Shown here piece after piece: positions 1 through 64,000 of a stretch of 64,000 nucleotides of DNA. Below the pieces are notes generated by a model. That model was given only the letters and a program-made list of their open reading frames with translations, did no database searches and had not been told where the DNA came from. The DNA lies in assembly GCF_001659605.2 (NCBI RefSeq), contig NC_035170.2:1488001-1552000 (forward strand), in the 5' to 3' direction. This DNA is from Manihot esculenta (Eukaryota; Streptophyta; Magnoliopsida; Malpighiales; Euphorbiaceae). Position numbers and translations under genes: made by a program. How positions within the stretch are numbered: the stretch's first letter is position 1; every line of letters begins with the position of its first letter.

Positions 1-787
1 GATTAATGCAGAATCAGGCCACGGTGAGTTCTGTTTTGCTCTACTTGTCTATATATCTTGCTTTATAATGGATACCATATTGAGTAGAGCATTGCAATTT
101 GGATCTTACTTGTGATGTAAAGGTACGACGAGAACAGCTGAAGTTTTGAGTAATCTGCAAAAAGTTAATATTGAAGCAGAGCTTGGAGGGAAAGAGAGCA
201 ACAATACCAATGAAGTGAGTCCTTTGACTCCATCTTTTATCAAAAAGGAGGAAGAAGCAAGAGAAGCAAATCCAGAAGCTGCTAAAACTTCATCATTAAT
301 GGTGATTTCTAGAATTTTAAAGGGTATACCTCAAGACCCTCATTTTTATCAGCTTAGAAATCACTCTGAACTTGCAAGAAAAATGATGATATGTTCATGG
401 GACCAGATTTTCTTAGAAACTGCAGAAAAAATTCACTCTTTACAACCAAATGGTTTCTGGGTCAGAGCCAGAGAGCTGTGGAAAACAATGGAGGAGTTGC
501 AGAGCATGGGATATAATGTGATTCCTTTGAGAAGAAGATTAGTGGAGTTGACTAATGTCATGACAGATTTGAAGCTGTTTAAATCAAATATAAAAGGGTT
601 AAAAATCAAGGCAGAGGATCACAGAGCAGAGAAAAGAAGACTTAAATTTGTGATTTTGAGCTTGCAGGAAATAATTATGGGAGAAGAAGAAGGCATGGAG
701 AGAGTAGTAGCTGAGGTTATGGATTTGGAGAAAGAGTTGCCAAAATTTGATGAAGCATTTGCCAATTTAGCTTTGGAGCCTCTCTAG
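1..787 (+). CDS. DUF724-like protein, 3' end only (copy 1)
   Basis: This is the C-terminal part of a gene that begins upstream of the window. An exon ends at 23 before a GTGAGT donor. A 99-nt intron (24-122) follows, and the last exon runs 123-787 to TAG. The intron is phase 1 and the frame reads through the junction. The last exon encodes about 220 residues: an acidic, Lys-rich linker, then a segment with IPQDPHFYQL, then a long charged alpha-helical region (LWKTMEELQSMGYNVIPLRRR onward) ending in a short LALEPL tail. This order resembles the C-terminal domain of plant DUF724 proteins, and also the C-terminal helix of some plant B3-domain proteins. Its molecular role is not established. The first ATG of the exon is internal, so translation must start upstream. 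It is nearly identical to the gene at 7453-10460. Confidence 0.7.
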
Positions 788-977
788 ATTGATGTTCACT
801 GGTATGACTTGATTATCAAATGTTTTATAAGATCTTATCTACTTTAATCTATGTTTATTTTGAGATTTACCCATCTACAATTTTTTTTTTCAAATGTTTA
901 CAGTTCTTAGGTGTTCTCATAAAGCCTGTTTGTTAGTGAATTAAATCTTAACAAGGGATATTATTGAAAAAATTATT
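1..977 (+). repeat. Segmental duplication, copy 1 (partner 9674-10658)
   Basis: Bases 1-977 match 9674 to about 10658 almost base for base, including the 99-nt intron and about 190 bp past the stop codon. I see roughly ten substitutions and one 7-bp length difference after the stop. Identity ends abruptly after a shared AAAAAATTATT. The left edge of copy 1 lies outside the window. The substitutions cluster at the start of the last exon and several change amino acids. Confidence 0.9.
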
Positions 978-1860
978 GTTCATATTTATTATATTTTTTT
1001 CTTTAATTATTCTCCATTTTATAATTTTTATTTATTTTAATTTTTTATATTTATTAAAAATATTTTTTCATTAATTTTTTAATTATAGTTATATTAAAAA
1101 ATAAAATTTTATTCAGTATTAAAAATATTTTAAAAAATTTCTTAAAAATAAAATAAAATAAAATTATAATAATTAAATTATATATTACTATAATATATAA
1201 AAATAAATAAAACTATAAAAAAGTAATATATTTGTCAGTTAATAAAATAAAAAATATTAAATAATTATTCAGTAAGGTAGCTGTTAGTATTTTTTCATTT
1301 ATTTAATTTGAAAATAAAAAAATTGTCTTCTGCACACAAATTGAATAACTTTTTTTTAAAAAAATTTTCTTCCCATCCAATAATTTTATTATTTTTTTAA
1401 AGAAATTATTATAACTCTATTTTATTTTTACTCTTTTAAAATATTTTTTAATATTTAATAAAATTTAATATTTTTCTAAAATTAAGGAAGCATTAGTTAT
1501 TATTCTATTTAGTCAACTTTAGTACTTAGTTTTGGAAAACTAAAAAGAATAAGAATAGGTAAAGGATACTGCAAAGAAGACTTCAGTTAGTTATTAATTT
1601 TTTTTATAAAAATAATTTATTCAATTAAAAAATAAAATAAAAAAGAAAAATAAATTATTTTTTAGAAATTCACTTATGATGAAATCCGTAAATTAATATG
1701 AATTGAATAAAATCTTAATATTTATATTTATTTTGTTTATTTTTAATATTTAATTTATAAAAAGGAAAAGAAAAGTAAAAGTAAAAGATTAATAAATTAA
1801 TTTTATTTATTTTTATCATTCTTAATAATTAAATTAGAAATAATAAAAAGATTCAATGTT
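978..1860. other. AT-rich spacer
   Basis: This is very AT-rich sequence with runs of A and T and no sizeable open frame or recognisable element. The copy 1 duplication ends at its left edge. Confidence 0.6.
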
Positions 1861-2205
1861 CGGTGAGATGGAAGAGATTCAATTTGTGGCAGAGAAAACC
1901 ACGGTGAGGAGCTCACTCCTGCTGAGATTCAATGTTTGGTGATGGAATATTGAGAAAACACAGAAAGGGAAAAAGATTTCTCTTTCTTTTAATGCAGTTT
2001 TCTCGGCAGACAAACAGAAGGTATACAGATATTCATTTTCAAAATACATTTTCTCAGATGATAAAAGGACAATAAGAGAGAAGATAATTTTATTTCCGCA
2101 CATTTTCTTAATAATTAAACAGAAAGTAAAGAACAGATCGACACAAGCAATTCCCAGACGAAAAAAGTTACACTTCTTTCACGACCAATATTTCCTCAGT
2201 CCTAG
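1861..2205 (-). pseudogene. Scrambled, deleted remnant of the WIYLD gene
   Basis: Pieces of the gene at 4096-7109 occur here in the same order but compressed. Bases 1861-1925 resemble part of exon 4 (about 4145-4205). 1926-1947 resemble a second part of exon 4 (about 4318-4335), with the roughly 120 bp between them deleted. 1948-1970 match sequence in intron 3 (about 6206-6230). About 2085-2205 match intron 2 (about 6625-6780). Because intron sequence is included, this is a DNA-level duplicate that later lost segments, not a retrocopy. It has no usable frame. Confidence 0.65.
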
Positions 2206-2232
2206 ATAAGTGGACAGGCTAATATTAATAAA

Positions 2233-2490
2233 CTACCTATTCCCTGCGCAAATCTCAGAGAATACAGACAACCTCTTTCGTGGAGTTGGGTCATGAAGGA
2301 TCTTGTGAATGAAGGCATCAACTTCTTTTCTGGGTGTTGGGTATTTGTCTAACTCACTAACATAAACCTCAATATCATCATCCATGGGCGTCCAATCTCG
2401 AGCTTTCGTATTGAAGGTGGTGGTATTCTTGCTGCAGGAGTATTCCAGCTTCACAGAGACGATGGAAGTAGCCGAGGTTGCATCTGCCAT
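2233..2490 (-). CDS. Small protein of unknown function, 85 aa
   Basis: This single-exon frame runs from ATG at 2490 to the stop at 2233 and encodes an 85-residue soluble protein without signal or membrane segment. The sequence is ordinary in composition, with a Ser/Thr-rich start (MADATSATSIVSVKLEYSC) and two PTPRK boxes (YPTPRKEVDAFIHKI, HDPTPRKRL) about 18 residues apart. That small internal repeat argues for real coding. A TATATATA element on the minus strand about 80 bp upstream (near 2573-2581) could serve as a TATA box. I do not recognise the family. It lies just downstream of a remnant of the WIYLD gene, but the ORF shows no similarity to that gene. Confidence 0.5.
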   Translation of the reverse strand: MADATSATSIVSVKLEYSCSKNTTTFNTKARDWTPMDDDIEVYVSELDKYPTPRKEVDAFIHKILHDPTPRKRLSVFSEICAGNR

Positions 2491-2599
2491 GGTTGATCAA
2501 TTTAAGAGAAAGGAAACAACTAGCTATATATTACTTTCGGATTGAGTTCTTATGACTACAACAAACTTCATGTATATATAGAGGTTGCCATGCCACCCT

Positions 2600-4090
2600 A
2601 AAATAAATTCAAACCAGATAAGGAGAGGATTCCTTATTGGAATTCATACGTTAGTAGGTTTAATCAGTAGTTGGGTAATTATACAGTACACCTCAGTGCA
2701 CTACGGAATGTACACCCATAAGCTAAACAAAAAATATTGATAAATTAGTTTTCCCTTTTCTTTTACTAATAATTTTCTTTTACTAAATCTTGATTTACAG
2801 GAAATCTTTACTTGCATTCCCGAAGTTTTTTTTTAGGCTTAAATAGAATTTATTATAATTAATTTTAAATAATATATATTTATAAATTATGCAAATATAC
2901 ATATCTAAATATATCAACAGTACCTCGTTGATATTATGAAATTGGTTGTGTAAGTCTGCACAAGAAAAATCACGTATTTCTTTTTTTTTTTTAACCGTTT
3001 AGCGACCTTTAATCATTTTTCGGTTATAACAACAATGAATTTTATCACTTAAATCCATAAATACGAATTCATTCGAATACCCATTTATACCAAGCGATCA
3101 TTTAATTTCTCCAATACGCGTATGTTTAAAATGCGTGTTGTTAAAACTGTGAAATGACATAGTTAGCTATTCTCTCTCACATCACATCACCAAACTGAAT
3201 TATTTCTTGTTGAGTCTACGTTTATAATCCTTTCAGTCTACTTATGTGTTTCGGATCAGAATTGACGATAATATTTTAATATGCTTTGAGGATGGTTCAA
3301 TGAATTTTAGGTTTTGTTCATTTTGAAAGTCCGACCTTATTTCAGAAATAGAAAATCGAGCGATTTTTTGTGATTTTTATTTCATTATAAAAAGTTTACA
3401 TTTAGAATAATAAATTATTAATAATAATATTATTATTATTTTAAATAAAAATTAAGAATTAGGAGTAAAAACTAAAGTCTATTTATTATTTAAATACACT
3501 TATAATCAGATTAAATATAAATATACTTACCAATTAAACATATTAATGCAATAATAATATTATTATTGTTATTATTACAAATTTGCAATTCCTGCAAATA
3601 TAATTGAAATCAGATTACTTTAAAACCTAAACAGATTAAAATGGTATTAATCCAATTGAAATTGATTAATTTGATTTGAAATTGAATTAAAAAATACTAA
3701 TAAAAATTCAACCATTGCTTTCAAAAAAAAAAGATTCAACCATTAAACTCAAATTAAAACTTAATGAAATTTTATAATTCTAAATTCCATTGAATATTCA
3801 ATTTTGAATTAAAACCACCAATTTCAGCTTAGATCCGCCTATGCCACCCGATTATTTTGACTGTTTTACATTGAACGGATACATACTGACCACTGATTTA
3901 GATTCTGATTATAAAAACGTCCTGTTTTAGAGGAAATAAAACAAAAAGAAGTCATACTTAATAACAAAAACATTTTACACCAGAATTTTATACAAAATTT
4001 AGTTTCTTGCAATGCTGAAATCTTCAATCCAATTTGCCAAAAGAATTTGAAATGGTGAAGAAGAAGAGACTGGCATTCGGTCCACTTGCT
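2600..4090. other. Spacer, AT-rich
   Basis: No gene is seen. There are ATT/AAT-rich stretches near 3415-3440 and 3540-3580. A degenerate block at 3620-3840 (repeated attgaatt and aattgaaat words) may be a decayed MITE, but I cannot place its ends. Confidence 0.45.
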
Positions 4091-4095
4091 CTGCC

Positions 4096-7000
4096 TCATT
4101 CCTCATCATCACTAAGCCAGCCGTAGCAAGGTTTACTCCTTTGGGCAGGAAGAGATTCAACTTGTGGCAGACAAAACAACTGTGAGGAGCACATCCCTGC
4201 TGAGATCTGAGAAGTGGGTGACGCTCTTCCAAGCTTGGCATCGCAGGTTTCGCCATTAGAGCATGGAACAGCTTCCACTGGTTCTGAAACTTGCAGAGCT
4301 AGTGTTTTTGTTGCTGAGGATTCAATGTTTGGTGACGGAACTCGCTTGGACTGACCATGAATGGAGTTCACTTGTTCTTCAGCATTGTCCTGAACAACGT
4401 CATCCTTCAAGAAGCATTGAAGGATAATGCAATTTACATCACCATAATTTTATAATTTAGTTCCTAGATAGTGCTATTATTAACAAATTAATTTTTATAT
4501 TTTAAAAAATTCCAAAAAGAAGCAACTTTTCCATATTTTCTTTCTAACCAAACATATCTTTTGATATTTTCTCTTTAACAACCTTCATGTTCATCTCTTT
4601 CTTTTTCCTCGAGAGAATCAATTTCCTTTAATTTCAGCAACAATTTCTCCAATAAGTTTAATCAATATGCTTCGAAAACTATCTTTTTAGTTTGGAACTC
4701 CATCATTCTCTCCTATAAGCAAAATCAAAAGGTATATTTCAATTCTTCATACCTAACCATCCCTTGTTCTAAAACAAAAAGGTTAAAAATTTCTTCATCA
4801 TTTGTCCAATGGGGAATTCATAATAATACTCAAAATCGCAACTCAAATGAATTATTTTCCATTTTAGATGATAAGTCAAAAGATGAAAAGGAATTACTGA
4901 ATTTTGGCAATCCATGACCTCAACGCTTTTTTTTTCTTTTTTGTTTCTTGGATCCTTGCTGATAAACCCATTTTAGATATTTTTTTTGTTCAAAACTTCA
5001 ATTGGCGTGCTCATGATAAAAGCGCACAGTAAGTGTTCGATGAAATGCCTAATAGAGCTGCTGCATTTTTCATTCACCTTTATTTTGTTTTTTTTTTTGG
5101 CCTTTTTGGTAGAGAAGAGAGAGGAAACGTTGCGGAAGAAACATCATTAATGATCTTAAATATGATAGAAGGGATATTTAGAATTTTGTGGTTTAATTAG
5201 GTTTTTATTTTATTTTTTAAGTTTCATAACACTTGTATTAACAATTTGATGAGCTACTTGCTGAATATGTTGTAAATTTTCACTTTGAATGATTTTAGTT
5301 TGTTTGATACTTCAGAAAGTAGGAAATCTTAGTTTTATGATTTTGTCAAATAGTGTTCATGATGATAGCAGTACAATTTGGGGAGAGCCAGGAGAAGAAA
5401 GGTTCAAATGGGCATTTTACTCTTTTTAAAAATATTAAAGGCAGATCTATTGGAAAATGGAATGGACGGAAGGATTACATTATAATGGGCTGGAAAAAAA
5501 AAACCTTTTAATGAATTTTTAAAAAATGTAAAGATGAGTTTATTAATAATGGCAAGAATTTATTAATAGGAAGATTTACATTTTAATTTTTAGTTATTAT
5601 TGTTATTAACAAATTATTTTTTATATTTTCATAATCTATTAAAACGTGTTTTAACTTTTATTTAATCAAAAAAATAATAATTAAAAATAAATAAAGGATG
5701 AGAATGAAAATTTTTAAAATTCAATTTTACTTTTAATAATCAAATTTATTGTTTAATTTTTAGATATTATTATTATTAATAAATTAATTAATACATATTT
5801 TTAAAAATTTATTAAAATATTTTTTTTTCCTTATCTGTTAAAAGTTTTTATAATTTCTTACAGTCAAATAAATAGTCCTACTACTCTTCCCCTCCTCCTC
5901 TTTCACCATAGTCATTTTCTTTATTTTCTTTTTTTTTTTATAGGAAAAAAATTAAAAGAAAAATTGAAAAAAAGAAAAAGAAAAAAAAAGAAAAAAAAAA
6001 GAACAGTAGGAAAAATCAATGAAGAAAAACAATGGAAGAAAAGAAAAGGTAATTTAATTTTTTTAAGTTTTAATAAATTTTTAAAAAATTCAGAAAATTG
6101 ACTTATTAAATTGTAAATTTTTCTTATTAATAATGGTAATAAGAAAGACTAAATTATAAATTTTTCTATTGTATAATCAGCTAGTTCAAACACAAATATG
6201 TGTAGATATTGAGAAAACACAGAAAGGGCTAAAACATTTACCTTTGATACTCCATTCTCAATCAACAATGGAGGATCGCTGTTTTCCAATAGCTTTGGTT
6301 CATAATTTTCCCTCTCAGATTTCTCTTGCTCCTCAAGGATGGAATCAATGAGAAGCCTGTAAGAATTCTCTTCAATAAAACTCCAACTTTCATCACCACC
6401 ATAAACCTGAAACAAACACAAGATCTCCTAAAAAGTGCCCTCTTCACTTCTCTGCCTGATTGCAGAGAAGGTCAGAAAAAACGTAAATTAAACATACCCT
6501 TCAGCTTAAGCAATGATAAATTCACCATTATTATGGGAAAATTGTTGGTGTGAGTGTGTGTGTGTGGGGGGGGGGGGGGAAGCGGCAGAAGGAAAGTAAC
6601 CAAACAGATACAATGAGATAAAATAATTTTATTTCCCTTATTTTCTCAGTAACCAAACAGAGTAAAGAACAGATCTACACAAGCACTTAATAAGCACATT
6701 AAATAATTCCCAGACGAAGAAAACTGCACTTCTTTTTCCTTGTTGGGAAAGTCACATTTGCATAACCAATATTTCCTCAGAAACCAAACAAAATCTATAA
6801 AAATTTTCTCGTAAATGCATCTCTATATAAAGGGATGACCTTCAGGAGATTTCTGACGGTTCTGCGAACCAAAGCTTCAGGGAAGCCCATTGCGCGAAGG
6901 GCGTCAAGTGCAGCATCAATACGCTTCACACCCACCTGTAAAATTTAAAATTTTTTCCAAGAATCGAACGAGAACATAGTCAGTGAAAAACGAGGGAAAA

Positions 7001-7109
7001 TGCACGAAAAGGGCAACATTTCTCAAAAGAAAAACACTGTAGAGACCTTTGAGTTCGTCTTCTGAGCGGAGGCATGTCTATTCGTTTGAACTGAGTCGTT
7101 TGTCAGCAT
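4096..7109 (-). CDS. WIYLD-domain protein (SUVR N-terminal type)
   Basis: I read four exons: 7109-7047 (ATG, 21 codons), 6935-6840 (32), 6406-6242 (55) and 4404-4096 (102 plus TGA). All junctions are phase 0 with GT-AG borders. The joined frame gives about 210 residues. Exons 2 and 3 together encode a WIYLD-type fold: a helix with ALRAMGFPEALVRRTVRNLL, then YGGDESWSFIEENSYRLLID and an acidic ILEEQEKSE helix. In Arabidopsis this domain forms the N-terminus of SUVR histone methyltransferases, where it is linked to ubiquitin binding. Here no pre-SET or SET domain follows. Exon 4 is a Ser/Pro-rich tail ending in CYGWLSDDEE, so this is the short WIYLD class. A nuclear chromatin role is inferred. 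The 1.8-kb intron 3 (4405-6241) could hide another exon. The gene is head to head with the DUF724-like gene. Confidence 0.72.
4405..6241 (-). other. Large intron of the WIYLD gene
   Basis: This 1.8-kb intron lies between exons 3 and 4. It is AT-rich with A- and T-runs (for example 5930-6000). I see no further open exon with a good frame, although short ones cannot be excluded. Confidence 0.5.
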
Positions 7110-7452
7110 ATTGGGAATCTCAATGGGTTTTGCTTTGGGAACTCACGCGGGCTAACGTCTGCTAGCATTGGACCCAGTTGTACACAGCGACCCATAACAT
7201 AACATGACTTGGAAGAATGTGAAGGCCTCTCCAAATCCCAAGTTCCTTTATGGGTAAGCAAGCCTCGACTATCCATGATTTGCCCCTTTTTACTGACCCT
7301 GTACAAGTCCCATCACCATTTTCACTTTGTAGTCTTCGCACTGTCAACTCCTTCATTTGGAAGTAATTGAAGAATAAGGTCACTTTGGAAAAATAAAAAA
7401 AAGAAGAGACTGGGTACAAACAGCCGTGTGTATTCTCCCATCTTTGGCAGCC
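7110..7452. promoter_or_regulatory. Shared head-to-head promoter region
   Basis: Only 343 bp separate the WIYLD start codon (7109, minus) from the proposed DUF724-like start codon (7453, plus). This interval must contain the 5' leaders and core promoters of both genes. It is less AT-rich than the spacers around it. I could not pick a convincing TATA box on either strand. Confidence 0.5.
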
Positions 7453-7517
7453 ATGACTGACTCAGGAGTGCCTCTCTTTCGTTTCCCGCCATCATCATCT
7501 GGTAGCTACCCATCTCC

Positions 7518-7550
<33 letters not shown>

Positions 7551-10460
7551 TCTCACAACACACACACACACACACAAAAACATTGTGCTTCTTTGCATAT
7601 TTACAAGCTTTAGCTGACAATGAATGATTTGATGAACAGAGCAGACTGACTCTGGGATCTCTCTCTTTGGTTCAATACCATCATTTCCCGGTAAGTACCA
7701 AATCTCCCGCGCTCTCTCTTACACTCGCACTGTCGCACACACGAAACAAAACCATTGGCAGGCTTTGGCTAACGAGGAATGATTTGATGAACAGCGCAGA
7801 GCGACTCTGGATCCACTTTCGGTGGTTCAAAACCATCATTATCTGGTAAGTACATCTTCTTCTTAGCTCTCTCTTACACTCGCACACACGAAACAAAACC
7901 ATTGGCAGGCTTTGGCTAACGAGGAATGATTTGATGAACAGCGCGGAGCGACTATGGATTCACTTACGGTGGTTCAAAACCATCATTATCTGGTAAGTAC
8001 ACCTTCTTCCTAGCTCTCTCTTACACTCGCACACACGAAACAAAACCATTGGCAGGCTTTGGCTAACGAGGAATGATTTGATGAACAGCGCAGAGCGACT
8101 CTGGATCCACTTTCGGTGGTTCAAATCCATCATTATCTGGTAAGTACATCTTCTTCCTAGCTCTCTCTTACACTCGCACACACGAAACAAAACCATTGGC
8201 AGGCTTTGGCTAACGAGGAATGATTTGATGAACAGCGCGGAGCGACTATGGATTCACTTACGGGGGTTCAAAACCATCATTATCTGGTAAGTACACCTTC
8301 TTCCTAGCTCTCTCTTACACTCGCACACACGAAACAAAACCATTGGCAGGCTTTGGCTAACGAGGAATGATTTGATGAACAGCGCAGAGCGACTCTGGAT
8401 CCACTTTCGGTGGTTCAAAACCATCATTATCTGGTAAGTACATCTTCTTCCTAGCTCTCTCTTACACTCGCACACACGAAACAAAACCATTGGCAGGCTT
8501 TGGCTAACGAGGAATGATTTGATGAACAGCGCGGAGCGACTATGGATTCACTTACGGTGGTTCAAAACCATCATTATCTGGTAAGTACACCTTCTTCCTA
8601 GCTCTCTTTTACACTCGCACACACGAAACAAAACCATTGGCAGGCTTTGGCTAACGAGGAATGATTTGATGAACAGCGCAGAGCGACTCTGGATCCCCTT
8701 TCGGTGGTTCAAAACCATCATTATCTGGTAAGTACATCTTCTTCCTAGCTCTCTCTTACACTCGCACACACGAAACAAAACCATTGGCTGGCTTTGGCTA
8801 ACGAGGAATGATTTGATGAACAGCGCAGAGCGACTCTGGATCCCCTTTCGGTGGTTCAAAACCATCATTATCTGGTAAGTACATCTTCTTCCTAGCTCTC
8901 TCTTACACTCGCACACACGAAACAAAACCATTGGCAGGCTTTGGCTAACGAGGAATGATTTGATGAACAGCGGTGAGCGGCTCTGCATTCAATCTCGGTG
9001 GTTCAAAACCATCATTATCTTGTAAGTACACCTTCTTCCTAGCTCTCTCTTACACCCGCACACACGAAACAAAACCATTGGCAGGCTTTGGCTAACGAGG
9101 AATGATTTGATGAACAGCGGTGAGCGGCTCTGCATTCAATCTCGGTGGTTCAAAACCATCATTATCTTGTAAGTACACCTTCTTCCTAGCTCTCTCTTAC
9201 ACTCGCACACACGAAACAAAACCATTGGCAGGCTTTGGCTAACGAGGAATGATTTGATGAACAGCTCTGAGCGACTCTGGATTCACTTTCGATGGTTCAA
9301 AACCATCATTATCTGGCAAGTACATCTTCTCTCTCTTTCTGACACACATACACAAAATTTAACTCTAGTGTATGTAAGCTTTAGCTATGAGGAATGATTT
9401 GATAAACAGCGCAGGTGTTCATTTATCTATTTGAGTTGTTTTCCTAGTCAATGAAGCCTTGCAGTTTTCTGTTTTTCTGTTTTTTTAGTCGAGTTCATTG
9501 AAATTTCTGATTTATTTAATGCCAACTAAAAAGAAGTCAATAGGCTCGTTAAATTTAGGTCCAGTTACAGCAAAAAATAGCGGCAGATTTTATCGGTGCT
9601 TGAAAACTTATTAACATTTAGCCAGGGCAACAGGCGTCCCATACACTGACCAAACCAACACAAACTCCTGCGAGATTAATGCAGAATCAGGCCACGGTGA
9701 GTTCTGTTTTGCTCTACTTGTCTATATATCTTGATTTATAATGGATACCATATTGAGTAGAGCATTGCAATTTGGATCTTATTTGTGATGTAAAGGTACG
9801 ACAAGCACAGCTGAAGTTTTGAGTAATCTGCAAAAAGTTAATATTGAAGAAGAGATTGCTGGGAAAGAGAGCAACAATACCAATGAAGTGAGTCCTTTGA
9901 CTCCATCTTGTATCAAAAAGGAGGAAGAAGCAAGAGAAGCAAATCCAGAAGCTGCTAAAACTTCATCATTAATGGTGATTTCTAGAATTTTAAAGGGTAT
10001 ACCTCAAGACCCTCATTTTTATCAGCTTAGAAATCACTCTGAACTTGCAAGAAAAATCATGATATGTTCATGGGACCAGATTTTCTTAGAAACTGCAGAA
10101 AAAATTCACTCTTTACAACCAAATGGTTTCTGGGTCAGAGCCAGAGAGCTGTGGAAAACAATGGAGGAGTTGCAGAGCATGGGATATAATGTGATTCCTT
10201 TGAGAAGAAGATTAGTGGAGTTAACTAATGTCATGACAGATTTGAAGCTGTTTAAATCAAATATAAAAGGGTTAAAAATCAAGGCAGAGGATCACAGAGC
10301 AGAGAAAAGAAGACTTAAATTTGTGATTTTGAGCTTGCAGGAAATAATTATGGGAGAAGAAGAAGGCATGGAGAGAGTAGTAGCTGAGGTTATGGATTTG
10401 GAGAAAGAGTTGCCAAAATTTGATGAAGCATTTGCCAATTTAGCTTTGGAGCCTCTCTAG
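7453..10460 (+). CDS. DUF724-like protein with tandemly amplified 51-bp exons
   Basis: I propose 15 exons. Exon 1 is 7453-7501 (ATG). Exons 2-13 are twelve 51-bp exons: 7640-7690, 7795-7845, then every 147 bp to 9265-9315. Exon 14 is 9622-9696 and exon 15 is 9796-10460 (TAG). Every junction is phase 1 and the joined length is 1401 nt (466 aa) with no stop. Exons 2-13 each give a 17-residue repeat such as QSDSGSTFGGSKPSLS or RSDYGFTYGGSKPSLS. Exon 1 (MTDSGVPLFRFPPSSS) looks like the ancestral unit. Exon 14 gives a VPYTDQTNTNSCEINAESGH segment, and exon 15 the DUF724-like helical domain (IPQDPHFYQL). Introns in the array are 96 nt, with GTAAGT donors, a CTAAC branch-like site about 23 nt before the acceptor, and GAACAG acceptors. 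The donor of exon 13 is GC (GCAAGT). Transcript proof is lacking, and low-level exon skipping would keep frame. Confidence 0.65.
7511..7576. repeat. CT/CA microsatellite in intron 1
   Basis: A (CT)n tract is followed by (CA)n inside the first intron of the DUF724-like gene. It supplies a pyrimidine-rich stretch upstream of the exon 2 acceptor. Confidence 0.85.
7795..9315 (+). repeat. 147-bp tandem array of exon-intron units, 11 copies
   Basis: Eleven units with an exact 147-bp period and no indel in 1.5 kb, flanked by diverged half-units (7605-7690 and 9330-9415). Each unit is a 51-bp exon plus a 96-bp intron. Units 1-6 alternate between two types (GAGCGACTCTGGATCCACTT and GAGCGACTATGGATTCACTT), giving a 294-bp dimer period. 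Units 7 and 8 are the first type with a CCCC variant. Units 9 and 10 are a third type (GTGAGCGGCTCTGCATTC) and unit 11 is mixed. Introns are as conserved as exons, so the amplification is recent. Confidence 0.95.
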
Positions 10461-10658
10461 ATTGATGTTCACTGGTATGACTTGATTATCAAATGTTTTA
10501 TAAGATCTTATCTACTTTAAAGTTTAATCTATGTTTATTTTGAGATTTACCCATCTACAATTTTTTTTTTCAAATGTTTACAGTTCTTAGGTGTTCTCAT
10601 AAAGCCTGTTTGTTAGTGAATTAAATCTTAACAAGGGATATTATTGAAAAAATTATTC

Positions 10659-12554
10659 AAAACAACTACTTTATGCACAGTGGATAGATAAATAGTGAAT
10701 AATTGTTTAAGGAAATAATCAATTGTTTAAGAAAATAATTCCACCAAACATAAAGTAATATTAATGAAATATTATAATAAATTAAACAAGTTGATTGTAT
10801 ATTGAAAAGGACATTTCTTCATATACAAACAATCTATTCAATATAATTTATAAATAATAATATTTAAAAAAATTACTAATTAATTAAATTTCGTAACTCT
10901 TTAATTTTAAAAATATATTAAAATATATTTAAAATATTAAAAAATTTATTAATTAATCTATTTATTAATTTTTTAAAAAAAATTAAAATGCTATGCCTAT
11001 ATGTATTAATTAGTTTAATATTTATAAAATTAAAGAAGCAATTAATAAATTTTATTCATATTATAAATTAAATAGTAAAATATTTAATATTTAAAAATAA
11101 CAAATGATCGATTAATATTTAATTTTTTAATCGATAAATTAGTTAATAAATTTTATTAAATTCAAGGATTAAATAATTATTTTTTCTGGTATTTATTAAT
11201 TTTATAAAAAAATTAATTTAACATAAATTTAATAAGTATTTATGAAATAATATTCGTTGTAAATAATATATTGATTTGGCCATGCTTAAATCATAACGAA
11301 AAAAATCTAAGTGCCTTGTATTTTTATTAAGAAATAAATTAGCTCAATTTAATTTTTTGAGGTAAATAAATTCATTAATCTGTGTTTAAGGGTCAAATTA
11401 GTCCATCTACTAACAAAAATTAAGTTTCTTTTTTTTTTTTTTTAATGTTAAGCCCAACTGCTTCCCCCTAGGCCAAACATTCTTATCCTAAACACTCGCA
11501 AGCCCAACTGCTTCTCCAAGTAGCCCAAACAATAAAATAATAGATTTTATTAGATATTTTTTACTCTTAAATTATATTACTTTATTAAAAATAAAAAATC
11601 ATTGATTTTTTTTAAAAAATTAATAATGAGATGGAACTTTTTGTCCAAACTTTAACATGTGGAATTTAAAAAGGCTTAAAAAAGAAACAACATGAGAGCT
11701 TGGTGGGCCTCCACCCTTATGTCTTTCCATGTTAAAGATGGTTTTCCTAAAAAAAACTTAGAAAAAAGTAGGTGAATTTCCATCATCTTTGATATTGCAA
11801 ATGGAATGAAAAGTGAAAAGAGAGATTTCTTATATCTTCTCTTTAGGTGTAAAGATGATCCTCCTTTTGATTCCATTACATGCAATTTGAAAGAGATAGT
11901 TCCCTTTCTTTTCTTGTCTAAACAGCAACGTGTCTGTGTGTGGATATGCACTACTTTAAGACCAATCTAGACCTTTGTCTATTAACAATACATTGACTAA
12001 CTTAACAAATAATTTAACTATGATCTTACTTGCGCACGCTTCCTTTGTCTTTTAAGGTTTATTCACTCAATAAATTTAATAAATAATTTTAATTTTTTAA
12101 AAAAATTATAATATCATATTTTTTATATATTAATATTAAATAATTTAAAAATTAGCCCGGTATATATGAAACATGATAATTAATATTATTTTGAGATTTC
12201 AAGATGATAAAAAATTTATAAAAATAAAATAAAATCATTATAGAACGAAACTAATATAATTAGGTTTCTATTTATTTTATAAAATTTATTGGATTATTTT
12301 ATCTACTTTCTTTGGATGTTGATGACCCTCTTTCAAAAATTTAAAATTTTAATATATTTTTTAAAATATATTAAAGGAAGTATTTCATTTTCATAATAGT
12401 CTTAAAGATTAATGTCAAATAAATGCTTAGATTTGAATTTTTTTAAAAATATAAAATATATAGTTATAATTATATGTGTTCGCAATGTGTCTATGATGTA
12501 GTATCGGACGGGCTGTTAATCGGTATATATCATCTTTAAGAAAAATAGGGTATG
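10659..12554. other. AT-rich spacer
   Basis: No gene is recognised. A short direct repeat of gcccaactgcttc with one change occurs near 11453 and 11502. The minus-strand frame at 11676-11951 has no family features and I treat it as chance. Confidence 0.5.
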
Positions 12555-12559
12555 ATATA

Positions 12560-13056
12560 TGATGACCGCTGGATTTCTCCACCCCGGTCTGGGGGCAGGC
12601 CCATGATACCAGCTCCTCTTTTAGGGGCCTTCAAGCCTCATCTCATGCATCAAGTCCAGCCCACTCAGCCTGAAGGCCGGACTCCCATCAATCTCCTCAA
12701 TCAGGCCGGCCTAGCCTTTTGGGCCCGATGAATAAAATCCTTTCCGGATTCAGCCCATATCATATCATCGGTCCAGCCCAGAATCAGAAAGAAGACTAAC
12801 CCATCCTTCACTTGGGACCACCCGTACGCGCGTCCGGGAGAATCAGAGGCCGTTATGCATGGGGCAGCGATCTGATTTCCTCGTACGTCCATATCAAAAT
12901 AACAGGGACAGGTGGTCCAATGACACATTCTGTTATATGTCACTGGCAGACAAAAGGAAACATATAAAAGGAGAAATATTCTCTTTCAGGTCTAAGCTTT
13001 TTTTCCAGTTTTATAAAACGTTTGTAAAAGCCTATTTTCTAGATTTCAGATCAACA
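12560..13056 (+). mobile_element. Solo LTR, Tat-type Ty3/gypsy family (copy 1)
   Basis: This 497-bp block starts TGATGACCGCTGGATT and ends CAGATCAACA. Those ends match the LTRs of the full element at 30558-46158, and internal blocks such as GAATCAGAGGCCGTTA are shared. A CATATAAAAG TATA-like box lies near 12961. It is flanked by a perfect 5-bp duplication ATATA (12555-12559 and 13057-13061), although the site is AT-rich. There is no internal region, so it is a solo LTR left by LTR-LTR recombination. It is clearly diverged from the 30558 LTRs. Confidence 0.85.
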
Positions 13057-13061
13057 ATATA

Positions 13062-14675
13062 GACCTATCAGAAAGAGTATGTATAAAAGTATATTTTTTG
13101 AATTTGGAAAAGTATGGATTTTCAAGAAAGGAAATATCATAATATGCTGATAATTTTTTATGATAATTATTTCGTGTATAAAATTAAAATTATTTTATAA
13201 ATATTTTTAAATATTATTTTTAAATAATATTTCCAAAAATAATGTATCCTATACCTGCGTTATTTATAATTATTCTTTAACATGTCGATAATATAATAAG
13301 ATTTTTTGAGATATTTATATAAAGACAATAAATCATATATATATATATATATAATTTTTTTAATTTTTTATTATAAAATAATTTAATTTTAATATAATTA
13401 TATATAAATATTATATATTAATAGTAAAAATTAAATTATTATACAATTTACTTTTAAAGAGATAAATGATAGAAAAATAAAACAGACAGATTAGCATTTT
13501 TTTGTGATTGGTGCAGAATTTTCATTCATTGGTATAGTTATCTACTCTTTTCCCAACTTTAAGCGCTTTTTTTTTTTTTTCAATTATTAGGATAAAAGAT
13601 TCTCACCAAAAAAATTCTGTTATTTTTCTAGAAAAAAATATTTAATATATTTTAATTAGAATGAATGAAAGGCCCTTTATTTTATACAAATCATTTGAAG
13701 GAACAAAAAGGACAAATACAAGTTGAAAACTAATGAAATAATACTCATTTAAAATTATTCTTTTTTTTTTACATATATTAAAAAATATATTTTTTTATTA
13801 ATTTTTAAATTATATTCATTTTAAATATATTAAATTTTATTAAATATTAAAAATATTTTATGATATTTTTTTAAAATAAAATAAAATAAGATTATAATGA
13901 TCAATTTATATAATTAAAAAGTAAACTGAATAATAATTTTAAAATATTTTTTAAAAAAATTGATAAAAATTATGATACAGAGAAGATAAGAGAGGAATAT
14001 AGTTTGGGTTTCTAATGAAAATGATTTTGGACTTTTGTCTTTGTGGATTGAATCACATGCAAAAGGTTTCAATATCACCCCAGAACTGGCCAGATGGTGG
14101 TTCTAATTTGATTTTAGGTTGAAAAGGTTGATTTGATTTAAAAATTTTTATTTTTCAAAACGAATTTGATTTGAAATGATTGCATCTAAATCTTACTTAG
14201 TTGAAATTACTAAATCAGATCAATTCCAATTTGAAACCGGTGATTTGAGGTCGGCTTAATTAAGTTCAAGTTCAAAAAATATGGAACCAGAACCAGCCCT
14301 TTATACCTCAGTTCCGAGCTGATTCATCAAATAGAACCATTGATCCAATCTGATTCTTGGTTTTATCTTGAGCCAATACCGATTCGATTCATGGTAAAAT
14401 TTGCAAGTTCTTGAATTGTATTCACTATATATATATAATTTGAAACATTAATTTCTACTTAATACTAATTAACCAAAGCAAATCAACATTACCATTGACA
14501 AATCACCTACTACTTATACAAAGCTTGAAACAATACACCATATATGAAGGAGATGCTGGTGGTGCTTCTGCCTCCCTCAGTATATATAATACATACAGAG
14601 AATGTGACATGCTGTGGAGGAATTGCAATGAGTAGCTGTAGTGTATAACTTGGATGATAGAGTTCAGACCAACAC
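13062..14675. other. Spacer with possible decayed MITE
   Basis: AT-rich sequence with a TA microsatellite at 13337-13352. The block 14080-14400 holds many gaatt/gattcg words together with gaaccagaaccagcc. That style is typical of old hAT-like MITEs, but I could not define its ends. No gene is seen. Confidence 0.4.
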
Positions 14676-17600
14676 CTAATGCTTTGCGGCAGCGGCCGGC
14701 GGCGGGCACTGGTAGCACTTGGCAAAGAGGCCAAATGTGTCAACTTGCCTGATAAAATTGGTCATACTAGCCCACCCACCTAAACCAAAGCCAACTACAA
14801 ACACCCAAATCACTACAAATGCATTCATTAGATACATAGCTGTCCAGCTAGGGAGGAAAATTGGAGGCTTCTCTGCTGCATTCTGCAAAATAAATAAAAA
14901 AAATATTAAAAATCTTGAGTTAGGAATAAGACTGGCTACCTAAGGAGGGTCCGGTAAAAGAGAGTTTGGGTTGCCAGCTATTTTCCAAGATATAGCTAGT
15001 ACAAAGAGTATAAGTATGAGTGTACCACATAACTGAATGACAATGAAATGCCACCAACCTCATCTTGTCTCCAATTTCCCAATTACAGCCACTAAAAACT
15101 ACACTTGCGGGATAATTGCTCGAATTTAAAAAATACATTACAATATTTCTAAAATTTTAAAAAATTTACTTATTAGTCCCTTTATTAATTTTAACTGTTA
15201 AGTATTATAAAAAAGTCTGAAATACAAAATTAATAGATCAACACTTGAGTTTTTTTATATTATATGGACTAATTAGTAAATCATAATGGTTAAAAATAAC
15301 ATATTAACTAATTAATAGATTGTTTTAATGTATTTTTCAAAATTAAAAAACTAACTAACAAATTTAACTATACTACAAGGACTAAATAGTAAATTTTCCT
15401 AAAAACTTTTAAATCACTTCACAAGGTCAAGCTTAGGTATCTACTCAATAATTAAGCAAGTGGCTATCAAAACCATAATGATTGCTCTATTTGCAAGAAT
15501 CTTGAGTTATACAAAGAATTCTTGCATAATTACCCTTCATCTACACATACATAGATTCCAATTGGACAAAAAAAAAAAAAAAAGGCTTCTTATATGTAGA
15601 CAAAGCAGTTTAAAAAAGTTGTATACTTTTCTCAACAGCAGCTCAAACAGAAATAATTGCAGAGCAGAACGATGAATAATAACTCGAAGTAGAAATTTCA
15701 CACAAAAGAAGATATGACTATCAGCATCCATATCAATCACAATGGCTATAAGAAAGTGAAACATAAGAGTAATTGACTGGCAACTTTGAGATAGTATTAG
15801 ACAATGCCAGCAAGATGTATGGTACAAGTATTAGGTACAGATGATGAAGAAGAAGAAGAAGATAAGAAGTAGAATGGACCATTTACCTGTCGGGCAGAGG
15901 CGGATCGATACGTGAGCATATGAGCTAAAGCAGGGATGATGTAGACAGTGAAGCTGACTAAAAGAGCCCCCACAGCTGAGTTAATGGGGCCAAAGAAAGG
16001 GAATATGATAGCCAAGAACCATATAGGTATGACTACAGGCAACCTTGTTAATGCCCTTAAGAATATGCTCTTAGTATCATGCATCCCCACCACTTTCTCC
16101 CACACAAAATACAGTGGTGTGCATGCAAATCCAAATGTTATGAACTGCAAAATCAAGTCATAGGTTATATGTGCTAGTGTACGAACTCTGGCTAGCTATT
16201 AACGAGAGCAAATATGCAAAACCTGATGGATGAGCATGAGGATGACTGCAGCATCTCGCCACCCAGATTTAGGGAGGAGGGAGAAGGCATTTGAGTGGGT
16301 GAGGAGTTGATCTCCAAATGCCCAGTAGACAGCAGTAGCAGATGGAATTGTCAAGGTGAACACATACAAGGTGGCTAGAAGATATATGTACTTGAATTTC
16401 TGAGGCTTCCACATTGCATGCATGATTTCCCTATAGAAATTTACACCATTCTCAGAGATAATTGATATTTTATTCATCAGTAAGAATTGATAGAGATGAA
16501 CCCAACTAACTTGAAATGATAAATGATATGATTTTTTACACCATTCAAAAGCATAGACAAAGTTAGTCAAATTGAAAATTTTAATAATGGTATCAAATCT
16601 GATTCCATATATAATGAAGTGACAACCCAACTACACAGAAGTGAAAAAGTACAATTTCCACCATAAAAACAAGAAGATCATGAGAAGAAAAAAAAATCTA
16701 CTTTCAGAAGTGTCATTGTCATCTGTCATCTGTCATCTTTTGAAAGTTAACCGAGTCTTTGCTTAAAAGCAGCTTAGATAGAGGAAGCTATTTTTCAAAC
16801 TTATGATGATTATTATTTTTTAGGTGTACCAACTCAGCCAAACTAAACTTGAATAAGTTTGAGAATCTGAGACTCATTTCCCATGTGAACAGTTGGTAAC
16901 ATGATTAAAGTCCCTTCTTTTTTCCCCTAATTTTACATAATGGAGAGTAAGCAGAGGACTCGAACTTAGGACCTTGTCTGAATTGAGAGGTAGGAGAACT
17001 ATTGTCTGACATACTTAGCAGACAACTAAAAGGGTTTGGTAATTTCGGTGGACCTAAGTTTTGTGGAAGATCAGAGCAATCATGTGAAATTTGAAAATAA
17101 AAAGATGGAATGGTAACACAATCATCACTAGTCAAACCCAGCCACACAATGAGGTGTAACTTTTACCTAACCTAGCCTAACAAAATCTTGTTTGCTGTGC
17201 TTCAAGTGAGGTGGATGGGCATAGTTGCTCTCTCTTAATAAGTAGTCTCGAATTTGAAAAATTTTAATGCGGTTCGATCCTTTAGTGGGCCGGACCGGCA
17301 TGAATCCGGATTTGCCCGAATGGTTTAGACTAAAAAAAAATCTTGTTTGCTGTAAAGTAATGTTGAATAATTTATATGGTAAAATCCAAGGGGATTGCTT
17401 CTTTTGGCATATAGTTATAGATGGAAACTCAAAGAATCAAATTTAGTTTCCTTGTTTGGATTGGATTTATCTAACTGTCCTCACTCTTAGGAAAAATTAT
17501 TAATTACAAAAAATGGCAATTAATTTAAAACCTTTTTGTTAAAATTTATAAGGAAATGTAAGAAAAATGAAAAAAAAAAAAAAAAGAACTTACACAGTAA

Positions 17601-18731
17601 CAGCATGACCACCAAAAGTGTAGAGAATATTGGTGGCACCTGTGAAATAAAGGACCAATTTTGCTGGGCCAGAGTGGATTACACCATCAACCTGTAAAAA
17701 TAATGATAGTATTTTCAAATTTCTTTAAAAAAAAAAAAAAAACCTTAAATCATTGATCTAAAAATTGGTAATCACCTGGCCATGAACAATGGCTGCAATG
17801 GTCAAATACCAGGCAGTGTAGGTGGTCATACCAAGCCCAAGAAAAGACCAAATTCTGTAATTGTGAAATGAAGGTATGAACACAGTGGTGGCACAGCAAG
17901 CTCCGAAGATATAGGTCCATGTCCTCTTGTCTAATTTGTCATTGATATAGTATATATTGCTGGAATAAACCCAAAGAAACGGTTCAAATCAGAGAATTAA
18001 ACCAAACCCATTTCTATTAATCCTTCTGGAAATCAGAAAAAATAAAAAAATAAAAAAAAAACTAACCTTGCACAGGCTATGAGTTGTATAACAGAGCCAA
18101 AGAGGAGAAAAGTGCAGTTGAAGGCCAACCCAACAGCTTTCCAGGCTGGACCAAGCAAACCATCTAGCACCTCAAACCACTGCAGATTGGGAGATGAAAA
18201 TATAATATTTTGTTTGATTTTATATATATCTTAAAAAAAAAATTTGTGGGTTGTTCTTGGAAAGTACCTGTATGACATGGTTCTTGAAGCTGACATTCTC
18301 TTTCTCCTTTCTGCTTCTGTACTCTACATATAGAACACTGATGAGATATGCAGTCCAGCTCCCAAGAAATCCATAAAATACCTGGAAAATTATTCCAGAA
18401 AGCATCCCCATTTGAGAGAAAGAGTAGGGCAGTGTTAATAGAACCTGAGCAACCTGTAAGAACCCAAAAAAAAAAAAATTCCTTGATTAAAAATTAACTT
18501 ACACATGACTAGAAGGGCATAGTTTGAACAGTTTTTGGTGGATTTTTCTATTAGTACCTGATTTGAAGCACAGCTAAACCAGGCGTCATAGACAGACCCA
18601 CCATGCCAAAGAATACTTTTCAGGCTAAAAATGGAGTCATCTCCTTTATTCTGATCTTCTTCTTTCTCTTCATGTTCAGTCTCATTGAACCTAGAGACCA
18701 TCTCTTCTTCTGCTTGCTTCTGGGATAACAT
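14676..18731 (-). CDS. LAX: AUX1/LAX auxin influx carrier
   Basis: This is an amino-acid/auxin permease that imports IAA with protons across the plasma membrane. I read eight exons: 18731-18558, 18453-18268, 18179-18067, 17959-17776, 17691-17594, 16430-16223, 16144-15887 and 14882-14676 (TAG). All have GT-AG borders, and the joined frame is 1428 nt, 475 residues (AUX1 is 485). Family landmarks in order: acidic N-tail, LWHGGSVYDAWFSCASNQ, VAQVLLTLPYSFSQ, WTAYLISVLYVEYR, WFEVLDGLLG, FNCTFLLFGSVIQLIACAS, KRTWTYIFGACCATT, YFTGATNILYTFGGHAV, EIMHAMWKPQKFK, FITFGFACTPLYFVWEK, FGPINSAVGALLVSF and DTFGLFAKCYQCPPP. The sequence is closest to the AUX1/LAX1 clade by its RSASARQNAAEKPP and QVDTFGLFAKCYQC blocks. 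Nothing is broken. A 5'-UTR intron is likely, with an acceptor near 18762 on the minus strand. Confidence 0.95.
16890..17340. repeat. Possible SINE-like insert in LAX intron 5
   Basis: Inside the 1.16-kb LAX intron (16431-17593), the sequence near 17271-17280 contains ggttcgatcc, a match to a tRNA-type B box, followed by a GC-richer segment and then an A-run at 17332. I could not find a clear A box or target-site duplication, so this is a weak call. Confidence 0.22.
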
Positions 18732-19300
18732 TTTTTTTTCCCTGCTTCGCTGCTTTGCAGATCTGAAACATGTATGAAACAATGTCCGAGAAAAAAGAGG
18801 AAAGAACAGAATCAAGAACCTGGTACTTGGATATGGAAAATCTCTTGGATTTATAATGGAAAGAGAACCAGAAAAATTCTACTAGACCTTCTATTGACAA
18901 ATGTATCAGAATCCTGCAAAGTCTGCTGCTTCTTTAACACCCCTAGAAAGGGAGCTTGTCTAGTTTTGGGAGTGTGGTTTCTCTCGTTTTTTATACCTTG
19001 TAAAACTGTAAGAACAAGAAGCCAGTGAATTCAGACAAGTCCAAAACGGCTGTGACCTAAATGATTCTTTAAGTTTCACCTAAAAGAACTGACACTGTCA
19101 AAATCTGATAGCTATGTCACAGCTTGAGCAGAGAGAGAAAAGAAAAAGAAAAAGAAGAAAAGTGCAAGAAAATCTCTCTCTCTAAAAAAGAAACTTTGAG
19201 CAAAGAACAATTCTGACAGAAAGGAACACCTGAGAAAGAAAGAAAACTAGCCAGGAGCTGCTTTTGCAGATAAAACTACCTTGTAATTTCTTAAGAAAAC
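18732..19300 (-). promoter_or_regulatory. LAX 5' leader and proximal promoter
   Basis: Upstream of the LAX start codon the minus strand shows a TTTCAG acceptor about 30 nt before the ATG, which suggests a leader intron. The 19130-19200 stretch is a GA/CT-rich tract, common in plant leaders. The T-rich 19300-19680 block lies further upstream. No firm TATA box was identified. Confidence 0.4.
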
Positions 19301-20511
19301 AGAGAAAAACGATTTTTTTTTTTTTTGTTCTTATTCTTTCTCTTCTGATGGTGTTTCCGTTGCAGAGTCCCCTTCAGGCTCTGGCTTCTAGCTTCTATAC
19401 TCTGTTCTTCGTTTTGTCTAGTTCTGTTGATTTCTGTCTCAGCTCAGTAGCTTTACTCTATGATATTGATACCCTTTTTAAATGAGTTTGGTACAGATCC
19501 AAATCCAGAGAAATTAATATTTCGGCAATTTTATTTCTTTTTTTATTCTTTTTATTTTTTTTATTTTTTTTCCAGTCTTTGTACGTCATGCCCTTTCTTT
19601 TTTCCAAATAAAGATGGAAAATTGTCTACTCTGGTGAGCACTAAGACAGTAAAAAAAAATAAAATAAAGTTATTCCTTATATACTGATTGGATTTAATTT
19701 ATTTTTTTAAATGAATTAAATTTAAATTTAATTTTTAAATTAAATTAATTAAAATTTTTAAAAATAAATAGTATTAAATGAATGAAATTAAATTGTTAAA
19801 ATTTTTTAAATTATTTTTTTGTCCTTAAAATTTTTGATCGATTGTGAAAAGGGTTAATGTATAATTAGATTATAGATATTTTTTTTTTTTAAATTAATTT
19901 TTAAAATGAGTTAATATTGATCTAAATTTAATAAATATCATTCTAATACAATACACTTAAATAATTTCAACAATGTAATCCAAATTATAATCTAAACCTT
20001 GAAAAATATTTATCACATTCTTAATTTCAATGCTTTTAAATATATGATTAGGTATATTAAAAGTCAACTTTTATACATCATATTATAGTTTAACGCTCCC
20101 CTTCTCATATTTAGTTATACATAAATTATTTAAAAGATTTATAAATAATGAAAATTTAGAGGAGGTAATTATTTAGATTTTTGAAATAAAAAAAAATAGT
20201 AAAAAAGTAATGAAAAGGACTAAAATGAAATTGGTGAAGTAGTAGTCAAAGGAGTGAAAAGTATCCAATCTTTAAAATAAGGGATTTAATCTGTGATTGA
20301 TTGATAGGAGTAATTAAACACAATTAGCTTATAATTAGTGATGAATGGAGGGTCCCATCTTCATCTTCTTACATTCACTTTTTCCATGAATACATATGCT
20401 CTCTGTCTCACCTTTTCCCTCTTTCTCTCTTCACCAATAATTCATCCTTTCTCATTTTATCCAACTCCCTGTTTTTCAATGAGAAAATTATTATTAAAAT
20501 ATTTCTTTATT
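19300..20511. other. Spacer upstream of LAX
   Basis: T-rich then AT-rich sequence. Frames here are low complexity (Phe/Leu/Ser runs) and not credible as genes. A CT-rich stretch lies at 20399-20440. Confidence 0.5.
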
Positions 20512-20520
20512 TTATAAAAT

Positions 20521-21034
20521 GGAAAAATTACTTTGTAATTCTTGAGATTTAACGTAATTAACACTTCTGTCCCTCTATTTTGGCGACCTAACACTTAAGT
20601 CCCTCACTTTCTTTTCTGTTCAAATTCGTAGTCCTTCCGTCTAAAATAGCCGTTTGGGACACGTGAATTGACAAAATTAACCCTTTTCTTCTTCTTCTTC
20701 TTCTTTCTCCCCTTTCTGCAACTTCTTCTTCTTCTTCTTTCTTCTTTTTCTTCCTACCCTTTCTGCAACTTCTTCTTCTTCTTTCTTCTTCCTTCTTCTT
20801 CTTTCTTTTTCTTTCTTCTTCTTCTTCTTCTGGAATTTCACATTGAGAGAAGGGTATTTTTGGAAAAAATTATCACATCTCACCTTTGACTCATTGACCA
20901 AACGGTTTAAATGGACGGAAGGACTACGAATTTGGACGGAAGAGAAAGTGAGGGATTTAAGTGTTGGGTCGCCAAAATAAAGGGACAAAAGTGTTAATTA
21001 TGTTAAACCTCAGGGACTACAAAATAATTTTTCC
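20521..21034. mobile_element. Mutator-type MITE with long terminal inverted repeats
   Basis: A 514-bp element. The left end (20521 to about 20655, starting GGAAAAATTACTTTGTAAT) and the reverse complement of the right end (about 20900-21034) match over roughly 135 bp with scattered mismatches. Shared blocks include AATTAACACTT, ATTTTGGCGACC and AATTCGTAGTCCTTCCGTC. It is flanked by a perfect 9-bp duplication TTATAAAAT (20512-20520 and 21035-21043), the length made by Mutator transposases. The core (20690-20833) is mainly CTT/TTC microsatellite. No transposase is encoded. Confidence 0.9.
20690..20833. repeat. CTT/TTC microsatellite inside the MITE
   Basis: A near-pure pyrimidine tract of CTT triplets, interrupted twice by a ccctttctgcaacttc block. 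It produces long artificial frames (Phe/Leu/Ser-rich on plus, Lys/Glu-rich on minus) that should not be taken as proteins. Confidence 0.9.
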
Positions 21035-21043
21035 TTATAAAAT

Positions 21044-24000
21044 TATTAAAATATTTGTAGAAATGAATATTTAATAATTAAATATATTTTTATTACAATT
21101 AAATTATTTATATAAATGAAAATAGTATAACAATTAAAAATTAAATGTTATTTGTAATAAAGATAATGTGGACAAATCACACAATAAATTAAAAATATTC
21201 AAAGGAGTTGTTATGTGAAATCTATTATATATTAATATAAAGTTTAAATATTAATTTCAATTTTGTAAAGGTAAGTAGTGTTGTTATACTAATAGATTAA
21301 TTAAGTTTTTAATTGAAATGGTGGGAAAACTAATCATTAAAGAGACATGAGTCAGTGAGTTTCATGGGACCCAATCCCAAATGATTAAAAAAAATTTTTT
21401 TTAAAAATGGGGATATTTAATTAGTATATATATGCTTGATAATTAATCATATGAAAAAATTATTATTTAATTTTTATAATATAAAAAATTTTTTAATTAA
21501 TTTTTTAATAAAATATATTAAAATATTTTTAATCTCGTAAAAAATTTATTAATTAATTATTTTATTAATTTTAATTATTAGATATTATAAAAAAATTTAA
21601 AATATTTTTAATTTAGAAATATGTTTTTTAAATAAAAATTGAGAGTGTAAAATATGAGATCTTTTAAATTTATTCAGATATATTTACTATCGGACTAAAT
21701 CTATAAGGGTAATATAGAGGTTAATTAGTAAATTTTTAAAAAATTTAAGAAATTAATTAATAATTTTTTTAAAAATTATAAAAATTAAATATTAAAATAT
21801 TTAATAATAAAATTTAAAAAAAATTAATTAATAAACTTTTTAATACGTAAAGAATATTTTAATATATTTTTTAAAATTAAAAAATTAATTAAAATTTTTT
21901 TTCATATCATAAAAATTAAATAATAATTCTCTTCTATTATAATTATGATTTTGGTAGCATGTCTTCAAGCTGCTTGTATTTTGTATATTTTTTATGTAAC
22001 CTCTTCTACCTAATTTGTGTCCTAAATTTGAAGCCTTTTATTTCAATTTGAAAGTTCTAAATTTAAATTCTAACCATATAATAATAATCATAATTAAAAA
22101 AAATTAAAAATTATTCTATTTGTTCAACTGTCATACAATAAATAGTATTTTATTTTATTTTTCACAATCAATAAAAATTGTTGCTAAATTTTGAATTTTA
22201 GGTTGAAATTATAGAGAGGATTATTGATTTTGGATTAGTTTGAACCTAATTTGATAAGTTTTTTCTGGATTATAATAAAATTTAAATTGAAAAAAAAAAA
22301 AAACTTAGAATCCATATGTTGAAGAATATTGATTGAAGTAGAAATGGGTTATAACAAAGATTGAATAAATTTTATTGTTTTTCCCCTAATCTTCAAAAGC
22401 TTCTCTGTGGATATATGAGAATAAGTATTAATAAGCTTTATATAGGTTATCCTTAGTATTTTGTGTCACTATCTAGTCTTAAGCATCTGTATTATTTAGG
22501 GTTTGAACAAGCAAAGCATCATAGAAGTAGAAGATGCTTTTTGGCATCCAACTCAGACTCTACAAATTGCTTTCAAGGGTTTTCAATACTTAGTGGGATA
22601 AAAATCATACCATTAGAAATTCCCTAAACTTTATTCTCACCATATTTTGCTCTTCCTAAATCCAAAATCCCTCACCATTAATTCCATTACATATGTCAAT
22701 TCCTTCCCTAATTTAAGTCTCCTCACCAAATATAAGTGTGAATTTAATTATTTTTTATGTATCTGATAAAGTACTGATTAGACTACGTCAGAAATTTTAA
22801 TTAATATCGTTTGGTTAAGATGATACAAAAAAAATAATGGGTTAGAAATCGAAAAATTTTATTAAAATTTTTTAAAAATTAAAAAGTGAATTCCAAATAA
22901 TTAAGAAAAGTCTATTTCTAATTCAAAAAAATTCTAATATGCAAAATTATAAAAATATTTTAAAAAATTAATTAAAATGTAAAATTAATCTCTAAACAGT
23001 AGAATTTTCGCTTCAAATTTTGTGATAAATGTGCAACTCAAAATTTATTTTTTGAAAAATTATCATAGGTCTCCATTGAACAATAAACAACAAAAATTAA
23101 ATTTAATTCAAGTCTGCCGTAAAATTTAAAATCAATTCCACCGTGTCACTAAGTATAAGATCACAATTAAGAAAAATCACCTTTTTTCTTCTTATTGCTT
23201 AGTTTTTCACGTGCTTGTTGGACATATTTAATTTAACTTTTTTTTTTTTAACTTTTGTTTAAATTAACCCAGATTTTTTTTATATTTAAACTCAATTTAA
23301 CAGAAAAAATTAAGTTTCTTAATTTTTGGGTTAAATTAAGAAATTATGAATTTAACCAAAAATCAAGAAATTCATATTCTTGAATATTGGGGTTAAATTA
23401 AGAAATTTATTCTATAAATTTTAATTTTGGGCTAAATTAAACTAAAATTAAATCAAGTTTCACTTCTAGGGATTACATCTAGCTCATTTTCAAATTTTCC
23501 GTCAAATTAGACTACAAGTTTCAACTCAATTTAATTAACACTTTTAAAAAAAATAAAAATTCAGCTTCTTAACTTTTAGGCCAAATAAAGAAATAAAAAA
23601 TCACCCCAAAAATCAATAAATTGATTTTTTTTTAATTTTTTGGTTAAATTAAGTTTAAATTGAAACTTCTTGATTAATTTGAACAAAAAGTTAAAAGTGA
23701 ATTAAATTGAACATATTTAATAAGTATAAAGATAAAATTAAATTTCTATTAGCATGATTAATTAATACAATAAAATATATCACGCTAGTCTGATAAATTC
23801 AAATTTAAATTTTTAATATTCGAATCATATATTAAAAAAAAATCACCCCACTACAAGATACATCAATTTCATAGTCCTAGGATTGGGCTTTATCTTTTTT
23901 CTAAGTTAAAGATTTTTTACCCAACGACAATTGTTTTATTTGGTATGATCATTAGATAATGCAAAGTACAATTCAATGCAAAAGTGGTAAGGCGACAAAT

Positions 24001-24567
24001 CTATTTGTGACACACTACATACTTCTTCATTATTGAAGGTTTTTAATTAACTAGTGGATCCAAATTCCACAAATAAGATTATTAATTGGTAATTGGTATT
24101 TTAGTGGGTCCCAAGATAAAGCATTCTTGAGGATGTGTCAACATTGGGTTTTGCCCCAAAGGGGACAAAATAAAATGTACAAACTAAGGAGATTTTTTAG
24201 GAGTTTGAGTATGAAATCCAAATTGGTAGCTTCCCTTGAAGTGTGTAATGCACTCTTACATCATCTAACTTGTCTACTCAATTAATCACTAAAACAATAG
24301 TAATTAAATCTTGCCATGATAGGTTGTTTTTCTCTTATTATATAATAAATTTTCTTTTACCATAAGAAAAAATGAATTGCTACCCTAAACCTAGCCCCTT
24401 TTCTATATTATTGCTATTATGAAGAAAAAAAATTGTATCCATAGATATGTAAAGAGTTCAATACATCTGAGTTGGAATTAAAATTTAAAGAGTCATACAT
24501 CACAAACAAATTTATGGATTAATTTGTGTATTTTTCTTAATATATAAATCTCTATTAATTAATATTT
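21044..24567. other. AT-rich spacer
   Basis: No gene is seen. 23300-23740 is a degenerate internal repeat built on the words ggttaaattaagaaatt and aatcaagaaattc in both orientations. A copy of a dispersed about 95-bp repeat lies at 21610-21704. Confidence 0.45.
21610..21704. repeat. Dispersed about 95-bp repeat, copy B
   Basis: It shares with 26464-26570 and 29428-29520 the pattern of an A-rich start, then GA(A/G)ATCT, TTTA, TACTTACTATC(A/G)GA(T/C)TAAATCT and AGGGTAA. This may be the tail of a SINE or other small transposon. The assignment is tentative. Confidence 0.35.
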
Positions 24568-24572
24568 AAATG

Positions 24573-24991
24573 TGATGACCGCTGAATACGGACACTCAAA
24601 TTCTAATCGAGTCTTTACTGGAACGTCGGGTTCAAAATCTATTAGAGCCCATTATGCCAGTTGGTCTATTAACATACAATTTAGTCCATTATTAAAGCAC
24701 ATCGGACTGATCGGGATCCAAATTTATAGAGAAAAACCCAACCTTCTAACATGATGAAGAGTAGAAAAGCAAACCTGGCTAAGCCACGACCCTATCAGCA
24801 CGAGCGTCAAAATGAAATTAGACCATGACAGTACACCCGTATGTATAACTCTATATTATAGCGACATGCGTTATTGTAGTAGGGTGACAATCATGCATCA
24901 CTAAAAAAAAAAAGAGAGAAGCAGGACCCATTCAGATCAAATTTACTCATACACACTAAAACCCTATCTCTTTCTAAATATCAGATCATCA
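24573..24991 (+). mobile_element. Solo LTR, related Tat-type family (copy 2)
   Basis: A 419-bp block that starts TGATGACCGCTGAATACGG and ends TCAGATCATCA, the same termini as the LTRs at 30558 and 45663. It is flanked by a perfect 5-bp duplication AAATG (24568-24572 and 24992-24996). The interior is much diverged from, and shorter than, the other LTRs, so this is either an old insertion or a related subfamily. No internal coding region is present. Confidence 0.8.
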
Positions 24992-24996
24992 AAATG

Positions 24997-26651
24997 TATA
25001 TAAATTATTAATTAATCATGTATAATTTATATATCAATCGATTTTAATTTATTAATATCGAAATCATCAATAAAATCAAAAAATCTCAAATTCTAAATAT
25101 CAATTTTAATTTATATTATTTAATTTATTCACCATGTAAATTATTTATATGGATTCGGATTGTGAAAATATTGTAAAATAATCACGTAAAAAATTCAATT
25201 TAGTCTTTGACGAAGACATTATAATTGAGTATGGAAGTTGATAATCCTCTAAGTATATAATTAATTTTGATATGTACATAAATACATGTTAATAAAATAT
25301 TACTCACATGATGAGGATGAATATTTGGCTATGTAATTAGGTTTAGCTCATAATTTTCAATCAACACATGCCTAGATCAGATCATGAGATTGTAATCTAA
25401 GTATAACTCAATCTATCAATTTCTGTTGTACTAACCTATTGTTGGCTATTTTTTTTATGCTTTCAATTACTTGGTTAGGCATCTTTGTAGGTCTAAATGA
25501 ATGATTACATACTTTGGGGTGATTTTCAAGAAAATTTAATTACTTTACATTATAATTACCCTTTAAACTACTAAATCATTTACTATCATTAAACCAAAAA
25601 ATTATATTATTTTTTTACTAATATTAAAAACTTAGTTTAAATAGTAATTTAATTTACCTTCTTTCACATAGCAACCTCAAGAATACAATCATAATGTGTA
25701 CATTAAATTCTCTCCACCAATGATAGAAGTAGGATTCAATCACAAGTAATTCAATTTTCATAGAATTTCTATGAACAGAAAGTGTTTGATTGAAATCTTA
25801 TGAGTCATTTCTTCAAGATTTGAAATGGGATTTTGTCATTTTGGCTAAATTATTAAAGAGTTGACAATTGTGTGCAAGTTCCCCATTCAAGGAAGTCAAT
25901 TGTGGCCTTAATTATAATGCAAATACCATCAAATTAAAGAAATTAAATAACTTATTGTGCTACAAATAGTGAAGTAGCTTTAAAAAATTAGGCCATTTCC
26001 CACTTCAGTCGTTGCTTTCTAAATAATAATGCAGCAATGGGAGACTTAGGGAGCTAAACTTTCTGAAATCTTGAATTGCGGGTCCCTAAAGATAACCTTA
26101 AAATAAGTGAACAAAGAGATACTTGACAACTTAAATAAATAAAAAAAAAGAAGAAGGAAAAAGCCAATTAGTTTAGCTAAATTACTCAACTTAAAGAATT
26201 TATTCTAAACTAAATTACTATTATCAAATAATATTTCAACTTGTTTGATTTTATATTTTTTTAATTAATAATTTCAATAAAAGTCTGATTTTCATCAATA
26301 ATTTTTATTTTAAAAATTTATTATTTCTTACTATTTTATGAAAAATCTACAAATATTTTTATAAAAATATTTAATTTAATTATTTAAATAAATAAATAAT
26401 ATATAGCTGATGTATAAAATCTAAACTAATCTAAATTATCAACCAAAATTTATGAGTCTAATTTTTTTTTGAAAATAAAAATCGGTAACTAGAGGAGTAA
26501 AATCTGAAATCTCTCAGAATTATTTAAATGTACTTACTATCAGATTAAATCTGTGAGGGTAAATTTATAAATTTAATTAAATAGCATCTAAACTCTTAAT
26601 AAAATTTAATTAAATTGAATATAATTAAAAAATATTTGCCTTGTTGTCATC
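24997..26651. other. AT-rich spacer
   Basis: No credible frame or RNA gene is seen. Copy A of the dispersed repeat lies at 26464-26570. Confidence 0.5.
26464..26570. repeat. Dispersed about 100-bp repeat, copy A
   Basis: This is the clearest copy: an A-rich start, then AATCTGAAATCTCTCAGAAT, TGTACTTACTATCAGATTAA and TCTGTGAGGG. It resembles 21610-21704 and 29428-29520. Confidence 0.35.
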
Positions 26652-26661
26652 CTAGTAACAA

Positions 26662-27115
26662 ATAGGGCTGTGCAATCGGTGGGTTCGGTTCCGAACCGAA
26701 CCGATAAAATCGAAAATCGAAATGTTAAAAATTTAAAAACCGAAAAAATTGATTATGAAGATATAACGAATCGAATCGAATCTATAAAAATCGATTCGAT
26801 TCGGTTTGATTCAAACCGAAATCTGTTGGGTTGGGTTTGGGGCCGAAAGGGATGGAGGGGTTGGAGTGCTGGGTTGAGTACGAGAGGCCAAAGGAAGGGC
26901 TTGGGCTCGGGTTCGGGCTTGGGCTTAGCCACTAAATCATTTTTTTGATTTGATCGGTTATTTAACATGTTTAAATCGAATCGAACCGAATCAAAAACCG
27001 AATAATTTTAAATATAATAACCGAATCAAATCGATTATTTCGAAAAACCAAACCGAAAAACCAAAATCAATCAGTTCGATTCGATTTTTCAGTTTAGACT
27101 GAAATATGCTCTACT
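26662..27115. mobile_element. hAT-like MITE, CGGTTCGGTT-rich
   Basis: About 454 bp flanked by the direct repeat CTAGTAACAA (26652-26661 and 27116-27125). hAT elements make 8-bp duplications, so part of the 10 bp may be terminal sequence. The left end TAGGGCTGTGCA pairs imperfectly with the right end read in reverse (TAGAGCATA). The interior is full of cgaaccgaatc and gattcgattcgg words on both strands, the usual make-up of this non-autonomous class. No transposase is present. Confidence 0.65.
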
Positions 27116-27125
27116 CTAGTAACAA

Positions 27126-28611
27126 GGAGCTTTTCCTTTTTTATATCAATTAAAAAAAACCTTACTCCTCCATAAATAATTTCTCTCTAATTAAAAAAAA
27201 AAAACCTTTTTATATCAAGCTATAGTTTTTTATTTCCCTATCTTGTAGCCCCCAATCAAGATCTATCCTTACTCCTCCATAAGCAAGATATATATTGGCA
27301 AAAAAAGAAAAAGAAAAAGGTTGGCCTAACAAATCTGAATATGAAATCTTTTTGGGAAACAAACAACACATGCATAATTCTTATAATCTTGCCATTTCAA
27401 GTCGTTTTCATTGGTGTCACTCCCCTGCCTAATAAACAGCAAATTATAAAATATATCTAATGCATTCAAAAAATAATTATGTATATCAATTACCCTATAA
27501 AAAAAATTAGTTAAGTAGATCAATCTCCACCCAATAATTTTTTTTAAAAAAATATATACATAAAAAATAGAAAAAAATAAAAAAAAATACACAAAAAATG
27601 AAATGATTCATTATAATTATGTGCCTATATTTAGAAATTTATAGTTTTGCTTTACTTCTATTTTATCATATAGAATAAGAAAATGCACTTATAGTACAGG
27701 TGATCGTTGGGAGTTGAGAGTTTCCCCTTCCTGCTTTTCTGAACAGAAAGGCCAAAAGAAAACAGAAGTATTGCAATTATGTATAAAGGCTTCCTCTACT
27801 TCCACATACTCAAAACTAGTCAAAGTCTCTATAATATATTGGCTTGTTGTTTTCCTGTTGTCCACTACATGCATGGATGATTCTTTACTGCTACTTTCTG
27901 GGCTTAACATTGTGCCAAACAACAAATATTAACTGCGAAATTTTAGGTGCAAAAAAGAAAAAAAACAAAAAAAGGATTCTGCAGCAAAATATAACTTAAT
28001 CGATTCTGCAGCATTCTAGGAATAAATAAATTCTTAAAAAGGATACTCATATAAGGAAAAGAAAATAGAAAAAATAATCCTAGTCACCTACGTACAAGGA
28101 AGCTATAGCATCGTAATCACATAAGAAAACAATGGCAAATTAAGAAAATATGGCAGAGGACAAACTGGCCTAAAATTTCCATAAAATTTTAAGGAAATTA
28201 AATCTACGAGTTGTACAGATAGAGATGAATTCGGGCTGAGACAAATCTTAATCACTTCCATGTCATGCATTAACATTATGTAATGCCAATGACGTCTGAG
28301 AAACTGTGCATGGCTGGTCTAAGATCCATGCAAAATTCTATGGCTATGCTTTTTCTAAACAGCGAAAATATAAATGGAAATTTTACAAAATAAGGAATTA
28401 CTCCATAGGCTTGAATGAAACCCATATGTGTTTGAAGACATAGTGGGCCTTGAGCATACTTGTTTAATACGTAGAAAGCCTGCCCATTTAGATTTAGCAA
28501 AATTACATAATCCATCTACGTTTCCTGGTAGGATTTTCAGTGAACACTCAGTCTCTGACATGACATACAAGTCAATTACCTTGACGTCATAGATCAACAT
28601 TCTGAATGTAA
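27126..28611. other. Spacer
   Basis: AT-rich with A-runs near 27190 and 27540-27600. Frames at 27689-27932 are open on both strands at once, but neither shows family motifs. No gene is assigned. Confidence 0.45.
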
Positions 28612-28614
28612 ACG

Positions 28615-28868
28615 TTATGGATCTCACATTATTCACTCCAAGAGATGTGGGGGCAGCTACAGCAGCAGCAGAAAATATGGATGGTGATGAGAGTATTGAA
28701 GATAGCATGCAAGACTGTGTCGTATCAGTCCTTCAAATTGGACTGGCGTGCTCTGGTGAAGTGCCGAAGGATCGAATGAGTATGAAGGATGTAACAAGCA
28801 AACTAAGCACCATAAGGGATGCTTTCCTTCGTAGACACTCGGAAAATAACAGGTTTTCCACTGCATGA
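28615..28868 (+). pseudogene. Detached 3' fragment of an LRR receptor kinase gene
   Basis: This frame matches only the last about 80 residues of the kinases at 50208-50605 and 56305-56747: LFTP, GAATAAAENMDGDESIEDS, VVSVLQIGLACSGEVPKDR, then MSMKDVTSKLSTIRDAFL and a tail to TGA at 28868. Similarity begins abruptly around 28615 (equivalent to the V-D-P-T-L position). No LRR, transmembrane or catalytic kinase sequence lies upstream. It is therefore a truncated relic of the kinase cluster, about 18.8 kb left of the nearest full gene, with the retrotransposon in between. Confidence 0.85.
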
Positions 28869-30552
28869 AGAAGAAGAAATAATAATAACTGAAGCTTCTT
28901 CCTTCAATTTGTTGATTACAAATAAAATTCATAATAAGAGTTGAAATTAAATAAAAAGAGAACCAATTTCCTTAACTTTAAATAAAATTTAAATTTAAAT
29001 TTTTATAATTTTTATTTAAACATGGTTTATAATAACTTAAATTTTTAATTGAGCATGCAAGTGTCAATTTCAATACTTATTATAGATTTACAATTTCGCT
29101 TAGAGAATTCAATCCATATATTTTTTTTAGTTCAATGATGTATTTCAATTTTGTAATTAAAAAATTAAAAATTAAGAAAGTTTGTCAACAAAACAAATCT
29201 ACAGCGAAAAAATCAATAGGATTTTTCAGTATGACATGCCCCAATGTACTTGAATCGGTGAAATTTATTTATTTTTATTTAAATTATTATAATTTAATTT
29301 ATTTTTTATGATTTAATAATTAAAAGGAAATGAATTTTAGTTAGATTAATGGATGAGTTCTATTTTTATGATTAATAATTTATATAAATTAATCTAAATA
29401 ATATTTATAATTAATTGAGTATTATTATTATTTTTTGAAATAGAGGGTTAGGGAAGTAGAACCTTAGATCTCTCAAATCTATTAGGATGTACTTTTCATC
29501 AGGTTAAGTCTCGGAATGCAATTGATTGAGTATTATTAAATTGTGTAAATTTTAAAAAATTTAATTATGCCGAAATATTATCGTTTTTTTAAATATATTT
29601 AATATTTAAATTTACACTTCACTTTTTATATTTTCATCCTAAAGTATTTATTTTTTTATTGATACATTATTTTTTTACAATTTTGTTTACAATTTATTTT
29701 ACAATTTTAGAAGATGATCCAATCCAAATATAGATAATAGGGTGTTTCTGTAGTACAAGCCAACTTATTCTTAATATAGGTTAGTGAATAAATACATAAT
29801 ACTAATATTTTTCTTAAACGTGTATATATATTATTTAAAATAAGAATAGATAAAATAATTTCATATTTTTTGAATAAATAAAAATAAAATTTAAAATAGA
29901 GTTTATATGCACCGAATAGATAATAGGTAATGATAAATGATTTATTTTCAGCCATTCGGAATAACTATGTATATATATATATATAATTAATATTTTTATT
30001 TATTCTTCAACTAATATTGTTATAATAGAGTCTAAAATGTAAGCAGCATTCTCACATACTGTTATTATTTTATTTTATTACTTCTGAAATGTCAATATTA
30101 TCCATAGAAAATATGAGCGCAGGTTATGAGTGTATACAAATTTTATTTATCATAATTATAATTTTAAATTCTTATTAAGCAGTTATATCTTAACAAAATT
30201 TTTATTCAACTTAATTTATTCACATTATTTAAATTAAATTATATTTATTTTGCACGAATATTTGATACTATTAAGTAGCAAAATCTTATCTATTCTCTAA
30301 TTTGTTTTAACATTATTCTTTCTTTCACTTTATCATATTCAGAGTTTAGTGGATGTTGGGTCAATTTTTATAATTTTATAAGATGATACAAAAATTATAT
30401 ATTTATACAGTTAGATGTATTTTTTATTAGGTATATATAAAATATGTTTTTATCTTTGTAAATATATTATAATTTATCTATATCAGCTATCGATTCTCTC
30501 TTTGATATATTTATATTTTAAAATTATAATAAATTATATATATTCGTTATAT
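28869..30552. other. AT-rich spacer left of the retrotransposon
   Basis: No gene is seen. Copy C of the dispersed repeat is at 29428-29520. TA repeats near 29970-29985 and 30545-30557 abut the insertion point of the large element. Confidence 0.5.
29428..29520. repeat. Dispersed about 95-bp repeat, copy C
   Basis: It shares CTTAGATCTCTCAAATCTAT, a GATGTACTT block and CATCAGGTTAAGTCT with copies A and B. This is a tentative small-transposon remnant. Confidence 0.35.
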
Positions 30553-30557
30553 ATATA

Positions 30558-31053
30558 TAATGACCGCTGGATTCCTTCGTCCCGGACTAGAGGCTTGACC
30601 ACGGCCCAAGACCCATGACGTAGAGGCCCACACACCTGATATACAGAACGAGCCTGGCTCATCCGACCCTCAAGGCCGGGCTCGACCCATCTTGTTTACT
30701 CAAGCCGGCCTGGCCCACACGAAACTGGCCCTCTCCATTCAGGCTTAGCGTCTGGCCCAACTCTCGGCCCAGCCCAGGATCCAGAGAAATATTCACCAAA
30801 CAGCCTGGCAGATTCGCTCGAACGTACGCACGAGGAGAATCAGAGGCCGTTACACATGGAGCAGGCAGCTGATACCCTAGTACCTCTGAATCCGCATGGC
30901 AGAGACGCGTGGCCCAATCCTGAAGAGACCTTTACACGTCACCAGCAAGCAAGACAATGTATAAAAGAGGAGTCCCCTCCTCAGAAAGTTTAAGCCTTAT
31001 TCAGTAATACAAAACCCTTGTAAAACCCTATTCTATTGGATCTCAGATCATCA
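30558..31053 (+). repeat. 5' LTR
   Basis: 496 bp, ending CAGATCATCA. The first bases are TAATGACC where the 3' LTR has TGATGACC, so the terminal TG has apparently mutated to TA. A TATA box GTATAAAAG is near 30959-30967, and the likely transcript start lies shortly after it. A primer-binding-site-like TGGTGCCGTCTGTGGGA follows two bases after the LTR. Confidence 0.93.
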
Positions 31054-31055
31054 AT

Positions 31056-31072
31056 TGGTGCCGTCTGTGGGA
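31056..31072 (+). other. Primer binding site
   Basis: TGGTGCCGTCTGTGGGA directly downstream of the 5' LTR. The TGG start fits a tRNA CCA end. I did not assign the tRNA with certainty. Confidence 0.7.
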
Positions 31073-31124
31073 AACGAAGGAGATCTTTTTATCACCGGAG
31101 TATCAAAACCCACTGAGATCCACG

Positions 31125-34100
31125 ATGGCAAACCACCAAGACAGTAACCTTAATATTCCAAATGACCTGAGCTCTGCCCAAGATGGGCAGCAGTTCTCCT
31201 TTTCTAGCCCTACAACGTTGAATAACCAAACACCTATTTCTCTTAATCCCTCGCCAAGCCTGGCAGGGAATACTCCCACCATGACCCTGTCTAACCAAGA
31301 CATTCAAACCATGGCTCTCCAGCTACAAACCACTGCTCACTGGTTGGGCCAGATAATGCAATAAAGGGGACTTAGCACCCCAGTAAACACACTCCCAGTA
31401 GTGGAGGAACCCAGAACCGATGAACCCCAACCTACCTCTGCCCGCCTCCGAACTAACAACCACGATGCCGTAGAAGAGGAAGAACCGGAGGCCCGAATTC
31501 ATGGGCGAAGGGCAAGAGAGTTGATAGAAAACGAAAAGGTGAACGACTATTCTGCCGAAACAACCAGAGAAACGGGAACTAAAACAGAGGAGGAAGAATG
31601 CAGTTTGGGCAAAAGATCCAGCCCGGAAGACGAGAAAATGAACCAAAAGCTGAAAAGGTTGAAAGAGCAACTCCTAGCCGAGCTAGGTAAGAAAGATCAG
31701 AGTCAAACCTCCTTGCCTACTTCTTCTCCCTTCTCAAAGTTAATGCAGCAGGAGACCGTTCCCAAAAAGTTTATGATGCCGCCGATGGCGGCCTATAATG
31801 GGGCTGGTAACCCGAGAGAGCATGTCATGAACTATAAGACCTTCATGGAGTTGCAAACTCTATCAGATGCTCTGATGGGCAAGGTGTTCCCAACAACGCT
31901 CGCGGGACCAGCGAGGGCATGGTTCAACAGCCTGGAGGCCGGAAGCATTCAAAGTTTCGGAGATCTGGCCACTCGCTTCATTAGCCGGTTCGTAGCTGGG
32001 GTGCCTGCAGATAGGAAGACGAGTTATCTGGAAACAGTAAGACAAAAAGCTGGTGAATCCCTCAGAGAGTATGTCGCCCGTTTCAATACGGAGGCCCTGC
32101 AGATCCCCGACCTTGATGAAGGAAGGGCGGTAGAGGCCATGCAGAAGGGAACAACTTCTGCCGAGTTCTTCGGTTCACTAAGCAGGAAACCTCCGACCTC
32201 GCTGGCCGAGTTGATGAAGAGGGCGGAAAAGTATATAAGGCAGGATGACGCCTTAGTAACGAGTAGATTTGCCAAAAGGGCGAAAGGAAAAAAAAAAGCC
32301 CCGGAGGAGGGGAGGTCGGAGAAGCACGAGAAGAAGCATGGAAAGAGGCCTGAACCGTACAAGCAGGCCTGGGAAAGAAGGGATCACAGGCCTCCTCCTC
32401 CTCGGATTCTCGAACCAAGAACGCTCCCTCCTTGGGTTCCGGAGAAACTGACTCCATTAAATGCGTCTAGAGCCGAGGTGCTCATGGCTGTCCAAAATAA
32501 AGAGTTCCTCCAGTGGCCTCAACCTTTGAAGTCGGAAGCAGATCAGAGAAATCCTGATAAGTATTGTCAATATCACCGAACGCATGGCCACGACACAAAT
32601 AACTGTTTTCAGTTAATTGCAGAGATTGAGAGATTGATAAAAAGGGGGCATCTCAAAAATTTTGTGAAGAAACCGGAGGGGCAGAGGCCTCAACCCGGTC
32701 CGGCAGCCCAGATGCCCAGGAGAACTGGAACGGGGCCAGTGAATGATGGGTCCAGTGGGATTATTAACATGATCGTTGGAGGAACTGGAGGACGGATGAA
32801 CCGTCGAGGAAAGAAGAGAAACCGGGAAGGGGAGACCAGCAATGGTGAGGTCATGCAGATCGTTGAACACTCTCCCATGACCATCGCTTTCTCTTCGGAG
32901 GATGCACAGGGCATTCAGATGCCCCATGATGACGCGCTTGTCATTGAAGTAGTCATTCATAATTTTCGGGTGAAGAAAGTTCTGGTGGATGACGGAAGTA
33001 AGGTTAACTTATTGCCATATCGGGTTTTCCAGCAAATGGGTATCCCAGAGGAACAGCTGGTTCGGGACCAGTCACCCATCAAAGGGATCGGAGGAGCACC
33101 GGTACTCGTAGAAGGGAAGATGAAGCTGGCCCTTACCTTGGGAGAAGCACCCAAAGCTCGCACCCATTATGAGGTGTTCTTGGTGGTCAAACTCCCACTG
33201 AGCTACAATGCGATTTTGGGGAGGCCGGCATTGTTCAGTTTCGAAGCTGTCACTAGCATCAGGTATCTGGCACTCAAGTTCCCAACGGAAGGAGGAGTGG
33301 GAATGGTCCGGGGAAGCTAGGAGGAAGCAAGGGCAGTATACTTGGCCACAGTGACGGAACCAAACTCAACCGGAGAAGCGCTTGATTCGGAAGTTTTGGA
33401 GGTCAGGGATGAGACAAAGGAAGCCCGGACAGAGCCCGTTGGAGAGCTGGAGACTTTCTCCCTATCAGAAGAAGAAACGAGTAAGGTCTTCAGCCTCAAT
33501 GCCGGCCTCACCAAAGAACAAAAAGGTGAAGCCATGGCCCTGATCCGAAGTCACTCGCCGACCTTCGCATGGAAGCCCTCAGACATGCCGGGAATTGACC
33601 CCAAAGTAATGACACACCAATTGAATGTCCTCCCCGAGGCTAGACCAGTAAAGCAAAAGAAGAGAGTAGTGGGAAGAGAGAAGCAGCAGGCTACCCTGGA
33701 AGAGGTGCAGAAGCTAGAAGAGGCAAGCTTTATTAGGGAGGTTATGTACCCACAGTGGTTGGCAAATCCCGTGTTAGTCAAAAAAGCCAATGGCAAATAC
33801 AGGATGTGTATAGATTTTACCGACCTGAATAAGGCCTGCCCTAAAGATTGTTACCCCCTCCCCGATATTAATAAGATGGTCGACTCAACGGCTGGTTTTG
33901 ATTACATGTCTTCTTTGGATGCTATGTCTGGTTACCACCAAATCCCAATGGAAAAAGCGGATGAGGAGAAGACCTCATTTATAACTGAAGACGGGACTTA
34001 CTGCTACAGAGCTATGCCTTTCGGATTAAGAAACGCCGGGGCAACTTACCAACAATTAATGAATAAAATCTTTAAAAATCAGATCGGCAGGAACGTAGAA

Positions 34101-36701
34101 GTGTATGTGGATGACATGGTGGTTAAAAGTTCAACTTTTCAACAACATATAACGGACTTAAGGGAGATATTTGGGGTGCTAGATCAATACAGGATGAAGC
34201 TGAATCCAGCAAAGTGTGCTTTCTTCATCAGGGGAGGAAAATTCTTAGGATACATGGTGAGTGGAAAAGGCATTGAGCACAATCCGGAGAAAGTGGAAGC
34301 CATATTGAATATGCCAAAGCCGACCTGTGTAAGGGACGTCCAGAGATTAACCGGGAGAGTAGTGGCGCTTAACTGATTTATGTCAAGGTCGGCAGAAAAG
34401 TGTTTGCCGTTCTTCAAAAAATTGAGGAAGGTCCCGAATTTTGAATGGACAGAAGACTGCCAAAAAGCCTTCACAGAACTTAAGGAATACCTCAGCTCAC
34501 CTCACGTGCTCAGCAGCCCCGTAAAAGGGGAAGAACTCTTGATATACTTGGCAGCCTCAGAGCAAGCAGTCAGCGCAGTACTAGTAAGAGTGGAAGAAGG
34601 TGAGCAGAAACCTGTTTTCTACGTCAGCAAGGTACTCAGAGACACTGAGGTCAGATACTCGAACATTGAAAAATTGGCGTATGCCTTGTTGTTAGCGGTC
34701 CGGAAATTCAAAGTTTATCTGGAAGGCCACCAAGGAGTTGTGATGACGGACCAACCGTTAAAGAAGATCCTACGTAGGCCGGAAACTTCAGGACGGATGT
34801 TAGCATGGTCCGTGGAAATCAGCCCTTACTGCCTGGAGTACCGACCTCGGACAGCTATAAAATCTCAAGCGCTGGCTGACTTCATAGCAGAATGCTCATT
34901 CAACAAGGAGAAGGAAGGATCATCCTCGGAGATACCAAGCAAAGAAAGAGAGGGAGAGCTTTCCCAAGAGTCCAGCTGGAAGCTATATGTAGACGGAGCA
35001 TCAGGCTCTGAGGGCAGCGGCGCTGGGATAATACTTAAGGGGCCGGAGGGCTTCAAAGTATGTTATGCCTTACGACTAGAATTCAAAGCTTCTAATAATG
35101 TGGCCGAATATGAAGCCTTGGTGAACGGAATGTTGGTAGCTTTGGAAATAGGGGTAACCGACCTCGAAGTAAATAGTGACTCTCAGCTGGTGATCAACCA
35201 GGTGACGGGAATATATCAGGCCAGAGATCCCATCATGCAGAGTTATCTTGATAAAGTAAAAGCTGTGGAAGCCGACCTCACGAGCCGAGGAATATTGACG
35301 AGATTTCAGAGGATACCTCGAGATGAAAATGAGGAGGCAGACCTGCTTAGTCGGCTGACCAAAGAAGAGTTAGAGCAGCTCCCTGATGAAGTCTACATAC
35401 AGCATGTCAGCACACCTGCTTTCAAGAAAATATATACAGTACTGCAGGTGGAGCAGAGCCCAACTTGGATGACTCCATACTTGAGATACTTGGAAAAGGG
35501 CGAACTCCCCAAAGATAAAGTTGAAGCCAAAAAGGTAGCAGCTCGAGCTGCCAATTACCAAGTAATAAGGGGAACTTTATACAGAAAAGGGAAATCCAGC
35601 CCATGGCTCCGGTGTGTGAGTCCGGAAGAAGCTGCAAAGGTAATGGAGGAAATACATAGAGGCCTATGTGGAGCTCACGAGGGAGCAGGGACATTAGCTA
35701 ACAAAATATTCAGGCAAGGATACTACTGGCCCACTGTTAAAAAAGAAGCAGAAGAGTTTGTCCGGAGGTGTGACGTATGTCAGAGATTTGCTAATGCCAT
35801 CAGGACCCCTGCCACTCCTCAAGCAAGCATATCCAGTCCATGGCCTTTCTCACAATGGGGAATTGACATCCTGGGACCTTTCCCCAAGACTACGGGGCAA
35901 AGGAAATTCGTAGTGGTGGCTGTGGAATATTTTTCGAAATGGCCAGAGGCAGAAGCAATAGCCACAATCACAGCTCGCAAGATGATAGATTTCGTATGGG
36001 GACATATCATCTGCAGATTTGGCATACCAAGAGTACTTATCTCAGACAACGGCAGACAATTTGACTGCAGCACTTTCAGAGCCTTCACGACGAACATGGG
36101 CATATGGCATAAGTTCTCCTCCGTGGCTCATCCTCAGACTAATGGCCAAACGGAAGTCACTAATAGAGCTATCCTTCAAGGATTAAAGAAACGGCTGAAT
36201 GGCGCAAAGGAGAATTGGGCAGAAGAGCTCAATAGCACTCTATGGGCACTCCGAACCACTCCCAGAGCGCCCACTCAAGAAACCCCGTTTGCACTTGCAT
36301 ACGGCACAGAGGCTGTAGTCCCAGTTGAATTGCAGATCCCCACTCATCGAGTTCAATTCGTTAGTGAGAACGTTAATGGGGACAAATTAAGGAGCAACCT
36401 AGATGCTCTTGAAGAAGTTAGGGAAGAAGCCCAAGTCCGAACTGCTGCTTATCAACAACGAGCAGCAAGATATTACAATCGAAAGGTCAGAGAAAGAAGT
36501 TTGAAGGTGGGAGACCTGACTTTAAGAAACCTAGAAGCTACTGGAAAAAGAGCAGCTGCAGGCAAACTAGCACCGACCTGGGAAGGTCCATTCAAGGTGA
36601 CAAAAGTGGTTAAACCCGGGGTATACCGAATTGAAGATATGCAAGGAAACCCCGAGCCCCATGCTTGGAACATCCAACACTTAAAAAGGTATTTTCCTTG
36701 A
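31125..36701 (+). pseudogene. gag-pol of the Tat-type element, three in-frame stops
   Basis: This is one continuous frame of 1859 codons from ATG 31125 to TGA 36701, interrupted by stops at 31362 (TAA), 33318 (TAG) and 34374 (TGA). Domains in order: gag capsid region (about 31770-32270) with a variant zinc knuckle CQYHRTHGHDTNNC (near 32570); protease with VLVDDGSKVNLLP (near 32980); reverse transcriptase (33640-34370) with YVDDMVV; conventional RNase H (34400-34880); archaeal-type RNase H beginning LYVDGASGSEGSGAG (34985-35370); integrase with an HHCC finger (H..H..CDVCQRF, 35640-35790), DILGPFP and SDNGRQFD acidic sites, and a GPFKV module near the end. Alternative starts at 31401 and 33342 are only segments of the same frame after the stops. 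It would need readthrough or help in trans to function. Confidence 0.93.
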
Positions 36702-36910
36702 AATATTTGTAAAGAAAAAACATCGTATTTTGACAAATGTGAATAAACGAAAATTGTTTATACAATGTGATTATCTTTGTGAAAAAACATTTTTCATGAT
36801 AAAGAAAAGAACAGGGCTCAGAAAGATCCCTCGCAAACAAGACCTCAGTTAGGCACAAAAACCAGTTGAGATGACGAAGCGACAGTAAGGCCAATAAGCC
36901 TGAATTTTGC

Positions 36911-39830
36911 AAAAATAACCGGCGAGGCCCCGAGGTCGTCCCGGAGATTCACAGAAAAACAGGATCCCGTAAGATCTCCTGGAAACAAAAATAACCGGCG
37001 AGGCCCCGAAGTCGTCCCGGAGATTCACAGAAAAACAGGATCCCGTAAGATCTCCTGGAAACAAAAATAACCGGCGAGGCCCCGAGGTCGTCCCGGAAAT
37101 TCAAAGAAAAACAGGATCCCGTAAGATCTCCTGGAGACAAAAATAACCGGCGAGGCCCCGAGGTCGTCCCGGAAATTCAATGAAAAACAGGATCCCGTAA
37201 GATCTCCTGGAGACAAAAATAACCGGCGAGGCCCCGAGGTCGTCCCGGAAATTCAATGAAAAACAGGATCCCGTAAGATCTCCTGGAGACAAAAATAACC
37301 GGCGAGGCCCCGAGGTCGTCCCGGAAATTCAATGAAAAACAGGATCCCGTAAGATCTCCTGGAGCCAAAAATAACCGGCGAGGCCCCGAGGTCGTCCCGG
37401 AAATTCAAAGAAAACCAGGATCCCGTAAGATCTCCTGGAGACAAAAATAACCGGCGAGGCCCCGAGGTCGTCCCGGAAATTCAAAGAAAAACAGGATCCC
37501 GTAAGATCTCCTGGAGACAAAAATAACCGGCGAGGCCCCGAGGTCGTCCCGGAAATTCAATGAAAAACAGGATCCCGTAAGATCTCCTGGAGACAAAAAT
37601 AACCGGCGAGGCCCCGAGGTCGTCCCGAAAATTCAATGAAAAACAGGATCCCGTAAGATCTCCTGGAGCCAAAAATAACCGGCGAGGCCCCGAGGTCGTC
37701 CCGGAAATTCAAAGAAAACCAGGATCCCGTAAGATCTCCTGGAGACAAAAATAACCGGCGAGGCCACGAGGTCGTCCCGGAGATTCACAGAAAAACAGGA
37801 TCCCGTAAGATCTCCTGGAAACAAAAATGACCGGCGAGGCCCCGAGGTCGTCCCGGAAATTCAAAGAAAAACAGGATCCCGTAAGATCTCCTGGAGACAA
37901 AAATAACCGGCGAGGCCCCGAGGTCGTCCCGGAAATTCAATGAAAAACAGGATCCCGTAAGATCTCCTGGAGCCAAAAATAACCGGCGAGGCCACGAGGT
38001 CGTCCCGGAGATTCACAGAAAAACAGGATCCCGTAAGATCTCCTGGAGACAAAAATAACCGGCGAGGCCCCGAGGTCGTCCCGGAAATTCAATGAAAAAC
38101 AGGATCCCGTAAGATCTCCTGGAGACAAAAATAACCGGCGAGGCCCCGAGGTCGTCCCGGAAATTCAATGAAAAACAGGATCCCTTAAGATCTCCTGGAG
38201 CCAAAAATAACCGGCGAGGCCCCGAGGTCGTCCCGGAAATTCAAAGAAAACCAGGATCCCGTAAGATCTCCTGGAGATAAAAATAACCGGCGAGGCCACG
38301 AGGTCGTCCCGGAGATTCACAGAAAAACAGGATCCCGTAAGATCTCCTGGAAACAAAAATGACCGGCGAGGCCCCGAGGTCGTCCCGGAAATTCAAAGAA
38401 AAACAGGATCCCGTAAGATCTCCTGGAGACAAAAATAACCGGCGAGGCCCCGAGGTCGTCCCGGAAATTCAATGAAAAACAGGATCCCGTAAGATCTCCT
38501 GGAGACAAAAATAACCGGCGAGGCCCCGAGGTCGTCCCGGAAATTCAATGAAAAACAGGATCCCGTAAGATCTCCTGGAGACAAAAATAACCGGCGAGGC
38601 CCCGAGGTCGTCCCGGAAATTCAATGAAAAACAGGATCCCGTAAGATCTCCTGGAGCCAAAAATAACCGGCGAGGCCCCGAGGTCGTCCCGGAAATTCAA
38701 AGAAAACCAGGATCCCGTAAGATCTCCTGGAGACAAAAATAACCGGCGAGGCCCCGAGGTCGTCCCGGAAATTCAAAGAAAAACAGGATCCCGTAAGATC
38801 TCCTGGAGACAAAAATAACCGGCGAGGCCCCGAGGTCGTCCCGGAAATTCAATGAAAAACAGGATCCCGTAAGATCTCCTGGAGACAAAAATAACCGGCG
38901 AGGCCCCGAGGTCGTCCCGAAAATTCAATGAAAAACAGGATCCCGTAAGATCTCCTGGAGCCAAAAATAACCGGCGAGGCCCCGAGGTCGTCCCGGAAAT
39001 TCAAAGAAAACCAGGATCCCGTAAGATCTCCTGGAGACAAAAATAACCGGCGAGGCCACGAGGTCGTCCCGGAGATTCACAGAAAAACAGGATCCCGTAA
39101 GATCTCCTGGAAACAAAAATGACCGGCGAGGCCCCGAGGTCGTCCCGGAAATTCAAAGAAAAACAGGATCCCGTAAGATCTCCTGGAGACAAAAATAACC
39201 GGCGAGGCCCCGAGGTCGTCCCGGAAATTCAATGAAAAACAGGATCCCGTAAGATCTCCTGGAGCCAAAAATAACCGGCGAGGCCACGAGGTCGTCCCGG
39301 AGATTCACAGAAAAACAGGATCCCGTAAGATCTCCTGGAGACAAAAATAACCGGCGAGGCCCCGAGGTCGTCCCGGAAATTCAATGAAAAACAGGATCCC
39401 GTAAGATCTCCTGGAGACAAAAATAACCGGCGAGGCCCCGAGGTCGTCCCGGAAATTCAATGAAAAACAGGATCCCGTAAGATCTCCTGGAGCCAAAAAT
39501 AACCGGCGAGGCCCCGAGGTCGTCCCGGAAATTCAAAGAAAACCAGGATCCCGTAAGATCTCCTGGAGACAAAAATAACCGGCGAGGCCACGAGGTCGTC
39601 CCGGAGATTCACAGAAAAACAGGATCCCGTAAGATCTCCTGGAAACAAAAATGACCGGCGAGGCCCCGAGGTCGTCCCGGAAATTCAAAGAAAAACAGGA
39701 TCCCGTAAGATCTCCTGGAGACAAAAATATCCGGCGAGGCCCCGAGGTCGTCCCGGAAATTCAATGAAAAACAGGATCCCGTAAGATCTCCTGGAGCCAA
39801 AAATAACCGGCGAGGCCCCGAGGTCGTCCC
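36911..39830. repeat. 76-bp tandem repeat array, about 38 copies
   Basis: The unit begins AAAATAACCGGCGAGGCCCC and includes GAGGTCGTCCCGG, CAGGATCCCGTAAGATCTCC and a variable GGA(A/G)(A/C)C end. About 38.4 units span 2,920 bp with no length change. Variants (CACAGAAAAAC or CAATGAAAAAC or CAAAGAAAA(A/C)C; AAAC/AGAC/AGCC) recur in the same order 17 units (1,292 bp) apart, so part of the array was duplicated as a block. 76 is not a multiple of three, so the stacked 63-codon frames on the minus strand are artefacts of the repeat. Confidence 0.97.
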
Positions 39831-40283
39831 TAAAAAAAAAAGGTCGCGCTCCCAGCTCGGACTGATGATTCGCAAAGACCCAAGACCGAGCTCTCAACTT
39901 AGGTAGACTTATATCCTCAAAGGATCCAGATACGAAGGCTAAAAAGAACGGCCGAGCTCCCTCCATAGCAGGACGCATAAATGAAGATATCCTTAGAAGG
40001 ATAAAAAAAGGCTATAATCAGAGCCTAAATCAGTTTATCTGCAATAAATATACGAAGTCACAGCGCAGAAAGCAGGACTAAAAGCCAAAAATTGACATGA
40101 TAATTGTCATTAAAAAGGTACGAGACCTGATCTCCCAAATCATCAGCTAAGAGCTGAGCTCGCAACTTAAGCTTAATTCAGAGCTTTTGAACGAAAATAT
40201 ATAGTTTACAAAGAGTAGAGATAAATGTCAAGAAATATGAAAAACAAGAAAGAAACTAATATTGCATTACTAACTATTACAAT
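39831..40283. other. Link between repeat array and antisense gene
   Basis: Part of the retrotransposon 3' region. It is rich in gagctc and aagaccgagctc words like those at 43850-44240, and contains no coding frame. Confidence 0.5.
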
Positions 40284-43200
40284 TTATTTCTCCGGCGAGG
40301 AAGGAGGATAAACAGTCCTTAAAGGACTTACATCAGTAAGAACACCCTCGCCTGCATTATCTTTATTTACAGCCATCCCCGAAGGAAGCTCGGTGTCCCC
40401 GGGGCCAGAGCTCTCAACATTAATAGTAGGGGCCACTTCTGACCTAGGGTGGAGGCCGTCTTTCTCAGAATCAAGATCATCTTCCTCCGACCCTACCTCA
40501 GATTCCTCTGACGAAGACTCAGATGGCCGGTCTATGTTCCTCCGAGAATCTCCTCGGGGCAAAGGGCAATCATCCTCCCCGTATAGCACTGACTCGCCAT
40601 CTGAGTCCACCTCGCGCCTACGAAGCTCGGACAAAGGAATATCAGGAGCCTGTCTAGCTTCTCTTAAATCGCGATTGTAGCCAGTTACATACATGTGGTA
40701 GGCTTTATCAAGGATAGCCTTTTTCATCTCACCAGAAGCTTTATACTCATCAAGGTGTTCTTCACAAGCCTCAGCCACAAATTCCTTAAACTCAGAAGAG
40801 TCTTTGTAGTCCTGGAGATGAGCTTCACAGGCCTGATCAATTTTAACCTTCAGCTCATCAGACTCCTGATACTCCGCTATATACTGTTCACGCTTCAGCT
40901 GAGCCTTCCCTTCCGCATACTTTACCACCTCAAGCAGGGCTAAACATTTACGTTCCAAAGACCTAACTTCATGCTTTAGCTGTTGTTGGCGAAGGGTGAA
41001 CTCTTCAGCCGATGAAGACAGATCTTTGATACGTTCAGAACTTGTGCCCAATTCCTGATCAAGGACTTCCACCCGGGCTAGGGCACTTTCCTTCTGAGCC
41101 TTCACCTCACTCAGGTGAGCTTGAAGCCCCTCAAAATCAGCCTTTAAGGCCTCATGTTGGCGCTGGACCTCGGCTCTTTGGCTTACAGCCTCATCTCTCT
41201 CCTGAAGGGCCGTCGTCATAGAGGACAGCTGTTTTACAACCTCTACACAACGAGTCTCCACTTCAGCTGCCCTCTCATCAGACTCCTGGAGAACTCTGCG
41301 AGTACGAGACAACTCTGACTCCAGGGATTTGCTATGCTCTGCCGCCTCCATTGCTTTGTCCTCAGCTCTTTTAGAGGCCTCCTGGGCAGAATGCAACTCC
41401 ACTCGGAGAGACTGGATCTGCTCCCGGGCGGCTGCCAGGTGGCCCCTCGCGTCACTGGTGGCAGTCAGGTTCTCATCACGACGTGCTTCCTCGATCCGGC
41501 AGTCCACGGACTCCCGGAGAGAGAGATCACGGGCATCCACCTCCATAACTAGGCCTAACACCTAGGGCGGAAGAACAATTGTCAAGAAAAGACACAAAGC
41601 AAACTCAAAAGAAAGGTAAAAACATAACTTACCATCAGCAGCATTTCTCCAATCGTGGATCCGAGCTCCTCACGAGAGCGAGATTGGAAGGCCACCTGCT
41701 CCTTGGTAGAACTGGCCAACTGACCAGTCAGGGCCAGCAGACGAGGATCCGAAGCCTCTGTTATCCCGCCGAACATCCGTTCCCGGAGAAGTGCGGCAAC
41801 AGCAGAGGCCGGAGACTCCGAGGAAATGCTTGATAGGTCCAGAATGTTGTCAGTAGGGGACAACGAAGGAACAGCAGAAACGCCCTTCCCTTTCCCAATG
41901 GGAGGAAGAGGTGAAGAAGGACCCACAGCAGTCCGGGATTTTTTCCGAGCAGGAGATGGGCCTGGCGTTCCAGAAGAGGTCGGACGCTTGCCCTCAGTCT
42001 TTGAGAGGACACCCTCAGATCCCTTAGGCTCAGTCCTCACAGGGGCAGGGGCACCTTCACCAGAAACCTCCGGGCTTTGATCCTCTAGGAGGATGATCTC
42101 CATCCCTGTCCCAGAGGCCTCCTTATCTTCGACAGGGGACTTAAGTTCCCCCCCCCTAACACCTCCTCAGTAGAATGGATGGCACCCTGCCCCACTTGTT
42201 CAGTAGCTTGGGTCCGCTCCATAACAGCTAGGGAAGTTTCCCTCACAACCTCTGAGGTTGAGCTCGACCCACCTTGGCCAGATGTCCGAGCTGGTTTAAT
42301 GCTGCGAAAGCTCGGCTTGGCAGACCGAGCAGAGGCTTTGACAAGAGGTCGGTTGACCTTCTTGGAAGAAGCGGCCTGAGCCAGCTCTGCCGCAATCTCA
42401 GTTACAGAGCGACCATCCCCAAAGGCGTCAAAAATTGCATGCATGTTCTCCCGAGACAGGTCAAAATTTTTGGGGAATTTGATGCCCTCCATTCTAACCT
42501 CAGAAGCTGCAAACAAAACAAGAAGTTATAAAGAGTCAGCATACTTCCTGATATCACAAGCAAAGAAAAAACAAAAACAGAATAACCGGACAAAGTACTA
42601 TACCCGTGTCCTGGATATCCCTAAGGTTTGACGCAAACATACACTTCTCGACATCATACTTCCTCTCAACGGAAGTCAGTCGAAGCAGCCCAACCTGCTC
42701 AATAAGACTCAATTCGGGCAGATCGTTGCAGCCCGGAAAGATCTCCCCCCACCTCAGGTCCACATCCCACGATCGGCAGGACCCTAATTTCAACTCTGCC
42801 ACAAGGAAATTCTCTACCCATCCCTTTATAGAATCCTTGTAGCCCGTAAGAAGAGACAACCCATTACGGGGAGAAAAGTAATAGAAGTTTTGCTTCGCCC
42901 TAACCAGACGGAAAAAAGTGACAAACAGACAGGCCGTAGGGGCGAAACCCCAACCCAAGCAGATTGACTCGAAACAGGACATGAACAAAATGGAATTTGG
43001 GGATAACATTCGAGGAGTTACCCCAAAGTATTCAAACACCTCAACAAAGAAAGGGGTAAAAGGAAGCGGTAGACCAAATTCCCTCTGCTTCAGGAAAAAC
43101 ACTATGCTACGAACCTCTTGGGGATCCACTAAACCAGGTGGGCGAGGGTAAGGAAGCACTATCCTCTCATTTGGAAGAGGTGCTCGAATAAGATACAACG

Positions 43201-43297
43201 GAGTATCTAAAAGCCTCCGAGAAATGTGATTAATTATGTTGGAAGGGGTAATATGCGACTCAAGGTCAAAAACATCAGGAAGCTTTAAACTGGCCAT
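40284..43297 (-). CDS. Antisense spliced gene in the retrotransposon (gypsy-type transposon domain plus coiled coil)
   Basis: Three exons on the strand opposite to gag-pol: 43297-42604 (ATG, 231 codons plus 1 nt), 42506-41633 and 41561-40284 (stop). Donors and acceptors are GT-AG and phases match (1, then 0). Exon 1 encodes a domain with FGLPLPFTPFFVEVFEYFGV, SPNSILFMSCFES and GWGFAPTACLFVTFF, the signature of the plant 'putative gypsy type transposon' domain (Pfam Transposase_28). Exon 2 is low-complexity Ser/Pro/Lys sequence. Exon 3 (425 residues) is mostly a heptad-rich coiled coil (REQIQSLRVELHSAQEAS and similar) with an acidic tail. Exon 2 carries a frame break within a 9-base C run (42148-42156 on plus): one frame ends at 42085 and the continuing frame covers the rest to 41633. 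The break may be real or a base-count error. Function unknown; extra antisense frames are known in Tat elements. Confidence 0.65.
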
Positions 43298-43479
43298 GGA
43301 AGAACAAGGAAGCGTACCTGAGAACACGATAGGATGAAAAAAGAGACGTAGAAGGAATTGCAGGAAGACAGAGAGCAACCAAGAACTAGTTCTTCAAAAG
43401 ACAGAAGGAATTTGAAAAGAAAGAAAGAAAGGCTATTATGAGGCAAGGTGTTGATACTGAACAGTTTTGTCTTGGAGCG

Positions 43480-43556
43480 ACGCGATCATTAATTGTTCTC
43501 GAAGTCTACCCTCTCGACGGTTAGGAAATAACCGGCGAAACGGTAAAGGGGCAAAA
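43480..43556. repeat. Leader/polypurine-like segment, copy A
   Basis: Resembles 45586-45663 over about 77 bp: ACGCGATCAT start, AATA ACYGSCGA middle and GGTRAAGGGGCAA end. Copy B forms the real polypurine tract before the 3' LTR, so copy A is an internal duplicate of that region. It sits about 180 bp upstream of the antisense gene start. Confidence 0.6.
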
Positions 43557-43849
43557 GGACGATCGCTGGGCTTCTCTACATCTATCAAGGGCCAAGTACA
43601 CGATGACAGTCCCTCATTTAAAAGCCCATTCGCCATCCACATAGTACAGGCCCAACTCATCAGTCAGAGCAACTTAGCCTACTACTTTACCATCCCTATG
43701 GTAAATGCCGAGGAAACAGAGGGGCAAGTCACGAAAAGACTCAACAGTACAAGCAAATAGGAGCGTGATAAAGGTCAGACTTGCGCATCACTTAAAAAGT
43801 TATAAGATTTGATTTACCGCTACTAAACAAAGGATGGGAGATCGGAAAG

Positions 43850-44240
43850 AGGCGCCAAAAGCACCTCGGAGTCATACAAAGCTGAGAGCTTAGAGTTCAA
43901 CTCATTAGAAGCCGAGCTCGGAGGTCGGATTAGTCTAGCTCAGACAGCATGACTTGAGAACTCGGCCAGCTAAAGGAAACTCAGAGCTCATCTCACTAAA
44001 CAAAGACATAACGCCCAGGTCGGCCAGTTCAGCTCGGACAACATGACCTGAGAACCCGTTCGGATGAAGAAGACTCAAAGCTCAAATCATCAAAGTAGAG
44101 ACCGAGCTCACAGGTCGGTCAGACAGTCCAGTTCGAAAAACTTGAAAGCCCAGTTGACTAAGTGGATCCGGAGTTCAACTCATCAAAGCTCGCAGATAGG
44201 TTAGATTAGCTCGAGAAAAAGCAGGACAGAGCTCAGTTGG
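43850..44240. repeat. Degenerate about 97-bp repeats
   Basis: Words such as GAGCTCGGAGGTCGG, AGCTCAGACAGCATGACTTG and AGAAC recur with changes at a spacing near 97 bp (for example GACTTGAGAAC near 43952 and GACCTGAGAAC near 44049). They contain no coding frame and lie between the two antisense genes. Confidence 0.5.
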
Positions 44241-44362
44241 CTAAAATTATAAGGCGAGCAATCTAAAGTATTTCACGCATAATAAAAGAAGAACAGCTTA
44301 AGCATGAAAGCAGAACAAGAACTTCATTAAAAGAAAAGCACATTACAGCACGTTACAACGGC

Positions 44363-45139
44363 CTACACTACGGGATGAAAGACTATCCTTAAAGAATTTA
44401 CATATCCAGATACTTCCTCATCTACGACTATCACCCACCCCACTATTCTAGTCTTCAGCTCGGAGGACTTCTCGTAGCTCGGAATGAGAGTTTTTCGGAA
44501 AAGGCCAAGATCTGTCTCGCTATTACAGGGGAACTGAACAAGTTGATTCCCATAAGCATTTCTCACTGTTCCCCTGGGCGAACGTCCGGTTACCCAAATG
44601 TGATGCACGGTACATTCGAACAAGCTCAGATATGGTACGCCGGCCGTGCACCCCACATGAAAAACATAAGTCTTCGAGGCTACGACCCCGAAGAGATCGC
44701 GAAGTACACATTCTAAAAAATCGCTGGAGACCTGACTGAGTACAGCAGATCCCAGCCTCACGTAATACTGGTACTTCACACCAAAGGGAATAATAATACT
44801 GGTACTTCACACCAAAAAGAACAACAAGCTGAGCGCCGGCGCCACTCCCGTTTATATCAAAAGAGGACAGCAGGGGCATCGAGGAAATTTCCTGTTTCTC
44901 TGTGGAAAAAGGCGAAGTTAGATCGAACCCCTCAACAGTCCAGAACTTCTCTGGAGCCCGGGCGACAAGCAGAAGAGGAGGCCGGCCAGACGACATGGGT
45001 AAAGCAGCTTCAGCGGCTTGCTGGATGGTCCCGCCTTTTGCCTGCCATACCCGAAAGATTTCCAATGCACCATCCAGACGCCTTAAAGGTAACATCAAAT
45101 TTTCAAGAATTTTGAACTGACCCATTTTTATTTCAGGAA
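44363..45139 (-). pseudogene. Second antisense gene copy, frameshifted
   Basis: An exon starts after a TTTTTTGCAG acceptor (exon base 45139) and reads PEIKMGQFKILEN. This lines up with the exon 2 start of the other antisense gene (SEVRMEGIKFPKN) after the same type of acceptor. A 31-bp direct duplication (AATACTGGTACTTCACACC at 44764 and again at 44795 on plus) shifts the frame. The downstream frame then continues to a stop at 44363. The exon 1 domain is not recognisable upstream. I regard it as a decayed paralog made by a tandem duplication of the 3' region. Confidence 0.55.
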
Positions 45140-45585
45140 CTGCAAAAAAGTTTCAAAACAGTGACAAGTCAGAAACAGTTCTCCCCTAAGATGATAAGAG
45201 CAAAATCACAGCAAACCTCTGGGGCACAAGGCGATCTGCTTGAAGAAGGCGTCGAATAGACTTGCCACAGATAAAACAAGGATTTTTCATTTCAACAGAA
45301 GGCTCAAGAATGAAGAAAAGCTGACGCTGATATATACCCGGAGCCTGAGGACTTAGCACGGGGCAGAACTACATTAGACTCTAAGTTAATGGTGTCAGAT
45401 TTCTAAAAGATATTCACAGAAAAGGAAAGAAAGGAGATGTCCAGATAATGATGACAAGAAAGTAAAGGCGGCAGAAGACAAGAAGAATAGAGAAAAGACA
45501 GAAAGAGGAAAGAGCAGATAGAATTCAGAAACTGTGCAACGACGGAAAGACGAAAGGATGTTATTAAGGCACCTGAACCCGAACA

Positions 45586-45663
45586 GACGCGATCATAATA
45601 GTTCTTGGTATTCACCCCCTTGGCAGTTGGAGCAATAACTGCCGAGAAGGTGAAGGGGCAATT
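45586..45663 (+). other. Polypurine tract region before the 3' LTR (copy B)
   Basis: GAGAAGGTGAAGGGGCAAT immediately precedes the 3' LTR and is the likely primer for plus-strand DNA synthesis. The wider segment is repeated at 43480-43556. Confidence 0.65.
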
Positions 45664-46158
45664 GATGACCGCTGGATTCCTTCGTCCCGGACTAGAGGCT
45701 TGACCACGGCCCAAGGCCCATGACGTAGAGGCCCACACACCTGATATACAGAACGAGCCTGGCTCATCCGATCCTCAAGGCCGGGCTCGACCCATCTTGT
45801 TTACTCAAGCCGGCCTGGCCCACACGAAGCTGGCCCTCTCCATTCAGGCTTAGCGTCTGGCCCAACTCTCGGCCCAGCCCAGGATCCAGAGAAATATTCA
45901 CCAAACAGCCTGGCAGATCCGCTCGAACGTACGCACGAGGAGAATCAGAGGCCGTTACACATGGAGCAGGCAGCTGATACCCTAGTACCTCCGAATCCGC
46001 ATGGCAGAGACGCGTGGCCCAATCCTGAAGAGACCTTTACACGTCACCAGCAAGCAAGACAATGTATAAAAGAGGAGTCCCCTCCTCAGAAAGTTTAAGC
46101 CTTATTCAGTAATACAAAACCCTTGTAAAACCCTATTCTATTGGATCTCAGATCATCA
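45663..46158 (+). repeat. 3' LTR
   Basis: 496 bp, TGATGACCGC to CAGATCATCA, the same length as the 5' LTR. I counted six differences, all A/G or C/T transitions. Its TATA box (GTATAAAAG near 46064-46072) points towards RLK1, whose start codon is about 1.3 kb downstream. Confidence 0.93.
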
Positions 46159-46163
46159 ATATA

Positions 46164-47402
46164 TATTTAAAAAAATCTCTGTGATTTTTTTGAATCATAT
46201 TCATTTTTGTATGTTAAAAAATGAGAGTGACAAGTATTCTATTAAACACATTCTTAAATATTGGAGTTAGAAATTTCATTTTAGTACATAGGATCTCTTT
46301 ATTTAACATTGTAATATTTTTCTAAGTTTGATGAATTTTCTAAACAATATAATTGAATGAGTTAATAAAAAAAATTAGATATATATTTGGATATATAGTT
46401 TTATACGAAATTCTCCATAACTTTTTTATTTTTTAATAATAAAATTGAGCTAGATAAGAGAAATAGTTGGTGTACAAAATTTTGAGTCAATAACAAATTT
46501 ATAAAAATGAGATTTTTTTTTTTTATCGGTTTCCAAACTTTGAGTTTATCCAAAGCAGAGTTTAAAAATTTGTATGGATTAACTTATAATTTTAGTTTAA
46601 ATTATATATATATATATATATTCATTAATAATTTTATTTTACAAATTAATATTTATAAAATATTTAAATTATATTTTTAGAAATAGAATATATATGTATA
46701 AATTTTATAAATATTATTATTGAATATATATTTTATTAAAATTTAATATTTTGTAACCACCACGTACAAGTTGCCAAGTGGCTTCTTTAATTATATATAT
46801 ACTTAGCTTTCAGTTCCGTCGTCCATTTTAAATTCACACCATCTTTTCATTTTTAAAATAAAAAAAAATTAATATACTTGCTTTTAATCCCATCGTCCAT
46901 CTCAAATTCACACCTCTTTTTCATTTTTAAAATAAAAAAAAAATAAAAAAGGAAATTTCTTTATAATAAGACTTTTTTTTTTGGCCTTCTCCTATTCTTC
47001 TTCTCTATGCGTTGTTGAAATTTGAAAAAAGTTTGTATACATATAATAAAAAATAATAAAACCCGACTCCCTTCGTCATCACTTCTTCGATCAACAAAAG
47101 CACGCGGAAAGAAAATCTTCAGAAAATTTGGACATAAACTCAATATTGATGTAACACTTCAAAATAATTCCAAAAAAGGAAAGGAAAAGGAAATGTTTTC
47201 ACGAAACATTGTGGACTGCGAAATAACTGAAATCATTCCTGCTAATAATAATAGCCTTTATAAAAGTCAAGAGTCAAGTCCTCGTTGTTATTTCTTGGTA
47301 GCCACCACGTACAAGTTGCCATCTTTATGTAACAATATCTTTCGTTAATATAATTCCCTCATCCTCTAAAGATTCAAAACCACATCTTCATCCTCACTGA
47401 AA
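46164..47402 (+). promoter_or_regulatory. Upstream region of RLK1
   Basis: AT-rich up to about 46740. A 21-base segment containing CCACCACGTACAAGTTGCCA occurs at 46756-46776 and again at 47302-47321. A tandem duplication of about 75 bp (units near 46801-46875 and 46876-46946) repeats CGTCCAT and TTCATTTTTAAAATAAAA. TTATAAAAG at 47258-47266 is a plausible TATA box, about 140 bp before the ATG. Two GTCAA motifs (W-box core on the minus strand) follow at 47268-47280. Confidence 0.45.
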
Positions 47403-50400
47403 ATGGAACTTACAGGAAGCTTAGCTCCATTATGGCCTTCTTCTGTCCTTCTTCTTCATGTCTTTTTCTTATTTTTTTTAACCATATTATGCCCACAACA
47501 AGCTGATTGTCTCACTCAATTGGGAAACGAGACTGATAAGCTTGCTCTCCTGGAATTCAAAGCCCAGATAACCAATGATCCAAATGACTTCTTCAGGTTA
47601 TGGAATGATTCTGTTCACTTCTGCAAATGGCAAGGAGTTGCTTGTGGCCGCAAACATCAGAGAGTTAGGTCTCTAGATCTCAACGACTTGAGCTTGTCAG
47701 GGACCGTATCACCTCATGCAGGGAATCTTACTTTCTTGAGGTACTTGGGTCTTGCAAGCAACAATTTCCATGGAGAAATTCCTAAAGAAATTGGTCAGCT
47801 ATTCCGCTTGAGAATTATCGAAATGCGGAACAACTCATTGAGTGGTGAAATTCCAGGGGACATCAGCAACTGCTCAGAGCTCAGGGTTATGAGTTTGATT
47901 AAGAACAACTTAGCAGGGAATATACCATCTCAGCTAGGCTCTTTAAAGAAGCTTGTAGTTCTTTATCTTGGCGGAAATAAACTCACAGGAGAGATCCCAC
48001 ATTCCCTTGGCAATCTTTCATCTCTCCAAGACTTTTACTTAACAGAAAATCATTTGCAGGGAAAGATTCCGACAGGATTGGGACAGTTAAGGAACTTAAC
48101 AGTCTTTGCTGTCGGAGCAAATAATCTGAGTGGTACAATACCTCCTGCACTTTACAATATCTCATCTATCACTACCTTTGAGACTACAAGTAATCAATTC
48201 ACTGGAAGTCTCCCAGCAAACTTAGGCCTAACTCTGCCGAACTTGCAAGAACTGTTCTTGGCTCAAAATGGATATTTTGGAAGTATTCCAGAATCACTGG
48301 CCAATGCTTCTCGGCTTCGGCTTATTGACATCTCGAACAACAGTTTCACAGGGCAATTCCCAACCGATCTGGGATATCTCAAGGGACTTGAATCGCTTCA
48401 TTTGGAGTTCAATTTCTTTGGCAGTAACACAAGTCAAGATTTGAGTTTCTTACCATCTCTTGCCAACTGCAGCAATCTGCAACAACTATACTTTGATGGA
48501 AACAATTTTGGTGGTGCATTGCCTAGCTCCATTGGCAATCTGTCTAATCTTGTGCAGTTAGGCTTCGGACGGAATCCAATATCAGGAACAATCCCAGAAG
48601 AGGTAGGCAATCTTGTCAATTTGTATCGATTAGATATGGATAGAAACCTTTTTTCTGGTAGTATCCCCATTTCTTTTGGAAAGTTACAAAAGCTGGAAAG
48701 GCTAACTTTAAATCAAAATCTACTTTCCGGAGAAATACCAGCTTCCCTTGGTAATATTACCACGCTATATTGGCTTGAATTAGAAGGAAACAAATTCCAA
48801 GGAAATATAACCCCAAGTCTTGGAAGATGCAGAAATCTTCGTTTCCTAGATGTCTCAAGAAATAAACTCACAGGCTTCATACCCAAAGAAATCCTTGGCC
48901 TTTCTTCTCTATCGGAAACTCTTAACTTATCACAGAACTCATTGACAGGTCCCTTGCCCATAGAAGTTGGCAGCTTGAGAAGTATTAATGCATTAGATGT
49001 CTCAGAGAACAAACTCTCTGGGGAAATTCCCCGAACAATAGGTGACTTATCTAGGCTAGAAATCCTCAACATGCAGGGTAACTTCCTGCAAGGATCCATT
49101 CCCTCAATTTTTGATTCCTTGAGAGGTCTCCAACGAATAGATCTGTCAAGAAACAACTTGTCAGGAAATATTCCAAATGAGCTAGAGAAACTTATGTTCT
49201 TGCAATATTTGAACCTTTCTTTCAATAATTTTGAGGGTGAGGTACCAAAAACTGGAGTTTTCAGCAATGCAAATGCATTTTCCCTTGTTGGAAATAAAAA
49301 TCTTTGTGGAGGTATCCCAGAATTGCAGCTGCCAGCTTGTCCTGGCAAAGAAGAAAAACGCAGAAGGCCTTCCGTTGTCATAGTCCTCACTACAACCATC
49401 AGTTCATTTATCCTTGTCGTGATAGCTACGTCCTTTTATCTTTTCTACCGACGAAAGTCAAAAAGGAATCCCATTTCCTCGCCTTTTATGGTGGATAAGC
49501 TTCCTCAAATTTCATATGGGGAACTCTTGAAAGCAACTGATGGATTCTCTTCAGAAAACTTGATTGGACAAGGAAGTTTTGGCTCAGTATATAAAGGAAG
49601 TCTTGATCAGCAAGGACAGGGTTTGGTGGCTGTAAAGGTACTCAACCTTCAGCAACATGGTGCTTCCAAGAGCTTCATTTCGGAGTGTAATGCATTGAAA
49701 AACATCCGGCATCGGAATCTTGTTAAAATCTTGACGTATTGCTCAAGCATTGATTTTAAAGGCAACGATTTCAAAGCTCTAGTGTTTACGTATTTGGCGA
49801 ATGGCAGTCTGGAAATGCGGTTGCATCCACAAGAAAATGGTAACAGCCAGACAAAGGAATTAAATTTTCTTCAGAGACTATGCATTGCCATTGATGTGGC
49901 TTCTGCATTACATTATCTTCATGACCTTTGTGAAACGCCAATCGTCCACTGCGACCTCAAACCTAGCAATATTCTTCTTGACAATGACATGACTGCTCAT
50001 GTTGGTGACTTTGGATTAGCAAGGCTCATTTCTGAAAGCACCAGCAACTCTTCTCAAAGCCAAATCTTCTCAACTGGTATAAAGGGAACAATTGGCTACA
50101 TGGCTCCAGGTAATATTTTGCACACTTCTTTCTTCTTTAATAGACACATATAGTAACTCTACGATCTTGATCATATTTTAATATAACTGGAGTTGTATGA
50201 ATTACAGAATATGGAGTAGGCAGCAACGTGACAACTTATGGAGACGTGTATAGCTACGGAATACTCTTGCTAGAGATGTTCACAGGAAAGAGACCAACGC
50301 ATGAAATTTTCACAGATGGTTTAGATCTCCACAACTTTGTTAAGGCAAAGCTCCCAGGACAAGTCAGGCAGGTTGTGGATCCCACATTATTCACTCCAGG

Positions 50401-50605
50401 AGAAGTGGAGGGAGCTACAACGGCAGCAGCAGAAAATATGGATGATTGTGAATGTATTGAGGATAGTATAGAAGAATGTGTTGTATCAGTGCTTCAAATT
50501 GGACTGGAATGCTCTGCAGAAGTTCCACAAGATCGAATGAATATGAGGGATGTAACAAGCAAACTAAATTCCATCAGGGTTTCCTTCACAGGCACCAGAA
50601 ACTAG
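47403..50605 (+). CDS. LRR receptor kinase, subfamily XII (Xa21/EFR type), RLK1
   Basis: A plasma-membrane receptor-like kinase of the class that senses microbial patterns. Exon 1 is 47403-50109, intron 50110-50207, exon 2 50208-50605; phase 1, joined 1034 residues. Parts: signal peptide (1-36, ending before LTQLGNETDKLALL); LRR N-cap with the Cys pair in FCKWQGVACG; about 22 LRRs of the plant LxGxIP type (about 90-620); transmembrane helix about 656-680 followed by YRRKSKRN; kinase with IGQGSFGSVYKG (about 719), VAVKVLN lysine (about 745), HCDLKPSN catalytic loop (about 849) and DFGLARL (about 868). The loop has Cys rather than Arg before the Asp, so it is a non-RD kinase, typical of immune receptors. 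The intron lies after GYMAPG, as in RLK2 and RLK3. No breaks. The ligand is unknown. Confidence 0.93.
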
Positions 50606-53343
50606 CTTCATATGGGTTTGATATGGCTTCCAGAATGAGTTATAGAGACTCAGAACATTGCAGTTTTTTCCTGTTCATGGAAAATAATTGAAGCTTTTGG
50701 CGATGTTAGAGGCTCTGAAGCTTGCTATTTTAGAGGCTCAGAACATGACCTATATTTTCTGTAATAGCCTAATTTTAAGCTTAAATAAATTTTGACTATA
50801 TCTTTCACGGAATTTAAAATGATCCAGCTAACTATATAATTAAATTTTCATTCTCTTAATTTTAAGAATATTCTTATTGTAATTTTATTATGCAAAATAT
50901 AATCACTAAATTAAAATTGATCACAGTTAGACTTAGATATTATAATTTATTAGTATTTTGAATAGTTTCACCTCATTTTATGAATAAGGAATACCGTAGA
51001 CTTTTTTAATAAACTCATTAATCTCATATATTTTTTAAGATAAAATACATGATTTTGATATTAATAATAAGAGATTGATTAAAACTGATTTAATAATTTT
51101 AATTATATTTTTAATTTAATATTTTTTGAGGGGATGCTACATTTTCAATGACGAACTTAATGCATTCATATTATTTTGATTGGGAAAAGTCGTCTTATGA
51201 ATGTGAACTATGGTAGCGTCTGTCTAGGGTTAGTAGAATCTTGAACTAGTCCTTGAAATAATCTCTCCCATTATTGACATTAAAAAGTCAAGTAAATGAT
51301 GATTTAAATATAGTATTAAATTATTTATATTTATAGTTGATTTTTGAAGTAAATGATAATTTTATTATTTAAATTAATTTTAACTAGAGTTAATTAAAAA
51401 AATCTCAAAAGCTATATATAAAATAATTAAATTTTTAAACAAAGGGATCGTAAATTAGATGATAATTTAATTTAAATTAATTTTATAGCTTGTTAAAAAA
51501 ATCTCAAAAGATAATAAACATGGAATAAGATTAAATTTTTTAAAGTAAATATTATATTAAACTGCATACTTAAATATTAGGTACATTTATGAAGTGAAAA
51601 AATTAATTAAATTGAATTAATTTAAAATTTTAGTTTAATTTAATTTTTATTTTAAAATAATTTTAATTATTTTGAATTAATTTTAAAAAAAATAAATCAG
51701 TAAAATTGAATCAATCCGTAATAATAATATATTATTTTTAATAATATAAAGAGATTAGACCATAATCAATATTAAAATATTTTAATTAAATTTTATATTA
51801 TCAATAGTAAAATATAAAAAATAAAAAATCTATTAAAAAATTTAATCGATTAAATTGAATGAGATTAATTCAATTTAAATTAATTTTTATTTAAAATTAA
51901 TTCGATTTAATTTTATAAATATTAAAATTTTAATTTTTAATTTTAAATCAAACGGATCAAAAGATCAACCCTACATTAAATTAGGAGAAGCCAATTGTAA
52001 CATTCAGTTGCTTGGTTGAATGTGAAAGCAATCATATTGGCAGAATACGATAATTTTGAATTGTATATAATATTTACTATGAAATTATTAAATAATTTGA
52101 AATAATAATTTTAAATCAAGTAGAAAGTGAGTTTAAAAAATATTTGGGCCAGTTTAGAGTTTCAATTGGTATCAGAATCACTATGAGTTAAATAAATTGT
52201 GCAGAATTAATGGGTCTGCGAGGAAAGAGATACTCGTATGAGACGAGGTGATACCTGATATATTAGCGAACCATGATACATGAGAGTCTGGTTCTGTTTT
52301 AGTAATTATATTCAATTTAATTACGATGAGAACGTCCTAAAAAAGCATAACATTCAAGTGTTTGCTTGCCGTCGAACATTGGTGGAATACGAAAATTTCA
52401 AATTATATATAATAATTAATATTAAATAACTAAATAATTTAAATAATTTGATTTAATTATTTTAAATTAAATAAAAAATAAATTTAAAAATTATTTAAAA
52501 TAGTTTAGAACAAACTGTTTAACCAAAACAATGACTTAGATTTTCAAATTGAATATATTTTCCATACTGTCTGAATCAATCTCTTGAAAAGGTGCTCCAA
52601 TATTGTGTGTGTGTTTTTTTTTAAATGTTGTGCTTATAATTTTTCAATTAGATAAAAATAACAATAATTGATGCATATACCTTTAGTACACCTCAATTGT
52701 ATCTTGTATCATTGAGGCACACAAATATTGTGCGGTCCACGTGATTTTAGTAAATCCATAAAGTGTGTCTGAAGAGCAAGGCGGATCTAGTTGAGTCATT
52801 ATATTTTTCCAAAAATTTAACAATATTTACAATTTAATTTTTATTTTTTTAGTAATAAATAATTTAATTCATGAAATTTTTATTTTGATAATAAAATAAT
52901 TCTTTTATTAATTTTATTATTAGTAACTGAGGTATCAATATAATTATAAAAACATTATTGTAAATATTAAAATTATAAAAATTAAATTATTATAAATTAT
53001 TAAAATTAAAGAGATTAAATTATTATAATAATAAAATTTTAAAAAAATTAAATTATTATACGCTAACAGTGAGTTTTAATTGCACTATTTTATTAATTGA
53101 ATGAGATTTTAAAAATTAAATTATTTCCCATTAAAAGGAACAAAGTCTAAGTTGTGTGTTTTTTTAAATTTCAAGAAAATGAGAAATATATTATAATTTT
53201 TCTTTTTTATTCTTAAATGTCTGAAAAGCTGGTTACAAGTCTTTGTCGTTAATAAATGTGCTTGCAGACAGCTCCACGAGTTGGCTTCTTATAACAATCT
53301 CTATATTAATTTCCCTATCCATTTGCATCCTCACCAAGAAAAA
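50606..53343. other. Spacer between RLK1 and RLK2
   Basis: Mostly AT-rich. Two related segments at about 51995-52095 and 52345-52450 (TAACATTCA, TGCTTG, GGCAGAATACGA or GGTGGAATACGA, then AATTATATATAATA) are direct repeats about 350 bp apart. They enclose a GC-richer block (52200-52320, with GTGATACCTGATATATTAGC). This could be a decayed transposon. 51640-51960 is a low-complexity aattgaatt block ending AAGATCAACCCTAC, possibly an old MITE. No gene is seen. Confidence 0.45.
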
Positions 53344-56300
53344 ATGGAACTTGCAGGCACCAGCTTAGCACCATCTTTGCCTTCCAGAATCCTTCATTTT
53401 CATTTGTTTTTCTTAATTTTTGCAACCATACTATGTTTCCAACCTGCTCATTGTCTCTCTAAGTTGGGAAATGAGACTGATAAGCTTGCTCTTCTGCAAT
53501 TCAAAGCCAAGATAAGCAATGATCCAAATGGCATATTGAGCTCATGGAATGACTCTGTCAGCTTCTGCAAATGGCAAGGAGTTACTTGTGGCTCCAAACA
53601 TCAGAGAGTTACGTCTCTAAATCTGCAGGGGTTGAGCTTATCGGGGACTATTTCTCCACATGCAGGGAATCTCACATTCTTGAGGTTTCTCAGCCTAGGC
53701 GACAACAGATTTCATGGAGAAATTCCTCAAGAAGTTGGTTACCTCTTCCGATTGAGACATTTCAACCTGAGCAATAACCAGTTGGGTGGTGAAATTCCAG
53801 GTAACATCAGCAGTTGCTCAGAGCTCAGGCTTCTAGATTTGATTAATAACAACTTGGTGGGAAAAGTACCTGCTGAGCTAGGATCTTTAAAGAAGCTTGT
53901 GATTCTTTTCATTGGTGAAAATAGTCTCACGGGAAAGATCCCAAATTCGTTAGGAAATCTTTCATCCCTCCAAATGATTTACTTGGCAGAAAATCATTTG
54001 CAGGGAAAGATTCCAAATGAATTCGGACAGTTAACAAGCCTAACTTTGCTTGAGCTCGGGGTTAATAATCTGAGTGGCATAATACCTCCTCCACTTTATA
54101 ATATCTCATCTATCACTTCCATTGGCACGACATTTAATCAATTAAGTGGGAGTCTCCCAGCAAACATAGGCCTAACTCTTCCTAACCTGGAACAACTGTT
54201 TTTGGCTCAAAATGAATATTTTGGAAGTATTCCAGAATCATTGGCCAATGCTTCTCGGCTTCGGCTTATTGACATCTCGAACAACAGTTTCACAGGGCAA
54301 TTCCCAACAGATCTGGGATATCTCAAGGGACTTGAATCGCTTCATTTGGAGTTCAATTTCTTTGGCAGTAACACAAGTCAAGATTTGAGTTTCTTACCAT
54401 CTCTTGCCAACTGCAGCAATCTGCAACAACTATACTTTGATGGAAACAATTTTGGTGGTGCATTGCCTAGCTCCATTGGCAATCTGTCTAATCTTGTGCA
54501 GTTAGGCTTCGGACGGAATCCAATATCAGGAACAATCCCAGAAGAGGTAGGCAGTCTTGTCAATTTGTATCGATTAGATATGGATAGAAACCTTTTTTCT
54601 GGTAGTATCCCCATTTCTTTTGGAAAGCTACAAAAGCTGGAACGTCTAACATTAAATCAAAATCTACTTTCTGGTGAAATTCCAGCGTTCCTGGGCAACA
54701 TTACGAACCTATATTGGCTTCAGTTAGAAGGAAACAGATTCCAAGGAAATATTACTCCAAGCCTTGGAAACTGCGAAAACCTTCGATTTCTAGATGTATC
54801 AAGAAATAAACTAATGGGCAGCATACCCAAACAAATCTTTGGTCTTTCTTCTTTATCAGGAACTCTTAACTTATCACAGAACTCATTGTCAGGTTCTTTA
54901 CCCTCAGAAGTTGGCAACTTGAAAAGTGTTAATGCATTAGATGTATCAGAGAACAAAATCTATGGGGAAATTCCAAAGACAATAGGTGATTGTTCCAGGC
55001 TAGAAATCCTTTACATGCAGGGAAACTTCCTGCAAGGAGCCATTCCCTCGTCTTTTGATTCTTTGAGAGGTCTCCAACAGATAGATTTGTCAAGAAACAA
55101 CTTGTCAGGAAATATTCCAAAAGAGCTAGAAAAGCTCTTCTTCTTGAAATATTTGAATCTTTCTTTCAACAATCTTGAGGGTGAGGTACCAAAAACAGGA
55201 GTCTTCAAAAATGCAAGTGCGTTTTCGCTCATTGGGAATAGAAACCTTTGTGGAGGTATTGCAGAACTGCAGCTGCCAGCATGTCCTATCAAAGAAGAAA
55301 AAGACAGAGGGCCTTCCATTGTCATAGTCCTCACCACAACCATCAGTTCTTTTCTCTTTGTCGTGATAGCCGCATTCTTATGTCTTTTCTATTGGCAAAA
55401 GTCAAAAAATAGTCCAACTTCCTCAACTTTCACAGTCGATGAACTTTCTCGAATTTCATATGGAGAACTATTGAAAGCAACTGACAGATTCTCTTCAGAA
55501 AACTTAATTGGACAGGGCAGTTTTGGCTCAGTATATAAAGGAACACTTGATCAGCAAGGGAAATGTTTTGTTGCTATAAAGGTACTCAACCTTCAGCAAC
55601 ATGGAGCTTCCAAGAGCTTCATTGCTGAGTGCAAAGCATTGAAAAACATCAGACATCGGAATCTTGTTAAGATCTTGACGTACTGCTCCAGCATTGATTT
55701 CAAAGGCAATGATTTCAAAGCTCTAGTGTTCAATTTCATGGAAAATGGGAGCTTGGAAATTTGGTTGCATCCAGAAGAAAATGGTAATAATCAAACCAGG
55801 AAATTAAACTTTCTTCAGAGACTATATATTGCCATTGATGTTGCTTCTGCGTTGCATTATCTTCATGACCATTGTGAAACACCAATTGTTCACTGCGATT
55901 TGAAGCCGAGCAATATTCTTCTTGACAGTGACATGACTGCTCATGTTGGTGACTTCGGATTAGCAAAGCTCCTTGCTGAAAGCGCCAATAGTCCTTCTCA
56001 AAGCCAGACTTTGTCAACTGGGATAAAGGGAACAATTGGCTACATGGCTCCAGGTAATACTTCCCAAATTTCTTGGATAAATAACTACATGTATCAGCAT
56101 GGCATATGATGCATGATGAGGGGGAAACAAGAGGAAGAAACCATTCTGATTTCTGAGACCTCTTAAACTTTGCATGTATTTATCCCTGAATTTTCACTGC
56201 AGACAATATGAAAAGATGAATGCATCCCATATTATTTTATAGATAGAATATTAAGTGTGTCAATCTTGATAAAATTTTAATGGAATTGGAGACATGAAAT

Positions 56301-56747
56301 GCAGAATATGGAGTAGGCAGCAGTGTGACAACTTATGGAGATGTCTACAGCTTTGGAATACTCTTGCTAGAGATGTTCACAGGAAAGAGACCAACTCATG
56401 ATGTGTTTACAGATGGTTTAGATCTCCACAACTTTGTAAAGGCTAAGCTCCCAAGACAAGTGATGCAGGTCGTGGATCCCACCTTACTCACTCCAGGAGA
56501 AGTGGGGGCAGCTACAGCAGCAGCAGCAGAAAATATGGACAATGATGGAAGTATTGACGATAGTGTACGAGAATATGTTGTATCAGTCCTGCAAATTGGA
56601 CTCAAATGCTCCACAGAAGTGCCAAAAGATCGAATGAGTATGAAGGATGCAACAAGCAAACTAAATGACATCAAGGACACTTTCCTTCATAGACATCAGA
56701 AAATAGTTCAAAATGGAAGCACAATGCAACAGCCACAACAACAGTAA
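53344..56747 (+). CDS. LRR receptor kinase, subfamily XII, RLK2
   Basis: I take ATG 53344 as the start because it is followed by MELAGTSLAPSLP and a hydrophobic signal segment, matching RLK1; the frame is open further upstream without an ATG. Exon 1 is 53344-56053 and exon 2 is 56305-56747, with a 251-nt intron; joined length 1050 residues. It has the same layout as RLK1: signal peptide (about 1-38), Cys pair FCKWQGVTCG, about 22 LRRs, transmembrane helix (about 656-682), IGQGSFGSVYKG, VAIKVLN, HCDLKPSN (non-RD) and DFGLAKL. The tail is longer than RLK1 by a Gln-rich end (MQQPQQQ). LRRs around residues 286-430 are almost identical to RLK1, while regions on both sides differ by roughly 15-20 per cent at DNA level. 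Intact and likely functional. Confidence 0.93.
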
Positions 56748-58234
56748 GCTACGAAGCACAATGAAAGTAATGTTGATATTGAAAATTTAAGGCTGCAGAG
56801 GTGCAATGTGCAAAAATGTAATCTATCAGTCCTCATAATAGAACTTGCATGATCTGCAGAACTACCAGGAGGAAGTTACAAGAACAACTAAATATCATTA
56901 CAGACTTTAAAATCATAGAAATTGAAAGTAAACATCGAAGCACAATACTTTGGCAACAGAGTATAGAAAGCATAAGAGGGTAAAATTCTTCAATCAAGAG
57001 TCTGAAAAGATCTCCAGACTTTGATTGATTACAAATATAAAAATAATTCTTCAATCAATGATTGATTACAAATATAAAAATAATTTAAAATCAATTATTG
57101 ATAAGCCAGTTATAAATATCGAAAACGTTTAGTATATTCAATATTTTTTTAGATTTTAAACTAGTCAAGAGACACTTGATTTATTTAAATTAGATTATAT
57201 CGTTCTTTAGTAGAGTTTTATGCGATCTAATTTATTACGGATTTAATCGATCTGAACGGTAATATATTATTCTAATAACTGTGCAACGGACTTTTATATT
57301 AATAATTAATAAAATAATAATAAATATTAGTAATAATATTAGAACGAATTAAAAAAATAATAAAATCACATAAATCTTACAATTAACTAAATTGAAACTT
57401 TAATTATCCTTTAACAGAAAAAAAGAAAGTAATCACACATGTTCATAGTTAAAACACCACATGAGTGTTTTCAGCCTTCCAAGCCTTTACAAATAGTTAT
57501 AAACATTATCAATATTATTTTTGGCTACTTGTATTTAAATTAAGTTAGGTCTCTTAACATGATGAAAAGATCACATTTTAATGTATTTGGCATTTAATCA
57601 CGGATCCAGAGCAGAGTGGTGATCTGTGTTGTTTGAAGAAGAAAGTATGCCGTTACGACGGTCTATGGTGGGCGGACGGCCACCCGTCGCCGGATTGCCA
57701 ACATCAATGGGGCTTGAGCTGCTCTTTTATATATTGGCCAAGCAAGTACTTGGCCGTACTCTTTGGAATATCCATGAAACACTTAATTAAAATTAAATTT
57801 ATTAAAAATAATTAAATATAAATAGTATTATGAAAAATTTATAATTTAATTCCTACATATTACTATTTTTTACAATTCAATCTCTATCTAAAAACTCAGC
57901 AAAACATCTATGAGAAGCAACATCACTTGTGGGTTTATTAATACAGGAGCACAATTTGGTAATAATAAATATTAGTTTTATTTTTCTGATTAGAATTTGA
58001 ATCTAAGAATTTTTTTCTTTTTTTATCTGAGGATCTAAGATTTTCAATTACAAAATTAATGGAACTGATACATAACTCGATTCCATCTTTATTGAAATCA
58101 GAATGTTCCTTACGATTTTCAGAACATTCATTATTATCTCTTCTTTTATCTTAACCCTGATAAACTAAATCTGAAGAAAGTTCACAACCTTCAAGCCAAT
58201 GTTCATCTTCATCTTCTCATCAGGATATCAAGAT
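56748..58234. other. Spacer after RLK2
   Basis: A short tandem duplication of TTGATTACAAATATAAAAAT lies at about 57022-57080. A GC-richer island (57600-57740) contains a short plus-strand frame from ATG 57647 (MPLRRSMVGGRPPVAGLP and on, about 48 codons) of unknown origin. The rest is AT-rich. Confidence 0.4.
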
Positions 58235-59666
58235 CTAGTCCGACTTATCGGAGGAATGTTGCAGGTCAATGGCGGCAAAGACGCTAGGCAATGTCCCACA
58301 ATCATAACCAGCGACATTAGAGAGCCTAGGCATGACAAATGCATAGAAAATGTTTCTTAAAAATTTTTTCCACCATTGAGAATCACCGACTTGCTGCACC
58401 CACCCTGATAGATACGACCCAGTGATAAGCATAGCAGCTCGCCACTTCCTTTCTTTCACATACCCATCAATGGCTCGAGCCATGTCCTCTGGAACAAGTA
58501 CTCCTCCATTTTTGATAAAAGAATTCCCAATGTGTCTGCCCAAAACAACTGCATCCTCCAGAGCTGAACAGCCACCTTGTGCTAGATCTGATGTCATTGG
58601 GTGCATGGCGTCGCCGGCCACTGTGATGTTTCCTTTGCTTAGATTTCCAAAAATGACATTCCATGGATGTCTAAACATCAATGGAGCCCATGTCAAATTT
58701 GAAAGATCAGCATGTCGAACCACGTCTAAGTATTCTTGGGGAAAATTCTCTGCATATTTCTCAATCACTTGTTTCCATATCAGTAGTGGATCTCTTGCCA
58801 TGTTTTCTCCTTCAAGGCAAGTTAAAAACCAGTATAATTCTTTGTGGGTTAGTGGGACGAAACCAGCCCTTTTGCCAACATCTGCAAACTGTGTGACTTC
58901 TTGCTTAAACCCATGGCCTTGCGGAAACACAGCCAACCCACGAACTGCTGCTCGACCTGAGTGGACTGGTGCAGACAGCCCTAGCCATTTGGCCACCACC
59001 GAGTTCACCCCATCACAGCCAACCAAAACCTACGTACAATAGTTTAAATAACACTCCAAATCCCAAAGATTACATTTAAAATCGATGATTTTGCAAAACA
59101 ATTACCTTTGATTTGATGGTAGTTCCATCTTCCAAATAAAGTACAACAATGGAAGTACCTCCAAGTTCTTGCTGTTCAATAGCAGTAAACTTGGAAGAAA
59201 ATCGAATTGAATCAGCAGGCAATTCTTCTGCCAGAGCCTCTAATAGAATTTTGCGATGAACTGATCTGGGTCCATGAGCTTTGCCTCCTTTTCCTGTGTA
59301 GAAGTTGATCTCTTGAACAGCTCCAGTAGCCACATCAGTCACAGTCCCCCTAATCATTATGAGTATTAAGAAGCAGCTATATATTAATTATTTAAAGAAA
59401 AAATTTTGAGTTATGATCAGAAAAGGCATAGCAGATTTTACGTACTTTGAGAAAGGAGGATAAATGGAAGTAAGCTTATCAGAAACACCAAGAGCATCAA
59501 GGGCGAGCCAAGCATTTGGAAAGAGAGATAAGGCTGCACCAGTGGATCGTAGAGTTTGTGATTTCTCTAAGATCAAAGATCGAACCCCAACTCTTTTGAA
59601 GGCTACAGCAGTGGCTAGCCCAGCTATTCCAGCACCAATAATCACCACATCTTCCACAACTTCCAT
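58235..59666 (-). CDS. FAD-dependent monooxygenase (plant MO/CTF2 type)
   Basis: A class A flavoprotein monooxygenase of the salicylate-hydroxylase-like plant family. Exons are 59666-59446 (ATG), 59349-59106 and 59029-58235 (stop), with GT-AG borders and phases 2 and 0; joined length 419 residues. Motifs: N-terminal dinucleotide fold VVIIGAGIAGLATAVAFKR (residues about 7-25) with LILEKSQ closing the strand; GPRSVHRKILLEALAEELP; the DG motif GCDGVNSVVAKWLGL; and the second FAD motif GDAMHPMTSDLAQGGCSALE. All expected cofactor sites are present and the length is normal for the family. A TATAAAT on the minus strand about 50 bp upstream (near 59716-59722) suits a TATA box. The substrate is not known from sequence. 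It is the only non-kinase gene in the receptor cluster and lies on the opposite strand. Confidence 0.93.
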
Positions 59667-61011
59667 AGCTTTCTAGACTTAGTTTCTCTTGTTTGAAAAT
59701 GCAGTTGTGTCTTAATTTATAGAGACCTCGTAAGGAGACACCAGAATTGACCACATTGTAATAATCCGATTGTCCCACGCAATTATTTCAGTTTATGTTT
59801 TCGTGCAGAAAGCTTCCTCAGTTAAGTTGTTAAATACATTTTGGTTTAAGCTTTTGAATATTTGATGGACAAGACTTTTAAGATTAAGGGTAATTTACTT
59901 AATCTTTGATTTTTTCATTTTTAAAAAATATTATTTTTTTAAAAAAAATATACTAATTAATTATTTTATTAATTTTAATTATTAAATATTTTATTATTTA
60001 ATTTACTATATGATTCTTTCAAGAGCATTTTATATTTTTTTTATAACATTTGACCGTTAAAATTAATGAATTTATAATGTGGTTAAAGTCCATCTCATGT
60101 GAGTATGTAGCTGAATTTAATTTCGCTTATACTTTTCTAAGGAAAAAAATTACATAAATAATGTGGACATAAATTCAATACACTTGCAAAGAATTGCATG
60201 ACTGTGATTCATTGTGCGTTGTTGGATCCCTCTCATCAGACGGTCCATGATTTTTATGTCCCATAAGAAAATATAATAATAAATGAAACAAACTATCATA
60301 GCGTAGAATTAATTTTTAAAGGATAAACGGAAAAAATCTCACAGGAGACTATATGAGAGAGGAAAGATGTTTCAAGACTTCTATAAATAATTTATTTTAT
60401 AGGTCTTATTTAATTTAAATAAGCTGATATTTCTATAGAGAAAATATTATTTTTATTTTTTAAAATTTAAGACACTTTTTTAAAAAAAATTATTTTTTAG
60501 ATTTTTACAACTTTATTAACACTAATATATAAATTTATTATTATTTAAATTATTATAAAAAAGAATGGAAATTTTCATGAAACGTCAATGCAATCGAAAT
60601 TTCCATATGTGCATACTTCAATAATTGAGAGATATTTGTTTTTATAACTTGCAAAGAAGACCTTGGTCAATCAACGACCTAACTTTTTGACGACGTCAAT
60701 TACCTGGAAACCACCTTTCTCCTTTTCAACATTTTTTAAAATATTCCCACATAATTTAATTAACATTTGTCATCTTTACACACTCTGTTCTACCTTTTTT
60801 TATTGAAAATAAAAATTTCACTTAGAAGTATATCAAAAGTGGAAGAAATACTATGCATGTAATATTATACATATATTTTTTTATTTCAACATTATTGCAT
60901 GAAACTTTACTTCAACTAAGGCTATATATATAGCAGCTTCCAGCGACAGAAATCTACCATAATTTCTTCACTTCCATACAAACACACCATAATTACTCGT
61001 AAGTGATTAAG
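59667..61011. other. Spacer between monooxygenase and RLK3
   Basis: Holds the monooxygenase promoter on the left and the RLK3 promoter on the right. The middle is AT-rich without a gene. Confidence 0.5.
60660..60935 (+). promoter_or_regulatory. RLK3 promoter elements
   Basis: CTATATATATA at about 60922-60932 is a plausible TATA box, 80 bp before the ATG. At 60688-60698 the palindromic TGACGACGTCA carries two TGACG boxes, a possible as-1-like site for TGA-type bZIP factors. GGTCAA at 60665-60670 is an inverted W-box for WRKY factors. Such motifs are common in defence promoters but also arise by chance. Confidence 0.4.
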
Positions 61012-64000
61012 ATGGCACATCTAGCCAACTTAGGAGCTTCTTGGTCTTCAATTCTTCATGTTCATCTCATTTTCTTAGTTTCTATCACCATGCTCAGCTT
61101 GCAACCTGAGATTTGTCTCAGTTTTAAGATGGGGAATGAAACTGATCGTCTTGCACTTTTGGAGTTCAAAGCCAAGATAGCCAGCGATCCATATGTAACC
61201 TTGAGATCATGGAACAATTCTGTCAATTTCTGCAAATGGCAAGGGGTTACTTGCGGCCGAAAGCACCATAGAGTTACGTCTCTAGACCTGCACGAGCTGA
61301 GCTTGTCAGGTACAATATCTCCATATATTGGGAACCTCTCATTTTTAAGGTTCCTTAACCTTAGTGACAATAGATTTTATGGAGAAATTCCCCAAGAAGT
61401 TGGCCGTCTGTTTCGTCTAAGAATTTTCAGCCTCAAGACCAACATATTGAGAGGAGAAATTCCAGTCAATATCAGCTTTTGTTCAGAGCTCAGGATTATG
61501 ACTTTGGCTGTTAATGGATTAGTGGGGAAAATTCCAGCTGAGCTAAGCTCTTTAAAGAAGCTCATGGGACTTTTCCTCGGTACAAACAAACTTACAGGAA
61601 AGATCCCACATTCTTTTGGAAACCTTTCGTCCCTCCAACGTTTATTTCTACAATACAATCATTTGGAAGGAAATATTCCAAATGAATTGGGACGAATTAC
61701 AAGCTTGACAATGCTTGGGATGGGAATCAATAATCTGGTTGGTCCAATTCCTTCTACCCTCTACAATATCTCATCCATCACTGCTCTATCTGTCCCAGAT
61801 AATCAACTTAATGGGAGGCTCCCAGAAAAAATAGGACTCACTCTTCCTAACCTGCAATTTTTTCATATCGGCGGTAACAAATTCCATGGAAGTATTCCAG
61901 CTTCATTAACGAATGCTTCTCAGCTTCAAATACTCGATATCGGTAGCAACAGATTGACAGGACCAATCCCCAAAAATCTGGGAGATTTGACTGGTCTTCA
62001 ACGGCTGAACATGGAGAAAAATTTTCTGGGCAGTAATTCAAGTCAGGACTTGGCTTTCATAACATCTTTGTCAAATTGCAGCAATCTCCGAAAACTATAT
62101 CTTGCTGACAATAATTTCGGCGGTGTATTCCCTGCAACTATAGTAAACATGTCTACACTTGGAGATTTAGGCTTAGGAATAAACCAAATATCAGGTAGAA
62201 TTCCAGCAGACATTGGAAACCTAGTCAATTTGTATCGATTAGGCTTGGAGCAAAACCTTTTTTATGGCAGCATTCCCAATTCATTTGGAAAGCTTCAAAA
62301 GCTGCAAGCATTGCTTTTGCATACAAACATGTTGTCAGGACAAATCCCTCAATCCTTAGGTAACATTACCCAACTATCTGATCTTTGGTTAGGAAGAAAC
62401 AAATTAGAAGGGAATATGACAAGTATCACAAACTGTCAAAATCTGCATATTCTGGATGTGGGGAACAATAACCTGACTGGTAGCATACCTCCACAAATTT
62501 TTGCTCTGCCCTTTCTATCACTAGTTCTTAACTTGTCATATAACTCATTTACAGGTCCGTTACCCCGAGAAATTGGCCACCTGAAAAATATTGGTACATT
62601 AGATATCACAGAGAGCAAACTGTTTGGGGAAATTCCTGGATCAATCGGTGAATGTTTGAGCCTAACTGATCTTTACATGCCGGGTAATTTTCTCCAAGGA
62701 CCCATTCCTTCTTCCCTTGCTTCCTTACGGGGTCTCCGATACCTAGACCTGGCAAGAAACAATTTATCTGGAAAGATTCCAAAGGAGATAGAAAAGCTCC
62801 CCTTTTTACAGTTTCTGAATCTCTCTTTCAATAATCTTGAGGGTGAGGTACCAACCAAAGGAGTTTTCAGCAGTAGAAGTGCAGTGTCCCTTGATGGAAA
62901 CAAAAATCTTTGTGGAGGTATTCCAGAACTGCAGTTACCAGCATGCCCCATCAAGCAAAAGAAACATAAAAAGCCTCTTGTTGCCATTATTCTAGCAGCA
63001 ACCATGAGTTTAATTTTGCTTTTGTCAGCAATAACATCCTTGAGGCTTTTGTACTGGAGAAAATCAAAAAAGAATCTATCATCCAATCCTTTTACGTTGG
63101 ATAAGCTCTTTCAAATTTCATACAATGAGCTTCTCCAAGCAACTCAGGGATTCTCTTCAGACAACTTAATTGGAGAAGGTAGTTTTGGATCTGTATATAG
63201 AGGAAGTCTTGATCTAGAAGGAGAAAGGATAGTTGCTGTGAAGGTACTCAACCTTCAACAACATGGAGCTTCCAAGAGTTTCATTGCTGAGTGCAGAGCA
63301 TTGCGAAGCATCAGACATCGAAACCTGGTGAAGATCTTGACATGCTGCTCTAGCATTGATTTTAAAGGCAATGACTTCAAAGCTCTCGTGCTTGATTTCA
63401 TGGAGAATGGAAGTTTGGAAACGTGGTTGCATCCAGAAGAAGATGGTACTAGTCAATCAAGGAATTTAAACCTTCTTCAAAGGCTTCGTGTTGCCGTTGA
63501 TCTGTCATCAGCTCTGCACTACCTTCATGATCTCTGTGAAACACCAATAATTCACTGTGACTTGAAGCCAAGCAATATTCTGCTTGACAATGACATGACT
63601 GCTCATCTTGGTGATTTTGGATTAGCAAGGCTTCTTTCCAAAAACACAAGCAACTCTTCTCAAGGCCAAACAAACTCCATCGGGATGAAGGGAACAATAG
63701 GCTATATACCTCCTGGTAATAAAATCTTCAATACTCTTATTTATCAAATAAACATGGTAGTCATCTATGTAACAAAAATTGTGGGATATGTTTGCATTCA
63801 GAATATGGAATAGGTTGCAAAGCAACAACAAATGGGGATGTGTACAGCTTTGGAATAATTTTGTTGGAGATTTTCACAGGACGGAGACCTACTGATGAAG
63901 TGTTCACAGATGGTTTGAATCTCCACAGCTTTGTGAGTTCTAAGCTACCAGGACATGTAATGCAGGCTCTGGATCCCAAGCTAATTGCAACAGGAGAATT
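61012..64000 (+). CDS. LRR receptor kinase, subfamily XII, RLK3 (3' end cut by window)
   Basis: I take ATG 61012 (MAHLANLGASWSS) as the start; the frame is open a few codons upstream but without an ATG. Exon 1 is 61012-63715 and exon 2 begins at 63802 and runs past 64000. It has a signal peptide, a KMGNETDRLALLEFKAKI N-cap, Cys pair FCKWQGVTCG, about 22 LRRs, transmembrane helix from about 654 (LVAIILAATMSLILLLSAI), IGEGSFGSVYRG, VAVKVLN, HCDLKPSN (non-RD) and DFGLARL. The intron follows GYIPPG and exon 2 resumes EYGIGCKATTNGDVYSFG, so the intron site is shared with RLK1 and RLK2. It is clearly more diverged from those two than they are from each other. Only the last part of the kinase domain lies outside the window; no break is seen inside. 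Confidence 0.93.

Follow-up and report, generated by a model that had tools for sequence, protein, structure and literature searches.

How a gene comes to carry a long tandem repeat close to its start codon, and whether such a repeat is spliced into the message or out of it, is the question raised by a locus of cassava (Manihot esculenta). In the 64,000-nt stretch of DNA that we analyzed, referred to here as the window, Tandem Repeats Finder detected a repeat with a period of 147 and 11.7 copies at positions 7607–9330 (plus strand, as for all coordinates unless indicated otherwise). The repeat contains twelve 51-bp segments between 7640 and 9315, which confirms the twelve-copy array of 51-bp exons noted in an earlier inspection of this DNA (the sequence-only reading). 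We named these segments U1 to U12 and assigned their peptides partly by eye. U1 (EQTDSGISLFGSIPSFP) is located at 7640–7690, and from 7795 onward one segment follows every 147 bp: U2 (AQSDSGSTFGGSKPSLS, type a) at 7795–7845, U3 (ARSDYGFTYGGSKPSLS, type b) at 7942–7992, U4 (type a, N variant) at 8089–8139, U5 (type b) at 8236–8286, U6 (type a) at 8383–8433, U7 (type b) at 8530–8580, U8 (AQSDSGSPFGGSKPSLS) at 8677–8727, U9 at 8824–8874 with an exon sequence identical to U8, U10 (AVSGSAFNLGGSKPSLS, type c, with a T at its end) at 8971–9021, U11 (type c, exon sequence identical to U10) at 9118–9168, and U12 (SLSDSGFTFDGSKPSLS) at 9265–9315.

The splice signals proposed for each unit could be recovered almost without exception. 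All twelve acceptors read TGATTTGATGAACAG, the donor is GTAAGT in eleven units and a GC donor (GCAAGT) after U12, and the branch-like motif CTAAC is found at –26 of eleven acceptors, with CTGAC at that of U1. The array is composed of adjacent homologous exons, each with splice sites of its own, as is characteristic of a tandem exon duplication or amplified cassette exon array. Every unit measures 51 nt, a frame-neutral length, and is bounded by phase 1 junctions on both sides (12/12). The chain obtained by joining 7453–7501, the twelve units, 9622–9696, and 9796–10460 has a length of 1401 nt and, upon re-reading, encodes the 466 codons claimed for it plus a stop; both other frames of this chain contain stops, mostly in the 3′ exons. 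No unit carries a stop in the proposed frame, as had been stated, but because the units are near copies of each other this absence is weak evidence when taken alone: in the remaining frames, stops interrupt only three and one of the twelve units, leaving 9 and 11 open as well.

When the joined chain was used as a protein query, with the best 7992 candidates by shared words being scored, cassava proteins were the first matches and identified the gene holding the array as the annotated MANES_10G015200v8/LOC110624697, hereafter gene B. Its isoform names run up to X47, and one isoform bears the name nucleoporin NUP116/NSP116. The protein is hence present in public databases, although a search of one literature collection under three names of the gene found no papers. 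The twelve cassava proteins considered here are cluster representatives, P0002 alone covering 55 sequences, and eleven of the twelve entries state a contig, which is one and the same for all of them. RefSeq isoform models draw on transcript evidence. Models filed under both annotation names contain the 51-bp units as predicted exons.

Nine of the twelve proteins (P0001, P0002, and P0004–P0010) can be parsed without remainder as exon 1 followed by intact units and the residues GV, with the units joined in frame. Eleven contain SLSGVPYT, that is, SLS-GVPYT, the exception being P0012 of the neighboring gene, and none contains SLS-ARATGVPYT, the product expected of an acceptor at 9622. The exon following the array in the models (GVPYTDQTNTNSCEINAESGH, 9634–9696) therefore starts at 9634 and not at 9622 as first proposed. 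No CTRAY motif is found closer than –127 to this acceptor. The last exon (9796–10460, with the stop at 10458–10460) completes the chain. With the terminal acceptor corrected in this way, the interpretation of the locus as a gene with a tandemly amplified exon is supported.

The parsed models omit different units while keeping the remaining ones in frame and in order. P0001 contains eleven units, P0004 ten, and P0010 four; the latter could reflect collapse of the repeat in an earlier assembly. In P0007–P0010 an A precedes LSDSGFTFDG, indicating that U12 was joined to a unit ending in G and thus that the T-ending units U10 and U11 were both omitted. Further omissions are indicated by two successive type b units in P0006 and P0008, by U4 followed by a unit of the U2/U6 type in P0009, and by a type c unit directly after type b in P0005 and P0006. 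Since the acceptor is the same in all units, skipping should be mechanistically easy, and the front end of the protein can apparently vary, as judged from these models, in steps of 17 amino acids. The parsed models hold 3 to 12 units together (units of the neighboring gene included), so the units do not form a mutually exclusive exon cluster of the Dscam type. Three proteins did not parse: P0003 holds one chimeric unit, P0011 starts out of frame within the array and enters the main frame in a way that, by eye, is consistent with splicing at the second AG of AACAGCGCAG, and P0012 is the product of the neighboring gene.

This neighbor, gene A, is an upstream paralogue whose 3′ end occupies positions 1–787 of the window, with the end of exon 2 at 1–23 and the terminal exon at 123–787. 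Window positions 1–977 and 9674–10657 are 98.2% identical; the aligned stretch shows 11 substitutions, two in the intron, nine in the exon, and none in the 3′ flank, which differs by a 7-bp indel. Seven of the nine exon substitutions fall into six residue-changing codons and two are synonymous. P0012, which carries the terminal sequence of gene A, consists of exon 1, three units, and an exon beginning GSLNLGPVTAKNGGRFF that aligns with Hevea (partly by eye). The counterpart of this exon in gene B starts at 9544 and meets an in-frame TAA (GSLNLGPVTAKNSGRFYRCLKTY*); the models use 9634 there. The upstream part of the ancestral exon 2 (9544–9633, GSLNLGPVTAKN..., as in P0012) is omitted in the eleven models that reach gene B. 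Seven of the twelve models (P0002, P0003, and P0005–P0009) combine a head from gene A with units of gene B. These may be mapping artefacts, and we regard such read-through as no more than possible because a gene with a WIYLD domain lies between genes A and B on the minus strand (Pfam 1.2e-24, two-exon piece).

Where the repeating unit comes from can be traced within the locus itself. Exon 1 of gene B (7453–7501; MTDSGVPLFRFPPSSS) consists of the ATG and a body of 46 nt, which aligns without gaps to the last 46 nt of U1 with 31 matches, a score reached in none of 20000 shuffles, and exon 1 is the best match to U1 in the window beyond the array. The suggestion that exon 1 is the founding copy is thereby supported. 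Its donor reads GTAGCT, and the intron that follows (intron 1, 7502–7639), which ends in an acceptor of the unit type, is homologous to the unit intron as well (82 of 95 aligned bases identical). The same applies to the introns downstream of U1 (91/93) and U12 (73/84), with 0/500 shuffles in all three comparisons. The intron part of the last copy (9316–9414) runs to GATAAACAGCGCAG, and at 9415 it leaves the repeat. From this end point it follows that the repeating piece comprises the exon-1 body, the start of intron 1, and CGCAG. On these alignments, each unit would consist of the 46 nt that follow the ATG in exon 1 together with the beginning of intron 1, and the founding duplication would have its breakpoint where the last copy ends.

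We therefore propose the following scenario, which would account for the frame of the array. A tandem duplication would have fused a sequence internal to intron 1 (..GATRAACAGCGCAG), after CGCAG, to the exon-1 body just past the ATG. The intron-internal AACAG would thereby have turned into an acceptor, located 5 nt ahead of the 46-nt body, and the resulting exon of 5 + 46 = 51 nt would have kept the frame by chance (phase 1-1). Because 51 nt is frame-neutral, each later unequal exchange would have added 17 codons and left the protein unbroken. Traces of later steps are visible: U2-U3, U4-U5, and U6-U7 represent a dimer repeated three times with 2 to 3 differences in 294, and the pairs U8/U9 and U10/U11 are identical in their exons. 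If the proposed breakpoint is true, a single stretch resembling GAATGATTTGATRAACAGCGCAG is expected within intron 1 of Hevea or wild Manihot; should the close similarity of the units indeed reflect a recent amplification, copy number is expected to differ among accessions of cassava, a crop for which many sequence data exist. Little usually survives of the route from a first exon to a repeating internal one; at this locus the founder sits next to its copies and to the point where the last of them ends.

The 96-nt introns of the units are nearly identical and provide a built-in control for selection on protein change. Among U2–U11, 13 of 51 exon positions are variable compared with 5 of 96 intron positions (Fisher 9e-4), and the mean pairwise difference amounts to 9.9% in exons and 1.4% in introns (0/20000 site permutations); a circular-shift control that preserves the clustering of sites gave 3 of 147 placements, counting the true one. 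The sequence-only reading had named, as part of one argument against itself, units whose introns and three codon positions are equally diverged, and this is not what we observed. Eleven of the 13 variable exon sites alter a residue, one is synonymous, and the last base decides whether the residue at the junction is A or S, so 12 of 13 change the protein. When synonymous sites are pooled with the introns, variation affects 12 of about 38 nonsynonymous sites as compared with 6 of about 109 synonymous and intron sites (Fisher 1.1e-4). U3 and U11 show 9/51 differences in the exon and 0/96 in the intron, and all nine avoid codon position 3 (chance probability 0.026). Four changes separate type a from type b consistently across the three dimers, and these are located at codon position 2. 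Within the exon alone, neither the nonsynonymous excess (12/13, P 0.11) nor the shortage of changes at position 3 (2/13, P 0.14) is significant. Selection would, on our reading, have favored the replacement of residues encoded by the first half of each unit.

These data can be explained in other ways. Were the array an intronic satellite, spliced out as one long intron and turned into exons by gene predictors, near-identical 147-bp units would be unsurprising, their open frame would mean little given how many are also open in other frames, and a model such as P0010 with only four units would fit. A satellite would not be expected to differ more in the putative exons than in the introns, and mainly by amino-acid changes, nor to keep acceptor and frame in 12 of 12 units, and models under two annotation names do include the units; we regard this explanation as highly improbable. 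A stronger objection accepts splicing and attributes the exon excess to something other than selection on the protein, namely a patch of multi-base mutation, or conversion by a donor not seen here, that affected the first half of certain exons, or else gene conversion that homogenized the introns but not the exons. The contrast between exons and introns is based on 18 variable sites in total, in related units, and 11 of the 13 variable exon sites are found in the first 29 nt, which is why a patch or donor conversion has to be considered. Eight of the nine U3-U11 differences likewise fall inside 23 nt, the excess within the exon alone is not significant, and the units of gene A, which lie beyond the window, could have served as donor. 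A patch or conversion fits less well with the avoidance of position 3 between U3 and U11 and with the high proportion of protein-changing sites, and a BLAST search of 6801–10800 against the window found no unit copy beyond the array. We consider such a process a real possibility, though somewhat less than probable.

A similar weight, perhaps slightly more, has to be given to the view that the multitude of isoforms is mostly technical, and that the gene in fact makes a single protein, or a small number of them, of constant length. False skipping models can arise when short reads fall into near-identical exons or when the template is switched during cDNA synthesis, some units are identical in their exons, P0003 and P0011 resemble such artefacts, and gene A is joined to gene B in seven of twelve models. 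The junction that places an A before LSDSGFTFDG argues for genuine omission: it is distinct in sequence and occurs in four of twelve proteins, which include RefSeq isoforms as well as a record found only in UniRef. The use of the same acceptor by all units points in the same direction. A largely technical origin of the isoforms is thus a serious contender, even if we do not favor it over variable splicing of the array.

As proposed, the array is fused to a DUF724-like domain. The C-terminus matches Pfam DUF724 (PF05266) with 49.7 bits in P0001 as compared with a gathering threshold of 38.4 (residues 289–425, corresponding to about 9987–10397 by hand count), and the terminal ORF of gene A scores 53.1 bits. 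Agenet/Tudor repeats, as in proteins of the AIP1/DUF7 type, were not found: no Agenet family matched at E up to 1 in P0001 and five relatives. The DUF724 part is predicted to be helical, with a pLDDT of at least 90 for 112 of 213 residues and below 50 for residues 1–49. Its matches included no nucleoporin; four PDB sequence matches were weak, as were all fold matches. The units themselves are characterized by FG, YG, or LG in eleven of twelve cases, with FDG instead in U12; these dipeptides are also missing from exon 1 of gene B. In the N-termini of 19 family proteins we counted 22 FG dipeptides, where 9.8 are expected (3/5000 permutations). This excess persists without cassava (19 in 18 proteins, 8.4 expected, 4/5000) and when each genus or source is represented by a single protein (15 in 14, 7.1 expected, 17/5000). 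FG or YG is found within the first 60 residues of eleven of the 19 family members and is absent from this region in the other eight.

The DUF724 domain of Arabidopsis AIP1 is termed a protein-interaction domain, and AIP1 is reported to homodimerize in yeast two-hybrid assays (PMC4634149). From these observations, we hypothesize that the array encodes an FG-like tail. The units would form a flexible, multivalent extension with FG-type motifs and variable valency on the helical DUF724 domain, this domain would pair with itself or with other proteins, and copy number together with exon skipping would set the length of the tail. Overall, it appears probable that a first exon became a tandem array of internal exons which was recently amplified, is variably spliced, and adds an FG-like tail to a helical DUF724 domain. 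The array could serve as a natural length series for probing the function of FG-type tails. With a tail rich in S and G, regularly spaced FG-type motifs, and a helical domain, the protein would resemble FG nucleoporins. In the literature collection searched, no papers were found on DUF724 in combination with the nuclear pore, or on FG repeat together with nucleoporin and exon duplication.

To our knowledge, schistosome micro-exon gene proteins have no sequence relation to the cassava protein, and in venom genes the exons outpace their introns in divergence. Tandem exon duplication is a well-known phenomenon (PMC9013439). Schistosome micro-exon genes likewise contain tandem very short exons (3–81 bp) and generate protein variation via alternative splicing (PMC10526429); their introns extend up to 5 kbp, as opposed to 96 nt in the cassava array, and their proteins are secreted. 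CENP-C of grasses offers a case from plants in which exons were repeatedly duplicated in tandem, some regions show an excess of amino-acid change, and the duplicated exons are under positive selection (PMC549713). There, an exon pair of a kinetochore protein is triplicated in rice, whereas in cassava a single 51-bp exon of a DUF724 protein is present twelve times. In snake venom genes, the process termed ASSET also leads to strong changes of short exon segments among copies, but these copies are separate genes for secreted toxins (PMC2711939), whereas those of cassava are exons within one gene. To the sequence-only reading, our analysis adds a specific proposed model of origin and the unexpected divergence of exons over introns.

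Other plants have short DUF724 proteins, such as Hevea LOC110633318 and Mercurialis LOC126659688, that share the C-terminal domain and often have a head with FG or FxF. A cassava-type array was found in none of the 24 sequences examined from 28 non-cassava family proteins. The Hevea proteins P0013 and P0014 possess one head each and no array; P0014 begins with MTDSGFPVFGSVPSSS, which by eye is close to U1 and is present without copies. A search with the array region only, again scoring the best candidates by shared words (7984), returned the twelve cassava proteins and one unrelated protein. The latter, P0041, contains PF18135 and an S-rich repeat of its own, and we rejected it by eye as a low-complexity coincidence.

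We also analyzed the N-termini of 20 proteins for internal repeats. In three of them, both cassava proteins and P0022 of Rubroshorea, the first 14 residues resemble a stretch further along the protein more closely than in any of 100 shuffles. A broader account would be that the gene acquired a new FG-like multivalent domain by using its own first exon as an amplifying cassette with an intron-internal acceptor, that the twelve units arose in the cassava lineage after the split from Hevea, that selection diversified the sticker residue (FG, YG, LG) while the introns stayed near-identical, and that an independent head amplification took place in Rubroshorea, so that this family may repeatedly evolve tail valency; as a whole, we offer this account tentatively and consider it possible but less than probable. 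The head of Rubroshorea P0022 is composed of six blocks, one of them short (MADSKPSIFSSLSSSSPSPA and similar), and Turnera P0017 and Mercurialis P0027 carry other repeats.

The U12 exon (9265-9315), the last array exon of gene B (LOC110624697), is directly followed by a GC donor (GCAAGT, 9315-9321), despite which U12 is present in 11 of the 12 cassava protein models. Downstream of the array, positions 9544-9633 correspond to part of the ancestral exon 2, which is retained in the protein of gene A, the upstream tandem paralogue. The gene B copy of this portion carries a stop in frame, and the models skip the stretch via an internal acceptor. Gene A itself is near-identical to gene B; its 3′ end lies at 1-787, and its 5′ portion falls outside the window.

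Between the two paralogues, a WIYLD-domain gene is located on the minus strand (4096-7100). By eye, its start was placed at ∼7075, ∼380 bp from that of gene B, and it is therefore possible that both genes are served by one common promoter.

N-terminal repeats were also seen in non-cassava relatives. In P0022 from Rubroshorea leprosula, an N-terminal block is repeated, with six blocks in the protein. P0017 from Turnera subulata contains an N-terminal repeat with a shift of 59 residues, the sequence of which is unrelated to the cassava units.

Elsewhere in the window, an LTR-type retrotransposon is represented by reading frames at 31401-36701 that Pfam assigns to Gag, reverse transcriptase and integrase; these are followed by a 76-bp tandem array of 38.4 copies (36910-39830). 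Three consecutive frames of the receptor-like kinase type, in each of which Pfam recognises a kinase domain as well as leucine-rich repeats, are found at 47403-50153, 53281-56109 and 61003-63813. A minus-strand frame with a Pfam FAD_binding_3 domain (58235-59026) is probably a piece of a monooxygenase-type gene.
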